Positions 1 through 64,000 of a stretch of 64,000 nucleotides of DNA are shown piece by piece (position 1 is the first letter of the stretch; each line of letters starts with the position of its first letter). The notes beneath the pieces are model-generated. The model had not been told where the DNA came from and did not search any database. It saw only the letters and a program-made list of their open reading frames with translations. The translations under genes were made by a program, and so were the position numbers. The DNA is from Solwaraspora sp. WMMD792 (GTDB lineage Bacteria > Actinomycetota > Actinomycetes > Mycobacteriales > Micromonosporaceae). Location of the stretch: positions 5,518,001 through 5,582,000 of the forward strand of contig NZ_JARUBH010000009.1 of the NCBI RefSeq assembly GCF_029626105.1, written 5' to 3'.

Positions 1-73
1 GCACGACGGCGATCGCCGCCACCAACGTCACGCTGGTGGCGGCGACCCGGAGTGTCCTGAAAAGGCTAGACAT
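1..73 (-). CDS. Start of a probable secreted protein (truncated by window edge)
   Basis: Reading the minus strand from an ATG at 73 gives 24 codons before the window ends. They begin MSSLFRTLRVAATSVTLVAA: a short basic start followed by a hydrophobic Ala/Val/Leu stretch, as in a signal peptide or N-terminal membrane anchor. No clear Shine-Dalgarno sequence precedes the ATG. Nothing of the mature protein is visible, so no function can be given. It is transcribed in the same direction as the LPXTG protein gene upstream of it. Confidence 0.45.
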   Translation of the reverse strand, partial: MSSLFRTLRVAATSVTLVAAIAVV

Positions 74-173
74 ATTTACATGTTGAGCGCCCGACGGCGG
101 TAACGCATCGTGCTCAGGTGCGAGAGCCGGCTCCCGCTGGCGGACGACCCGGCCTCCTGCCCACCGACGGTGG

Positions 174-1796
174 TCACTCTGGAGCGGAGACCGTCACCGT
201 TGCCCGCCGCCGTACGGTCAGCAGCAGCGCCACGCCGAGCGCCACCGCGACGGCACCGACGCCGACGACCGTGCCGACCGGCGCGCCGGTGATCGGCAGG
301 TAGTCGCCGTCGCCGGCCCCGCCGCCACCCGGTTCACCGTCCGGGTCGTCGCCCGCACCGGTGAAGACGATGGCGACGGTGTTGTTCGACGGGTCGGACT
401 CGGTCGACGGCCCGCCGCTGTCGGCGACGATCGTTCCGTCCGTACCCGGCGTTGATTTGATCTTCAGTTGGAGGGTGTGGGTGATCCGCCCGCCGCCGGA
501 CGCCGTGGCCGGGAAGATGCTCTCGAAGTTGCACCGCAACGCCGCCGACTCGGGCAGCCGGGTCCCCGGCTCGCCCTCGGTGTAGCACCAGTCGGACGGC
601 AGCAGGACGGTGCCCGACGGCGCGGTGACGGTCACGCCCGGTCCACTTCCGTCGGACGGCCCGTTGTTGACGACGGTGAAGGTCAGGTCGACGGTCTCGC
701 CCGGCTCGCCGGTCACCGGCTCGGCCGTCACCGCGATGTCGAACGTGTTCGGCTTGGTGTGGACGGTGAAGTAGTCGACGTTGTCCTCGGTGTCGATCTC
801 CTCGATCAGCGCCGCCGCCGAACGACCGGCCGACGCCTGGGCCTTCGCCAGCGCCTCGTTGATCGACTTCCCGCCGGCCGTCGACGCCCGTGCCTGCGCC
901 TGCGCCGGGTCCTCAGCGACCAGCCGCGCCTCGAACGACCCGCTCGTCTCGCCCGGACCAGCCAGGTTGTTGCCGAAGTACAGGTCGAACAACGACTCGC
1001 CCTGCTCGTCGACGAGGAACAGGGTCTCCCCCGGCGCCAGCGGGATGGTCAGCGCGCAGGTGACCCGGCTCGGGCCGTACGCGTACCCCTCCGTCTTCGG
1101 GTCGTTCGGCCAGTAGGAGACGTAGTCACAGTCGGTGTACTCGTCGACAAAGCCGACTCCGGTCGGCAGGTCCAGCCCGATCGTGTAGCTGTCGGCGGTG
1201 CTGTCACCCTCGTTGAGCACTGCGGCGTACAGCGGGGCGGTGTCGCCCGGTCCGACCCGGTCCTGCTCGGTGTTGATGTCGTCGACCAGGGCGACCAGGT
1301 CGGGGCCGGAGGCCAGTACGGACACCGGGAAGGTCTCGGTGTTGTTGGCCGGGATGGCGTCCTGCTCGGCCGAGCTGATGGTGACGGTCATGGTGCCGGC
1401 GTCACCCGGCGTGGCACCGGCCCGGCTGGCCAGCCGCACCGGGTAGATGTGGTCGGTCAATCCGGCGGCGAGGGCACCGTACGCGCAGCTGACGACCCGG
1501 TCGGCGATCTCGCAGCCAGGGTGGTAGCCCTCGGCCAGCTGCACCGCGTCGTCGACGCCGGTGGCGTCGACGACGATGGTCACGTCGCTCGCCGGCGCAT
1601 CGCCGTAGTTGTAGACGTACATGCCGAGGGTGACGCCGGAGTTGTCCACCTCGGCGACCGGCTCCCGGTCGAACGAGACGAACAGGTCCGGCCCCGGGTT
1701 CTGGGCGGCGGCCGGAGCGGCCGCGGCGACGACGAGGGCACCGGCGAGCAGGGTGCCGGCTCCGAGCCGGCGCCAACCGGCTGCGTTCAGCATCAT
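174..1796 (-). CDS. LPXTG-type cell-wall-anchored surface protein with DUF11-like repeats
   Basis: 540 residues. Residues 1-31 form a signal peptide ending in AAAPAAAQ. The body holds Ig-like beta-sandwich segments of the DUF11 type: one near residues 35-155, others further on, the clearest (VNNGPSDGSGP) near 375-400. The C-terminus is a complete sortase signal: LPITG at about residues 500-504, a hydrophobic helix, then RRR. It is therefore probably exported by Sec and covalently linked to the wall by a class E/F-like sortase. The ligand is unknown. The start is supported by AGGAG four bases upstream; a second ATG lies one codon later. It is monocistronic as far as can be seen. Confidence 0.85.
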   Translation of the reverse strand: MMLNAAGWRRLGAGTLLAGALVVAAAAPAAAQNPGPDLFVSFDREPVAEVDNSGVTLGMYVYNYGDAPASDVTIVVDATGVDDAVQLAEGYHPGCEIADRVVSCAYGALAAGLTDHIYPVRLASRAGATPGDAGTMTVTISSAEQDAIPANNTETFPVSVLASGPDLVALVDDINTEQDRVGPGDTAPLYAAVLNEGDSTADSYTIGLDLPTGVGFVDEYTDCDYVSYWPNDPKTEGYAYGPSRVTCALTIPLAPGETLFLVDEQGESLFDLYFGNNLAGPGETSGSFEARLVAEDPAQAQARASTAGGKSINEALAKAQASAGRSAAALIEEIDTEDNVDYFTVHTKPNTFDIAVTAEPVTGEPGETVDLTFTVVNNGPSDGSGPGVTVTAPSGTVLLPSDWCYTEGEPGTRLPESAALRCNFESIFPATASGGGRITHTLQLKIKSTPGTDGTIVADSGGPSTESDPSNNTVAIVFTGAGDDPDGEPGGGGAGDGDYLPITGAPVGTVVGVGAVAVALGVALLLTVRRRATVTVSAPE

Positions 1797-1893
1797 GATT
1801 CTCCTGTGGACGGGACAGGAGCCGGACTCTATCGACAGTCCACGAGGTCTGCCACCCCGATCACACCACCGGGATCAGATTGCGTCCGAGATT

Positions 1894-2568
1894 TCACCCG
1901 CGCTTCGAATTCATCCGCAGCTGCTCGAAGTCGGTGGTCAACGCGAACGGGTCGGCCACCCGTACCGGCTCCCGGCGGTGCATCTCGGCGGCCAGCTCCC
2001 GACCGGCCCGGGAGATCCGCCCGCGTAGCGCCCCGGCCTGGCCACTGCTGTCTGCGTCCTGGTCGCCGACCTTTTCCCCGGCCCAGTCCTCGGGGCCGGC
2101 GAAGACGGCGGTCGGCAGCACCACCGCACGCAGGTAGGCGAACATCGGCCGCAGGGCGTGCTCCAGCGTGAGCGAATGCCGGGCGGTGCCGCCGGTCGCA
2201 CCGACCAGCACCGGCTTGTCGTACAACGCGCCCTCCGGCAGTACGTCGAAGAAGGCCTTGAACAGCCCGCTGTACGCGGCGTTGAACACCGGGCTGACCG
2301 CGACCAGTCCATCGGCGGCCGCCACCGCGTCCAACGCCTGCTTCAACGCCGGTGCCGGGAAACCGGTCAGCGTGTTGTCGACCACCTCGTGGGCGTGGTC
2401 GCGTACCTCGATCACTGTCGTCTCCAGCTGCCCGCCGAGGCCGGCCAGCTCGTCGCGGACCGCCGCGGCGAGCTGGTCGGCGAGCAGCCGGCTGGTCGAC
2501 GGCTGCCGTACGCCGGCGGTGACGACCGCCAGCCGACGGCCGCCGGTGCTCGTGGCCATCGCCGTCAC
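1894..2568 (-). CDS. NAD(P)H-dependent FMN reductase (CE1759-like)
   Basis: 224-residue flavodoxin-like protein. The N-terminus (RRLAVVTAGVRQPSTSRLLAD) matches the FMN phosphate-binding loop of NADPH-dependent FMN reductases, and SPVFNAAYSGLFKAFFD is the usual second flavin-contact region. It should reduce FMN with NAD(P)H in the cytoplasm. The GTG start at 2568 overlaps the stop of the upstream luciferase-like gene by four bases (GTGA), so the two are translationally coupled. In actinobacteria this pair is common: the reductase supplies reduced flavin to the monooxygenase. An internal ATG three codons later is the alternative start. Confidence 0.88.
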   Translation of the reverse strand: MTAMATSTGGRRLAVVTAGVRQPSTSRLLADQLAAAVRDELAGLGGQLETTVIEVRDHAHEVVDNTLTGFPAPALKQALDAVAAADGLVAVSPVFNAAYSGLFKAFFDVLPEGALYDKPVLVGATGGTARHSLTLEHALRPMFAYLRAVVLPTAVFAGPEDWAGEKVGDQDADSSGQAGALRGRISRAGRELAAEMHRREPVRVADPFALTTDFEQLRMNSKRG

Positions 2569-3704
2569 ACCGCTGCCGGGGCGGCGGCGTCGGCGGTGCT
2601 CTCGGCCGTACTGCCGTCGGCCGCCGTGCTGGCGGACGCCGCCTCGACCAGGGAGGCGTGGGTGGGGGCGTCCGGCACGTGCGCCGGCCGGCCCACCGCG
2701 AACTCGCGCCGCAGCACCGGCACGACCTCCTCGCCGAGCATGTCCAACTGCTCCAGCACCGTCTTCAACGGCAGACCGGCGTGGTCCACCAGGAACAGCT
2801 GCCGCTGGTAGTCGCCGACGTACTCACGGAAGGTCAGCGTACGGTCGATGACCTGCTGCGGGCTGCCGACGGTGAGCGGCGTCTGCGAGCTGAAGTCCTC
2901 CAACGACGGACCGTGCCCGTACACCGGGGCGTTGTCGAAGTACGGCCGGAACTCGCGCACCGCGTCCTGCGAGTTGCGCCGCATGAACACCTGCCCGCCG
3001 AGACCGACGATCGCCTGGTCGGCGGAGCCGTGGCCGTAGTGGGCGAACCGTTCCCGGTAGAGGCCGACCATCCGCTGGGTGTGCTCCTTCGGCCAGAAGA
3101 TGTGGTTGGCGAAGAAGCCGTCGCCGTAGTAAGCGGCCTGCTCGGCGATCTCCGGGCTGCGGATCGAGCCGTGCCAGACGAACGGCGGTACGCCGTCGAG
3201 CGGGCGGGGCGTCGAGGTGAAGCTCTGCAGCGGGGTACGGAACTTGCCCTGCCAGTTGACGACGTCCTCGCGCCACAGCCGGCGCAGCAGGTCGTAGTTC
3301 TCGATGGTCAGCGGGATACCGTTGCGGATGTCCTGGCCGAACCACGGGTAGACGGGGCCGGTGTTGCCGCGCCCCATCATCAGGTCGACCCGACCGCCGG
3401 CGAGGTGCTGCAGCATCGCGTAGTCCTCGGCGATCTTCACCGGATCGTTGGTGGTGATCAGCGTGGTCGCGGTGGACAGCAGCAGCCGCTCGGTCCGGGC
3501 CGCGATGTAGCCGAGCATGGTGGTCGGCGACGACGGGACGAACGGCGGGTTGTGGTGCTCGCCGGTGGCGAAGACGTCCAGGCCGACCTCTTCGGCCTTG
3601 AGCGCGATGGCGACCATGGCCTTGATCCGCTCACGCTCGGTCGGCTCCCGACCGTTGGTCGGGTCGACGGTGACGTCACCGACGGTGAAGACGCCGAACT
3701 GCAT
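2565..3704 (-). CDS. LLM-class flavin-dependent monooxygenase (CE1758-like)
   Basis: 379-residue bacterial luciferase-like TIM-barrel protein. Diagnostic stretches are the N-terminal MQFGVFTVGDV, DVFATGEHHN near residue 45, TTLITTNDPVKIAEDYA and GRVDLMMGRGN (flavin/phosphate contacts). It should use reduced FMN and O2 to oxidise an unknown substrate. The last 40 residues are Ala/Ser/Thr-rich and probably disordered. It is the first gene of a two-gene operon with the FMN reductase, which fits a two-component monooxygenase. GAGGAG precedes the ATG. Substrate cannot be inferred from sequence. Confidence 0.9.
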   Translation of the reverse strand: MQFGVFTVGDVTVDPTNGREPTERERIKAMVAIALKAEEVGLDVFATGEHHNPPFVPSSPTTMLGYIAARTERLLLSTATTLITTNDPVKIAEDYAMLQHLAGGRVDLMMGRGNTGPVYPWFGQDIRNGIPLTIENYDLLRRLWREDVVNWQGKFRTPLQSFTSTPRPLDGVPPFVWHGSIRSPEIAEQAAYYGDGFFANHIFWPKEHTQRMVGLYRERFAHYGHGSADQAIVGLGGQVFMRRNSQDAVREFRPYFDNAPVYGHGPSLEDFSSQTPLTVGSPQQVIDRTLTFREYVGDYQRQLFLVDHAGLPLKTVLEQLDMLGEEVVPVLRREFAVGRPAHVPDAPTHASLVEAASASTAADGSTAESTADAAAPAAV

Positions 3705-3780
3705 GGTCTGCTCCTCCTCGCGGCGAGGGGCCGGTTGGGATTCCCTCGGACTACCCGGCCAAACATAGTTGCTGCGTCAA

Positions 3781-5175
3781 CTATTCCGCGAACGCCCCGT
3801 CGATGAGGTGGGCCTCCAACGCCCGCAGGAACCGCTCGACGTCGTCGGTCGAGAAGTAGGTGGTGTCGGCGGTGAGCGCCAGCCCCAGCCCGTCCGGCCG
3901 GTCGACGATCTCGATCCGGGTACGCCAGGTGAACCGCTCGATCCGCTCGGCCAGCCGGAACGTGGTGCCGGTCGTCGCGCCGCGTACCGCCGCCTCGTCG
4001 ACGTCACGGCCGAACAGGTCGCTGTCCGCCGACAGCCGGATGTCGTTCAGATAGCAGTGCGGGCTCACCCCGGTCGCGTACGGCAGACCGGCCGCGCCGA
4101 ACGCGTCGCTGAGCGTCTGCGGGTCGTAGTAGGCGTGCCGGTATCCGTCGAGCGCCGCCCGCCACACCCGGGGCAGCAGGTACACCATCCGGCGGTCACC
4201 GCTCAGGTCGACCGGCACCAGGGCCAGCTGGTTCAGCTTGGCGATCGCCTCCGGATAGCCGTCCAGCATCCGGTTGTTGACCATCGTGTGCATGCCGACC
4301 AGGTCGTTGCCGGAGTATTCGCCGACCACCAGCGCCGCCGCCGCGAGCAGCACCGTCGAGGTGGTCGTCCGATGCCGTACGGCGAGCATCCTGGTCGCGG
4401 TGTCCGCCGCCGCCGACGTCAGGACGCCCCGCCGGAAACGCGGCGTGACCGGCTCCCGCTGCGGCATCCGGGTGTCGCGCGACAGCCGGCGGGTCACCTC
4501 CACCCAGTACGCCGCCGCCCGCGCCGACCGCCGCCGGTGGCTCTCCCGCTGCTCCAGGTCGGCGACGTCCGCCGACTGCAGGCCGGGTGCGCTGTCGATC
4601 CGGCCCCGGGCCAGCAGCAGCCGCAGGTCGCGCAGCACCAGCTCGGCCGACCGGAAGTCGACCGTGGTGTGGCTGAACACCACCACCACCTGGTGCGGTA
4701 CGCCGTCGCGGGTCACCACGGCGATGCGCTGCGGCCAGTCGTCGGCGTGCGCGAACGGCTCCGCCGCCAACCCGTCGGCGACCCGCTGCGCGACCGCCAC
4801 CGGATCCGGCGAGCCGCCGCCCGCCGCGTCGCCGGAGTTGCCGCCGGATTCGGCCGGCACCACCAGCACCGGCAGGTCTCCCCGGTCGGCGACCAGTTGA
4901 CGAGGGTCGTCGCCGGCCAGCTCCAGCCGGGTACGCAACGCGGTGTGCCGCACCATCAGGGCGGCGATCGCCGAGTACACCCGCTCCGGGTCGGAGCGTG
5001 CCCGGCGGGGCACGGCGACGTGCCGTTTCAACGCGAACATCGCCTGACTGGTGCCGTGCCGCCGGAGCGCCATCCACAGTGCCCGCTGACCCCAGGTGAT
5101 CGGGGCGGTGCGCGCCGGATCCGGTGCGACGAACGACACCGTACGTCGGCCCACGGTCGACAGTTCGGTCACCAC
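3781..5175 (-). CDS. Free-standing condensation-domain-like protein
   Basis: 464 residues resembling a single NRPS condensation domain (CAT-like fold). The N-terminal PITWGQRALWMALRRHG is the C1 motif. The HHxxxDG motif appears as SHTTVDF near residue 168: the second, catalytic His and the Asp are kept, the first His is Ser and the Gly is Phe. A late NDIRLSADSDLFG segment fits the C-terminal lobe. No adenylation or carrier domain is nearby, so it is not part of a standard NRPS. It could acylate or condense a small substrate or act in trans. Orientation is divergent from the amidotransferase-like gene, with about 100 bp between them. Confidence 0.75.
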   Translation of the reverse strand: MVTELSTVGRRTVSFVAPDPARTAPITWGQRALWMALRRHGTSQAMFALKRHVAVPRRARSDPERVYSAIAALMVRHTALRTRLELAGDDPRQLVADRGDLPVLVVPAESGGNSGDAAGGGSPDPVAVAQRVADGLAAEPFAHADDWPQRIAVVTRDGVPHQVVVVFSHTTVDFRSAELVLRDLRLLLARGRIDSAPGLQSADVADLEQRESHRRRSARAAAYWVEVTRRLSRDTRMPQREPVTPRFRRGVLTSAAADTATRMLAVRHRTTTSTVLLAAAALVVGEYSGNDLVGMHTMVNNRMLDGYPEAIAKLNQLALVPVDLSGDRRMVYLLPRVWRAALDGYRHAYYDPQTLSDAFGAAGLPYATGVSPHCYLNDIRLSADSDLFGRDVDEAAVRGATTGTTFRLAERIERFTWRTRIEIVDRPDGLGLALTADTTYFSTDDVERFLRALEAHLIDGAFAE

Positions 5176-5279
5176 GTCGACCAGTATCAGTGAAGGTGCC
5201 GTTACCCGACAGGGTCGAGTAAGCGCTTTCCTATGACCGATCGGCCGATGATCGCCCCCTGGGCGGTAGTCTCCGGCAG

Positions 5280-6221
5280 GTGCCCCACCACACGCGCGCG
5301 CCCCACCGGGTCCGGGACCGGATCCGGCTGCTCTTCGTCAACACCCAGGAACGCGCTCTGCTGACCGCGATCGGCCTCACCAGCTATCCCCAGTGGATCG
5401 CCGCCGCCACCGGACTGGACCCGGCGCAGATCGTCACCATCGACGTCGCGGACGGTCAGCCACTGCCCGACACCATCGAGGCCGACGCGGTCATCGGCGG
5501 CGGATCCGGGCACTCCGCGTACGAGAAGCTGCCGTGGATCACCCGGACCAAGGAGTTCTTCCGCGCCGCCGCTCGAGCCGGCGTACCCGAGCTGCACATC
5601 TGCTGGTCGCATCAGGCCCGCGCCGAGTCGGTCGGCGGGCGGGCGGCGATCGGCGGGCACGGCCGCCGATTCGGCATCGACACGGTACGGCTGACCTCGG
5701 CTGGTCGGCGCGACCCGCTGTTCACCGGGCTGCCCGACGAGTTCGACCTGTTCACCTCGCACGTCGACGTGGTCGAGCAGGTGCCGGCGCGCGCCCCCGA
5801 AGGGGCGGTCGTCGAGCTGGCGTACAGCCGGGTCTACCGCAACGAAGCGCTGGCCATCGGCCCGACCGTACGGACGATCCAGGCCCACCCCGAGATCACC
5901 GCGAGCATCATTTCGGCGCTGGCCCGCAGTCGACGCGGCGCGCTGGTACGCGAAGGCTGGATCGGCCCGGACGACGCCGACCTCGACGCCTTCACCGCCA
6001 CCCTGTACGCCCGTGAGGCGCAGATCGTCGCGACCTCGCGGCGGCTGATGGCCAACTGGCTGCGGTACCACGTCCGCCCGGGTGTCCGGCCTGACACCGC
6101 TCCGACCGGCACGCCGTCCACCGATGCTGGTGTCGGTGTCGTCGCCGGTGCTGGTGTCGTCGCTGGTGCTGGTGCTGGTGCTCGTGGCGAGGTGCCGGCG
6201 GCGGTCGGCGGCGTGTTGTGA
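5280..6221 (+). CDS. Class I glutamine amidotransferase-like protein
   Basis: 313 residues with the class I glutaminase fold. A nucleophile-elbow Cys lies near residue 107 in HICWSHQ (usual form GxCxGHQ), followed by GGRAAIGGHGRRFGI, and a His-Glu pair lies in QAHPE near residue 203. These are the catalytic Cys-His-Glu of GATases such as GuaA-type domains. The flanking Gly residues of the elbow are unusual, so activity on glutamine is not certain. The last 40 residues are a Val/Gly/Ala low-complexity tail encoded by a GTG/GCT-rich repeat. The next gene starts four bases before its stop, suggesting coupling. GTG start chosen as first in frame. Confidence 0.75.
   Translation: MPHHTRAPHRVRDRIRLLFVNTQERALLTAIGLTSYPQWIAAATGLDPAQIVTIDVADGQPLPDTIEADAVIGGGSGHSAYEKLPWITRTKEFFRAAARAGVPELHICWSHQARAESVGGRAAIGGHGRRFGIDTVRLTSAGRRDPLFTGLPDEFDLFTSHVDVVEQVPARAPEGAVVELAYSRVYRNEALAIGPTVRTIQAHPEITASIISALARSRRGALVREGWIGPDDADLDAFTATLYAREAQIVATSRRLMANWLRYHVRPGVRPDTAPTGTPSTDAGVGVVAGAGVVAGAGAGARGEVPAAVGGVL
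6124..6190 (+). repeat. GGTGCTGGTGTC-type low-complexity repeat
   Basis: Short imperfect repeats of GGTGTCGTC / GGTGCT encode the Gly-Val-Ala tail of the amidotransferase-like protein. Slippage here would change tail length without touching the catalytic domain. Confidence 0.5.
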
Positions 6222-6811
6222 GCGTCGTCCTGCCAGCGGCGCGCAGCAGCGCCGAAGCACGCCTCTACGTCGAGCTGCACCCGTGCAGCTGCGGTGAAAC
6301 GCAGTTCGAGCCGCAGGTCGAGGTGGTCGCGCTCGCCGATGGCGACCTGGCCACCCGCTACCAGGGCAGCTGTGCCGGCTGTGCCACCGCACGGGAGTTC
6401 CTGTTCCGGCTGCCCGCCGACCCGCTGCACCCGCCGGCCGGCGCTGCTTTCTCGTACGGTGGCCCGGAGCCGTCGCGGCTCATCGACCCCGGCGAGTGGC
6501 TCGCCGTCGCCGACCGGTACGCCGCCCTGGTCCCCGCCGACTTCGCCACCGCCGGGCCTGCTGTTGCCGACCCGGCAGCGCTCGATCCGGTACAGCGGCG
6601 GCGGGCGATGGCGGCCCTGTCCCGGGCCGTCGCCGCTCTCGACGAGGTGCTGAAGTTCATCCCCGCCGACGCCGACGAGGTGCCGTCCGACACCGTCACC
6701 AGCGAGGTCGGGCAGCGGATGCGCCGACGCGAACCGGGCCGGTTCCGCCGCGACCGTCTCACCGCCCTCCGCGACACCTACACCGCCCTCCTGCCGGGTG
6801 ATCCTGGATGA
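6218..6811 (+). CDS. Hypothetical protein with N-terminal zinc-ribbon cysteines
   Basis: 197 residues. The N-terminal third carries CSCG (near residue 23) and CAGC (near residue 52), a spacing typical of a small zinc ribbon. The rest is alpha-helical with a charged RRREPGRFRRDR segment near residues 170-181. The start overlaps the end of the upstream amidotransferase-like gene, so the two are probably co-expressed. No family could be assigned with confidence. A role as partner or regulator of the amidotransferase-like protein is only suggested by the overlap. Confidence 0.65.
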   Translation: MSVVLPAARSSAEARLYVELHPCSCGETQFEPQVEVVALADGDLATRYQGSCAGCATAREFLFRLPADPLHPPAGAAFSYGGPEPSRLIDPGEWLAVADRYAALVPADFATAGPAVADPAALDPVQRRRAMAALSRAVAALDEVLKFIPADADEVPSDTVTSEVGQRMRRREPGRFRRDRLTALRDTYTALLPGDPG

Positions 6812-6870
6812 GGTCGAATCAACCGGGTAGGTCAAAGCTGTAGGTCCGCTGGTTTGTCCGGCGGTTCCGT

Positions 6871-6888
6871 CGTACAATTTCTTGTACG
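6871..6888. promoter_or_regulatory. YefM operator palindrome
   Basis: Perfect inverted repeat CGTACAA-TTTC-TTGTACG lying 17 bp before the yefM start. Known YefM operators are palindromes containing TGTACA-like half sites, so this is probably the autoregulatory site of the yefM-yoeB pair. It also overlaps the expected promoter position. Confidence 0.7.
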
Positions 6889-6905
6889 CTAGCTTGGGAG
6901 GCATC

Positions 6906-7190
6906 GTGCGCACCGTCACCTACTCGGAGGTCCGCCAGAACCTGGCCAAGATGCTCGACCATGTCGTGGACGATGCCGAGGAAGTTGTGGTTACCCGATC
7001 CGGCCGTGAGGCAGCAGTGATCATCTCCTTGCGTGAGTACGAATCGCTGAAGGAGACGGCGTACCTGATGGCCAGTCCCGCCAACGCGCGTCGGCTGAAC
7101 GAAGCTGTCGAGGAGCTACGGAACGGTGGCGGGGAGATCCACGACTTGATTGACCCGGATAGCCGCTCGGACGAGGCGTCGGCAGCGTGA
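6906..7190 (+). CDS. yefM: Antitoxin, Phd/YefM family
   Basis: 94 residues from the GTG at 6906, which follows GGGAGG. The N-terminal VTYSEVRQNLAKMLDHVVDD is the typical Phd/YefM DNA-binding and dimerisation region, followed by VVTRSGREAAVIISLREYESL. The acidic C-terminal part should wrap and neutralise the toxin. Its stop overlaps the toxin start by four bases. It should repress its own promoter through the palindrome at 6871-6888. Confidence 0.92.
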   Translation: MRTVTYSEVRQNLAKMLDHVVDDAEEVVVTRSGREAAVIISLREYESLKETAYLMASPANARRLNEAVEELRNGGGEIHDLIDPDSRSDEASAA

Positions 7191-7441
7191 AGATCCAGTT
7201 CGCGGGCCGAGGCTGGGCGGACTACCTTTCCTGGCAACGGGACCGCCAGATGCTGAAGCGGGTGAACCTGCTGATCGAGGACATCCGACGCAACGGTCAC
7301 CAGGGCATCGGCAGACCGGAGCAGCTCCGTGGCAACTGGTCGGGGTTCTGGTCGAGGCGCATTGATCAGGAGCACCGTCTGGTGTACCGGATCGTCGATG
7401 ACACTGTGCAGATAGCACAGTGCCGCTACCACTACGAATGA
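7187..7441 (+). CDS. yoeB: Toxin, Txe/YoeB family mRNA interferase
   Basis: 84 residues of the RelE superfamily. Hallmarks are the N-terminal WADYLSWQ, the RPEQLRGNWSGFWSRRI core, and the C-terminal EHRLVYRI...CRYHYE with the conserved His-Tyr end used in ribosome-dependent mRNA cleavage. All YoeB catalytic positions appear present (Glu/Arg/His/Tyr), so the toxin looks intact. It is translated from an ATG overlapping the antitoxin stop. Its 3' end overlaps a minus-strand gene remnant. Confidence 0.92.
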   Translation: MKIQFAGRGWADYLSWQRDRQMLKRVNLLIEDIRRNGHQGIGRPEQLRGNWSGFWSRRIDQEHRLVYRIVDDTVQIAQCRYHYE

Positions 7442-7545
7442 AGCTCGGTGCAAATTCGCGTCAGTTCAGCCGCAGTAACGCCGAGTTCGTAGCGGCGCTG
7501 GTGACCAGTTCGGGACAGGGCCCACCACAGGTAGCTGGCCCTCAT
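7432..7545 (-). pseudogene. Truncated duplicate of the small gene at 8167-8517
   Basis: This short minus-strand frame encodes ASYLWWALSRTGHQRRYELG and VTAAEL, nearly the same as ASYLSWALSRAGHHHHYELG and VTAAEL of the intact gene 700 bp away. The homology covers about 30 codons and then runs into an unrelated end with a TAG inside yoeB. The N-terminal two thirds is missing. It is best read as the remnant of a duplication cut by insertion of the yefM-yoeB module. Confidence 0.6.
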
Positions 7546-7575
7546 CACCGTGGCATACATGGCGATACTGTCGGT

Positions 7576-8145
7576 ATGCGCGCCCGCATCATTGCCGTCG
7601 TAGCCGGGCTACTCGCTGTGCAAGGCTGCACTGCCGCTGCTCCCGCCTCCGAGGCGCCCCCGCCCACCCCGACCGTCGGACAGCCCGTGGTGTTGGATGC
7701 CCGCGTACCGGGGTGGGAGACCGCCGCCTGGCTCGCCGAAGACGCGATCTGCGTGCGCGTCGCCCGAGTCGACGGTAAGCGCAGTGAGGGCAAGGAAAAC
7801 GAGTTCGCCTTCTGTGATCCGGCACCGGAGGCTCTTGACACTGTGGGTCCACCACTGCTGCCCACCAAGCCGATGCCGTACGTCGCCCCACTTGACCCGC
7901 AGCAGCGGGAGATTATCCTGGTCGGGCCTGTACGCGGTGCCGTGACCAGCGTATCCGTGACCATGTTCGGCCAGACCGCCACGGCCGCCGTACACCAACT
8001 CCCCGCCACCCGAAATCGCCAGATCGGCGCGTACGCGGTCTGGCTTCCTCGCAACGGGGGTGAGCGCGACGGGATGGACCTCTCCGACATCACCGCCGTC
8101 GTCGGCTACGACGCCGACGGCAACGTCGTGACCCAGTTGGACTGA
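7576..8145 (+). CDS. Putative lipoprotein
   Basis: 189 residues. The N-terminus MRARIIAVVAGLLAVQGC is a lipoprotein signal peptide with Cys 18 as the acylation site. A short Ala/Pro-rich spacer follows, then a beta-rich domain with two Cys (ICVRVARVDG and FAFCDP) that could form a disulphide. It should be anchored on the outer face of the membrane. No known family is recognised. An in-frame extension upstream exists, but the signal peptide fixes the ATG at 7576. Confidence 0.8.
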   Translation: MRARIIAVVAGLLAVQGCTAAAPASEAPPPTPTVGQPVVLDARVPGWETAAWLAEDAICVRVARVDGKRSEGKENEFAFCDPAPEALDTVGPPLLPTKPMPYVAPLDPQQREIILVGPVRGAVTSVSVTMFGQTATAAVHQLPATRNRQIGAYAVWLPRNGGERDGMDLSDITAVVGYDADGNVVTQLD

Positions 8146-8166
8146 TGCCGACGCGAAAGCACTGGC

Positions 8167-8517
8167 CTACTTGCGCTTCCCGTGTTTCGATGGCTCCGAG
8201 TGGTCCAGGAGCGCGACGACTTCGAGCAGCTCGGCCCAGTGTCGCCTCAGCTCGGCGGCGGTGACGCCGAGTTCGTAGTGGTGGTGGTGACCGGCTCGGG
8301 ACAGTGCCCACGACAGGTAGCTGGCCCCGCCCGCCAGCTGTGGCCCAGCGTAGTGGGCGAGTAGGGGCAGCTTCGGCCGCTGCACCTGGATCCGCCCGAT
8401 CGCCGGACAGACCCGGGCCCAGTAACGGTCCATAGCCGCCTCAAGCTCGTGCCGTAGCAGCCCGGCACATGCCCGGGACCAGGCGCCTCGGGCGCCGCGG
8501 ATCACGCTGGTGAGCAT
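8167..8517 (-). CDS. Small hypothetical protein (His-rich centre)
   Basis: 116 residues, basic and helical, with a central AGHHHHYELGV and a charged C-terminal SEPSKHGKRK. No signal peptide or membrane segment is seen. No known family recognised. A related truncated copy at 7432-7545 shows that the sequence has been conserved as a coding unit, which supports this frame being real. Its neighbours are toxin-antitoxin and restriction remnants, so it may belong to a mobile accessory region. Confidence 0.55.
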   Translation of the reverse strand: MLTSVIRGARGAWSRACAGLLRHELEAAMDRYWARVCPAIGRIQVQRPKLPLLAHYAGPQLAGGASYLSWALSRAGHHHHYELGVTAAELRRHWAELLEVVALLDHSEPSKHGKRK

Positions 8518-8735
8518 CCGGTCGGCGGTGGCGAGGAGACGGACTGGTTCATCGCAACTGCCTCACCAGCGCGGTCAGGTCCTACCGGGGCACGACACGG
8601 CAGAAGAGCCCGAGGCTGAGCACGTCCTTGACGCCGTGCCGCGTCGCCGAGCCGCTCCTGGATCTGCTGGTACGGCGTACCTGCCCGGTGCTGTGCGAGC
8701 CGGTAGCGGTCCATGCTGACCGCCTCAATCGCTGA

Positions 8736-8954
8736 CCGGCAGTACCCAGCCACCAGTCGATCCAATCGTCGAACACCATCGACTGGTTCTCCCGTGAGCC
8801 CGTGCGTGCCAAGCTGCGCACCCACATCCGCCGCCTACTGGCCCGCTACGACTACCCGCCGGACCACGAGCGCGCCGCCGTCGACCTGGTGATCCGCCAG
8901 ATGGAGACCTTCGCCGACGAGTGGGCTCCCAACGGCCGATCCGCCAACTGCTGA
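8736..8954 (+). pseudogene. hsdR: C-terminal remnant of a type I restriction enzyme R subunit
   Basis: The frame ending at the TGA at 8952-8954 encodes NTIDWFSREPVRAKLRTHIR and then RLLARYDYPPDHE...VIRQMETFADEW. This is the conserved C-terminal end of HsdR (DUF3387/EcoEI-R-C type). The helicase and nuclease parts, HsdM and HsdS are absent, and the frame is closed by a TGA at 8733. It marks the scar of a lost restriction-modification locus. Confidence 0.7.
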
Positions 8955-9001
8955 CCGAGTAGGTCCGCCGTGGTTAGGGGTCGCAACGTTGCGGCGAAAG
9001 G

Positions 9002-9379
9002 TCACTTGCCAGGCAGGATGGGCAACGGCCGGACTCGCAGCCAGTTCTCACCAACCACCACGACTGCTCCGCTGGCCAGGTCGTCAGCGATCGCGTCGAG
9101 GTTCGCAGCCAGGATCGCGACGATCTGCGCAGCTCGACGGCCGCTGATTCGGCGCACCAACAACACGGACGGTTCGTCAGCCCCGGAGGATGCCAGCAGA
9201 GTGCCGAAGTCAGTATCTGCAGAGATCAGGACCCGCTGTTCCTGGCGTGCCCGCTCCAGTACGACCTCGTCCGGCGCCGCAGCCAAACCGTAGTCTCTCA
9301 CGTGCTCGGCATCGTGCCCGTGAGCGTGCAAACCCGTCGCCACCGCTGGCGACAGGTTGTTGTCGACCAGGAACCTCAT
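9002..9379 (-). CDS. DUF5615 PIN-like protein (putative toxin)
   Basis: 125 residues starting MRFLVDNNLSPAVATGLHAH, the typical DUF5615 opening with its metal-binding Asp, and later ISADTDFGTLL carrying the second acidic cluster of a PIN-like nuclease. Such proteins are usually encoded with DUF433 partners as toxin-antitoxin pairs. Its ATG overlaps the DUF433 stop (ATGA). RNase activity is inferred from the fold only. Confidence 0.85.
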   Translation of the reverse strand: MRFLVDNNLSPAVATGLHAHGHDAEHVRDYGLAAAPDEVVLERARQEQRVLISADTDFGTLLASSGADEPSVLLVRRISGRRAAQIVAILAANLDAIADDLASGAVVVVGENWLRVRPLPILPGK

Positions 9380-9606
9380 GCCGCGTGATGCAACGGGAGT
9401 TCCCGTTCCCGGACGGCCTCGGCCGCGAAGCGCAGCGCCTCCCAGACGTCATCAACGGTCAGGTCCGGTAGCTCCGACACGATCTCGTCCGGGCTCATGC
9501 CGTCCGCAACCATCGCCACCACCGTCGCGACCGGGATGCGCAACCCACGGATGCACGGTGCCCCACCCATCTGAGCCAGGTTGACGGTGATCCGCTCGAA
9601 GTTCAT
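9376..9606 (-). CDS. DUF433 protein (putative antitoxin)
   Basis: 76 residues. Contains GGAPCIRGLRIPVATVVAMV and DGMSPDEIVSELPDLTVDDV, the standard DUF433 winged-helix signature. It precedes and overlaps the DUF5615 gene, the usual order antitoxin then toxin. Likely DNA-binding autorepressor of the pair. Confidence 0.88.
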   Translation of the reverse strand: MNFERITVNLAQMGGAPCIRGLRIPVATVVAMVADGMSPDEIVSELPDLTVDDVWEALRFAAEAVRERELPLHHAA

Positions 9607-9739
9607 GACGGCATCGTAACCCGTGGTGACCCAACCGGCCCTGAACCGACCGGGCCAGCCCCGGTACTCTGGTCTGCGTAGACCCCGGTCGCCCCTGCCC
9701 CTCGTGGGTACGCCGCCGAGGTTTTGTCTTGTCACACTG

Positions 9740-9792
9740 CGGCTATTCCCGGACTGGGCAGCAGGCGAGCCTGCCCAGTCCGGGAATAGCCG
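9740..9792. terminator. 22-bp perfect hairpin
   Basis: Bases 9740-9761 (centre TATTCCCGGACTGGGCAG) are exactly complementary to 9771-9792, with a 9-base loop. It lies after the minus-strand DUF397 gene and before the DUF433 gene, so a strong transcription terminator for the DUF397/HTH operon is likely. There is no clear T-run. A small inverted-repeat element is the alternative. Confidence 0.55.
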
Positions 9793-9827
9793 AGCCTCTG
9801 AAGCTCGGCCCGCTGCCGGTTGTCGGC

Positions 9828-10016
9828 TCAGTGGTGCTGCTTGGCGAGCTCGACGAAGGAGCGCCAAGCGGCCGGGCCGAAGGTCAGCATCGGGCCGCTG
9901 CGGTCCTTGGTGTCCCGGACCAGAACCCGGCCGGGCAGGTTGTCGGCCACCTCGACACAGGAGCCGGCTTCGGAGTAGGTGCTGGTGCGCCAACTAGGGG
10001 CGGGGCTCAGGTCCAT
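9828..10016 (-). CDS. DUF397 domain protein
   Basis: 62 residues: WRTSTYSEAGSCVEVADN, VLVRDTKDRSGPMLTFGPAA and WRSFVELAK are the full DUF397 pattern. These small proteins are nearly always encoded next to DUF5753-type HTH regulators in streptomycete-like bacteria and act as their partners. It overlaps the HTH gene by ten bases, so both are on one transcript. Confidence 0.92.
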   Translation of the reverse strand: MDLSPAPSWRTSTYSEAGSCVEVADNLPGRVLVRDTKDRSGPMLTFGPAAWRSFVELAKQHH

Positions 10017-10789
10017 TTCTCAGCCGTCCTCGTGATCAGGTCAAGGCTCTGGTGGTGCGGCAGAGCGTACCCCCGGATTGTCTCCCAGGTCCCCTCCAAG
10101 TCCGCCGTGTGGTCCGGGGCCTCCACCACCCGGCCGTCCAGGTGCCCATCCAGATAGCCAACCGTCCGGCCGTCGACGTTCGCCAGCACGAACGGACCGT
10201 CCATCCCCGGGTAGACGCCAACTTCCGACGGCACGACCTGCACCTGGATGTTCGGCCGCTGGCAGGCTTCGACCAGTGCGGTCAGCTGCTCCCGCATGAT
10301 CTCCGCGCTGCCCGCCCGCCGGGTCAGCACGCTCTCGTCGATGACGGCGGCGAGCTGGCAGGGCTTCTCCCGCCGCAGGATGGCCTGCCGGCCCATCCGG
10401 GTGGTCAACGCGATCGCCGCCGCGTCCTCCGGCACCCGGTACGCCGATAGCACCGCCTCCGCGTACGCCTCGGTCTGCAGCAGGCCGGGGATCAGCAGCG
10501 GCTGGAACGCCCGGATCAGCGTGGCGTTGCCTTCGTGATCGCTGAACGGCCGGAACCAGACGGGCATGTGCTCGCCGACGACGAACTCCCGGTAGAACTT
10601 CATCAACGCGGTGCCGAACGCCTTGTCGACCGAGGTCAGATAGTCCGGCAACGCCGGCCGCTCGCCACGCTCGATTGAGCCCACGTGCTTTGCCGAGAAG
10701 TGGACGCGCTCCGCCCACGACTCCTGGGTGAGCCCCAACGACTCTCGGACCCGGCGTAGCTCTAATACCAGATACTCGCTCGCAGACAT
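10007..10789 (-). CDS. XRE-family HTH regulator with DUF5753 domain
   Basis: 260 residues. Residues 1-60 form a Cro/CI-type helix-turn-helix (LRRVRESLGLTQESWAERVH, then SIERGERPAL). Residues 80-255 are DUF5753, with the recognisable FQPLLIPGLLQTEAYA. It should be a cytoplasmic DNA-binding regulator working with the adjacent DUF397 protein. Targets are unknown. It is transcribed away from the small genes at 10976-11655, with about 190 bp between them that should hold divergent promoters. Confidence 0.92.
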   Translation of the reverse strand: MSASEYLVLELRRVRESLGLTQESWAERVHFSAKHVGSIERGERPALPDYLTSVDKAFGTALMKFYREFVVGEHMPVWFRPFSDHEGNATLIRAFQPLLIPGLLQTEAYAEAVLSAYRVPEDAAAIALTTRMGRQAILRREKPCQLAAVIDESVLTRRAGSAEIMREQLTALVEACQRPNIQVQVVPSEVGVYPGMDGPFVLANVDGRTVGYLDGHLDGRVVEAPDHTADLEGTWETIRGYALPHHQSLDLITRTAEKWT

Positions 10790-10975
10790 AGGTCTTCACA
10801 TCCCCCAGTTCGCTCGACTTTGTCCACTGGCTACCGGGCCGCTGCCGCCTGCTTTCCGTGGCCCTCACGGCATCTTGCTCCGACAGCGCCCGGAAGTCCA
10901 GGGTGGAGAACAAATCCGGATGACGAAGTTTTCATGATCAGAATTGCGGCGACGGTTCAGTTGGAAGGGATGCCG

Positions 10976-11113
10976 ATGGTGGAAATCGGGGCGTTGTTCA
11001 GCGCGGCGCTGCTCGGCTTCTGCGCGGGGTTGTGGTCGTTCAAGGTCAAGTCCAGGTGGTGCCCGGACTGCGGGCGTACGACCTACCCGATAGCGGAACG
11101 GCCTGGTGAATAG
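10976..11113 (+). CDS. Small single-span membrane protein with zinc-type CxxC
   Basis: 45 residues from the ATG at 10976, chosen because GGAAGG lies six bases upstream. One transmembrane helix (IGALFSAALLGFCAGLWSF) is followed by KSRWCPDCGRT, a CxxC pair that could bind metal. Overlaps the next gene by eight bases. Family not recognised. Confidence 0.6.
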   Translation: MVEIGALFSAALLGFCAGLWSFKVKSRWCPDCGRTTYPIAERPGE

Positions 11114-11363
11114 CCGACTACTCGCCACACCCGAGCCGAAACCCGGCGACGTACTGATCATCGGCCGGCAAGCCAGCGTCCAGTTCGCCGACGACCGCGC
11201 CATCCGACTCCGAGTCATCGCCGTCGACCGCAAATGGACCTACGACGGCTGGATCTGGCTCACCGGATACGTCATCGACCGCCACGGCAACGCAGCCGAA
11301 CGGCGGGAGATATTCGTCCAGCGCCACGGACTCTACCGACTACCCCGGCGCACGGAAACCTGA
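11106..11363 (+). CDS. Small hypothetical protein
   Basis: 85 residues from a GTG. The beta-rich body contains PGDVLIIGRQASVQFADD and WTYDGWIWLTGYVIDRHGNA, reminiscent of small SH3-like barrels. It overlaps the upstream membrane protein gene, so it is probably in a three-gene operon with it and the next gene. No function assigned. Confidence 0.6.
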   Translation: MNSRLLATPEPKPGDVLIIGRQASVQFADDRAIRLRVIAVDRKWTYDGWIWLTGYVIDRHGNAAERREIFVQRHGLYRLPRRTET

Positions 11364-11391
11364 CCATCGACCAATTGATCAAGGGAGAGAA

Positions 11392-11655
11392 ATGATCACC
11401 GAGATGCTACGTGACTGGTGGCTACGCTGGCTCGACTGGCGCTCCGGCCGGTCCACGGCGTCCAAGCGGCTGCACCACCTGCGACGCGAGCTGCACCAAC
11501 AACGGCACACGACATCTGCCCGTCACCGCCGATTCGACAGCAACCGGGGACACCACTGGTCCACCGAGGCCACCGAACTCGTCCCGACCCTGCGCCCGTT
11601 GATGACCTACGGCCAGCAACTCGGCTACCGGGTCGTCCTGCACGGCTCACCCTGA
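11392..11655 (+). CDS. Small basic hypothetical protein
   Basis: 87 residues, rich in Trp, Arg and His (RDWWLRWLDWRSGRS; LHHLRRELHQQRHTTSARHR). A helical, strongly basic N-terminal half suggests nucleic-acid or membrane contact, but no family is recognised. It is preceded by GGGAGAG and lies 28 bp after the previous gene. Confidence 0.5.
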   Translation: MITEMLRDWWLRWLDWRSGRSTASKRLHHLRRELHQQRHTTSARHRRFDSNRGHHWSTEATELVPTLRPLMTYGQQLGYRVVLHGSP

Positions 11656-11700
11656 CCGGCCCCCACCCCCGACACCCACCAAGCCGGGATCACCATGATC

Positions 11701-11753
11701 AGTTGAAGGTGAGATACCTTTCAACCGCCGGGAAAGGTATCCCACCTTCAACT
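11701..11753. terminator. 22-bp near-perfect inverted repeat
   Basis: Arms 11701-11722 and 11732-11753 (core TTGAAGGTGAGATACCTTTC) pair with one mismatch around a 9-base loop. The position, after the small-gene operon and about 80 bp before the phosphodiesterase gene, suits a terminator. The sequence has no T-run, so an operator or remnant of a small mobile element is possible. Confidence 0.45.
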
Positions 11754-11831
11754 CGTCGCCCCGGTGCCGGTCAACCCTGGCGGTGGCGGTGGCGTCGGTG
11801 ATCCACAATGCCGGGAGGAGGAGGGAATCCT

Positions 11832-12917
11832 GTGCCGTCAGCTTCGTACACCTCACTGGCGGACATGCCCGATGTCGTCCTCGCAGAACTGTCCCGGGCA
11901 CGCCATGGGGTGGTCATGCTGGCCGTTGACGGGTTGTCATACGACGCGGCGCTGGCGGCAGGCTGGCAGGCCGCCGAGCTGACCCAACTGGCCAGCACCT
12001 TTCCGAGCACGTCGACAACCGCGTGGCTGACCGCCATGACCGGAGTCGGGCCGGCGCAGCACGGCGTACCCGGGATGGTCTACCGCGTGCCCGGCCGTGG
12101 CTGCCTGGTGTACGCCGTCACCGGCCAGGTGCTGGCGCAGGGACCAGCCGACCCGGGCGGCGACCCCAGACTCGTGATCGAGCACCCGACCATCTTCGAC
12201 CGGGCCGCAGGCGACGGCGTGCAGTGCCGCGCGGTGGCCCGGGAGATCGCCCACCTACCCGGCCCGTGGGCGCAGGCGCTGCTCCGGGGCGCGACCGTCG
12301 TCCCGGCTGCGCCGTCGGAGACGCTCGCCCGGCATGCCCGCGACCCCGCGTTGCTGGTCGACGCCGCGATGAAAGAAGTCGACGAGCAGATCGGCGGGCC
12401 GGCCGGCGACGTGCGGCGGCGGCAACCGACGCTCCTGTGGACCTACGTCAACCTCGACGACTACCTGCACCGCCACGGCTACGACGAACGAGCCGTGGCG
12501 GCCATGGCCGAGCTGGGCAGCCGGGCCGCCCGGTGGGCGCAGGCCGGCTGGACGGTCATCGGCCACTCGGACCACGGCCAGGTCCGGTGCACCCCGGATG
12601 AGGACCTGGTGCGGGCATGGTCTGCTCTGGACGATCCGGCACGGCGGTTGCTCCCGGCCGGCGGGGCGGGCCGGGTCCGGTGGCTGTACCCGGCCCCCGG
12701 CGACGAAGACGAGGCCGGCGGCCGACTCGCTGCGGCACTCGGCTCCTCGGCCCGGATCGTAGCCACCGACGAAGCACTGCGGGACCGGGTAGGCCCGGTG
12801 ATCGCGATCGCCGCAGACGAACGCTTCCCCGTGCCGGACCCCAACCTTAGCTGGGAGCACGGCGCCGACTCTCCCGACGAAACGGTGGTGCCGCTGGCGA
12901 TCTGGCGGGGCCGCTGA
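11832..12917 (+). CDS. Alkaline-phosphatase-superfamily phosphodiesterase (NPP-like)
   Basis: 361 residues, type I phosphodiesterase/nucleotide pyrophosphatase family. The metal-binding Asp is in VVMLAVDGLSYD, the nucleophile Thr is in FPSTSTTAWLTAM, the second metal site is in NLDDYLHRHGYD, and GHSDHGQV supplies Asp-His. All catalytic elements are therefore present. No signal peptide is seen, so it should act in the cytoplasm on a phosphodiester or phosphomonoester. The GTG at 11832 was chosen over the ATG at 11808 because GGAGGAGGAGG precedes it. It is convergent with the MFS gene and lies at the edge of the peptide-modification cluster, where it could hydrolyse a phosphorylated or nucleotidylated intermediate (inference). 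Confidence 0.8.
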   Translation: MPSASYTSLADMPDVVLAELSRARHGVVMLAVDGLSYDAALAAGWQAAELTQLASTFPSTSTTAWLTAMTGVGPAQHGVPGMVYRVPGRGCLVYAVTGQVLAQGPADPGGDPRLVIEHPTIFDRAAGDGVQCRAVAREIAHLPGPWAQALLRGATVVPAAPSETLARHARDPALLVDAAMKEVDEQIGGPAGDVRRRQPTLLWTYVNLDDYLHRHGYDERAVAAMAELGSRAARWAQAGWTVIGHSDHGQVRCTPDEDLVRAWSALDDPARRLLPAGGAGRVRWLYPAPGDEDEAGGRLAAALGSSARIVATDEALRDRVGPVIAIAADERFPVPDPNLSWEHGADSPDETVVPLAIWRGR

Positions 12918-12979
12918 GACTGCCGTGCCGCTAAGACTGCCGGGCCGCCAGGACATGCAGCCCCCAGATAGCAGTGCCG

Positions 12980-14215
12980 CTAGGAGGCGGTGCCGACGGG
13001 CGAGACGTCAGCCGGGCGCTGCGGGCGCGTCTGGGCCCGGAACGGCAACAGCGCGGCCCCCACCAGGATGAAGACTGCGGCGACCACGAAGTAGATCGGC
13101 CGGTAACCTACTGTGCCGACGACCAGGGTGCCGACACCGATGCATACCGCGTACGGCGTATTGATGATCGCCTCAGACGCCACGATCGCGCGGCCCTGCA
13201 GCTCGGCGGAGGTGCGCCGCTGCACCAGGGTCACCTCGGCGACGAGGATCAGCGGCAACCCCAACCCGACCAGGACCGCCCCGGCGGCGACTCCGGTCAG
13301 GGTGGCGGTGCTGGCCGCCGCCAGTCCGACCCCGTTGAGCAGGAAGCCGGCGCAGGCGACGGTGTACTCGCCGTAGCGCCGCATCGCGGGCCCGACCAGG
13401 AGACCGGCGACGACGCTGCCGGCGCCCTGGACGCCACCGAGGATCCCGATGATGGCGGTCGGACGCTGCAGCCCGTCGCTCACGAGGGAGAACAGAGCCA
13501 CGTTGATCATGCCGGCACCGCCGAACGCGACCGCGCTGGCGACGACGATCCGCCGGATGACCGGATGGTGGGCCACGTGCCGGGCCCCGGCGGCGACCTC
13601 GGTCGCGAGCGAGCCCCGCTGCGTGTCGTCGGCCGACCGAACCAGATCCCGAGGCCGGCGCAGCAACACCAGCGACGCGACGGACAGAGCGAACGTCGCG
13701 GCGTCCACCAGGATGACCGCCTCTATACCGCTGGTGGTGTAGAGCGCGGCCCCGACGACCGGCCCGATCACCCGCATCCCCTGACTGAGACTGCTGAGTA
13801 CGCCGTTGGCGTTGCCGAGGCTGTCGTCGGGCAGCATCGAGTGCAGCAGTCCGCCACGGGAGGCCCGGTAGATCTGCCCGGAGCAGCCGTACAGGAAGGT
13901 GACGACGTACACCAGCCACAGGTCGGCCGTGCCGTCCACTGTCAGCAGTGCCAGGATCAGGACCGCCATCGTCCCGTCGTTGACCGTCATCAGCCACCGG
14001 CGCGGCAGCCGGTCCACCAGCAGGCCGGTCAACGGCGACAGCAGTACGGCGATCGCCATGAGCAGGAAGACCAGGCCGGCGGCGCTGGTGGATCCGGTGA
14101 GGTCCTTCATCCAGATCGCCAACACGATGACCATCATCGTGCTACCGAACATGTTGAACGCCTGACCGGCAAGGAGCAGCCGCATGTTGCGGTCACGCAG
14201 GATGACGGGTCGCAT
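12980..14215 (-). CDS. MFS transporter (putative exporter)
   Basis: 411 residues with about 12 hydrophobic helices. The loop after helix 2 (GLLVDRLPRRWLM) is the MFS motif A region. It looks like the drug-exporter-type MFS of the MFS_3 kind. It is the last gene of a minus-strand run (PP-loop, methyltransferase-aminotransferase, M28 peptidase, MFS). Its start overlaps the end of the peptidase gene by 23 bases, and GAGGAG precedes the ATG. Export of the cluster product is the likely role by context. Confidence 0.85.
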   Translation of the reverse strand: MRPVILRDRNMRLLLAGQAFNMFGSTMMVIVLAIWMKDLTGSTSAAGLVFLLMAIAVLLSPLTGLLVDRLPRRWLMTVNDGTMAVLILALLTVDGTADLWLVYVVTFLYGCSGQIYRASRGGLLHSMLPDDSLGNANGVLSSLSQGMRVIGPVVGAALYTTSGIEAVILVDAATFALSVASLVLLRRPRDLVRSADDTQRGSLATEVAAGARHVAHHPVIRRIVVASAVAFGGAGMINVALFSLVSDGLQRPTAIIGILGGVQGAGSVVAGLLVGPAMRRYGEYTVACAGFLLNGVGLAAASTATLTGVAAGAVLVGLGLPLILVAEVTLVQRRTSAELQGRAIVASEAIINTPYAVCIGVGTLVVGTVGYRPIYFVVAAVFILVGAALLPFRAQTRPQRPADVSPVGTAS

Positions 14216-16163
14216 CGATCTCCTCAGCCGCGTCGAGATCCTCAGGATCGGGCACCGGGACGACCCAGCCGGCCCGGTGCAGCATGTCGAAGACCCGGTC
14301 GGCGAACGCCACCGAGATGGGGAGTTCGCCGGCCAGCGCCGCCCACCAGGCCGCGCTGCGGCGGCCACGCCGACCGTCGACAGCTCGCAACAGCGTGAGT
14401 ACGCGGGCGTGGCTGCCGCCCCGATCCTCAGCCAGGCGTTCGGCGAGCCAGGCGCGGTCAGCGTCGGTGGCGGCCAGCGTCCGGGGATTGACCGGGCCGA
14501 GCGCGGCGCGGGCCAGCACCGTACCCGCTGCCTCGTCGTCGGCCGACGGCTCGGCGCACAGCGCGCGGTCGGCAGCGGTGGCGGACACGTCGGCCAGCCA
14601 GCGCGCCGTACGGACGATCTCCCCGGCCGGCACACCGGCGTACGTCAGCGTGCCGACACACCTGCCGACGATCTCGCTGCGGTGGGCCACCCGCCGGACC
14701 AACGCGGCGTCGCTGGCCGGGTCCAACACCGGGCTGCCGTCGTCACGGTACGGGTACGGTGCCGGTGGACGCTGCCGGCCGGGCAGCGCCGCCAGGATGT
14801 GCCCAGCGGCCCAGCCGGCACACGCGTCGGCGACGTCGGCGGCCAACGCCGGGTCCGCGCGTCCGCGTACCGCCGCCACGGTCGACGCCGCCACCGTGAC
14901 GGTGCGACGCAGCTCAGCCGGGTCGACCATGTCGAGCGTGTCGGCCGAGGTGTGGTTGGCCCGGTCCGGCCAGTGCCCGAAGGACACCGTCGGGCACCGG
15001 GTCGGCGCGTCCGAGACGAGCGCGTGGTCGGAACCCCCGGAGAACGGCGCGGTGACCGCCGCCTGCCCCGGATCGCACGGCACCGCGCCGCTGTAGGACC
15101 GGGCCCGTGCCGGCACCAGGTCGGCGCAGCGTCCGGCCAGGGCGGGCAGAAACGACGGTACGTCGTCCGGCCCCCGCTCGATCACCAGCGAGCTGCCGCA
15201 GCGGTACGGGTCCTGCCCGGCCATGTCCACGTTGACCGCCAGGCTGGGCCGCGCCACGGCACCGCCGCCCACGAGATCGTGCAGGTACGCGGCGACACCG
15301 ACGAACTCCGGTGCCCACAGGAAACGCAGATCCGGTCCGCCGGCGGGCCGGGCACCGAGCAGCCGGGCGGTCGCGAGCAGCGCGGCGACGCCGGAGGCGT
15401 TGTCGTTGGCGCTGGGCCGGGGGTGGCAAAGGTGCGCCGAGAGCAGGAACTCGTCGCCGCCGCCGTCGCCCGGCAGCACGCCGGTCACCACCGGCATGGT
15501 GGCCGTCGACCCGGCCACCGCCACATCGACGGTGACCGTCTCGCCCCGGTCGGCGGCCGCGCTGAGCCTGGCGAGTTGCGCGGCGGTGAGGCTGAAGCCG
15601 GCCAACGCCGCACCGGGCAGCAGTTCCAGCCGGCCGACCTGGTCGGCGAGCCGGTCGGTCCGGGCGCTGAGCGGGTCTGCGGCGACCGCGACGGCGCCGC
15701 CGGCCGCCGCCCGCCGGGCGCATTCCGGAAACGGTACGCGGACGTCGTCCAGCAGCACGAGCGCGCCGGTCGCGTCGGCGCCGGCGCACATCGCCGACCA
15801 GCGCAGCAGTGGTACGGCGACGCTGCCGGCGCGAGTCGGTGCCGAGTACGCCGCGAGGGTGTACGGCTGTGCCGGGTAGTCGATCAGCGTCTCGCCGCCG
15901 TGCCGGAGGCTGGCCCGCACCGGTGTCCACGACATCGGGGCCTGGTAGGTCCACCACCGCCGGGCCCCGTCTGCCGGGAACGTGTGCACGGTGACGTCGC
16001 GCAGGCCGGCGTCCACCGCCCGCTGTGCGACGTACCCGGCCGCGGCGTGAATCCCGGCCGAGGCCTGGTAGCGGTCGTGCTGGGCGACCTCGGCGACGTC
16101 GGCCATGGCGGCGTCGACGTCGATGCCGTCGTGCACCGCCGCGACCAGCTGTGACAACCTCAT
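14193..16163 (-). CDS. M28-type zinc aminopeptidase (DUF4910-like)
   Basis: 656 residues. The zinc-ligand pattern of M28 peptidases is visible: SAHLCHPRPSANDNASGVAA near residues 240-256 (His and Asp), WAPEFVG near 285 (Glu), NVDMAG near 310 (Asp) and ANHTSADT near 404 (His). A PA-like insert (ALVLLDDVRVPFPECARRAA) precedes the catalytic part. The C-terminal 200 residues are helical and carry no recognised domain. No signal peptide, so cytoplasmic. It probably trims amino acids from a peptide intermediate or degrades a leader. Its start overlaps the upstream fusion gene stop by four bases. Confidence 0.82.
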   Translation of the reverse strand: MRLSQLVAAVHDGIDVDAAMADVAEVAQHDRYQASAGIHAAAGYVAQRAVDAGLRDVTVHTFPADGARRWWTYQAPMSWTPVRASLRHGGETLIDYPAQPYTLAAYSAPTRAGSVAVPLLRWSAMCAGADATGALVLLDDVRVPFPECARRAAAGGAVAVAADPLSARTDRLADQVGRLELLPGAALAGFSLTAAQLARLSAAADRGETVTVDVAVAGSTATMPVVTGVLPGDGGGDEFLLSAHLCHPRPSANDNASGVAALLATARLLGARPAGGPDLRFLWAPEFVGVAAYLHDLVGGGAVARPSLAVNVDMAGQDPYRCGSSLVIERGPDDVPSFLPALAGRCADLVPARARSYSGAVPCDPGQAAVTAPFSGGSDHALVSDAPTRCPTVSFGHWPDRANHTSADTLDMVDPAELRRTVTVAASTVAAVRGRADPALAADVADACAGWAAGHILAALPGRQRPPAPYPYRDDGSPVLDPASDAALVRRVAHRSEIVGRCVGTLTYAGVPAGEIVRTARWLADVSATAADRALCAEPSADDEAAGTVLARAALGPVNPRTLAATDADRAWLAERLAEDRGGSHARVLTLLRAVDGRRGRRSAAWWAALAGELPISVAFADRVFDMLHRAGWVVPVPDPEDLDAAEEIDATRHPA

Positions 16164-18070
16164 CGGCGGTCCGCCGGGGCAGGTCCGCCGGCGGCGGAGC
16201 CGGCAACGGCGGCTGTCGGGGCTGCGAACGCGGCGGTGAACGCGGCCAGGCGGGCCTCGGACAGCGGAACCGACAGCCGCAGCAGCGCGCCCGGTGGGCC
16301 ACCGGGTGCCAGCGACGGCACCTGCTTGGCGAGCACACCTCGGGCGGCCAGGATCCGGCGTACCTCATCGTCACCGGGCAGGACCAGCCACGGCAGCCGG
16401 GGGTCGGTCGGCAGTGGGGTGAGACCGGCGGCGATCAACTGCTCCTCGACGTACGGCTTCACCTGTGCGATCCGGTCCCGCAGTGCGGCCAGCGGATCTT
16501 GCTGGGTGAGCAGCGCGGCCGCCAGGTCCAGGGCGAGTGCGCTGACCGCCAGCGGTGGCGCCACCTGCCGGACGACGTCGGCCAGGTCCGGGGCGGCGAC
16601 GGCGTACCCGACCCGCAGCCCGCCGGCGCAGAACCCCTTGGACATGCTGCGGATGACGACGGTGCCGGGCAGCTCCTCGGTGAGCGGGGCGGCGCTCTGG
16701 TCGGGCGGCAGGTAGGCACCGAGCGTCTCGTCGACGACCAGCACACTGCCGACCGTGGCGCAGGCCTGCGCGACCCGGCGCAGCTGGTCCCCGGTCCACA
16801 TCGGGCCGAGCAGGCCGGGCCGGTCGACGACGGTCAGCACCGGCCGGTGCTGGGTCACGGCGGCCACCGCGTCCGACGGGTCGCGCAGCGACGTGGCCCG
16901 GACCTGGCCGCCGGTGGCGCCGGGCAACTCCGGATGGCCGGCCACGTCGACCAGGACGGTGCCGCCGTCGCCCAGCCGGGCCAGCGCGTGCAGCAGGCCG
17001 GTGGCACCGGCGCCGGCGGTGACCCGTTCGGGCGGCAGCTGCCGGCCCGGCGGCCAGCGCAGGTACGCGGCGACGATGGGCGCGAGCCGCTGCCCGGCGT
17101 ACGGGTCGGCGAGGTCGTAGCGGCGTGCCCGCTGGATCGCGGCCGGCCCGGCGGGCAGCGCCGCCCACGCCGCGGCCAGCGCGGGTTCGACCGGTCCGGC
17201 CTCGTCGGGGGCGGCGCGCAGGTCAAGCGGCCCTGGGGCATGGCCGTCGCCGGGCAACGGGCCTGGTGGCGCTGGCGCGCGGTGGCCGTCGAGTGCCGAG
17301 GCCACCGTCGGTGCCGGTCTGGCGACGAACTGGACGTAGCGGGTGTCCATGGTCAGCGTGGCACCTGCGGTGAAGTCCGCGTCGGTCCGGGCCACGGCGA
17401 ACCCGGCACGGGTCAGCAGGGTGGCCACCTCGGTCGGGTGATAGAGCCGGACGTCGTCGGGCAGGACGGCGGTGGTGCCGTCCGGTCGGCGGACCTCGAC
17501 CCGGCCGCTGCTGCGTCCGGTGGCCGGGTCGTAGCGGCGCTGGAAGTGGAACGCGGTGCCGCCGATGTCCGCGCGGGCCTCGTCGCGGTAGTGCCGGGCG
17601 ATGGCGAGCACATTGGAGTGATCGAGGATGAGCAGACCGTCGGCGGGCAGCAGGCGGCGCACCGCGCGCAGCAGCCGGAGCTGGTCGGCGTCGGTTCCCC
17701 AGCCGAACGCCTGTACGCAGATGGCCGCGTCGACGTCGGGCAGCCCCCACCCGGGTGGCTGCGCGCCGAGCAGGTCCACCCGACGCAGGTCGAGGGTGAC
17801 ACCGGCGGCGTCGGCGGCGCTCGCGGCCCGCCGCAGCGCGTACCCGGACACGTCCACCCCGATGACGTCGAAGCCCTTGCGGGCCAGACCGACGGCGTGC
17901 CGGCCGACCCCGCAGCCCAGGTCGACCACCCGCCGGCCGGGGGCGTGGGTGGCCAGGACGTCCGCCAGGTAGGCGACCTCGGCGGCGGTGCGTTCGGCCG
18001 TGTACTCGTCGTCGGCGAACGTCCAGTAGTCGGCCGTGAAGTAGCACTCGTACCACGGGGTCGGCGGCAT
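16160..18070 (-). CDS. SAM methyltransferase - PLP aminotransferase fusion
   Basis: 636 residues. Residues 1-230 are a class I methyltransferase: motif I is VVDLGCGVGRHAVGLARKGF near 45-65, with GVDVSGYAL after it. Residues 270-600 are a fold-type I PLP enzyme of the HisC/aminotransferase I-II type: GAGATGLLHAL binds the cofactor phosphate, VVDETLGAYLP gives the Asp, and SMSKGFCAGGLRVGY near 474-488 has the Schiff-base Lys. The linker is Ala/Pro-rich. Together they could transaminate or decarboxylate an amino-acid unit and methylate it. ATG at 18070 follows the PP-loop stop by five bases. The fusion is uncommon and marks a specialised pathway. Confidence 0.82.
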   Translation of the reverse strand: MPPTPWYECYFTADYWTFADDEYTAERTAAEVAYLADVLATHAPGRRVVDLGCGVGRHAVGLARKGFDVIGVDVSGYALRRAASAADAAGVTLDLRRVDLLGAQPPGWGLPDVDAAICVQAFGWGTDADQLRLLRAVRRLLPADGLLILDHSNVLAIARHYRDEARADIGGTAFHFQRRYDPATGRSSGRVEVRRPDGTTAVLPDDVRLYHPTEVATLLTRAGFAVARTDADFTAGATLTMDTRYVQFVARPAPTVASALDGHRAPAPPGPLPGDGHAPGPLDLRAAPDEAGPVEPALAAAWAALPAGPAAIQRARRYDLADPYAGQRLAPIVAAYLRWPPGRQLPPERVTAGAGATGLLHALARLGDGGTVLVDVAGHPELPGATGGQVRATSLRDPSDAVAAVTQHRPVLTVVDRPGLLGPMWTGDQLRRVAQACATVGSVLVVDETLGAYLPPDQSAAPLTEELPGTVVIRSMSKGFCAGGLRVGYAVAAPDLADVVRQVAPPLAVSALALDLAAALLTQQDPLAALRDRIAQVKPYVEEQLIAAGLTPLPTDPRLPWLVLPGDDEVRRILAARGVLAKQVPSLAPGGPPGALLRLSVPLSEARLAAFTAAFAAPTAAVAGSAAGGPAPADRR

Positions 18071-18075
18071 GCTGG

Positions 18076-19290
18076 TCAGGACACGGTGGTGAGTTCGCGA
18101 CGGGCGAAGAAGTCGCAGACGTCGCAGAGGTCCGGTGCGTTGGCGACACCTTCCTGCTGCAGGTAGACCCCGCCGCAGACGCGGCAGGTCGCCTCCATGA
18201 AGGGGAACATGTAGCGCTGCATGTTCTCGAACGCGGAGAACATGTAGTAGTCGATGCCCGGCCACAGGTCGAGCAGATGGTCGGTCATTCCGTACGCCAG
18301 GGACCGCTCGTCGGGCCCGGTGGTGAACCGCCCCGGGGTGCCCTGTCGGTTCAGTTCCGGCGCGACCAGCTCCAGGTAGAGCGTCAGTTCCTTCTTGGTG
18401 ATCCGGTACAGCGGGAAGATGTACCGCAGGCCGCCGATCTGCCGGGTCGGGATGCCACCCATCCGGAATCCGCTGGTCATCCAGGTGACCATGCTGGCCA
18501 GCAGGTCGTCGGCGTTGAAGCCGAACGCCACCACCCCGGCGCCACGCGCGTGTGCCTCCTCCTCCAGCATCCGCCGCAGCACCTGGTGGCCGATGACCAT
18601 CGTCAGGTGGCTGCCCTCGTCGCTGACGATCTCGTTCATCGAGTCGACGAACGTGCCGCGTAGCCGGAACACCCGCTCCACGTCAGCCGCGGTGACGATG
18701 ACCTGCTCGATTCCGAGCCGTTCGCCGGAGGCACGGGCGGCCGCGAACGTCGCCGGCTCCTCCCAGTCGGGCAGGCCGGTGATGGTCACGGCCGTCATGT
18801 TCAGTGGCGGCAGCCGGTCCCTGGTCCGCTCCAGCAGGGTCAGGTAGGCGACGCTGTCCCGCCCGCCGGACAGCCCGACGATCACGTGGTCGCCGTCGCG
18901 CATCACCTCCCGGGACAGGACACTGTCGACGAACGCTTCTTCGACGTACTGGATGAAGGCGGGAGCGTCGAACTGCTCGCCCCGGACCTCGATGGCGCCC
19001 TTGTCGTCGAAAACGATGCTCTTGGTGTAAACCGGGTTGGGTACACCGTAGACCTGCCGTTTCGGGCGGCGCATCACATTCAGATCGTAATGCCGGACCT
19101 GCCGGACTTCGATGATGTCGTCGGCGCCGACAACCGTGGTGTCCTCCGACACCACCTGCCCATCGCGCCAGCTCAACACGGAGTTGACCGGGATGCCGTT
19201 GCGGCGTAACACGTCGACCAGAGGCTGCCCCGCCGTCGCAGCCAATTCCTCGGTCGTGCCGACCTTCGTGTGGTAATAGACTGACGCCAT
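18076..19290 (-). CDS. PP-loop (TtcA-like) ATPase with N-terminal beta-grasp domain
   Basis: 404 residues. Residues 1-70 resemble a ThiS/MoaD-like beta-grasp fold (LVDVLRRNGIPVNSVLSWRDG, then VVGADDIIEVRQVRHYD) but lack a terminal Gly-Gly. The PP-loop GLSGGRDSVAYL lies near 135-146, with GFNADDLLAS later as in TtcA/CtuA tRNA thiolases. The C-terminus has CRVCGG and CDVC, a four-Cys zinc or Fe-S site. Such enzymes adenylate a carbonyl or base and insert sulphur; relatives form thioamides in closthioamide and 6-thioguanine in natural-product pathways. Here it may thiolate a peptide or nucleotide intermediate. A TATGGT box six to seven bases before the ATG suggests a leaderless transcript. Confidence 0.8.
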   Translation of the reverse strand: MASVYYHTKVGTTEELAATAGQPLVDVLRRNGIPVNSVLSWRDGQVVSEDTTVVGADDIIEVRQVRHYDLNVMRRPKRQVYGVPNPVYTKSIVFDDKGAIEVRGEQFDAPAFIQYVEEAFVDSVLSREVMRDGDHVIVGLSGGRDSVAYLTLLERTRDRLPPLNMTAVTITGLPDWEEPATFAAARASGERLGIEQVIVTAADVERVFRLRGTFVDSMNEIVSDEGSHLTMVIGHQVLRRMLEEEAHARGAGVVAFGFNADDLLASMVTWMTSGFRMGGIPTRQIGGLRYIFPLYRITKKELTLYLELVAPELNRQGTPGRFTTGPDERSLAYGMTDHLLDLWPGIDYYMFSAFENMQRYMFPFMEATCRVCGGVYLQQEGVANAPDLCDVCDFFARRELTTVS

Positions 19291-19333
19291 TGTGCAACCA
19301 TAGATGCCCGCCGGTGTCCGGTACAGTGCGATG
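19291..19333. promoter_or_regulatory. Compact divergent promoter region, possibly leaderless both ways
   Basis: Only about 40 bp separate the PP-loop gene (minus) from the first FemAB-like gene (plus). On the minus strand TATGGT ends six bases before the ATG. On the plus strand TACAGT at 19322-19327 ends a few bases before ATGATG. No Shine-Dalgarno is seen for either. Two -10-like boxes this close to the starts fit leaderless mRNAs. No good -35 boxes were found. Confidence 0.35.
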
Positions 19334-20353
19334 ATGATCCGCTCCATCGTCGTCGAGCACTACGACGACCCCCGGGCGGCGTCACGGGCCGGGTGGGATG
19401 CGGTCGCCGGCAACGGTGACACACCGGTCTTCTATCAGGACGGCTACCTGTCGGCGTACCACGATGCGCCGCTCGCGCCGCTGGAGCGGCTCGGATACCT
19501 GGTGGCACGGGAACCGGCGGGACGGCCCGTGGCCGTCCTGCCGGTCGCGCTGCACCGGTTCGCCGACCCGATCGGCGGGCTCCGCCGCCTGCATCCCGGT
19601 ATCGAGCGGGACAGCGCGCTGCTCAGCCACGTCTGGCACTGCTACGACACCCAACTGCTCGGCGCGGTCACCCGCACCGACGTGGTCACCGAACTGCTGG
19701 ACACCCTGCGCCGGCTCGCCGACGACTGGGGGGCCCGCTGGTACGGGTTGGTCAATGTGGACTCGTCAGGCCCGACGGCGACCGCGCTCACCGCCGCCGG
19801 GCTGACCGGGCGGCACCTGGTGGACCGCTACTCCACCGACCTGACCGGCCTCACCTCGTACGAGGACTACCTTGCCCGACTGGCTCCCCGGCCCCGGGCC
19901 AACCTGCGCCGCAACGAGCGCCGGGCGGCGGACGCCGGTTTCGTCTGCGATGTGACCACACCGGACGGTGCGGACCTGGTCGAGATCGCCGAGCTGTGCG
20001 ACCGGACCGCCGCCCGCTTCGGCAACGCCGGTTTCTACCCAACCGAGACGTTCACCCGGTTCGTCACCGCCCTCGGCCCGGCCGCGCACGTGCTCCGCAT
20101 CCGCCAACGGGGCACGCTGGTCGCGGCCGGGGTGTGCCTGACCGACCAGTGCCGCTTCCACACCTGGACCTGCGGTGTCGAATACCGTGTCGACGGCAAC
20201 GCCAGCCCGTACGCGGCGCTGTTCACCGAGTCGGTCCGGCTGGCGCTGCGGCTGGGCCGCCCGATCCTGGAGGGCGGGCGCAGCAACGACGTGTTCAAGC
20301 GTCGGCACGGGCTGACCGCCCGCCGGCTCGACGCCTACGTGATGCGACTGTGA
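19331..20353 (+). CDS. FemAB/GNAT-like acyl or aminoacyl transferase 1
   Basis: 340 residues of the FemAB_like (peptidogalycan biosynthesis) / GNAT group. Typical segments are FYQDGYLSAY near the N-terminus, RPRANLRRNERRAADAGF (basic substrate helix), VLRIRQRGTLVAAGVCL and the terminal EGGRSNDVFKRRHGL near 315-330. Family members move aminoacyl or acyl groups onto amines, some from aminoacyl-tRNA. No signal peptide. It forms a two-gene plus-strand operon with the next transferase, which starts four bases before its stop. ATG at 19331; ATG at 19334 is equally possible. Donor and acceptor are unknown. Confidence 0.75.
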   Translation: MMIRSIVVEHYDDPRAASRAGWDAVAGNGDTPVFYQDGYLSAYHDAPLAPLERLGYLVAREPAGRPVAVLPVALHRFADPIGGLRRLHPGIERDSALLSHVWHCYDTQLLGAVTRTDVVTELLDTLRRLADDWGARWYGLVNVDSSGPTATALTAAGLTGRHLVDRYSTDLTGLTSYEDYLARLAPRPRANLRRNERRAADAGFVCDVTTPDGADLVEIAELCDRTAARFGNAGFYPTETFTRFVTALGPAAHVLRIRQRGTLVAAGVCLTDQCRFHTWTCGVEYRVDGNASPYAALFTESVRLALRLGRPILEGGRSNDVFKRRHGLTARRLDAYVMRL

Positions 20354-21507
20354 GCTACCGGCTGCGCGTGCATCCGGGCATCGCCCCGCAGTGGGAGCGG
20401 CTGGCCGCCGGCGGGCCGATGCTGACCACACCGGGCTGGCTGCGCGCGATGGCGGGCCGGCTCGGCGGGCGTACGCTCACCTTCGTCGTCGAACAGGGCG
20501 GCGCGGCATGCCTGGCCCTGCACGCCACCGTGCAGCCCGTCCCCCGCCCCGGTGAAGTGTTCGACCTGCACCACGTCCTGGTCAGTGAGGCTCCCGCGCT
20601 GCCGCTGACCGACGCGTCACGGGCCGCGCGAGCCGAGTTGTCGAGGCGGGCCGCACCCGAGCCGTCCCGCTGGACACCGAACCTGCTGGTGATGCTGCCC
20701 GGCTACGAATGCCTTCCCGTCGGGCCGGCGGCGACCAGCCCGGCCGCGCTCGCGGTCGCCGTCGACGGCATCCTGGACTGGGCCGCGGACGCCGGCATCG
20801 CGACGGTGGCGTTCCTCTACACCAGGCCGGAGGCGACAGCCCTGACCGGTGCCCTGTCCGCAGCCGGGTTCGTGGCGATGCCACTGTCACTGACCTGGGA
20901 GCTTCCGGTACCCAGCGGCGGGTTCGACGCCTATCTGGCGTCGCTGCCCCGCAAACGGGCAGCGGAAGCAGGGCGTGAGCTGGCCCGGCTCACCGCCAAC
21001 GGCGTACGGCTGCGTCATCTGCCCGCCGATGCGATCCCCCCGGTCGTGCCGGCGCTGGCCCGGCTACGCGGCCAGTTGGTCAGCAAGTACCGGGGCGGCT
21101 GTGACGAGGTGGCCGAGCGCGGCCGGCTGGAGTCGCTGCTGCACGACGTCGCCGACGGCCGCGCCCAGGTGGTCCTCGCCGACGCCGGGGACGCCGTCGT
21201 CGGGTTCGCGCTGTTCGCGCCGTTCGGTGACGAGTGGCAGTGCCTGGCCCTCGGCTACGACTACACCGACCGCCGGTCGCGGTTCGCGTACTTCGGCACG
21301 GCGTTCTACGCGGCGGTCCCCATCGCCTCGGCACAGGGCGCCCGCCGGATCGGCTACGGACAGGGCGCGGCGCGGGCCAAACAGGACCGGGGATGCGTCG
21401 GTACGCCGCTGACGGCCTGGCTGCACTCGACCGATCCTGAGCTGATGGCCACGGCGCGGGCCGCCGCATCGGCGACCGCCCTGATCCCTGGACAGCGAAC
21501 GTCCTGA
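20350..21507 (+). CDS. FemAB/GNAT-like acyl or aminoacyl transferase 2
   Basis: 385 residues with the same double-GNAT layout as its upstream neighbour but low identity to it. Recognisable parts are FDAYLASLPRKRAAEAGREL (the K-R rich helix before the second lobe), QVVLADAGDAVVGFALFAPF and GARRIGYGQGAARAKQDRG near the C-terminus. GTG start overlaps the upstream stop (GTGA), so translation is coupled. It converges on the NDK-like gene, whose stop lies 14 bp away. Likely works with transferase 1 on the same substrate. Confidence 0.72.
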   Translation: MSYRLRVHPGIAPQWERLAAGGPMLTTPGWLRAMAGRLGGRTLTFVVEQGGAACLALHATVQPVPRPGEVFDLHHVLVSEAPALPLTDASRAARAELSRRAAPEPSRWTPNLLVMLPGYECLPVGPAATSPAALAVAVDGILDWAADAGIATVAFLYTRPEATALTGALSAAGFVAMPLSLTWELPVPSGGFDAYLASLPRKRAAEAGRELARLTANGVRLRHLPADAIPPVVPALARLRGQLVSKYRGGCDEVAERGRLESLLHDVADGRAQVVLADAGDAVVGFALFAPFGDEWQCLALGYDYTDRRSRFAYFGTAFYAAVPIASAQGARRIGYGQGAARAKQDRGCVGTPLTAWLHSTDPELMATARAAASATALIPGQRTS

Positions 21508-21521
21508 TCCCGGCGTCGGCG

Positions 21522-22412
21522 TCACCGGCGCGGCGCAAACCGCCGTGAGGTGGCGAGCACCAGGCGTTCCCACGGGTCGAGCCGGGCGCCGTGGACCGCG
21601 AGGAGGTCCTGCACCCGGGCCGGGTCGGGTCCTGGCCGGTCGGGGGTGAACTCGGCGGCCAGGATCGGCGCGAGTGGATGCCCGCCGGCCAGCAGCCCGG
21701 CGGCCTTCTCGCCGGCTCCGGCGGCGGCGAGACCGCTGAGGTCACCAGCCAGCAGGTCGGCCGCGCTGCGGCGGGCGGAATCGGACAGCTCCGGCCAGGC
21801 CAGGGCGAGGACCCGGGCGCGCAGACCGGCCAGGACCTGCGGATATCCCCGGCGCTCGGCGGGAGCGCTCCGGCTGAGCAGATCGAGCAGGGTACGCAGG
21901 TCGGCCGGGTCGCCGCCGTCGTACCCCCCGGGCCCGTCGCCGGCTCCGCCGTCGAACCCGCCGTCGGTGAAGACCGCGCTCTCCCGCTGGGAGTCGGCAG
22001 GGGTGTCGGAGCTGTGCATCAGGGCCAGCATGACGTTGATGGAGCCGAGGTCGGCACGGATCGTGCCAGCGCTCGCGTCAGCGGGGTCGCTCGCCCCTTT
22101 GGCCAGGCGCAGCCGTGCATGGCTGGGGTGTCGCGGATCGGGCCGGACGTCGCGGACCAGAAGCGCCACCGTCGGGCCGAAGTCGAAGAGCTGGTCGACG
22201 AGACGGTAGAGGTACGCCTTCCACACCTGGGTGATGTTGCGTTCGTGGAACGCGTCCAGGTTGGCCGGCCGGTGCCACAGCACCCGCCACGCCACCGGTT
22301 GGAACCCCTGGGCGACCACCCGGTCCACGATCTGCCCGCCGAGGTGGCGGGCGAGGGCATCGGGGGCGAGCAGCATGAAGACCGTACGCTCCCAGTCGAC
22401 TGCTTCACTCAC
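21522..22412 (-). CDS. Nucleoside-diphosphate-kinase-like protein with C-terminal extension
   Basis: 296 residues; NDK family members have about 140. The NDK pattern is clear: RTVFMLLAPDALARHLGG (Kpn-loop region), GPTVALLV, GASDPADASAGTIRADLG (Arg of the active site), then NVMLALMHSSDTPADSQRE with the catalytic His near residue 132 and the conserved Glu. The Lys of the usual KPD is Ala, and there is an extra four-residue step before the His. Residues 150-296 are Gly- then Leu/Ala-rich and unrecognised. It may transfer phosphate to an unusual acceptor rather than a nucleoside diphosphate. GAAGGAG precedes the GTG start. It is the last visible gene of the 25.5 kb minus-strand operon. Confidence 0.75.
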   Translation of the reverse strand: MSEAVDWERTVFMLLAPDALARHLGGQIVDRVVAQGFQPVAWRVLWHRPANLDAFHERNITQVWKAYLYRLVDQLFDFGPTVALLVRDVRPDPRHPSHARLRLAKGASDPADASAGTIRADLGSINVMLALMHSSDTPADSQRESAVFTDGGFDGGAGDGPGGYDGGDPADLRTLLDLLSRSAPAERRGYPQVLAGLRARVLALAWPELSDSARRSAADLLAGDLSGLAAAGAGEKAAGLLAGGHPLAPILAAEFTPDRPGPDPARVQDLLAVHGARLDPWERLVLATSRRFAPRR

Positions 22413-22491
22413 GCGGAGGCTCCTTCGCGGCGGTGTGGTGCCGGGTGCGGCCCCGGACCTGCCGGTTGCCGCACCCGTCGTCTGTTTCAGG

Positions 22492-22548
22492 TCACCGCTT
22501 CTTCTTTTTCACGACCGGGCGCCGTGTGTGGACAGCTTGGCGGTTCAT
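22492..22548 (-). CDS. Tiny Lys/Arg-rich peptide 2 (18 residues)
   Basis: ATG at 22548 is preceded by AAGGAGG at ideal spacing. The frame reads MNRQAVHTRRPVVKKKKR and stops. It resembles the peptide at 22630-22695: both begin MNR, both have RRPxVKKK, 10 of 18 aligned residues are identical. Conserved sequence plus a near-perfect ribosome binding site argue for a real gene. It has no hydrophobic stretch. It could be a substrate scaffold or a minimal RiPP precursor for the enzymes encoded around it. Confidence 0.65.
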   Translation of the reverse strand: MNRQAVHTRRPVVKKKKR

Positions 22549-22629
22549 CCTGGCCTCCTTCCCGGGTGAGCGCCGGGTGATCCGTCGGTTGGCGGATCAG
22601 CGAGCGGGTGTGCGGCCGGCAAGGGATGG

Positions 22630-22695
22630 TCACTTGCGGGTGGTCGTCTTCTTCTTCACCCGCGGCCTGCGGCCGAACTTCATGTTCCGGTTCAC
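22630..22695 (-). CDS. Tiny Lys/Arg-rich peptide 1 (21 residues)
   Basis: GTG at 22695 lies six bases after GGGAGG. The frame encodes 21 residues: MNRNMKFGRRPRVKKK followed by three Thr, Arg, Lys and a TGA. Eleven of 21 residues are Lys or Arg or lie in the shared MNR / RRPxVKKK pattern with the second tiny peptide. It sits between the M16 peptidase and that second peptide in the same operon. An internal ATG (MKFGRR) is the alternative start. Function unknown; the doubled tiny genes look like paired peptide substrates. Confidence 0.62.
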   Translation of the reverse strand: MNRNMKFGRRPRVKKKTTTRK

Positions 22696-22749
22696 CCTTT
22701 CCCTCCCTTCAATCGGTAGGTGGTCTGCCGGGTGGGCCGCTGCGGGCTT

Positions 22750-24024
22750 TTACCCGCCAGCGGTCGCCACCACCAGTTGGTCCGCCATGGACACGGCGGC
22801 GTCGTGGACCTGCTGTGGGGTGGCAGCCGCGATCCGGTCGGCGTATTCGGCCACCGACCAGTCGACGCTGCCGCCCAGCAGAGCGTGCCGGCCCAGCAGG
22901 AGAGTCTCGTCGAGGGAAGTCTCGGCATCGAGTCGGACCAGCCCGGCAGCGCGTCGTCGGGCCACAGCCACGCGGGCGTCGCTCCAGCCGTCCGCCACCG
23001 CTGACCGTACGAGGTCGGCGGCGAGCCGGGCCACCTCGTCACGGTGCTCGACGGCGGTGGTGATCGCGATCCGCCAGACGCCGGTGTCGTGGTAACCGCT
23101 GAGGTCGCCCCAGATGTCGTAGGACAGCCCCAGATTGGTACGCAGTTGCTCGACGAGGACGGACGTGTTGCCCCCGGCGAACAGTTCCATCACCACCTCG
23201 GCGGCGGCGAGCCGCGGGTCGGCCAACGAAAACGCGGGTCCGCCGAGCACCACGGCCGCGGTGTCGCCGGGCAGCGGATGATCCAGCCGCCGGGACCGTA
23301 CGCCGGGAGCCATTGCCGGCAACGGGCTGGGGAGCGGGGACGGCTCGGCCGCGGGCCGGTCGGCGCGGGCGCTCTGGTGCGTTATGGACAGGCCGGCGAG
23401 GGCGCTTCGCGCCATCGCAGCGGTCACGGCGGCGGGGGTGACGCCGCCGGTGACCACGACGGCGACTCGTCCGGCCCGGACGTGGCGGCGGGACCAGGCG
23501 GTGACCTCGGCGGCGGTGAGCCGGAGCGCGTCGGCGGGGCTGCCGCCGACCGGCCGGCCCATCGGGTGGTCGCCGTACACGGCGGCGAAGAACACGTCGT
23601 GGACGATGTCTGTGGGGTCGGCTTCAGCCAGGCGCAGCTCCTCGATGACCACCCGACGTTCGGCCTCGACGAGGACCGGGTCGAACTCGGTGGCTGTCGC
23701 GGCCTCGGCGAGCAGGTCCAGTACGGCCAGCGCGTCCGCTGTCGGTACCCGCGCGTACAGGACGACGTAGTCGCGGGCGGTGGTCGCGTTGCCCTCGCCA
23801 CCGTACGACTCGATTTCGTCGATGACCCGCATCTTCCGGCCGGGCGGCACCGCCTGCATGACCAGGTGTTCGAACAGGTGGGCGGTGCCAGGTGAGGTTT
23901 CGTCGCGGGATCCGGCGAGGATCCACACCGACACGGTGGTGATCTCGGCACCCGGCCGGTGACGGGTCAGCACCCGGATGTCGTCGTCCAACGCCCGCCC
24001 GACGATCTCGGCGGCGGCGGTCAC
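22750..24024 (-). CDS. M16B-family zinc metallopeptidase
   Basis: 424 residues in two homologous halves. The inverted zinc motif HLFEH lies near residues 49-53 (AHLFEHLVM), and the downstream Glu is in ERRVVIEELRLAE near 125-135, so the catalytic half is complete. The C-terminal half has the usual non-catalytic R/Y region (LRTNLGLSYDIWGDLSGY). M16B peptidases occur in several peptide-natural-product clusters, where they process precursor peptides. The GTG start overlaps the nucleotidyltransferase-like gene stop (GTGA). Likely cleaves one or more of the small peptides encoded in this operon. Confidence 0.88.
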   Translation of the reverse strand: MTAAAEIVGRALDDDIRVLTRHRPGAEITTVSVWILAGSRDETSPGTAHLFEHLVMQAVPPGRKMRVIDEIESYGGEGNATTARDYVVLYARVPTADALAVLDLLAEAATATEFDPVLVEAERRVVIEELRLAEADPTDIVHDVFFAAVYGDHPMGRPVGGSPADALRLTAAEVTAWSRRHVRAGRVAVVVTGGVTPAAVTAAMARSALAGLSITHQSARADRPAAEPSPLPSPLPAMAPGVRSRRLDHPLPGDTAAVVLGGPAFSLADPRLAAAEVVMELFAGGNTSVLVEQLRTNLGLSYDIWGDLSGYHDTGVWRIAITTAVEHRDEVARLAADLVRSAVADGWSDARVAVARRRAAGLVRLDAETSLDETLLLGRHALLGGSVDWSVAEYADRIAAATPQQVHDAAVSMADQLVVATAGG

Positions 24025-25205
24025 GGGTTCGCTCCGGTGGTCGCCGGACTGGGCACCGGGCCGGACAGTTCCGCCACGGTGTCTTCGTCGACCTCGTCGC
24101 CGATCGTCAACAGGAACCTGCCGACCGGAGTGTCCACCCAGGCCAGCCGATCGCGCTCGTGCAGTGTGGCGGTGGGGGCGTCACCTCGCGGGGCACCGTC
24201 CAGTGGCAGGCCGAAGGCCAGCACCCCGGCCCGGACGGACGCACCGGCGGAGAGCCGCTCGGCGGCCGCCGCCCAGGACCGCTGTTCGATCCGGGCGGAG
24301 GCACCTTTGATGTTGCGACGCTGCAGGTGGCGAGCCATGCCGGTGAGGGGACGGCGCAGCACGGCAGCACTGCGGATCACCCGACGGGCGCGGGTGTCCA
24401 ACTGGTTTCGTCGAGGTGGTGGTGGCAGCGGCGGAAGGCTTGTCCGCGCGACGAGCGCGGCGAGTTCGGCGTACTCCGGCCACAACCCGAGTGCGGTCAG
24501 TGCCCGGGTGAGTGTGATCAGCTCGTCCTCGGAGGCCGAGGCCACCAGGAGGCTGGCGTCGATCAGATCCCGGGCCCGGAAGCGTTGCTCGAAGCGCTCG
24601 AACAGGAGCATCAGGGTGTTCTTCACCGCCGGTGCCCGCCACGGTTGCGGCATGGCGGTCAGCGGTGGCACACCGGCCAGGTCACCCAGCGACCACCAGG
24701 TGGCGATCTCCACCCCGTACGGCAGGACGAAGCGGGATTCGTGCGGACGTCGCAGACTCACCATCATGTGGAGACGATCGCCGAAACAGGCGAACGTGCC
24801 GGTGTGCAGGTCCCAGCCATCGTCGATGAGCAGACCTGCCGCTCGCCACAGAGCGGCTTCGGTGCCGGCGACGTAGTCGAGATCGTTCATGGTGCGACCA
24901 AGACCAGCCGGGTAGCGGTCGGCTACCTCCAGCCCTTTGATCGGGGTCAAATCGCTGACGCGTGCGGCGAGCTCGGCCGCCACGGTGCGGTAGAACGTGA
25001 CCCGCGAGGTGGCCAACTCGAGATCGTAGGCAATCCCCGGGTCGAGGGTGACGCCATCCGCAGCCCACGCGGAGTACAGGGTGGCGGTCAGGGACGGCTG
25101 TCCTTGGCGCAGTGCCGCGACCGCCTCGGCCGGATCCTCGAGCTGCTCACCGCAACAGACGCTCAACGCACTAAGGACATCGTCCGCCGACAATTGGAAG
25201 GTCAC
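24021..25205 (-). CDS. Nucleotidyltransferase-fold protein (NTP_transf_5-like)
   Basis: 394 residues. Near residues 100-110 TMNDLDYVAG has the paired Asp of the pol-beta nucleotidyltransferase fold, and LTPIKGLEVADRYP precedes it, as in proteins of the NTP_transf_5 group that accompany lasso and other RiPP clusters. A third acidic position may be PYGVEIATWW. The C-terminal 130 residues contain a small beta domain (GVLAFGLPLDG; AWVDTPVGRFLLTIGDE) that looks like a PqqD/HPr-kinase-type accessory, but this is uncertain. GAGGAG lies eight bases before the GTG start. It could adenylylate, phosphorylate or bind the 49-residue peptide encoded just upstream. Confidence 0.68.
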   Translation of the reverse strand: MTFQLSADDVLSALSVCCGEQLEDPAEAVAALRQGQPSLTATLYSAWAADGVTLDPGIAYDLELATSRVTFYRTVAAELAARVSDLTPIKGLEVADRYPAGLGRTMNDLDYVAGTEAALWRAAGLLIDDGWDLHTGTFACFGDRLHMMVSLRRPHESRFVLPYGVEIATWWSLGDLAGVPPLTAMPQPWRAPAVKNTLMLLFERFEQRFRARDLIDASLLVASASEDELITLTRALTALGLWPEYAELAALVARTSLPPLPPPPRRNQLDTRARRVIRSAAVLRRPLTGMARHLQRRNIKGASARIEQRSWAAAAERLSAGASVRAGVLAFGLPLDGAPRGDAPTATLHERDRLAWVDTPVGRFLLTIGDEVDEDTVAELSGPVPSPATTGANP

Positions 25206-25282
25206 GGCACGGTGCTCCTCGCGGGCTCGGCGACGCCGGCGTTCGCACCGCGCGGCGACGCCGAGCGCCCGACGGCGGTGCG

Positions 25283-25432
25283 CTAGTAGTTGGGCAGGCA
25301 GTCCGTGCAGGTGGTACGGAACTTGACCACCTGGACCGCCTGGCGACGCGCGAGCATCTTCTCGACCCGGCTCGGAGTGAGCAGCGTGGGCGCGACAACC
25401 GTGTCTTTCCTGACGCTAGTGGAATTCTTCAC
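25283..25432 (-). CDS. Candidate precursor peptide with C-terminal Cys-x-x-Cys tail
   Basis: 49 residues from GTG 25432 (AAGGGG upstream). The first 30 residues are polar and Val/Thr-rich, then a helix SRVEKMLARRQAVQVVKF, then RTTCTDCLPNY at the end with Cys 42 and Cys 45. The shape, a leader-like first part and a short Cys-containing tail, is that of a RiPP precursor. It is the first gene after a good promoter and directly precedes a nucleotidyltransferase-fold gene and a peptidase. The tail could be the modified core, or a metal site. The neighbouring ATG five bases upstream runs straight into a stop, so GTG is used. Confidence 0.62.
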   Translation of the reverse strand: MKNSTSVRKDTVVAPTLLTPSRVEKMLARRQAVQVVKFRTTCTDCLPNY

Positions 25433-25472
25433 TTCATCCCCTTGCTAGGAAAAGTGGTGGCGTATTCAGCTG

Positions 25473-25501
25473 ATCGTACGGATCTCGCCACACGCAGTCA
25501 A
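25473..25501 (-). promoter_or_regulatory. Sigma-70-like promoter of the peptide operon
   Basis: On the minus strand TTGACT (25496-25501) and TACGAT (25473-25478) are separated by 17 bases, close to consensus and rare in this GC-rich DNA. The box ends about 40 bp before the 49-residue peptide gene. The local sequence is AT-richer than the coding regions. It should drive the run from 25432 down to 21522. Confidence 0.65.
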
Positions 25502-25623
25502 TGCATAGATCTCAATCGCCAGCCAGGGATAGGGAATCGATCAGCACCAAACTAGTGAATGCCGGATAAAAGCTGGGAGTCACCCAAAACCGACCAATCA
25601 CCGCCACCTAGGACGGAGTCCTC

Positions 25624-25688
25624 AAGATCAGTTGATGAGAATTCGGGCGACACGCCGACGCCAGCCCGAATTTTCGTCAAGTGATCTT
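25624..25688 (-). terminator. Hairpin after the SUKH immunity gene
   Basis: Arms 25624-25648 and 25664-25688 pair with three mismatches in 25 (core GAATTCGGGC / GCCCGAATT). The hairpin starts at the stop codon of the SUKH gene. It should end transcription of the toxin/immunity array before the promoter of the peptide operon. Confidence 0.6.
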
Positions 25689-26488
25689 CACGCTACGCCT
25701 GGCGCGTCGAGCGGGGTGAGCCGGCCAAGGAAGTCGCCGAACGACCAGCCCATGCTGGTAGTGATCACCTGTCGCTCCCGCCAGGCGATCGCATCCGCCG
25801 TACCCGGGCCGGCCAGCAGGTCCTTCGGCAGGAAGCCGACGCTGCCCGGGCGGGGTTCCTTCAGCCGAAGCAGCAGCAGACCCTCCATCGGGACCGCGAT
25901 GACAACGAAGTCCGTCGGCAACTTCCCGACCCGCCACTCCCGCTCCGCGGTCAGCAGGTCGAACGACGGATACTCCGGGTGCACACCCAGCAGCGGACGC
26001 CCCGGGAGCAGCGTGAACGGCGCACCCGGCACCCACTGCGGCTCCACCGGCTGCATACCGTTCGTCTGAGACAGCCAGTCCCGGTAAGCCCAGGGCAGCG
26101 GGCGCCCCAACGCCTGCTCCAGTGCCTGCAACTGACCCTCATCGAGCGGGCCGAACGGCTGCCGCTGCGCCGGCCGCCACCCCGTCACCGCCGTCGACTC
26201 GTCCACCACCGGCGGTGCCGCGCCCGGCGCCAGCCGCCGCACCGTGACCCGCCACCGACCAGCGTTCTCGAAATGCGCCCCAGCGAAGTACCAGGTGTCC
26301 GCGCCGATCGGGAAGGTCTCACCCAGCCGCAACAGGTGCGTCGTCGAATCGGCAGACCCGGGAAGGGCCACCACCACCTGCGCGGTCACCGGCCGGCCCG
26401 GGTTCGCCCCCGCAGCACCGAGGCTGAACGCACCCATATTCATCTGTGTGTTGTTCCGGACCACCAGCACATCAGGGTACGAAGGCAC
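25688..26488 (-). CDS. SMI1/KNR4 (SUKH-1) family immunity protein
   Basis: 266 residues. Residues 1-100 form a beta-rich domain of unclear family (QMNMGAFSLGAAGANPGRPV). Residues 115-260 are SUKH-like: LDEGQLQALEQALGRPLPWA, then YRDWLSQTNGMQP, and VGFLPKDLLAGPG near the end. SUKH proteins neutralise many unrelated toxins. It begins 24 bp after the stop of the toxin frame that ends in a calpain-like protease domain, so it is the probable immunity protein for that domain. Cytoplasmic, no signal peptide. Confidence 0.8.
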   Translation of the reverse strand: MPSYPDVLVVRNNTQMNMGAFSLGAAGANPGRPVTAQVVVALPGSADSTTHLLRLGETFPIGADTWYFAGAHFENAGRWRVTVRRLAPGAAPPVVDESTAVTGWRPAQRQPFGPLDEGQLQALEQALGRPLPWAYRDWLSQTNGMQPVEPQWVPGAPFTLLPGRPLLGVHPEYPSFDLLTAEREWRVGKLPTDFVVIAVPMEGLLLLRLKEPRPGSVGFLPKDLLAGPGTADAIAWRERQVITTSMGWSFGDFLGRLTPLDAPGVA

Positions 26489-26512
26489 AATCCTGTCCTT
26501 CCCGTCGAGAAC

Positions 26513-28660
26513 TCAGCCACCGAGCATTCCATGCAGCGTCGGCTCGTCCGGCAACTCGAAGCCCAACTCGCTGCGGGCCACCTGCTCCGCCTCCGCCCGG
26601 TTCACCGGCCAGCGACCCCCTGCGTGGGCCGGTGCCGAAACCGTGCCGGCGCCGGGCGCAGCAGAACCGTTGTCCCAGGCTATCGAGCGCGGCCCGTCCG
26701 GTCCCACCTCGACGGCCAGCAACTGGGCCAGCTCACCGGCGGTGCCCCGGTCCGCGTAGTAGACGAAGTAGGCGCCGCCCCGCTCAGTCACCGTCCGGCC
26801 CGGCCCGGCAGCGGTCAGCGCGTTTGTCGCCACGCCCGCCGACGCGCCGACGCGAACTTCCGCCGTCGACCCGCCTGCCCGGCTGGTCTGCTTCGCGACG
26901 GGCGGCACCGGTGGGAGCGGCGGCACCACCGGCGCGCGATCCAGGTGCGCGTAGTCCCTACTCATCAGGTCGAGAAATGCCCGCACCGGGATCGGGTGCG
27001 GATGGCCATGATTCCAGGGATTGCGCAGCCAGATGTGCCCGTCCCGTGCCGCCACCACCTCGTACGCGTGTCCCGCGTGCAGTCCGTACGGCGGCGCTCC
27101 ATTCGGCAGATGCTGATAGCGGTCCGGTGGCATGGTGCTGACGATCACCGGAATCCGCCGCGCCAACAACTGGGCCAGCGTCGCCTCGACCGTAGGCTCG
27201 CTGCCCGGGTGCGTGGGAAACCGGTCGGCGCGGGCCGGCTCGCCGGTGAGCTGGGTCAGCACCTCCGCCCACAGATCGGAAGTGCTGCCCGGGTTCATCC
27301 GGGCGTAACCGCGCGGCGCGGCCTGGTTCTGGTCTGACCAGCCCTGCCAGCTCTGCCACTGCTGCTGCCAGGCGACCTGCCGGGACTCGGTCCAGGTCCG
27401 GTCGACCGCCGCCAGCGCCTTCTCGAGCATGCTCGCCCATGCCGATCCGACCTGCGCCTGGTCGGCGTAGGCGGCCTGCCCCGGCATGATGGCGTGCACC
27501 GGGACGTCCGGAGTCACCGTGATCCGCAGTCGTCGGCCGGTCGGAGTGGTCCGGTCGCCAGGGAGGCTGCTTTCGTGCAGCAGGACGTCGACCGTGCCGT
27601 CCGGGTTGGGACGGAACAAATTACCGATCGTCTGCGGGCTGTGCCCGGCGACCGCGCCGATCGAGGCGAGCATGCCGCAGTCACCGAGAGCTCCCTGCGC
27701 GACCTGCTCCCGCCTGGGCAGCCCATTCCACAGGGGCGCTGCGGCACCCGAGTTCGGATCCACCGGACGGCCGTACTCCGGTGCCACCTCCCCGGGATCC
27801 GGCTCCGGCAGGGTGAGGTGGTCGGCGTACACGTGGATCTCGGTCGGGCCGACGGCGAGCGGTGCTGCTTCCGGCGCTTGCTCGACCGGCGCGCTCGGCG
27901 CCAGGTTGAGGATCGCCCGGGTCAGAGCGTCCGAGACCAGCACCATGGTGCGGGTCTGCGCCAGGTAGTGGAAGCTGTGGCTGCCGAGCAGCTGGGTGAT
28001 CGCCGGGCTCGACCCGTACGTCGCGGTGATCGTCGCGTATGCCCGGCGGACGTCCTCGGCCAGCAGCGCCCGCCGGCCGGCGTCGGTCGCCAGGTCGAAA
28101 CCCGGGTGTACGCCGCCAACGTCGACATGCGGCGCGTTCGCCAACACGTACGGGCCGATGTCGACCTGGCCGGTCAGGTCGACGTACACCCCGTCTCGGG
28201 CGATCCGCGCGGCCAGCTCCGGATCGACGGCCTGCAGTTGGGCGAGCTGATCGGCGCGCAGCCCGATCACCTGACCGGCGGAGGCCGGCAGCGTCGGCAG
28301 GCTCCGTTGGCCCTGCTCGGCGTCAACGGCGAGCCGGTGCAACTGCTCGGTGAGCTGCGGCGCGTACGGAACGTACCCGTTGTGGACCAGCCGGGCCCGG
28401 TAGTCGCGCTGCTGGGCGCGTTGCGGCTCGGTCAGCGTGGCCGGGTCCGCGCCGAGCACCGCCAGTACGGTCTCCGGGGCGAGCGCCGGTGAGGTGAGCC
28501 GCAGCAGCAGGTTCGCCAGGTCGGGCGGCAGCTGCGCCCACCGCGCGTACGCCTGCGGGGTGCCGCCGGTCAAGCCGAGCTGGTCGACGAGTACGCCGAT
28601 CTCGGCGCGCAGCGCCAGCCGGGTCGGTGGGTCGGCGGCGGTGTAGCGGGCCGCCAGCGC
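26513..28660 (-). other. Toxin module: calpain-like (C2) cysteine protease
   Basis: Terminal module of the long frame. Cys (codon 27677-27679) is in GALGDCGMLASIGAVAG, His (27068-27070) is in HAGHAYEVVAAR, and Asn is in IWLRNPWNHG. These are the Cys-His-Asn triad blocks of calpain proteases in order. About 350 residues of unassigned helical sequence precede the protease part. The last 60 residues are a small domain (ARSELGFELPDEPTLHGM). A SUKH immunity gene follows the stop. Confidence 0.75.
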
Positions 28661-31600
28661 CCGGATCCGGGTCAGCCGGGGATCGGCTGGTCCACCGTCC
28701 CGACTCGCGGCCAGATCTGGTGCCCGCTGATCCGGCCCTGCCGCCTCGCCGCCGCGTACTGCTTCATGACCACCGGTATCGGCAGGCTGCTGTGCACCGT
28801 CACCGTCCCCGACTGGTCGATGATGTAGCAGCCCATCCCGACGTGCGCCCCCGTCGCCCGCTGTTCGGTCGACGGTGTCTCCTTCGCCAGCCAGCCGAAC
28901 TCGAACGGATGCAGCTCGATCGGATTCGCCGTCCCGACCAGCCGTTCGATCAGTTGCTGCGCTTCGTCCTCCGTCATCGCGCGGCACCTCCCCTGAGGGT
29001 ACTGTCATCGACCATAGAGTGTGAGTCATCTCGACGTACTCCGGCGGCGGCTCGGTCCACACCGTCCCCTGCTGCGGGTCCCACCATATGGGCCCATCGG
29101 CATCCGCCGGGTGAACCACCACGAATGCATGCGCATCGTGCATGACGACGTTTCCGTCTTTGTCGACGGCCGGTTGTCCGGTCAGTCGGTCCAGCTTGAG
29201 CCATTCCGCTACCACCAGGGCTGCTGACCCCGGCCCACCAACTGTCAGCTGATCATGCAGTTCTTCGTACTGCCGGCCGACCCTCTCGGCCCGTTCCGCA
29301 GGTGTACCAGGCATATCAGCTGGCTGAGATGCCCACTGGCCGCCCAACCAGGCTTCTGCCCGATCGATGCCGTTCGCCTCCCCACTCGCCCAGTCCGTTC
29401 GACCGTCCGGAAGCGGGTCCGGCCAGCGCGGCAGCGCAACCTGCGGCTGGCCGTAGAAGCTGGCCAGCGCGGCCAGGGATGCATCCAGGCAGTTGTTACC
29501 CCGACCTGGCTGCGACGGCCCGCCGTCATTGATCAGCCTCCCGTACGGGTGGACGGCCGGATCCGAGCCGACCTGGTAGCCGTCAGGCGCAGTGAGGCTG
29601 TGCTCCAGTTCTGACTGGTAGCGAGGGTCTTCCAGCGGAGAGAGTCCCTGCGGACCAATCAGCCGAGTGCCCGGTAGCGGCAGTAACGCTGGTGGCGTCG
29701 CTACGCTGCGGTCATGTCCGACGCCAGCGACGGCCGGCGAGCCGTCAGCGACGCCTTGTACGCCGCCATCCTCGCCGACCCCGACGACATGGACCTGCGG
29801 CTGCGCTACGCCGACGCCATCGAACCCACCGACCCCGACCATGCCGAGCTCATCCGACTGCAGATCGAGTACGACCGGGCCAAGATCGCCGGTACCCCGA
29901 TCGCGCCCGAGCTGTCCCGGCGAATGCATGGACTCGCCGTCACGCTCGAGCCGCGGCTCTGCGCGGGGATCGCCGGGCTCGTCGACGATTGCGGGGTACG
30001 CCGTGGCTTCGCCGAGCTGATCGAGTTGCCCGGTGCCGACTTCCTCGACCGGGGCCCGGGCATCTACCGCCGGGTTCCGGTCCGCCACGTCCTGCTCACC
30101 GACGTCAGTCCGGACCTGGTCGGTGAGATCGCCGCGAGCCCCATGCTGGCCCGGCTCACCAGCCTCGGACTCGACAACAACCCGATCGGCGACGACGGGC
30201 TGCGCACCCTGCTGGCCTCGCCGCACCTGCGGCGGCTCCGCTGGCTGGGGCTGGTCAACTGCGGTATTACCCCGGTCGGTGCCGACCTGTTCGCCGAACT
30301 CGCCCCCCGAGTCCTGCCCGACCTGCGATTTGTCTCCTTCGCGCGCAACCGCGCCAAACTCGTTCCCTACGGTGCCGGCTTCGACGCCGTCGGCGGGCAG
30401 GATCCGATCGACGTCTACGTCCCGGAGATCGCCGAGCGGATCACCACCATGCACGGGCCGCTGCCCTGGCTCGACCCCGCCATCGCCTGGCGGGGGGGAT
30501 TCGTCGACTTCGGGGAGGTGTGACGGGGGCGGTGCCGAGCTCCGGTTGGCCTCGGCGATCCGTTGGGCATGGAACCGGATACTTGGCGGAATGTTGCGTG
30601 AGTCGTCGGGCAGCGCCGCCGCCTGATCCGACAACCGGTCCTGCAGGTAGTCGCTGAACCGGCCGAGCGAGGGCCCGAGTTGCCGCGCCACCGCCGCCGC
30701 CCCGAGGATCCGCAACTGCCCGGACCGATCGGTCAGCCCGATGACGTCCGGTGTCGACCGGTCGAGGGCCGGTGGCCCGTGCAGTGGACGCAGGCGCAGC
30801 GCGCAGGCGAGGGCGGCGACCCCGCCCGGGTATTCGGGGGCCTGGCCGATGGAGAGGACGACCCGGTCGTACTCCTGCCGGGTGCCGTCGCTGAACTCGA
30901 CCAGGAACGTGCCGTCCACTGTGTGCCGGGTGGAGACGATCTCGCGCAGCGACTGGCTGATCCGGCTGTCGGTGGCGGCCACGTCGTACGCGCCGACGTC
31001 GGGCAACGTGTTGCGGCGGTTGTAGCCGCCGGAAAAGCTGCGCTGAAATTGCAGCTCGGCATCCCGGGCCGGGTCACCGGTGCGGTCCGCCGGCGGCAGT
31101 CCGACCGCGCGGGCCGACCAGTCGATGGTGGCCGCCGGTGACGCGGCGGCCTGCTCGATGTCCCAGGCGCCGGAGGCACCTGCACCGAACACCAGCACCC
31201 GGTCCCCCGGCTGGTACGCGTCGGCGAGGTTCTGCCCACCGAAGTCGACCCGGGGACGTGCCGACTGGGGAGCGGTGAACCGGCCATCGGCGTCGAAGCC
31301 GAGCCGCTGCGCGACGTCGACAGGCAGCGCCGCCGGGTCGGCCGGGGAGCCGTCCGGCGCGTGCACCTGTCCGGTCCCGGCGTCGACGGCGTACCCGCTG
31401 TCCGGATCGACCAGCACCGGATCGGTGAGCCGGCCGGCGGTGTCAGCCAGCAGCGGCAGGTCGGCGCGGATGGTGTCGGTGCCGCCGAGCACGGTACGGA
31501 CCGGGGTGGGCAGCGTCGCCGGGTCGACGGCCGCCCCGGTCGGGTCCCGGAACACCGGCACCGGGCCGGACCGGTCGACCTGGTAGCCGGTCGCCGGGTC

Positions 31601-34600
31601 GACGTACCGGCCGGTTGTCGACGCCGGCGCGGCCGGCACCCGCGCCGGACCGGGACCGGCGGCGATGTCCACGGTGGTCGCGTAGAAACTCCGCTCGCCG
31701 ACCGTGACCCGGTAGTTGGCGTCGGCCGGCCACCCAGCGGCGTCGTCGGCGCTGTTCGGGCGGGGCAGGATCGCGGTCGCGGTGCCCTGGTAGCTGGGCA
31801 TCCCGGTGTACGCGCGGGCCGCGCCGACCGCTGCCGCGAAGTCGCTGGCGAGGGCAAACTGGGTGCCTTCGTCGGCGAAGTCCACCGGCTGGAACGGCAG
31901 ACCGGGGATCTCCAACTCGGTGGGGACCTGCCCCATCAGCAGCTGCTGCCGGTCGGCCCATGGGTCGTGGCCCTGCGACACGGCCAGCACCGGCGGCAGG
32001 CCGTCGCCGGTGTCCGGCGGCGCGTCGAGGGTGGCGAAGTCGGCCATGGCGGCCCAGCCGCCGCCGATGACCAGCCGGTCGAAGACGTGCTGCGGGTCGG
32101 CGTCGAGTGCGGCGTCGACCCGGTCGGTCAACGCCAGGTCCGCCTGGTCGCGGGCGGCGGTCGCCTGCGCGGCCCACTGCCGGGCCGCCGCCCGTACGTC
32201 GGCCTGCACGACCCGGATCTCGTCGGCCAGGCCGGGTCGGTCGCGGGCGGCCGCGAGCAGCCCGGCGAGATCCGCGAAGGCCGGCCCCAACTGGGTACGG
32301 ACGGCAGCGAACCGGGCGTCGGTGGCGGCCGACCCGACCACCGGCACGTTCGGCACCAGGCTGTGCACCCGGTGCCCCGGGTACGGCTCCAACAGCCCAC
32401 TGCTGATCAGCAGGCCGACCGCTTCGGCGTGCAACTGGGCCACCTGGGCAGGGTCGGCGTGCCGGCCGGTGCCCGCCTGCGCCAACTGGTCGGCGACGGT
32501 ACGCAGCTCGGCCAGCCGGCCGATGTCCCGCGCGGTCAGGTGACGCTGCCCGTCACCTTCGGGCCGGGACCCTTCGGCGAGCGCGGTCGTCGCATCGGTA
32601 CGCAGCCCGTCGGCCCGCTCCTGCGCGATGGCGTCAACTTCGGCCAGTGCGGCGGCGACCGCCCGCCGGACATGGTCGGCGGAGGCCCGGTCGGACACCC
32701 GTACGGTCGCCCCGTCGGCGTGCGTCGCGATTGTGGCGACGGGTGCCATCGTCGTACCGGGCGGCAGCGAGGTCACGGCTAGGGTGACGGTCACCGGCCC
32801 GGCCGAGGTGTCGAGGGTGACCGTGCCGGCGTCCGGGTCGGCGACCGCACCGGCCGGCAGCAGTCCAGTGTCGAGCGCGTCGCGTACTGCCGCAGCGACC
32901 GCGACCGGGTCGGCGTCGTGCAGCGCACCGCCGAAGGTCGTCCCGGCGGCGGCGCTGACCAGTCCGTCCGGCACGGTGCTGAGCGACCCGTCCGGCACGG
33001 CGCTGAGCGACCCGTCCGGCCCGGCAGTGGCTAGTGGTTCGGCTCCGGCTCGTCCGTCAGCGGCCACACCTGGCGGCCGGTCGTCCGGCCCGCCCGGCGG
33101 GCCGCCGCGTACTCCTGCATGATGATCGACGGCGGCATGCTCCGGTGGGCCGTCACCGTCCCGTCGTGGTCTATCACCCAGTTCCCCTGGCCCAGACCCA
33201 GCCCCTGGGTGCGTTCCGTCTCCGAGAGGATCTCCCTCGCCACCCAGCCGAACTCGAACTCGTGCAGCGCTATCCGGTTCGGCGTCCCGACCAGCCGCTG
33301 GATCAGCTCCTGCGCGTCGTCCCGAGTCACTTCCGATCCCTCCCCGTGCCGTCGGCGGGTCCATCGACCACAACGTGTGCGTCGCCGCCAGGTACTCGGC
33401 GGGCGGCTGCGTCGCGGTTCCGCCGTACTGCGGATCCCACCACACCGGCCCGTCGGCCCCGTACGGGTAGACGATCAGGAACGCGTGCGAGCCCGCCGCC
33501 TGCGCGTTTCCGTCGGCGTCCAGGTGCAGCCGTCCGGTGTCCTGGTCGAAGCTCAGCCAATCGGCGACGACCAGGGCTGCACTACCTGGGCCGGCCGCCG
33601 CCACCCGCTGCTGCAACTGCGCGTACTGCTCGGCGACCACCGCCACCCGGTCCGCCGGTGCCCCCGGCATGTCCACCGGCGGACCGACCCACTCCCCGCC
33701 CAACCACTCCTCGGCCCGGCTGATCCCGTCGGCCTCACCCGTGACCCGGTCGATCGTCCCGTCGCCCGCCCGGTCCGGCCAGCGCGGCAACGACACCATC
33801 GGCCGGCCCAGAAACGTCGACAACCCCGCCAACGAACAATCCATACAATTGTTGCCCCGACCCGACCGCCCCGGACCACCATCATTCACCAACCCACCAA
33901 ACGGATGCGACGACGGATCCGCACCCACCACAAACCCACCACCCGACCACAACACCGCCTCAAGATCAGCCTGAAAACCCACATCCTCCAACGGCGCCAA
34001 ATTCAACGGACCAACCGGACGCGGACCCGACAATCCATCGGCGTCGGCGACTGCACCGGGGGTTCCGTCAGTTACTCCGGCGCCTCCGTCAGCTACTCCG
34101 TTTCCGGCGAGTCCGTCTCCGGCCACACCTGCCGACCCGAGATCCGCCCCTCCCGACGCTCCGCCGCGTACCGGCCGATCGTCACCGGTACCGGCAGACT
34201 GCCGTGCACCGTCACCGTCCCGTCCCGGTCGATGATGTAGCTCCCCAGGCCGACCCGCATCCCCGTGCCGCGTTCCTGCGGACTCAGGATCTCCTGCGCC
34301 AGCCAGCCGAACTCGAACTCGTGCAGAGCCATCCGGTTCGGCGTCCCGACCAGCCGCTGGATCAGCTCCTGCGCTTCGTCCCGAGTCACTGTTGGTCCCT
34401 CCACCTGCTGCCGGCGCGTCCATCGACCACAACGCGTGGGTGGCGGCGACGATGTGTGTCGGCGGCACCGGCCACGTCTGGCCGTCCTGCGGATCCCACC
34501 ACACCGGCCTGTCGGCACCGTACGGGTAGACGATCAGGAAGGCGTGCGAGCCGTCGGCCAGGGCGTTGCCGTCGGCGTCGACCTGCACCTGACCGGTACG

Positions 34601-37600
34601 CTCGTCCACACTGAGCCAGTCGGCGACAACCAGGGCGGCACTACCCGGCCCGGCCGCCGCCACCCGATCCTGCAACTGCGCGTACTGCCGGGCGACCGCC
34701 ACCGCCCGCTTCTGCGGCACACCGGGCATGTCAGCCGGCGGACCGACCCACTCCCCGCCCAACCACTCCTCGGCGCGGTCGACACCAGCCGCCTCGCCGG
34801 TCTGCCGGTCGACGGCGCCGTCCGGCAGGATGTCCGGCCAGCGTGGTAGCGACACCATCGGCCGACCCAGAAACGTCGACAACCCCGCCAACGAACAATC
34901 CATACAATTGTTGCCCCGACCCGACCGCCCCGGACCACCATCATTCACCAACCCACCAAACGGATGCGACGACGGATCCGCACCCACCACAAACCCACCA
35001 CCCGACCACAACACCGCCTCAAGATCAGCCTGAAAACCCACATCCTCCAACGGCGCCAAATTCAACGGACCAACCGGCCGCGAGCCGGCCAGCGGCGCAT
35101 CGCCGCCCGCCACGGGTACGGCCCGGTCGGCTACTCCGGTGGCGGGCCCGGCTCCGGCCACACCTGCCGACCCGAGATCCGGCCCTGCCGACGCTCCGCC
35201 GCGTACTCCTCGACCACCACCGTCGCCGGCAGGCTCGGCTGGGCGGTCACCACGCCCGTCAGGTCCACGATGAAGCTCCCCTGACCGATGTGCATCCCGG
35301 CTTGCCGTTCCTGGGTCGACAACTCCTCCCGGACCAGCCAGCCGAACTCGAACGGATACATCTCGATCGGGTTCCTGCTGCCCAACAGTCTGCTGATCAG
35401 TGCTCTGGCCTCGTCCTCGGTCATCGACTACCCCTCCCTGCTCCGGCGACGTCATCGACTCACCTGCGGCATTCGCCGACGCCAGGCTCGTTGACCCGGT
35501 ATCGCGGCCCTGACCGGACACCGGCCGGGTGTCGGTCAGGTCGGGTTGGCCTCCTGGCAGATCCGGGTCAACTCCGCCTCGCTCGGCAACGGCACCGCCG
35601 TGAAGTGATGCGTCACCGACTCCGCCATCACCCGATCGACGAGCCTGGTCTGCTCCAGGTCCGGCGTCGAATAGAGAAACGCCGCTGCTACGTCCGGACG
35701 GAAGTTCCACCTCTGCGTCGGGCGATCCCAGATCACGGCCTGCACCGGTCCGCGCTCCTGAGCCAGCGCGAGCACGTTCGCCGGAGTCCCATCCAGCTCC
35801 CCTGGCGGGTACATCAGATAGTAGATGAATGTCATAGTCAGCCGAGACCCTCCCTTGCGCTATCTGATCGGCAAGTCCCACGAAGTCCACCTGATCGAGA
35901 CCGAGACGGCCAGCAAACTCCGAAAACGTGATTCCTTGCTCATTCAACCATATCGCGAAATCACTGGCAACGTTGCGCCGCCTAGAATCACTTATCCATT
36001 TTGCAAATCCATTTTGGATCGAATTTCCGTAAGTTTGAGAAATCAGTTCCAGGCCGACCGGAAGTTGCGACGACAGCCCAGTCGATTTGTTCATTATTAA
36101 AATATTTAGAAACGCTTCAACCCTGCTCTCGGATGACCGAAAAGGATCTCGGACGACCTCGTACCAACCGTGGGTTTGCTTACCAACTAGCCAGCTTCGC
36201 TTCGTCGGAAACTGGATCTCGAATACGCGACCACTGGGAGATACAAGAACAGTGTTCAGCCCATAGAACCTGTTCCCCGGACTCCAATAGGACTTGACCT
36301 GTTGAACCTCATATCCCCGACCAACCAGGCCATCCAACGTCTCATTGACCGCCGAGCCATAATGTCGCTCTGGCGCCAGGAGCGAAAATCGAACTAGATC
36401 ACCGACCTTGCCGAGCGCCCCTTGTAGATCAAGCCCGATAGGCTCAAATTCTACCTTGAACTTCCGCGCCAATGACTCAGCATGCTTTACCCGATTCTCG
36501 AGACCTACTGGCGTAAGCATCTCCGGCCCGACGAGTCCAATCTCCGCGCCGGCCTCGGCAGCCGCCTCAACAAGGTCTGCGAGTACGATATCGGCGTCTT
36601 GGCGAGCAGCAAGCAGAGCCGTGGCCAGGAGCTCCCGGTCGCTAGCCGAAAGGCTGTCCAGGTAGGGGATCGGCTCTAAATTCCCGACTGAATCGGACGA
36701 AGGGTCGCTTGCGACGAGAGAAGCCGTCAGGTCCCGCTGGCCTCCTGGCAGATCCGGGTCAACTCCGTTTCGCTCGGCAACGGGACCGTCGTGAAGTGAT
36801 GCGTCACCGACTCCGCCGTCGCCCGGTCCACTCCTCGAAAGTTGTTGCGCTCCTGGTTCACGAACAGCACTGCTATCGCGACGTCCGGCTGGCAACTCCA
36901 CTTGGCGGTCTGTCGATCCCAGGTCACCGCCATCGTCGGGCCCGGATGGTTCGCTAGGGCGATCACGTTCGCCGGGTGGTCCGACGGACGTGTCGGGTGG
37001 TACAGCAGGAAGTACTGGAACTCCAAGTCCGCCACCCACATCACCTCTCCGGTCCAGCCCGAATCCGGGCACGTCAGTGTAATCAAGTCCCCGAGCCGTA
37101 AGCACGTCGACGAGAGTCTGTTGAGTTGTAGTGAGCCACTCGCCATAGCCCTGCCGAACAGTGTTGTCCGGAGCCGTACCTGAGTCGAGCTTGCCTAGCC
37201 ACGCCGCAAGTCCATTGAACTGCGCCGGCCCGAACCGGTCTGCCAGAACATCGAGGCCACCGGGTAGCCCGTCGGCCAGTCCGGCCGCCTTGTTCAGCGC
37301 GAGAATGTCGAGGAAAGCGTTGACGCGATCAGCCGAATGAGAGTCCCTGTCCCGCAGCACCTCATACAATCCGTGAGTCGCTTTTCCGACTCGCCAGCTC
37401 GCCTCGGTCGGAAACTGAATCTCGTACAGCTGACCCTCAGATGATCGAAGAGTGACGTTGAGGCCGTAGAATCTGTTGCCGAGATGCCAGAAGACCTTGC
37501 CGGTCACCACTTGATGATGAGCCGACTCAAGGCCGCTGAGGACACGGTCGACCGCGGTACCGTAGGCGGGCCCAGCGGGGCTCTGCACGGAGAAGCGGAC

Positions 37601-40600
37601 GACGTCGTTGATCACGGCGAGCGCGGCTGGTATGTCATCGCCAACAGGGCGGTGCTCTGTCACGAACTTTCTGGCCAGCGACTCCGGATCCTTGACCCGA
37701 TACTCGGTCCCGAGCAGCCTGAGTTCCTGCACACCGGTCAGGTCACCCATCATTCGTAGCCCGACGAGGACGTCGTCCAGCGTTGCCTGGATCGCCTGCG
37801 CGCTCTCCCCCGCAGCCGCCACGCCATGCTCCAGCCCCTGCCGCTCGGCGTCGGACAGCCGATCGAGATAGCTCGTCGTATCCGCAGCAGGGCCGCTAGT
37901 TATCGGCTGGCCTCCTGGCAGATCCGGGTCAGCTCCGGCTCGCTCGGCAACGGGACCGTCGTGAAGTGGTGCGTCACCGACTCCGCCGTCGCCCGGTCCG
38001 CTGCCCGTACGCTGTGGCGCTCCGGGTCGGCGTACAGGATCGACGCCGCCACGTCCGGTCGGAAGCCCCACCTCGACGTCGGACGGTCCCAGATCACCGC
38101 CTGGGTCGGCCCGGTGCCGGCCGCCACCGCTATCACGTTGACCGGCGGCTGGGTCTGGTCGTCCGTCCGATACAGCAGGTGGTAGCGGAAGGTCAGGGTC
38201 GGCATCTGTGCTTCCTATCGCATCGGGATCGAATCCGGGCAGGTCGGATGGGTCCAATCCTCGCGCAGCCAACTCCTGCCGGAAGCTGCGACTCGGGTCG
38301 GCGGCCAGCCAGTCGACGTAGTCCTGCCGCAGGCCGGCCTGGTCCTGCTTGCCGATCCACTTGGCGAAGCTGGTGTCCTTCGGGGGGCCGTACCGCTCGG
38401 TCAGCACCGGCATGCCACCCGGCATCCGGCCGGCGATGTCGTGCGCCTTGTTGACGGCGAGGATGTCGAGGAAGGCGTGCATCCGGTCGGCCGGGGTCCG
38501 CGCCGGGTCACGCATCACTTCGTACGGGCCGTGGGTCTGCTTGCCGATCGCCCAGCTGGTGGCGGTGGGGAACTGCACCTCGTATGTCCGGCCGGTGGGC
38601 GTGACGAGGGTGCAGTTCAGCCCGAAGAACCGGTTACCGGTGTGCCAGAAGCTTTTGACGTCGGTCACCTGGTGGCCGCTGGCGGTCAGCGCGTCGAGCA
38701 CTCCCGCGACCGCCGGCCCGTACGCGTCGGTCTCCGGTGCCCGTACGGAGAACCGCACCACGTCGTTGATCTCGGCGAGCGCCTCCGGGAGGGAATAGCC
38801 CTTCGGCTCGAAGTCGGTGCTGAACTTGCGGGCCAGCGACTCGGCCCCTTTGACCCGGTACTCGCTGCCCAGCGGGGTCAGCGCGTCGGTGCCAGCCAGG
38901 CCAAGGTCGTTGTTGAGCCGGTCGCCGATCGCCCCCAGTTCGGCAAGGATCGTGTCGGCATCGACCTGGGCGGCGGCCAGCTCGGCGAGCAGCGTGGCCC
39001 GGTCGGGTTCGGTCAACGCATCCAGGTACGCCGCTTCACTGGTCGCCCCGGTCGTCGACACCGCAGTCGTCTGCGGGCCGTCGGCCGGCATCGGATTGCC
39101 GTCGGCGTCGAGGACGATCGACCAGACCCCGTCGACCTCGCTGCCGTAGATCGGCGCGGTGTCGGAGACCTGCCGGCTCTGCGCGTCAATCCAGATGATC
39201 TGTCCGTCGTGGTTGACGGCGTTCCAGGTGTGTGCGCCGCCGCCGGCCGCAGCGGTCCAGCTGGTGATGATCAGTGCGGCGGATCCGGGGCCGGCACGCC
39301 GCAGCTGGTCGGCGACCACGTCCAAGCCGGCCGGCCCGCGGCCGGCAGGCGCGAAGGACGCGCCCAGCCACTGTTCCTGACGCCGGGTGCTGTCCGGCTC
39401 GGCGGTCACCGACGCACCGGTCGCCGCCGCGACCTGTGGGTCGCCGTACCAGGTGGCGAGGACGGACAGGCCGACGTCGGCGCAGTTGGTGCCGCGACCG
39501 GGGTTGGCCGGGCCGCCATCGTTGACCAGCTCCGGCCAGCGACCACCGCGCGGGTCGGGGTGTCGGGCCGGGCGGCCGTCCGGCCCGACCGGCACCTCGT
39601 CGGTCAACGCCTGCTGGTCGGCGGGGTCCGGCGGCACCAGACCCTGCCTGTCGCCGGTCGGTCTGGTCTCCGGCAGCGCCCGGCCGTCACCCAGCGCCCC
39701 GGAATCCGGCGGTACGGCCGGGCCGGGCATCCGTTCGGTGTCCACCACCGGGGTGACGCCGAGTATTTCCAACATCGGCCCGCACGACCGGCAGGGTGGT
39801 CGGTAGTCGCCGCGTTCGTACACCACGTCGACGTCCTGGGCGCGGCGGAACTGGTGGGTGACGATCCGCGCCCCGGCCAGCTCCGATCGGGCGTATGCGT
39901 CGAAATCGCCGATCCGGCCGGCATCCTGCCACTGCCGTTCCAACTGATAGACCACATCAGACACCAGGGCGACCTCGGCGCACCGCCCGTGCCCGCTGCC
40001 GACCCGGCTGACCTGCTGAGCGACCTCGGCGAGCACTGTCTCGACCAGCGGGTGCGGCGTCGGCTGGGTGGCCGGGTCGGTGCTCTGGTCGGCGGTCATG
40101 CTGCTGTGTGTGGTGAGCTGCCCGCTGCGGGTCATCAACGCGCCGACCACGCCCGGCCGTTTACCCATCGAGATCTGTTCGCCGGGAGTGGCCTGCTGCT
40201 GGTGCCGGGTCACCGCACCCGTAACGGCGTCGACCAGGGCCCGGGACGCGTCGATGAGCGCCTGGTCGGCGTCCGTGCTGTTCGGATCGCCGTCGAACTG
40301 GACCGGGTCCAGCTGCCAACTGTGCGTACCGGTGCCGGTAGGGCCGGCCGACCGCTGCAGGGTCTGCGGGTCGACGGTGGTGCCGGAGGATGGTTGCCGG
40401 GGCGCCGGGCCGGACGGCTGGTCCGGCCCGCCGGTGGTCGCGGCCGGCGGCGGCGCGGACGCCGGTGGACCGATCGGTGGCAGTACCGGCGGCGTCGGGC
40501 TGGTCGTCGTGGTCGGGCTGGTCGCGGCCGACGCCGGCCCCGTGGTGGTGGTCCCGGTCGGGGTGCCGACCGACTGGCCGGGCTGAGCCGGTACGGCCGG

Positions 40601-42691
40601 TGCGGCCGGTACGGCCGGTACGGCCGGTGCGGCCGGTGCGGCCGGTACGGCCGGTGCGGCGACAGCCGGCCCGAAGCTGACCGACCCGGCGGAGGGTCTG
40701 GCGGCAGGTCCGGCAACCGGTGCCGGTGGCCGGACCGGTGCCGAGGTGGTGCCGGTCGACGAGCTCTGGGGAGCAGCCGTGGTGTTGCCACCGGCGGTCG
40801 ACGCCGCTGTTGCCTGGGCAGTCGTCTGGGCTCCGGTCTGGACCGGCCCGGGTGGCGACGTCGCAGCCGGTGCGGACGACGCAGCCGCTATGGAAGACGC
40901 AGCCGGTGTGGACGTCGAACCCGGTGTGGACGGGGAGCTCTGCGGGCCGGCGGCGGTCACGGCCGGAGCCGCCGCCTGCGCCGACGTACCGACCCCGGCC
41001 GGAGCACCGGCGGCGACCTGTACCGGCGGCCCGTCGTCCGCCCGAGTCGGCCCTACGCCGTCCGACGCCGTGACGTCCGGCGAGGTGATGTCCGGCGAGG
41101 CGGTGCTGGTCGACGGCGCGTTCGCCGGGGTGGCGGTGTCGCCCACGCCGACCACAGACGGCTGACCCGAGGTGACCACCGGTGGAGGCTCGGCACCAAC
41201 AGTCGGCTTGATGCCGGGTTGGTCGACGACCGTCGGGGCCGCCTGGGTCGTCGGGGCCGCCTGGGTCGTCGGGGCGTCCTGCGTGGTCGGGGCCAGCGAG
41301 ATGGAGCCGGCCCCGGAATCCGGTACGGTCTGCGGCGTCGGGTCAGCCGTGACCGGAGCCGGGACGGCGGTACCCGTACCGCTGGCCGGGTCGGACCCGG
41401 TCGCGGTAGCGGCGCCGGACCCGGTCGCCGGACCGGTCGCGGAACCGGACCCGGTCGCGGGACCGGACCCGCCGTCACCGGCCGGGCTGCCGCCGGCCTG
41501 GCTGTCGCCGAGCGCGCCAAGGTCGAGCCCGGCGGCGTCCACGCTCGTCAACGGAGCAATGCCGGCCAGGTCGACGGTGCCGGGCACGCCGGTCGGCGGC
41601 GCGACACCACCCAGCCGGTTGGCCCAGCCGGCGGCCGCGCTGCCGGCGGACGACGCCGCCATGGTGGCACCGCCCCGACCGGCACCGCTGGTGAATCCAC
41701 CGAGCGCCCCCTGCCAGCCGGGGTTGGTCCACTGCTGGTTGACGGCGAGGTTCGCGGCAACGCTGGCCGCCGGGGAGATCACCGCGTTCTGCATGCCGGC
41801 GGTGACCGACCGGCCGCCCCAGCGGACGATGCCAGCGCCCCGGAAGTTCATTGCCGGCGGCCGGAACGACACCGGCACCCGGGGCGCGACCGTGTTACGC
41901 AGCAGCCGGTTGCCGCCGAAGCCGAGCATGCCGCCGAACGCGCCGCCGACCCCGGCGGTGAGGGTCCGCCGGCCGTCCCAGTTGTCGCGGTTGCCCTGGG
42001 CGACCTGGAACGCCTGGGCGCCGATGTCGATGATCAGCTCTTCGCCGATCTCCTGAGCCAGCTCGATGCCCAGCTGGGTGCCGAGCCGCTGGGCGCCGGC
42101 GCGAGTGATGTGTGTGGTGGCGATCCGGGCCGAGCTCTGCAACGCTGCCCGCATCCCGGCCTGGGTGAGCATCCGGCGCCCGAGCTGGGCCAGCAACCGA
42201 CGGAACGCGACGGTGACCGCCTGCCGGCCGGCGGCGAGAATGCCGGGGATGGCACCGGCGGAGACGCCGCCCAGCCAGGCCATCAGCAACGCCACGAACA
42301 CCGCGATCACCGTGATGGCCACCGCGATGAGGATCGTCAGCTTCGCGTACTCGATCTCGGTGGCCGCGGTGTCACAGCCGTTCGCGAAGGCGGCGGCGGC
42401 CTTCTGCAGGACCGGCAGCCCGGTGTTGGGGCCGACCCCGACCTGCTGCCAGAAGTTGGCGAACTCGGCGCCCGCGTCGCCGCCCCAGCTTTCGATGACC
42501 CGCAGCGCGGCCGGATCGGCGTCGGCCAGTGCGACCCGTACCACCTCAGCGAGCTCACGCCAGGCGGCGGCGAGCTCGCGCATCTGGTCCTCGTCACCGG
42601 TCGGCCACGCCTCGCCGGCGCTCACCCAGGTGATGGCGTCCCAGACCCACCCGTACTCGCCGAACCACTCCCGGGGATTGATGATCGCCAC
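26513..42691 (-). CDS. Type VII-exported polymorphic toxin frame with downstream cassette array
   Basis: From GTG 42691 (GGAGG nine bases upstream, 28 bp after a WXG-like gene) one frame stays open for 5,392 codons. Residues 1-120 are a WXG100-like head (VAIINPREWFGEYGWVWDAI); 125-165 hold membrane helices; 380-790 are Pro/Ala/Thr-rich. Then come a YwqJ-like deaminase, a Tox-PL domain and a RelA/SpoT-like domain, ending near 38213. This first part is the well-supported toxin. The frame lacks a stop there and runs on through immunity genes, further toxin modules, an antisense gene and a calpain-like domain to a TGA at 26513. Whether the whole frame is one protein is doubtful; downstream modules may be reserve cassettes. 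They are listed separately. Confidence 0.55.
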   Translation of the reverse strand: MAIINPREWFGEYGWVWDAITWVSAGEAWPTGDEDQMRELAAAWRELAEVVRVALADADPAALRVIESWGGDAGAEFANFWQQVGVGPNTGLPVLQKAAAAFANGCDTAATEIEYAKLTILIAVAITVIAVFVALLMAWLGGVSAGAIPGILAAGRQAVTVAFRRLLAQLGRRMLTQAGMRAALQSSARIATTHITRAGAQRLGTQLGIELAQEIGEELIIDIGAQAFQVAQGNRDNWDGRRTLTAGVGGAFGGMLGFGGNRLLRNTVAPRVPVSFRPPAMNFRGAGIVRWGGRSVTAGMQNAVISPAASVAANLAVNQQWTNPGWQGALGGFTSGAGRGGATMAASSAGSAAAGWANRLGGVAPPTGVPGTVDLAGIAPLTSVDAAGLDLGALGDSQAGGSPAGDGGSGPATGSGSATGPATGSGAATATGSDPASGTGTAVPAPVTADPTPQTVPDSGAGSISLAPTTQDAPTTQAAPTTQAAPTVVDQPGIKPTVGAEPPPVVTSGQPSVVGVGDTATPANAPSTSTASPDITSPDVTASDGVGPTRADDGPPVQVAAGAPAGVGTSAQAAAPAVTAAGPQSSPSTPGSTSTPAASSIAAASSAPAATSPPGPVQTGAQTTAQATAASTAGGNTTAAPQSSSTGTTSAPVRPPAPVAGPAARPSAGSVSFGPAVAAPAVPAAPAAPAVPAVPAAPAVPAQPGQSVGTPTGTTTTGPASAATSPTTTTSPTPPVLPPIGPPASAPPPAATTGGPDQPSGPAPRQPSSGTTVDPQTLQRSAGPTGTGTHSWQLDPVQFDGDPNSTDADQALIDASRALVDAVTGAVTRHQQQATPGEQISMGKRPGVVGALMTRSGQLTTHSSMTADQSTDPATQPTPHPLVETVLAEVAQQVSRVGSGHGRCAEVALVSDVVYQLERQWQDAGRIGDFDAYARSELAGARIVTHQFRRAQDVDVVYERGDYRPPCRSCGPMLEILGVTPVVDTERMPGPAVPPDSGALGDGRALPETRPTGDRQGLVPPDPADQQALTDEVPVGPDGRPARHPDPRGGRWPELVNDGGPANPGRGTNCADVGLSVLATWYGDPQVAAATGASVTAEPDSTRRQEQWLGASFAPAGRGPAGLDVVADQLRRAGPGSAALIITSWTAAAGGGAHTWNAVNHDGQIIWIDAQSRQVSDTAPIYGSEVDGVWSIVLDADGNPMPADGPQTTAVSTTGATSEAAYLDALTEPDRATLLAELAAAQVDADTILAELGAIGDRLNNDLGLAGTDALTPLGSEYRVKGAESLARKFSTDFEPKGYSLPEALAEINDVVRFSVRAPETDAYGPAVAGVLDALTASGHQVTDVKSFWHTGNRFFGLNCTLVTPTGRTYEVQFPTATSWAIGKQTHGPYEVMRDPARTPADRMHAFLDILAVNKAHDIAGRMPGGMPVLTERYGPPKDTSFAKWIGKQDQAGLRQDYVDWLAADPSRSFRQELAARGLDPSDLPGFDPDAIGSTDADPDLPLPPAVSDGRPDPAAGQRDSGGGRHRADPGGDLGPSDVEVGLPTGRGGVDPVRRPGAPQRTGSGPGDGGVGDAPLHDGPVAERAGADPDLPGGQPITSGPAADTTSYLDRLSDAERQGLEHGVAAAGESAQAIQATLDDVLVGLRMMGDLTGVQELRLLGTEYRVKDPESLARKFVTEHRPVGDDIPAALAVINDVVRFSVQSPAGPAYGTAVDRVLSGLESAHHQVVTGKVFWHLGNRFYGLNVTLRSSEGQLYEIQFPTEASWRVGKATHGLYEVLRDRDSHSADRVNAFLDILALNKAAGLADGLPGGLDVLADRFGPAQFNGLAAWLGKLDSGTAPDNTVRQGYGEWLTTTQQTLVDVLTARGLDYTDVPGFGLDRRGDVGGGLGVPVLPAVPPDTSVGPPGERDRPSEPSGPDDGGDLGSTDRQVELPAGRRDSSAVREPGAQQLSRSGPGDGGVGDASLHDGPVAERNGVDPDLPGGQRDLTASLVASDPSSDSVGNLEPIPYLDSLSASDRELLATALLAARQDADIVLADLVEAAAEAGAEIGLVGPEMLTPVGLENRVKHAESLARKFKVEFEPIGLDLQGALGKVGDLVRFSLLAPERHYGSAVNETLDGLVGRGYEVQQVKSYWSPGNRFYGLNTVLVSPSGRVFEIQFPTKRSWLVGKQTHGWYEVVRDPFRSSESRVEAFLNILIMNKSTGLSSQLPVGLELISQTYGNSIQNGFAKWISDSRRRNVASDFAIWLNEQGITFSEFAGRLGLDQVDFVGLADQIAQGRVSADYDIHLLSDVPARGAGWDSGERARAGSGARTGAGRDLGSPDAEVELPSGRSSGVSLFDAGPGADQARRSGDGGVGDASLHGGAVAERGGVDPDLPGGQPDLTDTRPVSGQGRDTGSTSLASANAAGESMTSPEQGGVVDDRGRGQSTDQQTVGQQEPDRDVSVRVRLAGPGGVVDPGTASRDAHRSGELHRGPDGRGDRPAEPAGDGGGRGVRGGASAGPDLGSAGVAGAGPATGVADRAVPVAGGDAPLAGSRPVGPLNLAPLEDVGFQADLEAVLWSGGGFVVGADPSSHPFGGLVNDGGPGRSGRGNNCMDCSLAGLSTFLGRPMVSLPRWPDILPDGAVDRQTGEAAGVDRAEEWLGGEWVGPPADMPGVPQKRAVAVARQYAQLQDRVAAAGPGSAALVVADWLSVDERTGQVQVDADGNALADGSHAFLIVYPYGADRPVWWDPQDGQTWPVPPTHIVAATHALWSMDAPAAGGGTNSDSGRSAGADPAAGRDAEPDGSARVRVRLAGAGDPESAGTRHGDAGRPGELHHRPGRDGDGARQSAGTGDDRPVRGGASGGADLGSAGVAGDGLAGNGVADGGAGVTDGTPGAVADADGLSGPRPVGPLNLAPLEDVGFQADLEAVLWSGGGFVVGADPSSHPFGGLVNDGGPGRSGRGNNCMDCSLAGLSTFLGRPMVSLPRWPDRAGDGTIDRVTGEADGISRAEEWLGGEWVGPPVDMPGAPADRVAVVAEQYAQLQQRVAAAGPGSAALVVADWLSFDQDTGRLHLDADGNAQAAGSHAFLIVYPYGADGPVWWDPQYGGTATQPPAEYLAATHTLWSMDPPTARGGIGSDSGRRAGADPAAGRDAEPDSAARVRVRLGGEGDPLGDGTHPGAGSGPGELGDRPRRDGDGPPEHAAVDHHAGVRGGPPGGPDDRPPGVAADGRAGAEPLATAGPDGSLSAVPDGSLSTVPDGLVSAAAGTTFGGALHDADPVAVAAAVRDALDTGLLPAGAVADPDAGTVTLDTSAGPVTVTLAVTSLPPGTTMAPVATIATHADGATVRVSDRASADHVRRAVAAALAEVDAIAQERADGLRTDATTALAEGSRPEGDGQRHLTARDIGRLAELRTVADQLAQAGTGRHADPAQVAQLHAEAVGLLISSGLLEPYPGHRVHSLVPNVPVVGSAATDARFAAVRTQLGPAFADLAGLLAAARDRPGLADEIRVVQADVRAAARQWAAQATAARDQADLALTDRVDAALDADPQHVFDRLVIGGGWAAMADFATLDAPPDTGDGLPPVLAVSQGHDPWADRQQLLMGQVPTELEIPGLPFQPVDFADEGTQFALASDFAAAVGAARAYTGMPSYQGTATAILPRPNSADDAAGWPADANYRVTVGERSFYATTVDIAAGPGPARVPAAPASTTGRYVDPATGYQVDRSGPVPVFRDPTGAAVDPATLPTPVRTVLGGTDTIRADLPLLADTAGRLTDPVLVDPDSGYAVDAGTGQVHAPDGSPADPAALPVDVAQRLGFDADGRFTAPQSARPRVDFGGQNLADAYQPGDRVLVFGAGASGAWDIEQAAASPAATIDWSARAVGLPPADRTGDPARDAELQFQRSFSGGYNRRNTLPDVGAYDVAATDSRISQSLREIVSTRHTVDGTFLVEFSDGTRQEYDRVVLSIGQAPEYPGGVAALACALRLRPLHGPPALDRSTPDVIGLTDRSGQLRILGAAAVARQLGPSLGRFSDYLQDRLSDQAAALPDDSRNIPPSIRFHAQRIAEANRSSAPPPSHLPEVDESPPPGDGGVEPGQRPVHGGDPLGDLRDVDVDRILPADGVEAGTVGNEFGAVAREGDKSQVGQDSGGEFGEQVGTDRGNTAVDQPQPAEPPQVRRGQQGAQPVVADRVVVESEAGEPGQHGARGDLTDQVRTDVGEQDVADRNPAVDARAPVEEVGTGQLDQLGEATAYPAIVDEPGDPRAEPRLERDGESMHSPGQLGRDRGTGDLGPVVLDLQSDELGMVGVGGFDGVGVAQPQVHVVGVGEDGGVQGVADGSPAVAGVGHDRSVATPPALLPLPGTRLIGPQGLSPLEDPRYQSELEHSLTAPDGYQVGSDPAVHPYGRLINDGGPSQPGRGNNCLDASLAALASFYGQPQVALPRWPDPLPDGRTDWASGEANGIDRAEAWLGGQWASQPADMPGTPAERAERVGRQYEELHDQLTVGGPGSAALVVAEWLKLDRLTGQPAVDKDGNVVMHDAHAFVVVHPADADGPIWWDPQQGTVWTEPPPEYVEMTHTLWSMTVPSGEVPRDDGGRSAATDRTAGRDGESDRAASVRVRLAGEGDTVDRTAGDGGARRDGLLHHRPVGDGDGAQQPADTGGHEAVRGGEAAGPDQRAPDLAASRDGGPADPRLTRIRALAARYTAADPPTRLALRAEIGVLVDQLGLTGGTPQAYARWAQLPPDLANLLLRLTSPALAPETVLAVLGADPATLTEPQRAQQRDYRARLVHNGYVPYAPQLTEQLHRLAVDAEQGQRSLPTLPASAGQVIGLRADQLAQLQAVDPELAARIARDGVYVDLTGQVDIGPYVLANAPHVDVGGVHPGFDLATDAGRRALLAEDVRRAYATITATYGSSPAITQLLGSHSFHYLAQTRTMVLVSDALTRAILNLAPSAPVEQAPEAAPLAVGPTEIHVYADHLTLPEPDPGEVAPEYGRPVDPNSGAAAPLWNGLPRREQVAQGALGDCGMLASIGAVAGHSPQTIGNLFRPNPDGTVDVLLHESSLPGDRTTPTGRRLRITVTPDVPVHAIMPGQAAYADQAQVGSAWASMLEKALAAVDRTWTESRQVAWQQQWQSWQGWSDQNQAAPRGYARMNPGSTSDLWAEVLTQLTGEPARADRFPTHPGSEPTVEATLAQLLARRIPVIVSTMPPDRYQHLPNGAPPYGLHAGHAYEVVAARDGHIWLRNPWNHGHPHPIPVRAFLDLMSRDYAHLDRAPVVPPLPPVPPVAKQTSRAGGSTAEVRVGASAGVATNALTAAGPGRTVTERGGAYFVYYADRGTAGELAQLLAVEVGPDGPRSIAWDNGSAAPGAGTVSAPAHAGGRWPVNRAEAEQVARSELGFELPDEPTLHGMLGG
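28672..28977 (-). CDS. Imm35/YrhB-like immunity protein 4
   Basis: 101 residues, preceded by GGGGAGG. DEAQQLIERLVGTANPIELH, FEFGWLAKET, GCYIIDQSGTVTVHSSLPIP and YAAARRQGRISGHQIWP match the Imm35/YrhB fold: N-terminal helix, FGW strand, D-x-x-G turn. It follows Tox-PL module 4 and shares about half its residues with the three other copies here. It should bind and block that papain-like domain in the producer (inference from repeated pairing). Confidence 0.75.
   Translation of the reverse strand: MTEDEAQQLIERLVGTANPIELHPFEFGWLAKETPSTEQRATGAHVGMGCYIIDQSGTVTVHSSLPIPVVMKQYAAARRQGRISGHQIWPRVGTVDQPIPG
28990..29710 (-). other. Toxin module: Tox-PL papain-like domain 4
   Basis: Starts with the shared pre-toxin LIGPQGLSPLEDPRYQSELE and INDGGPSQPGRGNNCLDASL, with the catalytic Cys codon at 29489-29491. 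His is in HDAHAFVVVHP and Asp in PIWWDPQQG; the module ends MTHTLWSM just before its Imm35-like gene. Tox-PL domains are papain-fold peptidases or glutamine deamidases. The triad looks complete. Confidence 0.72.
29714..30523 (+). CDS. TIGR02996-domain, leucine-rich-repeat-like protein
   Basis: 269 residues. YAAILADPDDMDLRLRYADA and HAELIRLQIEYDRAK form the TIGR02996 'repeat-companion' domain; residues 120-205 have LRR-like repeats (LTSLGLDNNPIGDDGL, RLRWLGLVNCGIT). It is read opposite to every toxin and immunity gene in the array and lies exactly between the flavoprotein-like and fourth Tox-PL modules. The complementary toxin frame has no stop here, but this plus-strand protein is clearly the real product. 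Such proteins are thought to act as interaction scaffolds. It could be an accessory insertion or an unusual immunity partner of the preceding module. Confidence 0.8.
   Translation: MSDASDGRRAVSDALYAAILADPDDMDLRLRYADAIEPTDPDHAELIRLQIEYDRAKIAGTPIAPELSRRMHGLAVTLEPRLCAGIAGLVDDCGVRRGFAELIELPGADFLDRGPGIYRRVPVRHVLLTDVSPDLVGEIAASPMLARLTSLGLDNNPIGDDGLRTLLASPHLRRLRWLGLVNCGITPVGADLFAELAPRVLPDLRFVSFARNRAKLVPYGAGFDAVGGQDPIDVYVPEIAERITTMHGPLPWLDPAIAWRGGFVDFGEV
30540..33028 (-). other. Toxin-array module: flavoprotein-like (two Rossmann motifs)
   Basis: About 830 codons of the toxin frame. VFDRLVIGGGWAAMADFATL (near 32070) is a dinucleotide-binding start; RVLVFGAGASGAWDIEQAA (near 31190) is a second GxGxxG; RVVLSIGQAPEYPGGVAAL (near 30850) is the late ATG-type strand of FAD-dependent monooxygenases. 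The first 280 codons are helical and unassigned. No dedicated immunity gene is seen between this module and the plus-strand gene. A redox-active toxin domain would be unusual; a housekeeping role cannot be excluded. Confidence 0.6.
33031..33330 (-). CDS. Imm35/YrhB-like immunity protein 3
   Basis: 99 residues from GTG 33330 (GGGAGG upstream). DDAQELIQRLVGTPNRIALH, FEFGWVAREILS, GNWVIDHDGTVTAHRSMPP and the VWPLTDEPEPNH end mark it as a close paralogue of the protein at 34093-34389. It follows Tox-PL module 3. Confidence 0.75.
   Translation of the reverse strand: MTRDDAQELIQRLVGTPNRIALHEFEFGWVAREILSETERTQGLGLGQGNWVIDHDGTVTAHRSMPPSIIMQEYAAARRAGRTTGRQVWPLTDEPEPNH
33340..34085 (-). other. Toxin module: Tox-PL papain-like domain 3
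   Basis: GRGNNCMDCSLAGLSTFLGR with Cys codon 33845-33847, SHAFLIVYPYG with His, and VWWDPQYG with Asp. The upstream 212 bp are identical to those of module 2. Ends AATHTLWSMD next to its immunity gene. Between 34018 and the immunity gene at 34093 only a short linker remains. Confidence 0.72.
33807..34018 (-). repeat. 212-bp exact direct repeat, copy A
   Basis: Bases 33807-34018 are identical to 34866-35077 (offset 1,059). The repeat encodes the pre-toxin and the start of the Tox-PL domain up to the catalytic Cys block. Its wobble positions are G/T rather than C-rich, unlike flanking DNA. Confidence 0.9.
34093..34389 (-). CDS. Imm35/YrhB-like immunity protein 2
   Basis: 98 residues from GTG 34389, eight bases after GGAGGG. 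DEAQELIQRLVGTPNRMALH, FEFGWLAQEILSPQER, GSYIIDRDGTVTVHGSLPVP, ISGRQVWPETD. Paired with Tox-PL module 2. An upstream extension of the frame is possible, but the ribosome binding site and the paralogues fix this start. Confidence 0.75.
   Translation of the reverse strand: MTRDEAQELIQRLVGTPNRMALHEFEFGWLAQEILSPQERGTGMRVGLGSYIIDRDGTVTVHGSLPVPVTIGRYAAERREGRISGRQVWPETDSPETE
34415..35128 (-). other. Toxin module: Tox-PL papain-like domain 2
   Basis: Begins with pre-toxin SRPVGPLNLAPLEDVGFQAD, then GRGNNCMDCSLAGLSTFLGR (Cys codon 34904-34906), GSHAFLIVYPYG and PVWWDPQDGQTW. Triad Cys-His-Asp complete. Nearly identical to module 3 in its first half and divergent in the second, as expected after recombination or gene conversion. 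Confidence 0.72.
34866..35077 (-). repeat. 212-bp exact direct repeat, copy B
   Basis: Partner of 33807-34018. Homologous recombination between the copies would delete exactly one Tox-PL/Imm35 cassette and keep the reading frame (offset 1,059 is divisible by three). Confidence 0.9.
35131..35424 (-). CDS. Orphan Imm35/YrhB-like immunity protein 1
   Basis: 97 residues from ATG 35424 (GGGAGG upstream). DEARALISRLLGSRNPIEMY, FEFGWLVREELSTQER, GSFIVDLTGVVTAQPSLPAT and ISGRQVWPEPG. Only about 110 bp separate it from the RelA/SpoT immunity gene upstream, too little for a toxin domain. It is therefore an orphan: its toxin was lost or it protects against a toxin of neighbours. Confidence 0.72.
   Translation of the reverse strand: MTEDEARALISRLLGSRNPIEMYPFEFGWLVREELSTQERQAGMHIGQGSFIVDLTGVVTAQPSLPATVVVEEYAAERRQGRISGRQVWPEPGPPPE
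35536..35835 (-). CDS. Immunity-type protein C of the RelA/SpoT-like cassette
   Basis: 99 residues, ATG 35835, GGGAGGG upstream. Pattern shared with copies A and B: aliphatic/aromatic start (MTFIYYLMYPP), PANVLALAQERGPVQAVIWD, NFRPDVAAAFLY, and the strongly conserved AESVTHHFTAVPLPSEAELT end. No known immunity family is recognised. Direct linkage to three RelA/SpoT-like modules implies it neutralises that activity. Confidence 0.72.
   Translation of the reverse strand: MTFIYYLMYPPGELDGTPANVLALAQERGPVQAVIWDRPTQRWNFRPDVAAAFLYSTPDLEQTRLVDRVMAESVTHHFTAVPLPSEAELTRICQEANPT
35850..36722 (-). other. Toxin module: RelA/SpoT-like domain C (AT-richer)
   Basis: ENRVKHAESLARKFKVEF, KVGDLVRFSLLAPE, NRFYGLNTVLVSPSGRVFEI and QFPTKRSWLVGKQTHGWYEV follow the order of a (p)ppGpp-synthetase-type fold: basic RxK start, Asp, E-x-Q strand, then His and Tyr. 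The stretch is clearly lower in GC than its surroundings and uses A/T wobble codons, suggesting recent import. Confidence 0.6.
36727..37035 (-). CDS. Immunity-type protein B of the RelA/SpoT-like cassette
   Basis: 102 residues from GTG 37035, eight bases after GGAGAGG; the ATG at 37041 is an alternative. DLEFQYFLLYHPTR, PANVIALANHPGPTMAVTWD, CQPDVAIAVLF and AESVTHHFTTVPLPSETELT show it is a paralogue of copies A and C. Follows RelA/SpoT-like module B. Confidence 0.72.
   Translation of the reverse strand: MADLEFQYFLLYHPTRPSDHPANVIALANHPGPTMAVTWDRQTAKWSCQPDVAIAVLFVNQERNNFRGVDRATAESVTHHFTTVPLPSETELTRICQEASGT
37048..37899 (-). other. Toxin module: RelA/SpoT-like domain B
   Basis: TEYRVKDPESLARKFVTEH, VINDVVRFSVQSPAG, NRFYGLNVTLRSSEGQLYEI and QFPTEASWRVGKATHGLYEV are homologous to modules A and C. 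The C-terminal SYLDRLSDAERQGLEHG helical part precedes the catalytic-like region. Ends ARGLDYTDVPGFG just before its immunity gene. Confidence 0.62.
37900..38205 (-). CDS. Immunity-type protein A of the RelA/SpoT-like cassette
   Basis: 101 residues, ATG 38205, AGGAAG upstream. MPTLTFRYHLLYRTDD, PVNVIAVAAGTGPTQAVIWD, GFRPDVAASILYADPE, then AESVTHHFTTVPLPSEPELT. Directly follows the RelA/SpoT-like domain that ends the main toxin. Small, acidic, no signal peptide; expected to bind the toxin in the cytoplasm. Confidence 0.75.
   Translation of the reverse strand: MPTLTFRYHLLYRTDDQTQPPVNVIAVAAGTGPTQAVIWDRPTSRWGFRPDVAASILYADPERHSVRAADRATAESVTHHFTTVPLPSEPELTRICQEASR
38213..39050 (-). other. Toxin domain: RelA/SpoT-like domain A
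   Basis: SEYRVKGAESLARKFSTDF, INDVVRFSVRAPETDAYGPA, NRFFGLNCTLVTPTGRTYEV and QFPTATSWAIGKQTHGPYEV. The E-x-Q strand, the H-x-x-Y step and the RxKxxxS start are as in alarmone synthetases; the usual Gly-x-Arg after the Asp is altered. Related toxins make (p)ppApp/(p)ppGpp or pyrophosphorylate tRNA. This is the likely C-terminal toxin of the exported protein. Confidence 0.65.
39080..39570 (-). other. Toxin domain: Tox-PL papain-like domain 1
   Basis: NDGGPANPGRGTNCADVGLS (Cys codon 39482-39484), GGGAHTWNAVNHDGQ (His) and IIWIDAQSRQ (Asp). More divergent than modules 2-4. No Imm35-like gene is adjacent, so either it is neutralised by one of the downstream Imm35 proteins or it has another role such as self-processing. 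Confidence 0.65.
39700..40330 (-). other. Toxin domain: YwqJ-like deaminase
   Basis: GSGHGRCAEVALVSDVVYQL (near 39980) and PPCRSCGPMLEILGV (near 39785) give the Cys-Ala-Glu and Cys-x-x-Cys zinc motifs of the deaminase superfamily YwqJ clade. Between them RIVTHQFRRAQDVDVVYERG fits the beta strands. A free-standing relative is encoded at 59625-60008. Confidence 0.68.
40588..40660 (-). repeat. 9-bp tandem repeat in the Pro/Ala-rich linker
   Basis: About eight units of GGTGCGGCC / GGTACGGCC encode alternating AAP and AVP. It lies in the disordered linker of the toxin, so copy-number change would alter only linker length. Confidence 0.7.
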
Positions 42692-42719
42692 GTCGTTTGG
42701 CCCTCCGACAGCGACCGGG

Positions 42720-43061
42720 CTACCTGCCGCCGCCGAAGCTGTCGCCGACCGCGCCGTCGTCGTCGACCGTGCCGTCGACCGAGGAGACGATCCGGAGCCC
42801 GGTGTCCTCGAACGCGGCGATGAGATCGTCACCGGCGTCCAGGGTCACCTTCGCCGGGGCCTCGTCACCGCCGTCCAGGTAGTGCTCGTTGAACGTCCGG
42901 CCGGCCTCGTCGTCGCCCCACGGTCGGGCCTCGTTGAGCGCCCGGATGGTGCCGGTGACGCGGGACCACTCGGCGGCCAGTGTCTCGGCCGCCGCGCCGA
43001 GCGCGTTGCCGGCCGGACGGGCCAGATCCGGGTTGAGGAAGGTGTGCTGCGGCTCGGTCAT
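42720..43061 (-). CDS. WXG100-like protein, likely toxin export partner
   Basis: 113 residues. A helical N-terminal region (LAAEWSRVTGTIRALNEARP), then WGDDEAG in the turn position of WXG100 proteins and FNEHYLDGGDE. The C-terminal 30 residues are acidic. It starts four bases before the stop of the YbaB-like gene and ends 28 bp before the toxin start, so all three are coupled. It probably pairs with the toxin's WXG-like head for recognition by EccC. Confidence 0.78.
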   Translation of the reverse strand: MTEPQHTFLNPDLARPAGNALGAAAETLAAEWSRVTGTIRALNEARPWGDDEAGRTFNEHYLDGGDEAPAKVTLDAGDDLIAAFEDTGLRIVSSVDGTVDDDGAVGDSFGGGR

Positions 43062-43450
43062 TTCCGGTCACCCCCGGGCAGGTCGGTGTCGAGCTGGCGG
43101 AAGATGCCTTCGAGGTCGAAGTCCATGTGTGCCTGGAACTGCGCGTCGGGCACCAGCGGCCGGCAGATCTGCTCCACTTCGGCCATCGCCTGGGCGGTGG
43201 CGGCCCGGATGGTCTCGGTGACCGTGGTGGACAGCTGCGCGGCGTTCGGCCGGCGGTAGATCCGCGGGTCGAGCTCCACCTTGGTGACCTGTCCTCTCGG
43301 CCCGACCGTCACGGTGACGAGCCCGTCGTCGGAGGTGACGGTGGCCGACACCGCCCGCAGTTGCTGTTGCAGGTCACCGACGCCGGACCGCATCCGGTCG
43401 AACTGTGCCATCAACTCGTCGGCACGGGCACGCAGTCCGTGCACGTCCAT
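43058..43450 (-). CDS. YbaB/EbfC-like protein
   Basis: 130 residues. A helical start (LRARADELMAQFDRMRSGVG) then VSATVTSDDGLVTVTVGPRG and QVTKVELDPRIYRRP, the beta-hairpin signature of YbaB/EbfC DNA-binding proteins. Variants of this family are regularly encoded in actinobacterial type VII loci. ATG at 43450 was chosen because the family begins there. Role in the operon unknown; nucleoid binding or chaperone-like function are options. Confidence 0.82.
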   Translation of the reverse strand: MDVHGLRARADELMAQFDRMRSGVGDLQQQLRAVSATVTSDDGLVTVTVGPRGQVTKVELDPRIYRRPNAAQLSTTVTETIRAATAQAMAEVEQICRPLVPDAQFQAHMDFDLEGIFRQLDTDLPGGDRK

Positions 43451-43607
43451 CGTGTCCCTCCCCGTCGCCGCGTCACACCGGGCGCTGCCGGGCACCGACG
43501 GTGAGGCGTCATGACGACGATACTGAATGTGTGCCAGCCGCACGAGCCCGCTGGTCGCCGCCGCTGGATAGGATGCCGGGCGGTACGGGAGGTCTGGAGG
43601 TCAGCTG

Positions 43608-44969
43608 ATGCGGTCACCGACCCTGCTGCTGGGCGTACTGCTGACCGTCGCGCCGAGCGTGCTGCCGGTTGTCGCGGCGGCGCCGGCGGCTGCCGCCCCG
43701 GGCAGTTGCCGCAGCCCGGCCGACCCCGGCCCGGTGATCCCTCAGATCTCCTGGCATCAGCGCTGGTTGGCGCCCGAGCGCAGCTGGCCGGTGACCGACG
43801 GGTCGGGGGTACGGGTCGCGGTGATCGACTCCGGTGTCGACGACGACCATCCGCAACTGTCCGGTCAGGTGGCCGTCGGCGCCGACCTGACCGGCGTCGA
43901 GGCCAGCGGCACGGTGGACTGCGCCTCGCACGGCACCGCCGTGGCCAGCCTGATCGCCGCCACCAGGGTGGACGGCGTCGGCTTCCACGGCATCGCCCCA
44001 GGGGTGACGATCGTTCCGATCCGGGTCACCGAGCGGATCCAGGCGCGGCAGGACGGCTCCGCCTCACCGGCGGAGCGGCTGGCCGAGGCGATCGACCTCG
44101 CGGTGGCCAGCGACGCGAAGGTGATCAACATGTCGCTGATCATGTACCGCGCGGACCCGGCGGTACGGGCCGCGGTCGAGCGCGCCGTCCGGGCCGACGT
44201 GGTGCTGGTGGCCGCAGCCGGCAACAGCCACCAGCAGGGCGCGTCGCCGGATCCGACGCCGTACCCGGCGGCGTTCGACGGGGTGATCGGCGTCGGGGCG
44301 ATCGACGAGAACGGCGTACGGCTGGCGGACTCCCAGGTCGGTGACTATGTGGACCTGGTGGCTCCGGGTGGGGCGGTGGTGGCGGCGACCCGGGTGTCCG
44401 GGCACCAGGTGGTCGCCGGCACCAGCTACGCCGCCCCGGTGGTGAGCGCGACAGCGGCGCTGCTGCGGGCCGCCGAGCCGGATCTGTCGGCGGCCGACGT
44501 GGCCCGGCGGCTGACCGCGACTGCGGATCCGGCACCCGGCGGCCGGTCTGACGGCTACGGCCACGGGGTGGTGAACCCGTACCGGGCGGTGACCGAGCGG
44601 TTGACGGCGGGCGAGCCGGTCGCCGCGCCGGCGCTGCCGACGGTCGCGCCGGATGCCGCCGCGGTCCAGCGGGTGGCCCGCTGGCAGCGGCTGACCCGGA
44701 CCGCCGTGACGGTGGCCGCCGGTACGGCGTTGCTGATCCTGCTGGTCGCGGTGACCGTGGCGGCACTGCCGGGTGGCCGACGCCGCCGCTGGCAGCCGAC
44801 CCGGCGGATGGTCGACCGCAGCGGCGCGGCGTCACAAGGCGGTACGCCCGCAGGCGGTGTAACCGCTACCGGCCTACCCGGTGCCGGCGGGACTGGTGCC
44901 GGCAGCCACCCGGCGGGCACCGATCCGCAGGAGGCGTACTTCGTGGTGCCTGGACCGGCTGTGCGGTGA
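43608..44969 (+). CDS. mycP: Mycosin, type VII secretion subtilisin-like protease (1)
   Basis: 453 residues. Signal peptide to about residue 30. S8 triad: Asp in VAVIDSGVDDDHP, His in CASHGTAVASLIAA, Ser in AGTSYAAPVVSA; Asn of the oxyanion hole in AAAGNSH. A C-terminal membrane helix (VAAGTALLILLVAVTVAAL) and a basic cytoplasmic tail follow. Mycosins sit outside the membrane and stabilise the ESX complex. GGAGG precedes the ATG. Convergent with the WXG100 genes. Confidence 0.93.
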   Translation: MRSPTLLLGVLLTVAPSVLPVVAAAPAAAAPGSCRSPADPGPVIPQISWHQRWLAPERSWPVTDGSGVRVAVIDSGVDDDHPQLSGQVAVGADLTGVEASGTVDCASHGTAVASLIAATRVDGVGFHGIAPGVTIVPIRVTERIQARQDGSASPAERLAEAIDLAVASDAKVINMSLIMYRADPAVRAAVERAVRADVVLVAAAGNSHQQGASPDPTPYPAAFDGVIGVGAIDENGVRLADSQVGDYVDLVAPGGAVVAATRVSGHQVVAGTSYAAPVVSATAALLRAAEPDLSAADVARRLTATADPAPGGRSDGYGHGVVNPYRAVTERLTAGEPVAAPALPTVAPDAAAVQRVARWQRLTRTAVTVAAGTALLILLVAVTVAALPGGRRRRWQPTRRMVDRSGAASQGGTPAGGVTATGLPGAGGTGAGSHPAGTDPQEAYFVVPGPAVR

Positions 44970-44978
44970 CGCCGTCGG

Positions 44979-45263
44979 TCACTCGAACTTGGCCCGGTTG
45001 GCCGCCTCGCGTGCCTGCATCCGTACGGCCGCTTCGCGCAGCGCCTTCTCGATCCGGTTGAGCAGGTCCTTGAGGTCGTTGGCGGCAGACTCCCACTCCG
45101 CCTGCCGGGTCAGGTACGCGGTCTGCGCGTCACCCTCCCAGGTTGCCACCAGCGGCTGGATGCCGGTCTTGAGGCCGTCGAGCTCTTGAATCATGTTCTT
45201 GGCCGCGGTGCCGCAATTGTCGGCGGCGTAGTTCAGCGCGGCGAAATCGTAGCGGATGTCCAT
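44979..45263 (-). CDS. WXG100 family protein (EsxA/B-like) 1
   Basis: 94 residues forming a two-helix hairpin with WEG in the turn (PLVATWEGDAQTAYL). No signal peptide. It lies 14 bp after another WXG100 gene and should form a heterodimer with it as a type VII substrate or co-secreted partner. The C-terminal helix (MQAREAANRAKFE) carries a YxxxD/E-like end in degenerate form. Confidence 0.93.
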   Translation of the reverse strand: MDIRYDFAALNYAADNCGTAAKNMIQELDGLKTGIQPLVATWEGDAQTAYLTRQAEWESAANDLKDLLNRIEKALREAAVRMQAREAANRAKFE

Positions 45264-45277
45264 CTCGATCCCTCCGG

Positions 45278-45610
45278 TCAGAGCTTCAGCGCCGCAGTGA
45301 TCTGGCCGGCGGTCGCCCCCGCCGAATCCATCTCGGATTTGATCTCTTCGTCGCTGACTTCGTAGTCCTTACCGGCCGAACCGACCGCCTCGGCGATCGA
45401 CCGCAACGCCAGGTTCAGCCGCGCCATGTCCTCGTCGAACGCCTGACGCACCTGCTGGAACGAGCCGGCACCGATACCCTTCCACTGGTCGTAGAGCGGC
45501 ATGAGCTGGTCCATCAACTGGTTCAGGTTGCCGGTCAGCCGGTTCGCGACGTCATCGACGTCCTTCTCGGTCTGAACCATCAGCCCGGTATTGGTGTTCA
45601 TCCCGGTCAT
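45278..45610 (-). CDS. WXG100 family protein (EsxA/B-like) 2
   Basis: 110 residues from ATG 45610; GTG 45622 is an alternative. LMPLYDQWKGIGAGSFQQVR holds the W-x-G turn between two helices. First gene of the WXG100 pair and partner of the protein at 44979-45263. It follows the eccB stop by about 180 bp. Confidence 0.9.
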   Translation of the reverse strand: MTGMNTNTGLMVQTEKDVDDVANRLTGNLNQLMDQLMPLYDQWKGIGAGSFQQVRQAFDEDMARLNLALRSIAEAVGSAGKDYEVSDEEIKSEMDSAGATAGQITAALKL

Positions 45611-45786
45611 GGTGGTCTTCACCCCGTCCTCTGGTGGGATGCCCCGCAATCCGAGGGGCGGTGCCGCATGGTGCGCCGACGCACCATCTGTCATCGGAAA
45701 CGGTAGTTCCTTGTGTCCAGTGGCGCCAGACCGATACCGATCGACCGACGCCACCTGGCCGACGTTCGCTGATCCACAATAGTCGT

Positions 45787-47202
45787 TCAGGCTGGTCGTC
45801 GGGCTGCCGCCGGGTCCAGCGCCGGCCCGCCCGGCAGCCGTACCACCAGGCTGGCGGGTAGCCGCACCGGCTCCACCTCGCGGTAGCCGAGCATCGCGGC
45901 GACCGCCCGGTCCGCCAGCGGATAGCGGATGCCAAGGTCGGTCACCAGGGTCAGGGTGCCGGCCGGGGCGTCCGGCGCGGGCATCGACTCGACCAACGCG
46001 CCGTGGCCGGGCTCGATCACCACCCGGTCCGCCAGCGGTACGCCGTCGGCGGTGCGTGCCGGGGTGACGATCGCCTGTGTGGGCGGCTCGACCTGCGCGT
46101 CGACCAGCACCTGCGGCTGGTGGCTGCCGGGCGGATAGCCGGCGCAGACGCTCTGCCGGCCATCGGTCAGCCGCAGGATGTCCGGTCGGCGCTGCGGCGA
46201 CCGGGCACCGGTCTCCCCGGACTCGGCCGCCCGGGGCGCGCCGACAACGGTGGCGGCGGCGACCGGCAGCGCGGTCGGCGGTTCACCGCCGTACGCGTCC
46301 CGGGTGCCCGGATCGGCGAGCAGTACCTCGGCCTGCAACTCGGTCAGCGGTGCCAGCCGGTCCCGTTCGGCAAGGTAGTACTGCCGGTCGCCGGTCTGGT
46401 TCTCGACCACGTAGATCGAGCCGGTGACCGCGTCCGGCAGTGCGGTCGACGGCTCGCCCCGGCCGGGCACCGGTCGGCTGCCGATCGGCTCCCCGGCCGG
46501 CAACGCGTTCAGCCAGGCCCCGCCGACCAGCACGACCGGCTCGGAGCGCAGCGCCAGACCTTCCAGGACGATGTCCTCGTCGACCAGCTCGTGTCGCTGA
46601 TCCCGCCAGATCAGCTGCAGGTGCCCGGTGTCGGCGTCGCGGACCAGCAGCGCGCCGTCGCCGGTGGGCCGGCCACCGACCGGCGGCCGGCCGACGGTCA
46701 GCACCGTGGTGGCCACCAGCTCACCGGACTCGTCCCGGGCGGCCTGGGAGCACAGTGTCCAGCCTCCGGTCAGGATTCGCTTCGCGTCGGGCAGCGCGTC
46801 CGGTGCGTCCAGGATGCCGATCCGAGGGCCACGGGGCGTACCGGCCAGGGAGTTGCGTGACACGTCGGTCACCGGGGCGAAGGACTCCAGCGCCAGCAAC
46901 GCCGATGCGTAGTTGACCACCGGGTGCAGGTGACCCTCGCGGTACAGGTACCGGGTGCCGGTCTCCTTCTCCAGGATCACCGAGGCGCCGTCCTGCCAGC
47001 TGGTCGATCCACCGGGGACGATGAAGCCGAAGACGCCGACCGCGCCGAGGCACAGCACCGCCACCATGATCCCGCCGAGGCCCGCGCCGCCAAGCCGTTG
47101 AAACGGTGCGACCGCCGGATCCGGGTCCCTGGCCACCAGCGCGGACGTCATCCGCTGGACGAAGAACTGGTACGACTGGACCTGGTCGCGCCGCGACGGC
47201 AT
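45787..47202 (-). CDS. eccB: Type VII secretion protein EccB
   Basis: 471 residues. Short cytoplasmic start (MPSRRDQVQSYQFFVQRMTS is the classic EccB opening), one membrane helix near residues 38-62, then a large periplasm-side domain with repeats (ILTGGWTLCSQAAR; SVCAGYPPGS gives the paired Cys). It links the membrane complex to the cell-envelope side. GGAAGGAAG precedes the ATG. Divergent from the immunity-type gene at 47327. Confidence 0.95.
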   Translation of the reverse strand: MPSRRDQVQSYQFFVQRMTSALVARDPDPAVAPFQRLGGAGLGGIMVAVLCLGAVGVFGFIVPGGSTSWQDGASVILEKETGTRYLYREGHLHPVVNYASALLALESFAPVTDVSRNSLAGTPRGPRIGILDAPDALPDAKRILTGGWTLCSQAARDESGELVATTVLTVGRPPVGGRPTGDGALLVRDADTGHLQLIWRDQRHELVDEDIVLEGLALRSEPVVLVGGAWLNALPAGEPIGSRPVPGRGEPSTALPDAVTGSIYVVENQTGDRQYYLAERDRLAPLTELQAEVLLADPGTRDAYGGEPPTALPVAAATVVGAPRAAESGETGARSPQRRPDILRLTDGRQSVCAGYPPGSHQPQVLVDAQVEPPTQAIVTPARTADGVPLADRVVIEPGHGALVESMPAPDAPAGTLTLVTDLGIRYPLADRAVAAMLGYREVEPVRLPASLVVRLPGGPALDPAAARRPA

Positions 47203-47326
47203 GCCTGGCTTCCTTCCACCCGTCAGCGCCGCGCGGCTGCACCACCACGCGGCGTGCTGCCTACCATAGGGTCCGGTGACGACGGCGTACCGTGGGGTCT
47301 CGCCCGCAGCTCGGAAGGGATCATCG

Positions 47327-48139
47327 ATGCTCGGTCGCGACGAGGCGCTGGACCTGGCCCGCCAATGGGCGACCGAGCACGGTGCCGATGCCGGCACCGA
47401 CGAGCGGATCGGCCTGCACGAGTTCGAGTACGGATACGTCGCCTGGCTGATCCCCACCGACGACGCGGGAAGTCGGACGGCCGGGCCACCGTCCGCCGGA
47501 CCGCCGGACGAGGCACCGTCCCCGGCCGGGTCGCCGACCGGTTCCGGGTCGCCGCGGATCGTGATCGACGGGGAGTCCGGCGAGGTCAGCCAGTGGCCGC
47601 CGGTCCCGGTGACGGTCGTCGCCGAGCGGTACGCCGCCGCCCGGGCCGCCGACCGCCGGTTCCCGCCGGACGTACGGCCGGTGCTGGAAGCCGCCGGCTG
47701 GTTCCCCGGCCGGGACGTCTCCGCGATGGTCGACCAGTGGGCCGGCCGGTGGGCGGCAGAACTCGACGGGCTGGTCATGACGCCGGTCGCCCGCGCGGCG
47801 CTGACCGAGTTCGGCGGGCTGACCATCGCCCAGTTCGGCTCGGACGGCACCGCCGACGCCGGCTTCCCGACCTTCGTCCACCCGGTACGCAGCGGCCTGG
47901 TCACCGAGGAGGCCCGGGTCTTCGTCGACGAGTACGACCATCCGGTGTTCCCGCTCGGCGGCAACTCTGACGGCCCCGCCGAGCTGGTCGTCGACGCCGC
48001 CGGCCGGGTCCTGCTGCTGCACTGGGCCGGCTACCAGTACGTCGCCGACGACGTCGACACGGCGCTAATCCGGCTGGTCCGGGGCGGCCCATTCCCACCG
48101 CTGCGCCCGGAGCAGCTCGCAGCCGGAGTCAGCCGTTGA
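47327..48139 (+). CDS. Imm35-like / SUKH-3 two-domain immunity protein
   Basis: 270 residues. Residues 1-100 resemble the Imm35/YrhB proteins of the toxin array (DEALDLARQWATEHG; LHEFEYGYVAWLIP; IVIDGESGEVSQWPPVPVTV). Residues 108-265 are SUKH-3 (EAAGWFPGRDVSAMVDQW; ALTEFGGLTIAQFG; ELVVDAAGRVLLLHWAGYQY). Proteins joining two immunity folds can protect against two toxins. GGAAGGG precedes the ATG. The gene sits between eccB and eccD and overlaps the end of eccD by 11 bp. Confidence 0.8.
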   Translation: MLGRDEALDLARQWATEHGADAGTDERIGLHEFEYGYVAWLIPTDDAGSRTAGPPSAGPPDEAPSPAGSPTGSGSPRIVIDGESGEVSQWPPVPVTVVAERYAAARAADRRFPPDVRPVLEAAGWFPGRDVSAMVDQWAGRWAAELDGLVMTPVARAALTEFGGLTIAQFGSDGTADAGFPTFVHPVRSGLVTEEARVFVDEYDHPVFPLGGNSDGPAELVVDAAGRVLLLHWAGYQYVADDVDTALIRLVRGGPFPPLRPEQLAAGVSR

Positions 48140-49514
48140 TCGCCCGCATGAAGCCGTACAGGCCGAGCACGGCGCAGGCCACCGGCACCACCGCCAGCTG
48201 CAGCACCACGTCCAGCCCGTCGCCGAGCCGGGCCAACCGGGGCGTCGGCGGACGTCGGCTGTAGACCATCCCGGCCGCCAGCACCAGCGCCACCACCAGC
48301 AGCACCACGGGCAGCAGGGCCAGCCGGGTACCGGCCGCCATCCCACCCGTACCGATCAGGGTCAGCAGACCGACGCCGACCAGGCCGCCGGCCAGCAGCG
48401 GCACCCGGTGCCGGATGGTCGAGACCAGCCGGGCCCGCAGCAGCAGACCGGCCGTCACCACCGCGACCAGCAGCACCGCGCCGACCGTCGCCGAGAAGGT
48501 CAGCACCGCCGACCCGGCGGCAGCCACCACGGCCGTACCGAACATCAGGCCGGTCAGCACCTCGTCGGCGCGGGCCGTCGCCCGGTAGATCTCCGCCCGG
48601 TCCGGCTGCGGGTCGTCGCGGACCAGGTCCTCGGCGGTACGCGGCAGCGCCGGCATCGGCAGCTTGCCGGCCCGGACCGAGATCAGCGGCAACGCCGGCA
48701 GCAGCAGGGTCACCGCGGCCACCAGGACCGCCGCGGCGCGCGGCCCGTCCAGTGGCCCGACGGCCAGCACCGCCCCGGTCGTCCCGCTGACCCCGGTGAA
48801 GATCGCCGCCACGAAGACCCGGCCGGCGTCCCCGACGCCCAGCATGCCGAGCACCCCGGTCAGGGTCAGCACCGCCGAGCCGACCAGCAGGTGCGGTGCC
48901 CCCAGTTCGGTGACCGGTTCGCCGCCGGCCAGCGCCACCGCGCCGCCGACGAAGGCGTACGGCAGGGCCAGGGCGGCGAGCACCGCGCCGGCCAGCGAGT
49001 CGGCCATCGCCCGGGACAGCAGCACGCCGACCGCGACGAGGACGGCTGCGGTGCCGAGCAGGGCCGCCCCGGCGGCCACCCCGGTGCCACCGGCGGTCAC
49101 CACCGCGACCAGGGCGAGCAGCAGCAGAACGGCCCCGGTCAGCAGCCCGGTCAGCCGGGTGGCGGCCGGCGTCCAGGGCAGCCCGCGTCGGCGGGCACCG
49201 GCGGCGATCGCCTCCATCAGATCGTCGTAGGCCAGCTCCGGCCACTCGGTGCGGCGGGGCAGCAGATGCAGCGTCTCACCGTCGCGGACCTGCTGCGCGG
49301 CGAGCGTACGGTTGAGGTCCAGGGTGGATCCGTTGGTACGCCGCAGCGCCCAGCCGCCGTCGGCCGTACCGTCGGAGGGGTCTTCGTCGGCCTGCCGCAG
49401 CACCGCCGGGAGCAGCCCGACCAACGGCAGGTGTTCCGGCAGGGCGAGGTCGATGCGTCGGGTCGGCGCCACGACGGCGATCCGGGCGAGTCCGGTTCCG
49501 GCCTGGGTGACCAC
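48129..49514 (-). CDS. eccD: Type VII secretion membrane protein EccD
   Basis: 461 residues from GTG 49514 (GAGGAG six bases upstream). Residues 1-85 are a ubiquitin-like domain (LARIAVVAPTRRIDLALPEH; GWALRRTNGSTLDLNRTLAA), followed by eleven hydrophobic helices. EccD forms the main membrane ring of the ESX pore. An upstream ATG would add about 20 unsupported residues. Confidence 0.92.
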   Translation of the reverse strand: MVTQAGTGLARIAVVAPTRRIDLALPEHLPLVGLLPAVLRQADEDPSDGTADGGWALRRTNGSTLDLNRTLAAQQVRDGETLHLLPRRTEWPELAYDDLMEAIAAGARRRGLPWTPAATRLTGLLTGAVLLLLALVAVVTAGGTGVAAGAALLGTAAVLVAVGVLLSRAMADSLAGAVLAALALPYAFVGGAVALAGGEPVTELGAPHLLVGSAVLTLTGVLGMLGVGDAGRVFVAAIFTGVSGTTGAVLAVGPLDGPRAAAVLVAAVTLLLPALPLISVRAGKLPMPALPRTAEDLVRDDPQPDRAEIYRATARADEVLTGLMFGTAVVAAAGSAVLTFSATVGAVLLVAVVTAGLLLRARLVSTIRHRVPLLAGGLVGVGLLTLIGTGGMAAGTRLALLPVVLLVVALVLAAGMVYSRRPPTPRLARLGDGLDVVLQLAVVPVACAVLGLYGFMRAING

Positions 49515-49639
49515 TGCTGACTCCTCATCAAGCCGCGCGGGCTGTCCTGACTCGAGAAGGCTACCTACCATGTGCCGGTGCCATCGGCGCCGGTAGCGAC
49601 CCGGCGTCCGGGTGTGACGACGACGGGGAGGATCGATCC

Positions 49640-52600
49640 GTGGGTACGGTGGTGATACGGCGCCCGGCGCGCCGACCCGAGCCGGAGTACCCGTCCGGTG
49701 AGGTCCTGCTCGACGCGCCACCCGAGCTGCCGGCGCCGACCGGCCGGTCCTGGGGGCAGCTGATGATGCTGCTGCCGATGCTGGCCGGCTCGGTCGCGAT
49801 GGCGTTGATGTACGCCGGCCGGGGCGGTTCGACGCTCAGCTACGTCGCCGGTGGCCTGTTCGGCCTCTCCGCGCTCGGCATGCTCGCCACCCAGCTGTCC
49901 AACCAGGCCGGTGGGCCGAGCCGGCAGGAGATGGCGCAGCGGCGGCGCGAATACCTGGCGCATCTGTCGCGGCAGCGTCGCCGGGTCCTGCGGACCGTAC
50001 GCCAGCAGCGGGAAGCCGCGTTCTACCGGCACCCGGACCCGCAGACGCTGTGGTCGGTGCCGGTCGGTCCCCGGCTGTGGGAACGCCGCCGTGGCGACCC
50101 CGACTTCGCCACCGTACGGGTCGGTCTCGGGCCGCAGGAGCTGGCGACGCCGCTGGTCCCACCGCCGCCGACCGCGCTGGAGAAGCTGGAGCCGATGTGC
50201 GCGTTGGCGCTGCGCCGGTTCCTGACCAGCTACGCCACGGTGCCGCAGCTGCCGGTGGACATGGCGCTGCGCGGCTTCGCCCGGGTGCATCTGCGCGGCG
50301 ACCCGGACGCCGCCCGCGCCCTGGTCAGGGCGGTGATCGCCCAGGCCACCGCGTTCCACGCGCCGGACGACATGCTGGTGGCGATCTGCCCGGCCCCGAC
50401 CCGGCGGGAGCACTGGGAGTGGGTCAAGTGGCTGCCGCACGCGCTGCATCCGACCCGCACCGATGCGACCGGCGCGCTGCGGCTGGTGTCGCCGACGGTG
50501 ACCGGCCTGGAGGCGATGCTCGACGACGTGCTCGCCAACCGCCCCCGGTTCAACCTGTCCGGTGGCGGCTCCGCCACCACCTCCGGCCCGCACCTGCTGG
50601 TGGTGCTCGACGGCGGTGACCCGGCCGGCTCCGATCACCTGATGACCGACGGCGGTGTGGAAGGGGTGACCATCGTCGACCTGTCCGAGCCACCGCCCCG
50701 GGTGCTCGACCGGGCCCGGCTGGTGCTCGATGTCGCCGCCGACGGGTCGATGGCCAGCGTCACCCTGGACGGCCGGGCGCAGATCGGCACCGCCGACACC
50801 TGCACGATCGCCGAGGCGGAGACGTTGGCGATGGAGCTGGCGCCGCTGCGGCTGTCCGCCGCGTCCCGTGGCGAGCAGCCGCTGCACCTGGAGCAGGACC
50901 TGGCCGACCTGCTCGACCTGGGCGATCCGTACGAGTTCGACGTGGACCGGGCGTGGACACCCCGGCCGAACCGGGACCGGCTGCGGGTGCCGCTCGGGCT
51001 GACCCCGGACGGCACCCCGGTCGAGCTGGACCTCAAGGAGTCCGCGCAGGACGGCATGGGCCCGCACGGCCTGCTGATCGGCGCCACCGGCTCCGGCAAG
51101 TCGGAGCTGCTGCGCACCCTGGTGCTGGCCCTGGCCGCCACCCACTCGTCGGAGACGCTCAACTTCGTGCTGATCGACTTCAAGGGCGGGGCGACGTTCA
51201 CCCGGCTGGACAAGCTGCCGCATACCAGCGCGGTGATCACCAACCTCTCCGACGAGTTGCCGCTGGTCGACCGGATGACCGATGCGATCAACGGCGAGCT
51301 GGTCCGCCGGCAGGAGCTGCTCCGCTCGGCCGGCAACTACGCCTCACAGCGTGACTACGAGAAGGCCCGCGCGGCCGGGGCACCGCTGGAGCCGATGCCG
51401 GCGCTGCTGATCATCTGTGACGAGTTCTCCGAACTGCTGACCGCCAAACCGGACTTCATCGACATGTTCGTCCAGATCGGACGGGTCGGCCGGTCGTTGA
51501 GCGTGCATCTGCTGCTCGCCTCGCAGCGGCTGGAGGAGGGCCGGCTCCGCGGGCTGGACACCCACCTGTCGTACCGGATCGGCCTGCGAACCTTCTCCGC
51601 GATGGAGAGCCGGGTGGTGCTCGGCGCCACCGACGCGTACGAACTGCCCCGCTCCCCCGGCCACGGCTACCTGCGGTTCGGCACCGAACCGCTGGTACGG
51701 TTCCGGGCCGCGTACGTCTCCGGCACGTACCGCAGCAAGACCGCCGAGGCGGTCGCCGCTGGCGACGGCGACGACCGGGTCCAGGAATACACCACCCAGT
51801 ACGTCGCACCCCGGCTGCCGGCCGACGCCCGGCAACCGGAGCCCGAACCGGCCGACGCCACTACCGGCGAGAGCCTGCTCGACATCCTGGTCAGCCGGCT
51901 CACCGGCCGCGGCAAACCGGCCCACCAGGTGTGGCTGCCGCCGCTCGGCGACCCGATGACCCTCGACCAGCTACTCTCGCCGCTGGTCGCCGACCCCGAA
52001 CGCGGCATCACCGCGGCCAGCCCGACGCTGCAGGGCGAGCTGCGGGCCGCCGTCGGCCTGATCGACAAGCCGTTCGAGCAGCGCCGCGACGTGCTCTGGC
52101 TGGAACTCGGCGGCTCCGCCGGGCACACCGTCATCGTCGGCGGCCCGCAGAGCGGCAAGAGCACCCTGCTGCGTACGGTCGTGTCATCGCTCGCCCTCAC
52201 CCACACCCCACGCGAGGTGCAGATCTACTGCCTCGACCTGGGCAGCGGCGCGCTCACCGCGCTGCGTGACCTGCCGCAGGTCGGCGGGGTCGCCACCCGG
52301 CTGGACGCCGGGCAGGTCCGCCGGACCATCGCCGAGCTGCGGCTGCTGATGGCCCAGCGGGAACGCCGGTTCGCCGAGAACCGGATCGACTCGATGGCCA
52401 CCTACCGGCGGGAACGCCGGCACGGCGGGCACACCGACGACCCGTTCGGCGACGTGTTCCTGGTGATCGACGGCTGGGCGGCGGTACGCGCCGAGTTCGA
52501 GGACCTGGAGCCGGCAATCAACGACATCGCCAACCGAGGGCTGTCGTTCGGCGTACACCTGGTGATCAGCGCCGGCCGGTGGATGGACCTGCGACCGGCG

Positions 52601-53599
52601 GTACGCGACGTCTTCGGCACCCGGCTGGAGCTGCGCCTCGCCGACGCCAGCGACTCCAACCTGGACCGGCGGGCGGCGATGAACGTGCCGGACAAGTCGC
52701 CCGGCCGGGGCATCACCCCGGACGGCATGCAGTTCCTCGCCGCGCTGCCACGCACCGACGGCGACGCCGACGCGGGGACCCTCGCCGACGGTGCCCGGCG
52801 GTTCGTCACCGACGTCGCCGCTGCCTGGCAGGGCCCGGGTGCGCCACCGGTGCGGCTGCTGCCGGCCGTGGTGCCGTACGACTCGGTGCCGGACACCGGA
52901 CGCCCCGGCGTGCCGATCGGCATCGCCGAGGTCGACCTGCAGCCGGTGCACCTGGACCTGAGCACCGATCCGCACTTCATCGTCTTCGGCGACGGCGAGT
53001 CCGGCAAGAGCAGCTTCCTGCGGGCGCTGGCCCGGGGCATCACCGACCGCAACGACCTGACCCAGGCCCGGCTCATCGTCGTCGACTACCGGCGCAGCCT
53101 GCTCGGCGATATCAGCGAAAAACACCAGATCGGGTACGGCACCTCGGCGGACGTCACCGCCGGCATGCTGACCGAGGTGGTCAACGTGATGCGTGACCGG
53201 CTGCCCCCGGCGGACGTGACCCCGGAGCAGCTGCGTGCCCGCAGCTGGTGGCGCGGCCCCGACCTGTACATTCTGGTCGACGACTACGACCTCGTCGCCG
53301 GTGGCGGCGGCAACCCGCTGCTGCCGCTGCTGGAGTTCCTGCCGCAGGCCCGTGACATCGGGCTGCACCTGGTGATCGCCCGGCGCAGTGGCGGCGCCAG
53401 CCGGGCACTGTACGAGCCGATCCTGATGCGACTGCGCGAGCTCAGCTCGCCGGGCCTGGTGATGTCCGGCAGCCGCGACGAGGGGGTGCTGCTCGGCAAT
53501 GTACGGCCCGGTCCGCTGCCGCCGGGGCGGGGCTGGCTGGTCACCAGGCGGGAAGGCACCCGGCTCGTCCAGTTGCTACATCTACCGTCCACATCGTGA
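49640..53599 (+). CDS. eccC: Type VII secretion ATPase EccC
   Basis: 1,319 residues in one chain. Two membrane helices lie near residues 38-80. Three FtsK/SpoIIIE ATPase domains follow: GATGSGKSE near 480 with IICDEFSEL as a full Walker B; GGPQSGKST near 832 with FLVIDGW; GDGESGKSS near 1116 with LYILVDDYD. Only the first has the Asp-Glu pair expected for hydrolysis; the others bind signals of WXG100 substrates. It powers export of the toxin and WXG100 proteins encoded nearby. GGGGAGG precedes the GTG start. Confidence 0.96.
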   Translation: MGTVVIRRPARRPEPEYPSGEVLLDAPPELPAPTGRSWGQLMMLLPMLAGSVAMALMYAGRGGSTLSYVAGGLFGLSALGMLATQLSNQAGGPSRQEMAQRRREYLAHLSRQRRRVLRTVRQQREAAFYRHPDPQTLWSVPVGPRLWERRRGDPDFATVRVGLGPQELATPLVPPPPTALEKLEPMCALALRRFLTSYATVPQLPVDMALRGFARVHLRGDPDAARALVRAVIAQATAFHAPDDMLVAICPAPTRREHWEWVKWLPHALHPTRTDATGALRLVSPTVTGLEAMLDDVLANRPRFNLSGGGSATTSGPHLLVVLDGGDPAGSDHLMTDGGVEGVTIVDLSEPPPRVLDRARLVLDVAADGSMASVTLDGRAQIGTADTCTIAEAETLAMELAPLRLSAASRGEQPLHLEQDLADLLDLGDPYEFDVDRAWTPRPNRDRLRVPLGLTPDGTPVELDLKESAQDGMGPHGLLIGATGSGKSELLRTLVLALAATHSSETLNFVLIDFKGGATFTRLDKLPHTSAVITNLSDELPLVDRMTDAINGELVRRQELLRSAGNYASQRDYEKARAAGAPLEPMPALLIICDEFSELLTAKPDFIDMFVQIGRVGRSLSVHLLLASQRLEEGRLRGLDTHLSYRIGLRTFSAMESRVVLGATDAYELPRSPGHGYLRFGTEPLVRFRAAYVSGTYRSKTAEAVAAGDGDDRVQEYTTQYVAPRLPADARQPEPEPADATTGESLLDILVSRLTGRGKPAHQVWLPPLGDPMTLDQLLSPLVADPERGITAASPTLQGELRAAVGLIDKPFEQRRDVLWLELGGSAGHTVIVGGPQSGKSTLLRTVVSSLALTHTPREVQIYCLDLGSGALTALRDLPQVGGVATRLDAGQVRRTIAELRLLMAQRERRFAENRIDSMATYRRERRHGGHTDDPFGDVFLVIDGWAAVRAEFEDLEPAINDIANRGLSFGVHLVISAGRWMDLRPAVRDVFGTRLELRLADASDSNLDRRAAMNVPDKSPGRGITPDGMQFLAALPRTDGDADAGTLADGARRFVTDVAAAWQGPGAPPVRLLPAVVPYDSVPDTGRPGVPIGIAEVDLQPVHLDLSTDPHFIVFGDGESGKSSFLRALARGITDRNDLTQARLIVVDYRRSLLGDISEKHQIGYGTSADVTAGMLTEVVNVMRDRLPPADVTPEQLRARSWWRGPDLYILVDDYDLVAGGGGNPLLPLLEFLPQARDIGLHLVIARRSGGASRALYEPILMRLRELSSPGLVMSGSRDEGVLLGNVRPGPLPPGRGWLVTRREGTRLVQLLHLPSTS

Positions 53600-53677
53600 C
53601 TCTCGGTCCACGACAATTGCGGTGACGCGATAGTTTTGTGGATGCCGATACACGTGTGAGGGCCCGGGGGAGGGATC

Positions 53678-54274
53678 TTGGCGGACGACAGCTGGCTGGT
53701 CAACGAGACGATCGACGTCGACATCGAGCAGCTTGACGACTTCGCCCAGTGCGTGATGGACGAGCTGCGGCTCAACTTCCAGCCGAGCCTGGCGAGCGGC
53801 ATCAACCACATGCTCACCATCCCGGTGCCGTTCGGCGGGTCGGGGATGTCCGAGGGCCGGTTCTTCCAGGGCCGGCACGACGAGAACCGTGAGGCGGCCA
53901 CCCTGCTGCTCGGCGAGGTGGCCAAGGGCCTCGCCTCACTGGCGACCGCCGCCAAGTCGATCTCCGCCGAATACCTCGACGGCGACGCCCTGGTCGCGGC
54001 CGACCAGATGACCGTTTACACCGCGTTCTCCAATCTAGAAGGCGGCGAGACGCTCGACGATCTCTGGCAGGATCCGGAAAGCGGCGTCGAGGATCCGAGT
54101 CTGGTGGTCGATCCGGACGAGGAGACCTCCTCCTACGCCCCCGAAGCGGCCGACCGGGACCTGTCGCTGTACGAGGCCGAGACGATCGGTGAGGGCGACG
54201 GTGCCTACGACATCCGCGCCGACGACGAGGACATGCACGACGGTGAGCTCGACAGTCCGTCGGCCGATCACTGA
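53678..54274 (+). CDS. Type VII locus protein with acidic tail (putative substrate)
   Basis: 198 residues from a TTG start preceded by GGGGGAGGG. The N-terminal 115 residues are helical (DDFAQCVMDELRLNFQPSLA; LLLGEVAKGLASLATAAKSI) and could form a WXG100/PE-like hairpin. Residues 125-198 are strongly acidic and likely disordered. It is followed 31 bp later by the Pro-rich WXG-like protein, so the pair may be secreted together. Confidence 0.75.
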   Translation: MADDSWLVNETIDVDIEQLDDFAQCVMDELRLNFQPSLASGINHMLTIPVPFGGSGMSEGRFFQGRHDENREAATLLLGEVAKGLASLATAAKSISAEYLDGDALVAADQMTVYTAFSNLEGGETLDDLWQDPESGVEDPSLVVDPDEETSSYAPEAADRDLSLYEAETIGEGDGAYDIRADDEDMHDGELDSPSADH

Positions 54275-54305
54275 GCAGCGCGGATAGCGACGTCGAGGAG
54301 CGGGG

Positions 54306-55970
54306 ATGTCCGACGAGTACTTCGGCTGGCAGCCGGTGTCGATCCCGTACGTGAACGCCGTGAACGACTACGTCGTCCACGACTACTCGGATCCGAACCA
54401 GCGCTACGAACCCACCGTCTGGGACAAGGAAACGACCAACATCGAGACGATGTGGGGTTGGATCCAGAACGAGAGCGACGAGCGGGTGATCGCCGTCGCC
54501 GACATGTGGCACCGGATCGGCGTGCTGCTCGACAGCACCCGCACCAACCTGCAGCGGTACGCGACGGCGCTGGCTGCCAAGTGGCAGTCACCGGCCGGTG
54601 AGTACTTCATGCAACGGGTGGGCGCCACCCTCTACTCGCTCGACGAGTGGAAGGAGGCCGCCGACAGCAACCGCCGTGGCTTGGAGCAGCTGGCCGGCAA
54701 GATCGAGTCGACCCAGCAGGAGTTCCGCACCCTCTGGGAGCAGTACACCGTGGAGGCGGCCGACCCGGACAACGGCCTGCAGTGGTCCGACACGTACGAC
54801 TGGATCCCGGGCACCACCGGCCGGACCCGCAAAGACGTGATGGACGACTACTTCGAGCGCGCCCGGGACATCATCAAGCCGTTGGCCGACATGTACATCG
54901 ACGTGTACCTGAGCCACATCACCCGGGGCACCACCTTCCGGGGCCCGACCGACGCAGCGGTTGTCCACCCGTCGGTCGCTCCTCCCGGCGGCCCCGGGGC
55001 ACCGCCGCCCGGTGCGCCGCCGGGTGGTGCGCCGGGCGCACCACCCCGGCCGGAGTTCGCGGGGCGTGGCGAGCCGCCCACCGCTCCCGGGCTGGGCCGG
55101 AGCACGCCGTCACCCACGCCACCGCCGCCGGTGCCGGACGGGCTGCACCTGGCCGGGGGCACCGTCGCCCCGCCGACCGCGCCTCCTCCGGTGCCCAACC
55201 TCCCGCAGACCGGTGCCGGCCCGGCGCCGAGCCCGCCCCCGGCGGTAGCGCCACCCGGCGTCACCCCCGGGCCACGACCGGGGGCACCGGGGGTCAGCCG
55301 ACCCGGAGCACTGCCGCCGGGTGCGAACCGCCCGAATCCTCCGCTCCGGCCGCCCGGTCCGCCCCGGCCGGCGCTGCCCGGGGCCGGTGGTCCGCCGCCG
55401 AACAACCCGGCCAGCCGACGTCCGGCACCGCAGCGCCCGTCGCTGCCCGGCAGCACCGGACCGACGCCGGGTGGCTCCCGGCCGCCGGGGCCGACCGGCC
55501 GCCCCCCGGTCCGACCCACCCCACCGGCGGCGCCACAGTTGCCGGGCAGCACTGGCGGCCGCCCGGCTGGCGGCGCTGGCCGGCCAACCGCCCCACCGCC
55601 CAGCCTGGGCGGCCCACGCAGCCGCCCCGCCGCCCCGACTACCGGCGCTGCCCGGCTACCGCAGCCGGCCGCACCCGGCTCCGCCGGTCGGCCGGCCCCG
55701 GCTGCCCCACGGCTGTCCGGCCGGGCCGGGCCGACGAAGCCCGGCGGTGCCACCAAGGGCCCGGGTCCGGTGCTGGGCGGGCAACGGGGTGCCGGCCCAG
55801 CCGGTGGCACCGGTCGCACCAGCCGCAAGACCGACGACCGGCAGCAGACCTGGGAGTACGGCGACGGTGACGACGAGCTGTGGCAGACCGACCCGGCGGC
55901 TCCCGGCACCATCGACACCCCCGACGAGAAGCCGCCGCAGCAGCAGGGCCGGAGCCTGGGCCAGCGATGA
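54306..55970 (+). CDS. WXG-like protein with long Pro/Gly-rich tail
   Basis: 554 residues. Residues 1-215 are helical, with ALAAKWQSPAGEYFMQRVG near 95-110, the W-x-[SG]-P-A-G-x-x-F turn of PPE/WXG-type substrates. Residues 220-510 are Pro/Gly/Ala-rich and disordered, and the end is acidic (YGDGDDELWQTD). It resembles PPE-like or EspB-like exported proteins. It precedes the second mycosin gene. Confidence 0.82.
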   Translation: MSDEYFGWQPVSIPYVNAVNDYVVHDYSDPNQRYEPTVWDKETTNIETMWGWIQNESDERVIAVADMWHRIGVLLDSTRTNLQRYATALAAKWQSPAGEYFMQRVGATLYSLDEWKEAADSNRRGLEQLAGKIESTQQEFRTLWEQYTVEAADPDNGLQWSDTYDWIPGTTGRTRKDVMDDYFERARDIIKPLADMYIDVYLSHITRGTTFRGPTDAAVVHPSVAPPGGPGAPPPGAPPGGAPGAPPRPEFAGRGEPPTAPGLGRSTPSPTPPPPVPDGLHLAGGTVAPPTAPPPVPNLPQTGAGPAPSPPPAVAPPGVTPGPRPGAPGVSRPGALPPGANRPNPPLRPPGPPRPALPGAGGPPPNNPASRRPAPQRPSLPGSTGPTPGGSRPPGPTGRPPVRPTPPAAPQLPGSTGGRPAGGAGRPTAPPPSLGGPRSRPAAPTTGAARLPQPAAPGSAGRPAPAAPRLSGRAGPTKPGGATKGPGPVLGGQRGAGPAGGTGRTSRKTDDRQQTWEYGDGDDELWQTDPAAPGTIDTPDEKPPQQQGRSLGQR

Positions 55971-56077
55971 GGCCGGCAGACGGCCGAGCTGAGCCGGACG
56001 AAGCACCCGACGCAGTATCATCCGGGCACAGCGCCGGGTCGCCCGGCGACTACCCGACGGAGAGGTGTGCTCCGCCT

Positions 56078-57361
56078 ATGCGTGCTTCCCGGCGGTCGCT
56101 CGGTCTGGTGGCAGCCGGGCTGATCGGGCTGCTCGGCACGGTCCCGCTGCCCGCCGGGCCGGCACTGGCCGGCGAGATCCGGGACCAGTCCTGGCACGTC
56201 GAAGCGATGCGGCTGCCCGAGGTGCACCGGATCACCCAGGGCGAGGGGGTGACCGTCGCGGTGGTCGACACCGGCGTCGACGCCTCCCACCCCGACCTGC
56301 GGGACAACGTACTGCCCGGGGCCGACCTTCACGACCGCGACAGCAAGGGCCACGTCGACCGGCGCAACCACGGCACCGGGATGGCGTCGCTGATCGCCGG
56401 GCACGGGCACGGGCCCGACGGCCGTGACGGGGTGCTCGGGGTGGCGCCGAAGGCCAAGATCCTGCCCATCACGCTCTCCAGCCCGAAGACTGAGATCATC
56501 CTCCCCGAGTCCATCGCGCTCGGGATCAACAGGGCGGTCAACAGCGGCGCCGACATCATCAACGTCTCGCTCACCGGATCGTCCGACCCGGCGCTGGAGC
56601 GCGCCGTCGAAAGCGCCTACCGGCGCGGCGTCATCGTCGTCGCCGGCATCGGCAACCGCCTCGACGTGCTGATCGGCCAGCCGGCCCGCAGTGAGTGGAC
56701 CATCGCGGTGACCAGCAGCGGGCGGGACGGTGGGCTCAGCCCGGAGTCGATCCGCGCCGAGCAGACCCACATCGCCGCACCCGGCGAGGACATCATGCAA
56801 GCGTCCGCTGGCGGCGGCTACTACACGATGGACGGCGCCAGCTCCGCCACCGCGTTGGTGTCGGGGGCGTTCGCGCTGCTCAAGGCACGGTATCCGGACG
56901 AGGACCAGGGCAGACTGTTCCAACGCCTGGTCGGTACGGCGTACGACGCCGGGCCGCCCGGCAAGGATCTCGACTTCGGCTGGGGCATTCTGGACATTCA
57001 CGCCGCGCTCACCACCGAGCCGGACGACCGGGCCAGCCCACGGCCGTCGCCGACCGCCAGCGACCCGGTCGCCTATCTGCCACCCGAGCCGGGCTACGAG
57101 TTCGGGCTCGACGAACTGATCGGCATGCTGATCTTCTTCACCATCCTCGGCACGCTGGTCACCGGTGTCGTGCTGCTGATCCGGTGGCTGCGGCGCCGGG
57201 CGAGACGTCCGGCGGCCGCCCGGGACGGCCCACCGCCGGCGGCCGACGTCGGTGCACCGGTGGTGCCGGCACCGGCCGCCCAGGCCGGGCCCGATCAGCC
57301 GACCGGGGGCGAGCCGCCGACCGCCGAGGACGATTCGGTATGGTGTCCACCGAGCCGGTGA
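56078..57361 (+). CDS. mycP: Mycosin, type VII secretion subtilisin-like protease (2)
   Basis: 427 residues from ATG 56078. Signal peptide to about residue 30 (LVAAGLIGLLGTVPLPAGPA). Triad Asp in VAVVDTGVDASHP, His in NHGTGMASLIAG, Ser in DGASSATALVSG. A C-terminal helix (LIGMLIFFTILGTLVTGVVL) anchors it. Two mycosins in one locus suggest different partners; this one lies next to the Pro-rich substrate. Confidence 0.93.
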   Translation: MRASRRSLGLVAAGLIGLLGTVPLPAGPALAGEIRDQSWHVEAMRLPEVHRITQGEGVTVAVVDTGVDASHPDLRDNVLPGADLHDRDSKGHVDRRNHGTGMASLIAGHGHGPDGRDGVLGVAPKAKILPITLSSPKTEIILPESIALGINRAVNSGADIINVSLTGSSDPALERAVESAYRRGVIVVAGIGNRLDVLIGQPARSEWTIAVTSSGRDGGLSPESIRAEQTHIAAPGEDIMQASAGGGYYTMDGASSATALVSGAFALLKARYPDEDQGRLFQRLVGTAYDAGPPGKDLDFGWGILDIHAALTTEPDDRASPRPSPTASDPVAYLPPEPGYEFGLDELIGMLIFFTILGTLVTGVVLLIRWLRRRARRPAAARDGPPPAADVGAPVVPAPAAQAGPDQPTGGEPPTAEDDSVWCPPSR

Positions 57362-57807
57362 ACGTACCCGGTCCGGCTACCGCCACCCCCGCCGCCGGCC
57401 GACGGCGGCCACCTGTCGTCGTCGCCGCCGTACTGCTGACCATCCCCACCGCTGCCCTCTGGCTGGTCGCGGGTCTCGCGTTCCTGGTCGTCACCTACCG
57501 CGCCGAAGGTGACGCGAAATTCCTACTGTGGATCATCGCGTTCGCAATCTTCGGGCTCTGCCTGCTGCTGGTCTTGATGACCCTGGCCGGTATGCGGATC
57601 GTCTGGGTCGGCGGGCCGAACATGCTGCGGGCCCCGGCCGGGTTCACCGCCGGGCTGCTCCTCGTCGTGCTGGGCGGCCTGCTGCTGTTCGGCAAGGTTG
57701 AATACCACCCGACGATGCTGATGCCGATGGTCGTCGGTGCGCTGGCCGGACTGGCGGTGATCCTGCTGGCCACTCCGCCCGCACGGCGCTGGCTGGCTGA
57801 CCGGTAG
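57340..57807 (+). CDS. Four-helix membrane protein of the type VII locus
   Basis: 155 residues with four transmembrane helices (VVVAAVLLTIPTAALWLVAG; FLLWIIAFAIFGLCLLLVLM; FTAGLLLVVLGGLLLF; LMPMVVGALAGLAVILLA). Basic short ends. Overlaps the mycosin gene by 22 bases. Unrecognised; probably an accessory membrane subunit. Confidence 0.75.
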   Translation: MVSTEPVNVPGPATATPAAGRRRPPVVVAAVLLTIPTAALWLVAGLAFLVVTYRAEGDAKFLLWIIAFAIFGLCLLLVLMTLAGMRIVWVGGPNMLRAPAGFTAGLLLVVLGGLLLFGKVEYHPTMLMPMVVGALAGLAVILLATPPARRWLADR

Positions 57808-57814
57808 TCGCCGG

Positions 57815-59137
57815 TCAACCGATGCTCGCGGCCGCCGGCGGCTCGGCCGGCGGCGGGTCCACCGGCAGCCAGCGTCGACCGCTCCGGTCGAAGCGGGCCA
57901 GCAGCTCGTCACTGCCGTCCTGATGCAGCACGTGCAGCTCGGCCCCGTCCGGCACGGCCAGCGCCCGCTGCTGCGGCTGCTCGTCGAGCCAGGTCGCCGG
58001 GGTGTCCGGGCCGGGTTCCCACCGTACGACCGGAACCCACTCGTCGGCGGCGGTGAACGGCGACTCCGGCCCGAGCAGGCCCAACCGGGCGTACAGCCGC
58101 TTTGGGGTGTCCCGGCCCGAGCCGTGCCAGCGGTGCACCGGGCCGGCCATCCGGTCGTAGCCGTCCGCCACGTACGCGTGCAGGTGGCGGTGCGGGACGA
58201 CCAGCTGCATCCGGACCGGAACGTCCGGCTCCGCCTCGGCCCGGTCAACTTCGGTGCCCTCGGCCCGGTCCGCCTCGGTCACGGTCTGGGCCACATCCGC
58301 TTGGTCCGCCTCGGTCACGGTTCGGCGCAGCTCGTCGAGCCACTGGCTGACCTGCCGGACCGCCTCCCCGGGCAGGCTTACCGCCGAGGCGGTGCCCGGG
58401 TCGACGGCGAGCTGCCAGCCCGGGTCCGGCCAGTTCGCGAAGAGTCGCACGCTGGAGGCGACGACCGATGGCGGCGGCACGTCGAAGAGCTCAGCCAGCA
58501 TCGCCGGGGAGGTGAAGACCGGCACCGACGGTTGTCCCGCCTCGTCGGGCAGACACCACCAGGGGAACCGGGGGTCGGCCAGGTCGGTCGCGGCGGCATC
58601 GGGGTCGGCGTCCGGCAGCAGCGGTACGGTGAACTCGGCCCGCAGCAGGGCGGCCATCACCGCGTCCGGGTCCTCGGCCGCGACGGCGGCGCGCAGCGCC
58701 TGCGCGATGTCGCCGGCATCGGGTGCCGGTATCAGCTCCCGCAGCTGCCCGGCGGTGATCCGGTCGGCGATCGGCAGTCCCGGGTCGACCGCCAACCACC
58801 AGCTGTCGTCGGGGATCGTGGCGGCCACCTCGGCCAGGGTGACCGTCACGTACCGTACCGACTCGCCCGGTAGTCCGGCGGCGATGGCCTGCGGCGAGGT
58901 GAAGGCCAGCACGTGTGGAGCGCCGTCGTGTTCGACGGTGGGCCAGGCGAACGGTGCCTGACCGGCGGCGGTCTCTGCCGACACCGGCAGCAGCAGCGGC
59001 CCGGTGCCGAGCGCCGCCAGATAGCCCGCCAGGTCGGTGGCGGCGGCCATGCCCGACTCGGCTGCGGTGGCCGGTCGCCACCCGGCCGAGGCGAACTCGG
59101 ACAGCGGCTGCGGACCTGGCTCCGGGTCGGCGGTCAC
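57815..59137 (-). CDS. SseB-family protein with duplicated domain
   Basis: 440 residues. Two SseB_N-like units (GTGPLLLPVSAETAAGQ...VLAFTSPQAIAAGLPGE and FTVPLLPDAD...PVFTSPAMLAELFDVP) each followed by WWLAVDPGLPI / WQLAVDPGTAS. A third, unrelated domain fills residues 300-430. SseB-like proteins occur in actinobacterial type VII loci and may act as substrate chaperones or immunity factors. Its start overlaps the SUKH-3 gene stop by four bases. Confidence 0.78.
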   Translation of the reverse strand: MTADPEPGPQPLSEFASAGWRPATAAESGMAAATDLAGYLAALGTGPLLLPVSAETAAGQAPFAWPTVEHDGAPHVLAFTSPQAIAAGLPGESVRYVTVTLAEVAATIPDDSWWLAVDPGLPIADRITAGQLRELIPAPDAGDIAQALRAAVAAEDPDAVMAALLRAEFTVPLLPDADPDAAATDLADPRFPWWCLPDEAGQPSVPVFTSPAMLAELFDVPPPSVVASSVRLFANWPDPGWQLAVDPGTASAVSLPGEAVRQVSQWLDELRRTVTEADQADVAQTVTEADRAEGTEVDRAEAEPDVPVRMQLVVPHRHLHAYVADGYDRMAGPVHRWHGSGRDTPKRLYARLGLLGPESPFTAADEWVPVVRWEPGPDTPATWLDEQPQQRALAVPDGAELHVLHQDGSDELLARFDRSGRRWLPVDPPPAEPPAAASIG

Positions 59138-59625
59138 CAGCTGCCGTCCTCGGCGAGCCGGTGCGGCCGCTGCCCGAGGATCAGCACGGTGACGGCCTGC
59201 TCGACCGACCGGCCGAGAAACCAGTCGCCGCCGTGGTCCAGCACGAACACCCGCTGCCGGGCGTCGATGGCCAGGATGCCGGTGCCGTCCGCCTCGACGC
59301 CGAGCGGGCTGACCGGCACGCCCAGCGTGTCGGCGAGTACGGCGAGGGTGGCGACGGTGTGCACGGCGCGCAGCGGATCGAGGTGGACCGTGCTCGGTGC
59401 GACCGCCTCGCCAGGGCCGTCCGGTTCGACGTACAGGCCGCCGAACTCGGCGTACGCCTCGATCGCGGGACCGACCACGGTGTGCTGCCGCCCGTCGGGT
59501 CCGGCGTGCCCGGCGACCCGCAGTGCCCAGTCGCGGCCCCGCTGCTCGTCGCGTCGGCCGGGCTGCCAGCCGGCCCGGGTCAGGGCGGCCAGCACCTCCG
59601 ACGGGAACCGGTCGTCGCCGGGCAT
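59134..59625 (-). CDS. SUKH-3 family immunity protein
   Basis: 163 residues. [39 protein letters not shown] and [20 protein letters not shown] are the SUKH-3 pattern. It starts at the TGATG overlap with the YwqJ-like gene, so the two are coupled, as expected for a toxin or effector with its immunity. Confidence 0.83.
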
Positions 59626-60008
59626 CAGAGCGCCTCCACTGCGAACCAGTCGAGCAGTTGGCGGCAGGACCGGCACGGGGCTACCGCCGTACCGTGGGCC
59701 GGATCGTCCGGTTCGCGGATCAGGGTGACCCGGATCCGGGCACCCCACAGCGCCGCCCGGGCCGCGGCCGGCGACAGCTCGGTGCCGGGCTGGCCCTGCT
59801 GTACGGCGTACAGCCGGTCGGAGATCAGCACCGGCTCGGCGCACCAGCCGACGAAGCGTTCCCGCTGACCGACCGGAAGTTCGTCCAGGATCCGCCGGAC
59901 CAGCGGGTGCAGCTGCGGGAGGTGGTCGCCGCGGACCGAGGTGTGGGTGTGGACCTCGCCGTCGACCAGCAGAGCGGCTGCCGTCAACGGCAGCATGCGT
60001 ACCGCCAT
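59625..60008 (-). CDS. Free-standing YwqJ-like deaminase
   Basis: 127 residues. [20 protein letters not shown] supplies Cys-Ala-Glu and [13 protein letters not shown] supplies Cys-x-x-Cys, as in YwqJ-type deaminases. No export domain, so it is either an intracellular enzyme or a spare toxin cassette. It is related to the deaminase domain of the large toxin. First gene of a three-gene minus-strand operon. Confidence 0.78.
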
Positions 60009-60224
60009 CACGCTCTCCTTCGCCGTCCGGTCGGGGCCAGCCGGGGCCGGTCGGGGCCCTGGGATTCCGCCGTAGAGCGTAGACAACCGGTGCCGGTCGC
60101 TGCTGCCTGCTGCGGACCGGCGACGACGCGGTCGTTCAGACGCGGTCGGTCACCGGACACCGGGTCTGGTGGCGCTGCGATATCGTCGAAATCCCCTGTC
60201 CCGCCGCGTACGAAGCCCGGAGCC

Positions 60225-61904
60225 ATGACGCGCACCCTCTCGGTCAGTCCGGACCAGCCAGGCGCCTATCAGTCGATCGGTGACGCGCTCGCGGCAGCGT
60301 CCGACGGGTCGGTGGTGGCCGTCGCTCCCGGCACCTACTACGAGGCATTATTCGTCAATGAGCGACAGATCACTGTGGTCGCCGCGCAGGGTGCCGGGTC
60401 GGTGACCGTCGACGCCTCCGCCGGTAACTATCCGACCGTGTCTGCCAACGGCGGCGCCCTCGAACTGCGTGACCTGGTGCTGCTGGCCGGCGACGCGCCG
60501 GCGGTGGCGGTCGACCGGGCCCGGCTGACCATGGCCGGCTGCCAACTGCGGGCCGGGTTCGGTGCTGGCGTCGTGATCGGCAACCGGTCGAGTTTCACGC
60601 TGACCCGGTGCACGGTCACCGGGGCGCGGCACGGCCTGGTGGTCGAGGATTCGGACGGCGACGTCGACGGTTGCGAGTTCACCGACCTTGCCGAGGACGG
60701 CGTCATCGTGCGGATCGGAGCCGCGCCCACCATCCGGGCGTCGTCCATCACCGGCTGCGGCAACCGGGGCGTCTACGTCTACCAGCACGGCCGCCCGGTG
60801 TTGGAGACGTGCGAGATCTCCCGGACCGGCGGGGCCGGGGTCGCAGTCGCCCACCAGAGCGCGCCGACGCTGCGGCGCTGCCGGATCCGCGACACCCGTG
60901 GGCCGGCGGTCTCCTTTGGTCGTGGCTGTGCGGGCCGCGTCGAGGAGTGCAGCACCGAGAACACGGCGACGCCGGCGTTCGACATCGCCGACGGTGCCGA
61001 GCCGACCATCGTCACCGGTACGGCGAGCCGGCGTGCGGTGTTCGGCGCGGCCGCCGCCGCGTCGGCCGGCGGGCAGGACACCGCCCGTACCGAGGAGTTG
61101 CTGGCCGAGCTCGACGCGATGGTCGGCCTGGAGTCGGTCAAGGATGAGGTGCGCGGGCTGATCGACGAGATCCAGGTGAACGAGTGGCGGCGCGGCGCGG
61201 GTCTGCCGGTGAGCGCGGTGAGCCATCACCTGATCTTCGCGGGCGCGCCGGGCACCGGTAAGACGACGGTGGCCCGGATCTACGGTGAGCTGCTGGCCGC
61301 GCTGGGGGTGCTGTCCGGCGGGCCGTTCCGTGAGGTGTCCCGGCGCGACCTGGTCGGGCAGTACCTGGGCCACACGGCGGAGAAGACGGCCGCCGTGTTC
61401 GAGCAGGCCAGAGGCGGTGTGCTCTTCGTCGATGAGGCGTACACCCTGTCCCGGTCGTTCGGCAGTGGCGGGGATTTCGGTCAGGAGGCGATCGACACGC
61501 TGGTCAAGCTGATGGAGGACCACCGGGACGAGATCGCGGTGATCGCCGCCGGCTACACCGGGGAGATGCGGCAGTTCCTCGACGCCAACCCGGGCCTGGC
61601 GTCCCGGTTCGCCAGGACGATCGAGTTCGGCAACTACACCCCGGAGCAGTTGGTGGTGATCGTCGAGCGGATGGCGGCGAACGACGAGTATCTGCTCGCC
61701 GCCGCAGTGCCGGAGGTCCTGCTCGGACACTTTTCGACGGTGCCACGGGACGAGAGCTTCGGCAACGCCCGCGAGGCGCGCAAGCTCTTCGAGGGGGTAC
61801 GCAAGGCGCAGGCGCAGCGGCTGCGCCAGTCCGGCCAGCGGCCCAGCCTGGACGAGCTGCGTACGGTGACCGAGGCCGACGTCCGTACGGCGACCGGACG
61901 CTGA
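60225..61904 (+). CDS. eccA: EccA/CbxX-like AAA ATPase with beta-helix N-terminus
   Basis: 559 residues. Residues 1-270 are a right-handed parallel beta-helix (repeated short strands such as [40 protein letters not shown]). Residues 300-559 are a CbbX/EccA AAA domain: [16 protein letters not shown] near 338-352, [15 protein letters not shown] near 400, [10 protein letters not shown] with Arg finger. EccA usually has a TPR N-terminus; here a beta-helix replaces it and may grip substrates. Cytoplasmic. It is followed four bases later by eccE. Confidence 0.88.
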
Positions 61905-61907
61905 GCG

Positions 61908-63470
61908 ATGGCGACCGACCCCGGCACCTCCGCCGACCAGTCTCCGGGTGCACCGGCGGGCTGGCAGCAGTGGGCACCGCCCCGACAACGCGACGCCGCG
62001 CCGATGCCCGCACCGGCACCGCCACCCGCAGCCGCACCGCCGACCGTGGGCGTGGCCGGTTCGGCCCCCACCTCGGAGCTGCCGACGGTCCGCGCTGCGG
62101 GGCTGTCCACCGGGCAGGTCGCGGCCCGGTCCGCAGCGGCTCCGGCTCCTGCGCTGGCGGCGCGGGCCGCCGTGCCGGTGCCGCCGACCGCGTCGGGTAC
62201 GAGCCGGTCGCCGGCCGCCGCGACGGCCGGCGTCGTCGGCTCGGCGGCTGCCGCACTGGCCGCCTCGGCTCCCGTAGCGGCGTCGGGCAGCCGGATCCGG
62301 CCCCGGCGGGTCCGCCCCGGCACCGGCCCGTTCGCCATCGGGCAGCTGGTCTACTGGCAACTGGCGGCGACCGTGCTGCTCGTCGCGTACCAGCGGGGGC
62401 CGGTCGTGACGCTGGTGACGGCTGCGGCGCTGGCGCTGCTGCTGGCACCGACGGTGGTTCGGCTGCGCGGGCGGTGGCTCTACCAGTGGATGGCGGTGTG
62501 GTTGCGGTACCGGCTGCGGCCCCGGCGGCTGCCGGCCGGTGGCGGCAACCGGGCGACGGGCCTGCTGCGGTTCGTGGAGCCGACCGCCATAGTGGACGAT
62601 GTTACGGTCAGCGGCCGGACGATGGCGACGATCAGTCACCGGGGTGGCGTCTGCGCCGTCCTGGAGCTCGACCCTGCCGACGGTTCGCTGTTCGTCGGCT
62701 CGGCACTCAGTCTGCCGTCCCCGGCGGCGCTGCTGCCGGCGCCGGATCCGGCCGCCCCGCCGACCTCGGTGCAGCTGCTCGTCCAGGTCGCGGCGGCCCC
62801 CCGCGCGCACACCGGACGAGGGCTGGTGGAGCGCTCCTACCGGGAGCTGACCGGCGGTGACGTGCCGGCCCGCCGGCGGGCCTGGTTGGTGCTCCAGGTG
62901 ATGCGCACGCCGGACGGCTACACCGATCGGGAGCTGGCACCAGCGCTGATGTCGTCGGTCCGGCGGGTCCAGCGCCAGCTGAAACAGGACCGGGTGCCGG
63001 CCCGGCTGCTGGGCGGCGACGATCTGCTGACCGCCGTCGGCTACCTGGCGCAGCTGCCCAGCCGGCTGGACGGCGGCAACGTCTACGGCACCGCCAGCAA
63101 CCGGGTCGCCGGCGAGGAGACCTGGCAGGCGTGGTGGAGCGGCGAGGTGCCGCAGGTCTGCCGCCGGCTGCTGCGCTGGCCGGAGCTGCCGTGGCAGCTG
63201 GACGACGTGTTGCGGCAGCTGCCGATGGTCGACACGGTGGTGTCGGTCGCCGTCGCCCGGGAGCCGGGGCATCCGACCGAGACCGCCGCCGGGGACGTGA
63301 CGGTGTCGGCCGCGGTCCGGCTCACCGCCGCCGACGTGACGACGCTGGCCGTCGGCGACCAGGCACTGACCGAGGCGGTACGCGAACGCGGCGGGCTCAC
63401 CGAGCGGATCGACGGTGAGCATGTCCGTGGGCTGGCCGCCACCCTGCCGCTCGGGGGGTTCCTGCCGTGA
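61908..63470 (+). CDS. eccE: Type VII secretion protein EccE
   Basis: 520 residues. The first 140 are Ala/Pro-rich and disordered. Two membrane helices follow (LVYWQLAATVLLVAYQ; VTLVTAAALALLLAPTVV), then the EccE domain (WLYQWMAVWLRYRLRPRRLP; WLVLQVMRTPDGYTDRELAP). EccE caps the periphery of the ESX membrane complex. Stop overlaps the next gene (GTGA). Confidence 0.9.
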   Translation: MATDPGTSADQSPGAPAGWQQWAPPRQRDAAPMPAPAPPPAAAPPTVGVAGSAPTSELPTVRAAGLSTGQVAARSAAAPAPALAARAAVPVPPTASGTSRSPAAATAGVVGSAAAALAASAPVAASGSRIRPRRVRPGTGPFAIGQLVYWQLAATVLLVAYQRGPVVTLVTAAALALLLAPTVVRLRGRWLYQWMAVWLRYRLRPRRLPAGGGNRATGLLRFVEPTAIVDDVTVSGRTMATISHRGGVCAVLELDPADGSLFVGSALSLPSPAALLPAPDPAAPPTSVQLLVQVAAAPRAHTGRGLVERSYRELTGGDVPARRRAWLVLQVMRTPDGYTDRELAPALMSSVRRVQRQLKQDRVPARLLGGDDLLTAVGYLAQLPSRLDGGNVYGTASNRVAGEETWQAWWSGEVPQVCRRLLRWPELPWQLDDVLRQLPMVDTVVSVAVAREPGHPTETAAGDVTVSAAVRLTAADVTTLAVGDQALTEAVRERGGLTERIDGEHVRGLAATLPLGGFLP

Positions 63471-64000
63471 CGGGTCCGTTGTCGATCATCCCGCCGACCG
63501 GCCTGCACACCGCCGGTCTCGAAGCACTCGGCGACGTACGGTTGCGGGCCGGCGGCGACGGCATGGTCGTCGGGCGCAACCGGCAGGGCGGGCCGGTCGC
63601 GGTACGGCTGTTCCGCCCGGAACCGACCCGGCTGCTGCTGGTCGGCGGGCTGCGCTGCGCGCAACTGCTGGCGCTGCGGGCGATGGCGCTCGGCGCGCAC
63701 CTGTTCATCCAGACGGCCCGCGAGCCGGACTGGCACGGGTTTCTGCACCAGTGTGGTCTGGGTCGGGAGTCGGCGTCGTTTCTGCCGCCCGGCGCCCAGC
63801 CGCCACCACCGCCGTCACCGGCGCATCCCCAGCTGCTGGCGGTGGATGTCGGCCCGGCGATGGGTGGCACGCCGGAGGTGGGGGTGCCGTGGCGGACGAC
63901 GATGGTGCTCCGCAACGACGTGGGCAGTTGGGATCTCGACCCGCTGGTCCGCAGCGACCTGGTGGTGCTGCAGCGGTTGACCGCCGCCGAGGCGGCGCTG
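63467..64000 (+). CDS. Type VII locus protein of unknown function (truncated by window end)
   Basis: 178 codons from GTG 63467, overlapping the eccE stop. GTRs such as VRLFRPEPTRLLLVGGLRCA and DWHGFLHQCGLGRESASFLP suggest a cytoplasmic domain; a Pro-rich segment follows near residue 120. Family not recognised. Coupling to eccE implies a role in the secretion complex. Confidence 0.7.
   Translation, partial: MTGPLSIIPPTGLHTAGLEALGDVRLRAGGDGMVVGRNRQGGPVAVRLFRPEPTRLLLVGGLRCAQLLALRAMALGAHLFIQTAREPDWHGFLHQCGLGRESASFLPPGAQPPPPPSPAHPQLLAVDVGPAMGGTPEVGVPWRTTMVLRNDVGSWDLDPLVRSDLVVLQRLTAAEAAL

Follow-up and report, generated by a model that had tools for sequence, protein, structure and literature searches.

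Short ribosomal peptides paired with a beta-grasp/PP-loop protein in Solwaraspora: a possible peptide-directed route to a small molecule

Introduction

What might be produced by a gene cluster in which short peptide genes stand among peptidases, a PP-loop ATPase and putative transferases? The question is raised by a locus of Solwaraspora sp. WMMD792 lying in the window, i.e. the whole analysed stretch of 64,000 nucleotides, for which the initial annotation had assumed that a small peptide is phosphorylated or adenylated, thiolated, extended and trimmed. The best explanation that we can offer, with an assigned probability of about 0.4, is a pathway that is directed by a ribosomal peptide and yields a small amino-acid-like product.

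Organization of the locus

Positions 11808-25432 contain ten genes for enzymes or transporters and three for short peptides, all of them open reading frames located where they had been placed by the initial annotation. The three small peptides reported there are indeed present, with the correction that the two smallest are members of a tandem-array family.

25473..25501, minus strand: sigma-70-like promoter match upstream of pepA, 9 of 12 positions, pattern match only
25283..25432, minus strand: pepA (49 aa, ends KFRTTCTDCLPNY), candidate scaffold/precursor, last residue the candidate building block
24021..25205, minus strand: NTP_transf_5-like nucleotidyltransferase-fold protein (NTP5), Pfam 30.2 bits, cut-off 31.2
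22750..24024, minus strand: M16 (insulinase-type) peptidase, HxxEH retained, putative pepB cutter before RRP
22630..22695, minus strand: pepB1, 21 aa, MNR-NMKFG-RRP-RVKKKTTTRK, Shine-Dalgarno-like stretch
22492..22548, minus strand: pepB2, 18 aa, MNR-QAVHT-RRP-VVKKKKR, Shine-Dalgarno-like stretch
21522..22412, minus strand: NDK-like protein, His retained, canonical Lys replaced by Ala
20350..21507, plus strand: Fem2, weakly FemAB-like transferase, Pfam E 0.0024, below cut-off
19334..20353, plus strand: Fem1, GNAT/FemAB-like transferase, W, N, F and K at DhpH-C positions
18076..19290, minus strand: PPl, beta-grasp-like domain and NcsA/TtuA-like PP-loop ATPase, C-terminal CxxC pair
16160..18070, minus strand: MT-AT, fusion of a SAM methyltransferase and a CobD/HisC-like PLP enzyme
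14193..16163, minus strand: M28/DUF4910 metallo-aminopeptidase-like protein, His/Asp/Glu set conserved
12980..14215, minus strand: MFS transporter, putative exporter (Pfam/NCBIfam)
11808..12917, plus strand: type I phosphodiesterase/nucleotide pyrophosphatase-like hydrolase, Asp/His set conserved

As had been noted, genes overlap, the coordinates showing overlapped ends at NTP5/M16, MT-AT/M28, M28/MFS and Fem1/Fem2. The sigma-70-like pattern was matched once upstream of pepA, against a shuffle mean of 0.1, and no structured RNA was matched in Rfam between positions 11000 and 26600. A longer version of the PPl start is missing in most relatives. High-G+C DNA is rich in spurious ORFs (169 of at least 40 aa per 20 kb); that the locus is more than chance is indicated by the pN/pS values of pepA in 15 loci and by the conservation of the gene set across distant genera.

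Distribution and modularity

The comparison comprised 37 loci, namely 18 of the window type (window, L006, L007, L010-L019, L033, L060-L063) and 19 others (L028, L034, L035, L065, L066, L008, L030, L029, L009, L031, L036-L038, L067-L072). Loci with the same PPl genes were removed as copies (L001-L005, L020-L027, L032, L042-L059, L064), three phylum-search matches of 36-45 bits (L039-L041, the same as L073-L075) were removed as weak, and the plasmid matches H4-H7 and H9 stand outside the count. The locus counts are not independent, since L012 and L019 are close kin, as are the window, L006 and L007. PPl-peptide loci occur in actinomycetes and in Geobacillus, Xenorhabdus, Pantoea and Paenarthrobacter plasmids; the pair spans at least three phyla (Actinomycetota, Bacillota and Pseudomonadota).

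Inspection of the neighbourhoods revealed a conserved co-occurrence of the PP-loop, MT-AT and NDK-like proteins with a short peptide, which is the check that the initial annotation had suggested. The phosphodiesterase, the CobD-like enzyme and M28 accompany the peptide and PPl in 16 of the 18 window-type loci, and all five are also found together in five distant loci (L034, L035, L066, L008, L030); L018, a 17-kb contig, has pepA and PPl with no MT-AT, M28 or phosphodiesterase match. The supposed interdependence of the enzymes holds in part: of 250 genomes, 11 gave MT-AT matches (E up to 1e-25), always with PPl nearby, whereas NDK-like, Fem1 and Fem2 occur together without PPl in three genomes, where the scans recognised no short peptide and where, in two cases, a PEP mutase is encoded in the same stretch. 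Hence the gene set is modular. With the queries used, little beyond the peptide and PPl was found to be common to the window and the HisRS-paralogue clusters, L065 or the plasmids of Geobacillus, Xenorhabdus and Paenarthrobacter (the Geobacillus plasmid additionally has a methyltransferase domain), and the chemistry of PPl may therefore differ between clusters.

Short peptide partners of PPl

In all 37 loci a short peptide gene is clustered with PPl, within ~7 kb. pepA itself was found in 18 of 18 window-type loci, while in the 19 others the peptide gene lies directly upstream of PPl. A Shine-Dalgarno-preceded ORF of 40-75 aa ending at most 250 bases upstream was detected for 15 of these 19 PPl genes; the peptides of L029, L038, L068 and L072 are present and were missed, probably because of the Shine-Dalgarno pattern. 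Such an ORF also precedes 21 of 135 other cluster genes used as a control, 10 of the 21 being pepA, and in the weak background loci an upstream ORF was seen in two of three (400-base limit), with unrelated sequences. None of the five short peptides queried matched an NCBIfam family.

pepA is under purifying selection: across 15 loci, the 13 codons preceding the last one gave pN 0.054 and pS 0.392, and the last codon gave pN 0.36 and pS 0.105. The freest position is thus the last residue (Y, F, L or M), situated beside the nearly invariant C-terminal segment KFRTTCTDCxPN. A conserved segment with a varying last residue recurs among the partner peptides, in groups ending in xPNY/F/L/M, in RASR/K and TSW, and in TAHL/Y/F, CAHL and TAQV.

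The pepB family consists of tandem mini-genes of about 16-20 aa, present in up to 10 copies, with the pattern M[D/N]R-X5-RRP-(K/R-rich), in which X5 is hypervariable and nearly fixed in length. The copies are arranged head-to-tail, with a spacing of mostly 59-63 bases. Of the 68 pattern rows, 14 were removed as chance matches, and L061 and L063 each contain one additional off-pattern mini-ORF within the array. In L006 and L007 pepB2 is identical, and the pepB1 counterpart carries one extra Thr. pN approximately equals pS for X5 in all five arrays tested; the low pN of the flanks is partly built in, as M[DNE]R and RP were fixed by the selection pattern, which had no bearing on the spacing, the K/R-rich tails or the finding for X5. 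All 13 loci with M16 contain an array, against none of 11 without it (L011, L016, L017, L018, L033, L034, L035, L065, L066, L008, L030), a pairing for which Fisher's test on hand-assembled counts (13, 0, 0, 11), with relatedness ignored, gave p = 4e-7. Likewise, no array was found in 13 further M16-less loci (L009, L028, L029, L031, L036-L038, L067-L072); L011 has two basic mini-ORFs lacking RRP.

The short ORFs could also have nothing to do with the chemistry and encode leader peptides with a regulatory role, have arisen by chance or belong to a toxin-antitoxin element, considering that pepB is tiny and very basic and that spurious ORFs abound in DNA of this composition. However, the purifying selection on pepA, its presence in every window-type locus, and the regular spacing and nearly fixed X5 length of the pepB arrays argue against this, and conservation leaves this reading largely refuted and very improbable. 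Nine proteins were also submitted to PADLOC, and a defence system was rejected, as only MT-AT was matched, by two methyltransferase models.

PPl and the question of thiolation

The closest solved relatives of PPl are NcsA and TtuA, and PP-loop ATPases are known both for tRNA thiolation and for amide chemistry. The N-terminal domain shows weak ThiS- and SAMP2-like matches (E 0.0096 and 0.13) and continues into the PP-loop part without a Gly-Gly end; an Asn_synthase match reached 12.8 bits (cut-off 21). Aligned to 6scy (NcsA), PPl lacks cysteines in the CSFC and CPYSC regions, which we take to be the Fe-S ligands. A C-terminal CxxC pair is common to the nine window-type PPl proteins aligned; across 11 aligned PPl there is no invariant or nearly invariant cysteine.

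The earlier label of a sulphur-transfer-type PP-loop protein is therefore appropriate with regard to the fold of these thiolases and not with regard to sulphur transfer, and the proposed thiolation of the peptide is not supported, the Fe-S cysteines being absent. A true sulphur transferase placing a thiocarboxylate or thioamide at the C-terminus of pepA would agree with the nearest solved structures, the ThiS/SAMP2-like domain and the shared CxxC pair, but the cysteine-bearing regions of NcsA are cysteine-free in PPl, because of which thiolation was dropped as the main reading, and the missing invariant Cys and Gly-Gly end also speak against it; we regard it as decidedly unlikely. The substrate of PPl could be a tRNA or a free metabolite in place of pepA, which counts against the best explanation.

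Accompanying enzymes

Taking Trp284, Asn325, Phe328 and Lys329 of DhpH-C as reference, W, N and K are found in Fem1 in 18 of 18 cases and F in 12 of 18, including the window. These functional residues lend support to the suggested Fem-type extension, with predicted tRNA use. As for phosphorylation by the NDK-like protein, the picture is mixed: the conserved His, presumably catalytic, is present in 16 of 16 aligned sequences, but the Lys, which we assume to be the canonical active-site residue, is replaced in 13 of the 16, including the window (it is retained in L016, L033 and L008), and the protein may thus have no kinase activity. The NTP_transf_5-like protein has an invariant Asp-x-Asp in 14 of 14 aligned sequences, and the best PDB match of its model is a nucleotidyltransferase (E 6e-4, TM 0.26/0.38).

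M28 has 2ek8 as its nearest solved relative. M28 enzymes are usually aminopeptidases, a point counted against the best explanation, in which one residue would be freed at the C-terminus of a 49-mer.

A possible pathway

Observed are the genes present, how the peptides are conserved and how they vary, which genes occur together, and which active-site residues are retained or lost; from these we infer every reaction, every substrate and the product of the following pathway. pepA would serve as the scaffold, with KFRTTCTDCxPN as its recognition part and the final Tyr, Phe, Leu or Met as the building block. Using ATP, PPl, whose PP-loop fold is an adenylating one, would convert the C-terminal carboxylate of pepA into an adenylate, to which a small nucleophile would be coupled. 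On the group so formed, which probably has a phosphoryl or nucleotidyl part, the phosphodiesterase and the CobD-like PLP/methyltransferase enzyme would act, and trimming by M28 (plus a creatininase-family enzyme in one other cluster) would free the product. Fem1 and Fem2 may extend it by one or two amino acids taken from aminoacyl-tRNA, and its export would fall to the MFS protein. In clusters with M16, the M[D/N]R-X5-RRP peptides would be cut before the Arg pair, yielding variable octapeptides as product carriers or second products.

The combination of a conserved short protein with activating, PLP and kinase-like enzymes and an M28 peptidase parallels carrier pathways as well. LysW is an amino-group carrier protein whose system uses an ATP-grasp ligase, and pepA might similarly be a reusable carrier, loaded with a metabolite at its C-terminus and recycled after modification and removal of the latter. 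Nevertheless, a varying last residue (Y, F, L, M) would be an odd choice of fixed attachment point, and no LysW-type ATP-grasp ligase was found by Pfam and NCBIfam in the ten proteins scanned, which makes this reading rather unlikely.

Taken as a scaffold-directed pathway, the enzyme set and its peptides suggest an unrecognised way of making small molecules on ribosomal peptides. More tentatively, they may amount to a new class of peptide-directed biosynthesis with two defining elements, a beta-grasp/PP-loop enzyme and a peptide with a single-residue core. In its largest form this class would be joined to a combinatorial library encoded in the genome, the M[D/N]R-X5 octapeptides released by a dibasic-site M16 peptidase, as a built-in delivery set that carries or accompanies the product. 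We hold this wider reading to be doubtful. If the scaffold reading is right, PP-loop ATPases would double as activators of peptide C-termini, the short-peptide/PP-loop pair would be a simple handle for genome mining, and the tandem mini-gene arrays, with a core hypervariable in sequence and nearly fixed in length, would constitute a natural library of peptides, and an unusual one. Genes as short as those of pepA and pepB may be overlooked by gene callers.

Comparison with known systems

In agreement with the initial annotation, this peptide-based cluster shows no hallmark of a known RiPP class among the ten proteins scanned: no LanB/C/M, YcaO, radical SAM enzyme or lasso cyclase was detected in them by Pfam and NCBIfam. 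It is unlikely, too, that a known pathway went unrecognised here. The literature covered was open-licence only, and a description might have appeared in a subscription journal; however, no matching one was found in that literature, and none of the ten proteins reached an NCBIfam cut-off (for MT-AT, among the best 25 of 73 matches).

The idea of a phosphonate pathway arose from PEP-mutase phosphonate clusters: in L076-L078, relatives of NDK-like, Fem1 and Fem2 lie inside or beside such a cluster, as do relatives of PPl, M28, AT and PDE in L008. At E 1e-20, the PEP mutase family TIGR02320 matched 6 of 20 genomes, none above the family cut-off, and gave no match in the window's genome (G000) or in the same-genus carriers G093 and G114, for which reason the idea was rejected for the window. 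PEP mutase matches lie elsewhere in the genome in two of 16 window-type and related PPl carriers, G399 (308.9 bits, C17) and G1130 (107.7 bits, C14).

Kinship of the methyltransferase domain with the daptide methyltransferase is indicated by a score of 47.4 bits, far under the cut-off of 175; the other daptide enzymes were not found in the ten proteins (Pfam, NCBIfam). FVG (gvg) clusters likewise possess small ORFs, although no PP-loop protein is named in the available part of their description, and they are a lead at most. In mycofactocin and PQQ biosynthesis, the product derives from C-terminal residues of a ribosomal peptide. Here the very short C-terminal core is similar, and the M16 peptidase of PQQ and the creatininase-type enzyme of mycofactocin have counterparts in this cluster or in L009, whereas a radical SAM enzyme and a PqqD-like protein were not found in the ten proteins scanned.

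PPl resembles NcsA/TtuA and their SAMP2/TtuB-type carriers in fold and, weakly, in its N-terminal domain, but differs in being a single-chain fusion, in the loss of the Fe-S cysteines and in its peptide-linked cluster. Fem1, FemAB-like by Pfam, shares the W, N, F and K of DhpH-C with the GNAT-fold aminoacyl-tRNA transferases (DhpH-C, DhpK, VlmA, PacB) and differs from them in being encoded beside scaffold-like peptides. Finally, the available parts of the reports on pearlins/PEARL (ammosamides, 3-thiaglutamate) describe a short ribosomal scaffold peptide with C-terminal chemistry (PMC12945691, PMC12424672). As far as those parts go, the likeness consists in a short ribosomal peptide as putative scaffold and in the C-terminal chemistry proposed here, and the difference in that no LanB-like ligase was detected among the ten proteins scanned and that the peptide is consistently paired with a beta-grasp/PP-loop protein.

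Gene content of the cluster and its surroundings

The genes of the cluster span 11808-25432 of the window, whose G+C content ranges from 0.61 to 0.77 (per 2 kb). Pfam assigned to their products a type I phosphodiesterase, an MFS protein, M28/DUF4910 and M16 peptidases, a methyltransferase-aminotransferase fusion (MT-AT), a nucleoside-diphosphate-kinase-like (NDK-like) protein and a GNAT/FemAB-like transferase (Fem1). Matches below the cut-off were obtained for a second, FemAB-like transferase (Fem2) and for PPl, a PP-loop protein with a beta-grasp-like domain, and just below it for the NTP_transf_5-like protein NTP5. Three small genes code for pepA (49 aa) and for two pepB peptides (21 and 18 aa), the latter two lying between M16 and NDK with Shine-Dalgarno-like stretches. 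The gene inventory of the initial annotation, three small peptide genes included, is borne out. The following features were also recorded:

9002-9379 and 9376-9993, both minus strand: DUF5615/PIN-like gene adjoining a DUF433 ORF, a probable toxin-antitoxin pair
16160-18070, minus strand: MT-AT, with a methyltransferase half that scores 47 bits against the daptide methyltransferase model and 60 bits against a MADS defence model, as a distant relative of both
25688-26488, minus strand: gene adjoining pepA (same neighbour in loci L006 and L007), with DUF6406 and an SMI1/KNR4 (SUKH-1) domain, the latter of an immunity-protein type
26513-42832, minus strand: one 5439-aa ORF with repeated segments directly past the SUKH gene, possibly a large polymorphic-toxin-like protein

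PPl and its partner peptides

Positions 109-396 of the PPl profile align with NcsA (E 7e-19), and the first 65 positions weakly match ThiS/SAMP2-like proteins. The predicted model (mean pLDDT 76, pTM 0.80) resembles TtuA/NcsA first, followed by TilS and NAD synthetase. The PPl start is better placed at 19290, the position used by most relatives. The thiolation proposed initially was not supported: the PPl regions aligned with the NcsA cysteine regions contain no cysteine and none is invariant across 11 aligned PPl. PPl is therefore unlikely to transfer sulphur in the established way, and adenylation is the safer assignment.

Once copies and weak matches had been set aside, 37 PPl loci were left, and every one of them has a short peptide gene. 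In the 18 window-type loci it is pepA, located at most about 7 kb from PPl, with a nearly invariant KFRTTCTDCxPN segment and a last residue that is Y in 15 loci, F in L033, L in L018 and M in L062. Among 15 of these loci (near copies L006, L007 and L019 omitted), pN is 0.054 and pS 0.392 for the 13 codons preceding the last, compared with 0.36 and 0.105 for the last codon itself. pepA may be a scaffold or precursor whose core is a single residue. Related peptides at five divergent loci end in RFRTCCADPRASR/K (L034, L035, L065, L066) or RFRTCATDPITSW (L028). An automatic search for upstream peptides, based on a fixed distance and a fixed Shine-Dalgarno pattern, was positive for 15 of the 19 non-window-type PPl loci; for comparison, it gave a hit for 21 of 135 other genes of the clusters, pepA itself accounting for 10.

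Other partner peptides fall into distinct types. VPASKxGxExIxGASCETGAQ is common to the peptides of L008 (actinomycete) and L030 (Pantoea agglomerans plasmid), the gammaproteobacterial peptide thereby sharing its C-terminal end with an actinomycete one; L030 (8576-22250) encodes the peptide, PPl, phosphodiesterase, PLP enzyme and DUF4910, along with an amidase, an FAD/NAD protein and a nucleotidyltransferase-family gene. In nine clusters (L036-L038, L067-L072) the gene order is conserved: first a SALTAHx-type peptide, then PPl, then a histidyl-tRNA-synthetase paralogue (confirmed by Pfam in 3/3 tested, elsewhere by similarity to that of L037); their peptides share G[MI]DRMT and a SALTAHx-like end with that of a Paenarthrobacter plasmid (L031, 5551-8709), where a GMDRMT-type peptide lies upstream of PPl and genes of TauD-like and cytochrome P450-like type come after it. 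L009 and L029 each have a peptide of their own type.

pepB arrays and enzyme residues

The M16-NDK gap holds pepB mini-genes in all 13 loci with M16 (2 copies in the window, 3 in L010, 6 in L012, 8 in L060, 10 in L062; 54 in total). Each peptide opens with M[D/N/E]R and closes with a K/R-rich tail; in between lie the variable residues, five in number (six in two cases), followed by RRP (replaced by LRP and KRP in one case each). Of 44 distinct peptides, 42 have five variable residues (X5), and 39 different X5 sequences occur. In the three arrays measured, starts are mostly 59-63 bases apart (exceptions 53, 65, 97). In 5/5 arrays with at least three usable members, pN of X5 about equals pS (0.50-0.70 vs 0.47-0.66). 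Window-type loci without M16 (L011, L016, L017, L018, L033) lack RRP-type pepB, L011 containing two basic mini-ORFs without RRP.

HxxEH is kept in M16, and near-invariant residue sets were found in the phosphodiesterase, M28 and M16 of aligned loci, as were the PLP lysine and the Asp-x-Asp of NTP5. NDK-like proteins keep His in 16/16 and replace Lys in 13/16. All 18 Fem1 sequences retain W, N and K and 12 of them F, with spacing near that of Trp284, Asn325, Phe328 and Lys329 of DhpH-C (PMC12945691). Nardilysin cleaves before Arg at dibasic sites (PMC4820967) and belongs to the M16 peptidases, so cleavage of pepB before RRP by M16, which would give variable basic octapeptides, is a natural expectation.

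Distribution and modularity

A search with PPl among 300 genomes of the family to which the window belongs gave five matches: the window's own genome, two congeners at 97 and 99% identity, and two distant genomes at 25%. Another four listed congeners gave no match. One genome per species was also scanned by a pattern-based method sensitive to close relatives only; this added 10 PPl (54-78% identity) from several actinomycete genera. At E 1e-8 the profile matched 8/394 class genomes, 5/396 phylum genomes (three being weak background) and 21/250 genomes in the family of genome G604. Plasmid records contained PPl in Geobacillus stearothermophilus pGS18 (35% identity, covering 98% of the query), Xenorhabdus nematophila, Pantoea agglomerans and Paenarthrobacter ureafaciens.

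At 16 of the 18 window-type loci, pepA and PPl are found together with the phosphodiesterase, MT-AT and M28; none of these last three was matched within the 17-kb contig of L018, and the contig of L011 ends inside MT-AT. NTP5 occurs in 18/18. The phosphodiesterase (only partly contained in L066), M28 and a CobD-like enzyme also occur at L008, L030, L034, L035 and L066, the last enzyme being joined to a methyltransferase in L066 and alone elsewhere. An extended version of this set adds M16, Fem2 and the closer NDK-like protein.

Joint occurrence of PPl, MT-AT and NDK-like proteins with a short peptide, put forward initially as a check, was supported. MT-AT was found in 11/250 genomes of one family, always on the PPl contig and at most about 10 kb away, and in 0/229 without PPl. 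Full-length NDK-like orthologues (E below 1e-40) occurred in 12/250 genomes. Nine of them belong to PPl clusters; the remaining three (L076-L078) lie beside Fem1 and Fem2 relatives without PPl. Hence, the gene set is modular, and strict obligate linkage is disfavoured. L076-L078 are candidate phosphonopeptide clusters: L076 and L077 also encode PEP mutase, a phosphonopyruvate-decarboxylase-like protein and an iron alcohol dehydrogenase, and the L078 genome has a PEP mutase match on another contig (C148, numbered next to C149).

Proposed pathway and comparison with known systems

We infer every reaction of the following pathway. PPl would activate pepA at its C-terminus, MT-AT and the phosphodiesterase would tailor the pepA-borne group, M28 would release the product, and Fem1 and Fem2 would extend it, after which it would be exported. 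Given the phosphate-handling folds present (NDK, phosphodiesterase, CobD/HisC-like PLP), the intermediate may be a phosphoryl or nucleotidyl one; PEP mutase had no match in the window's genome or in two sister carriers.

None of ten cluster proteins reaches an NCBIfam cut-off among the matches listed, Pfam hits above the cut-off are to families of a general kind, and five peptides gave no NCBIfam family match. At the level of titles and abstract openings, the open-licence literature yielded no description of the gene set, nor of the activating enzyme, five-gene core or mini-gene arrays. The peptide-scaffold principle is already known. The gene set of L009 (9592-16012; peptide, PPl, 2OG-Fe(II) oxygenase, M28, creatininase-family and carbon-nitrogen hydrolase genes) recalls release of the mycofactocin type, and PEP-mutase clusters contain modules related to those of the window cluster.
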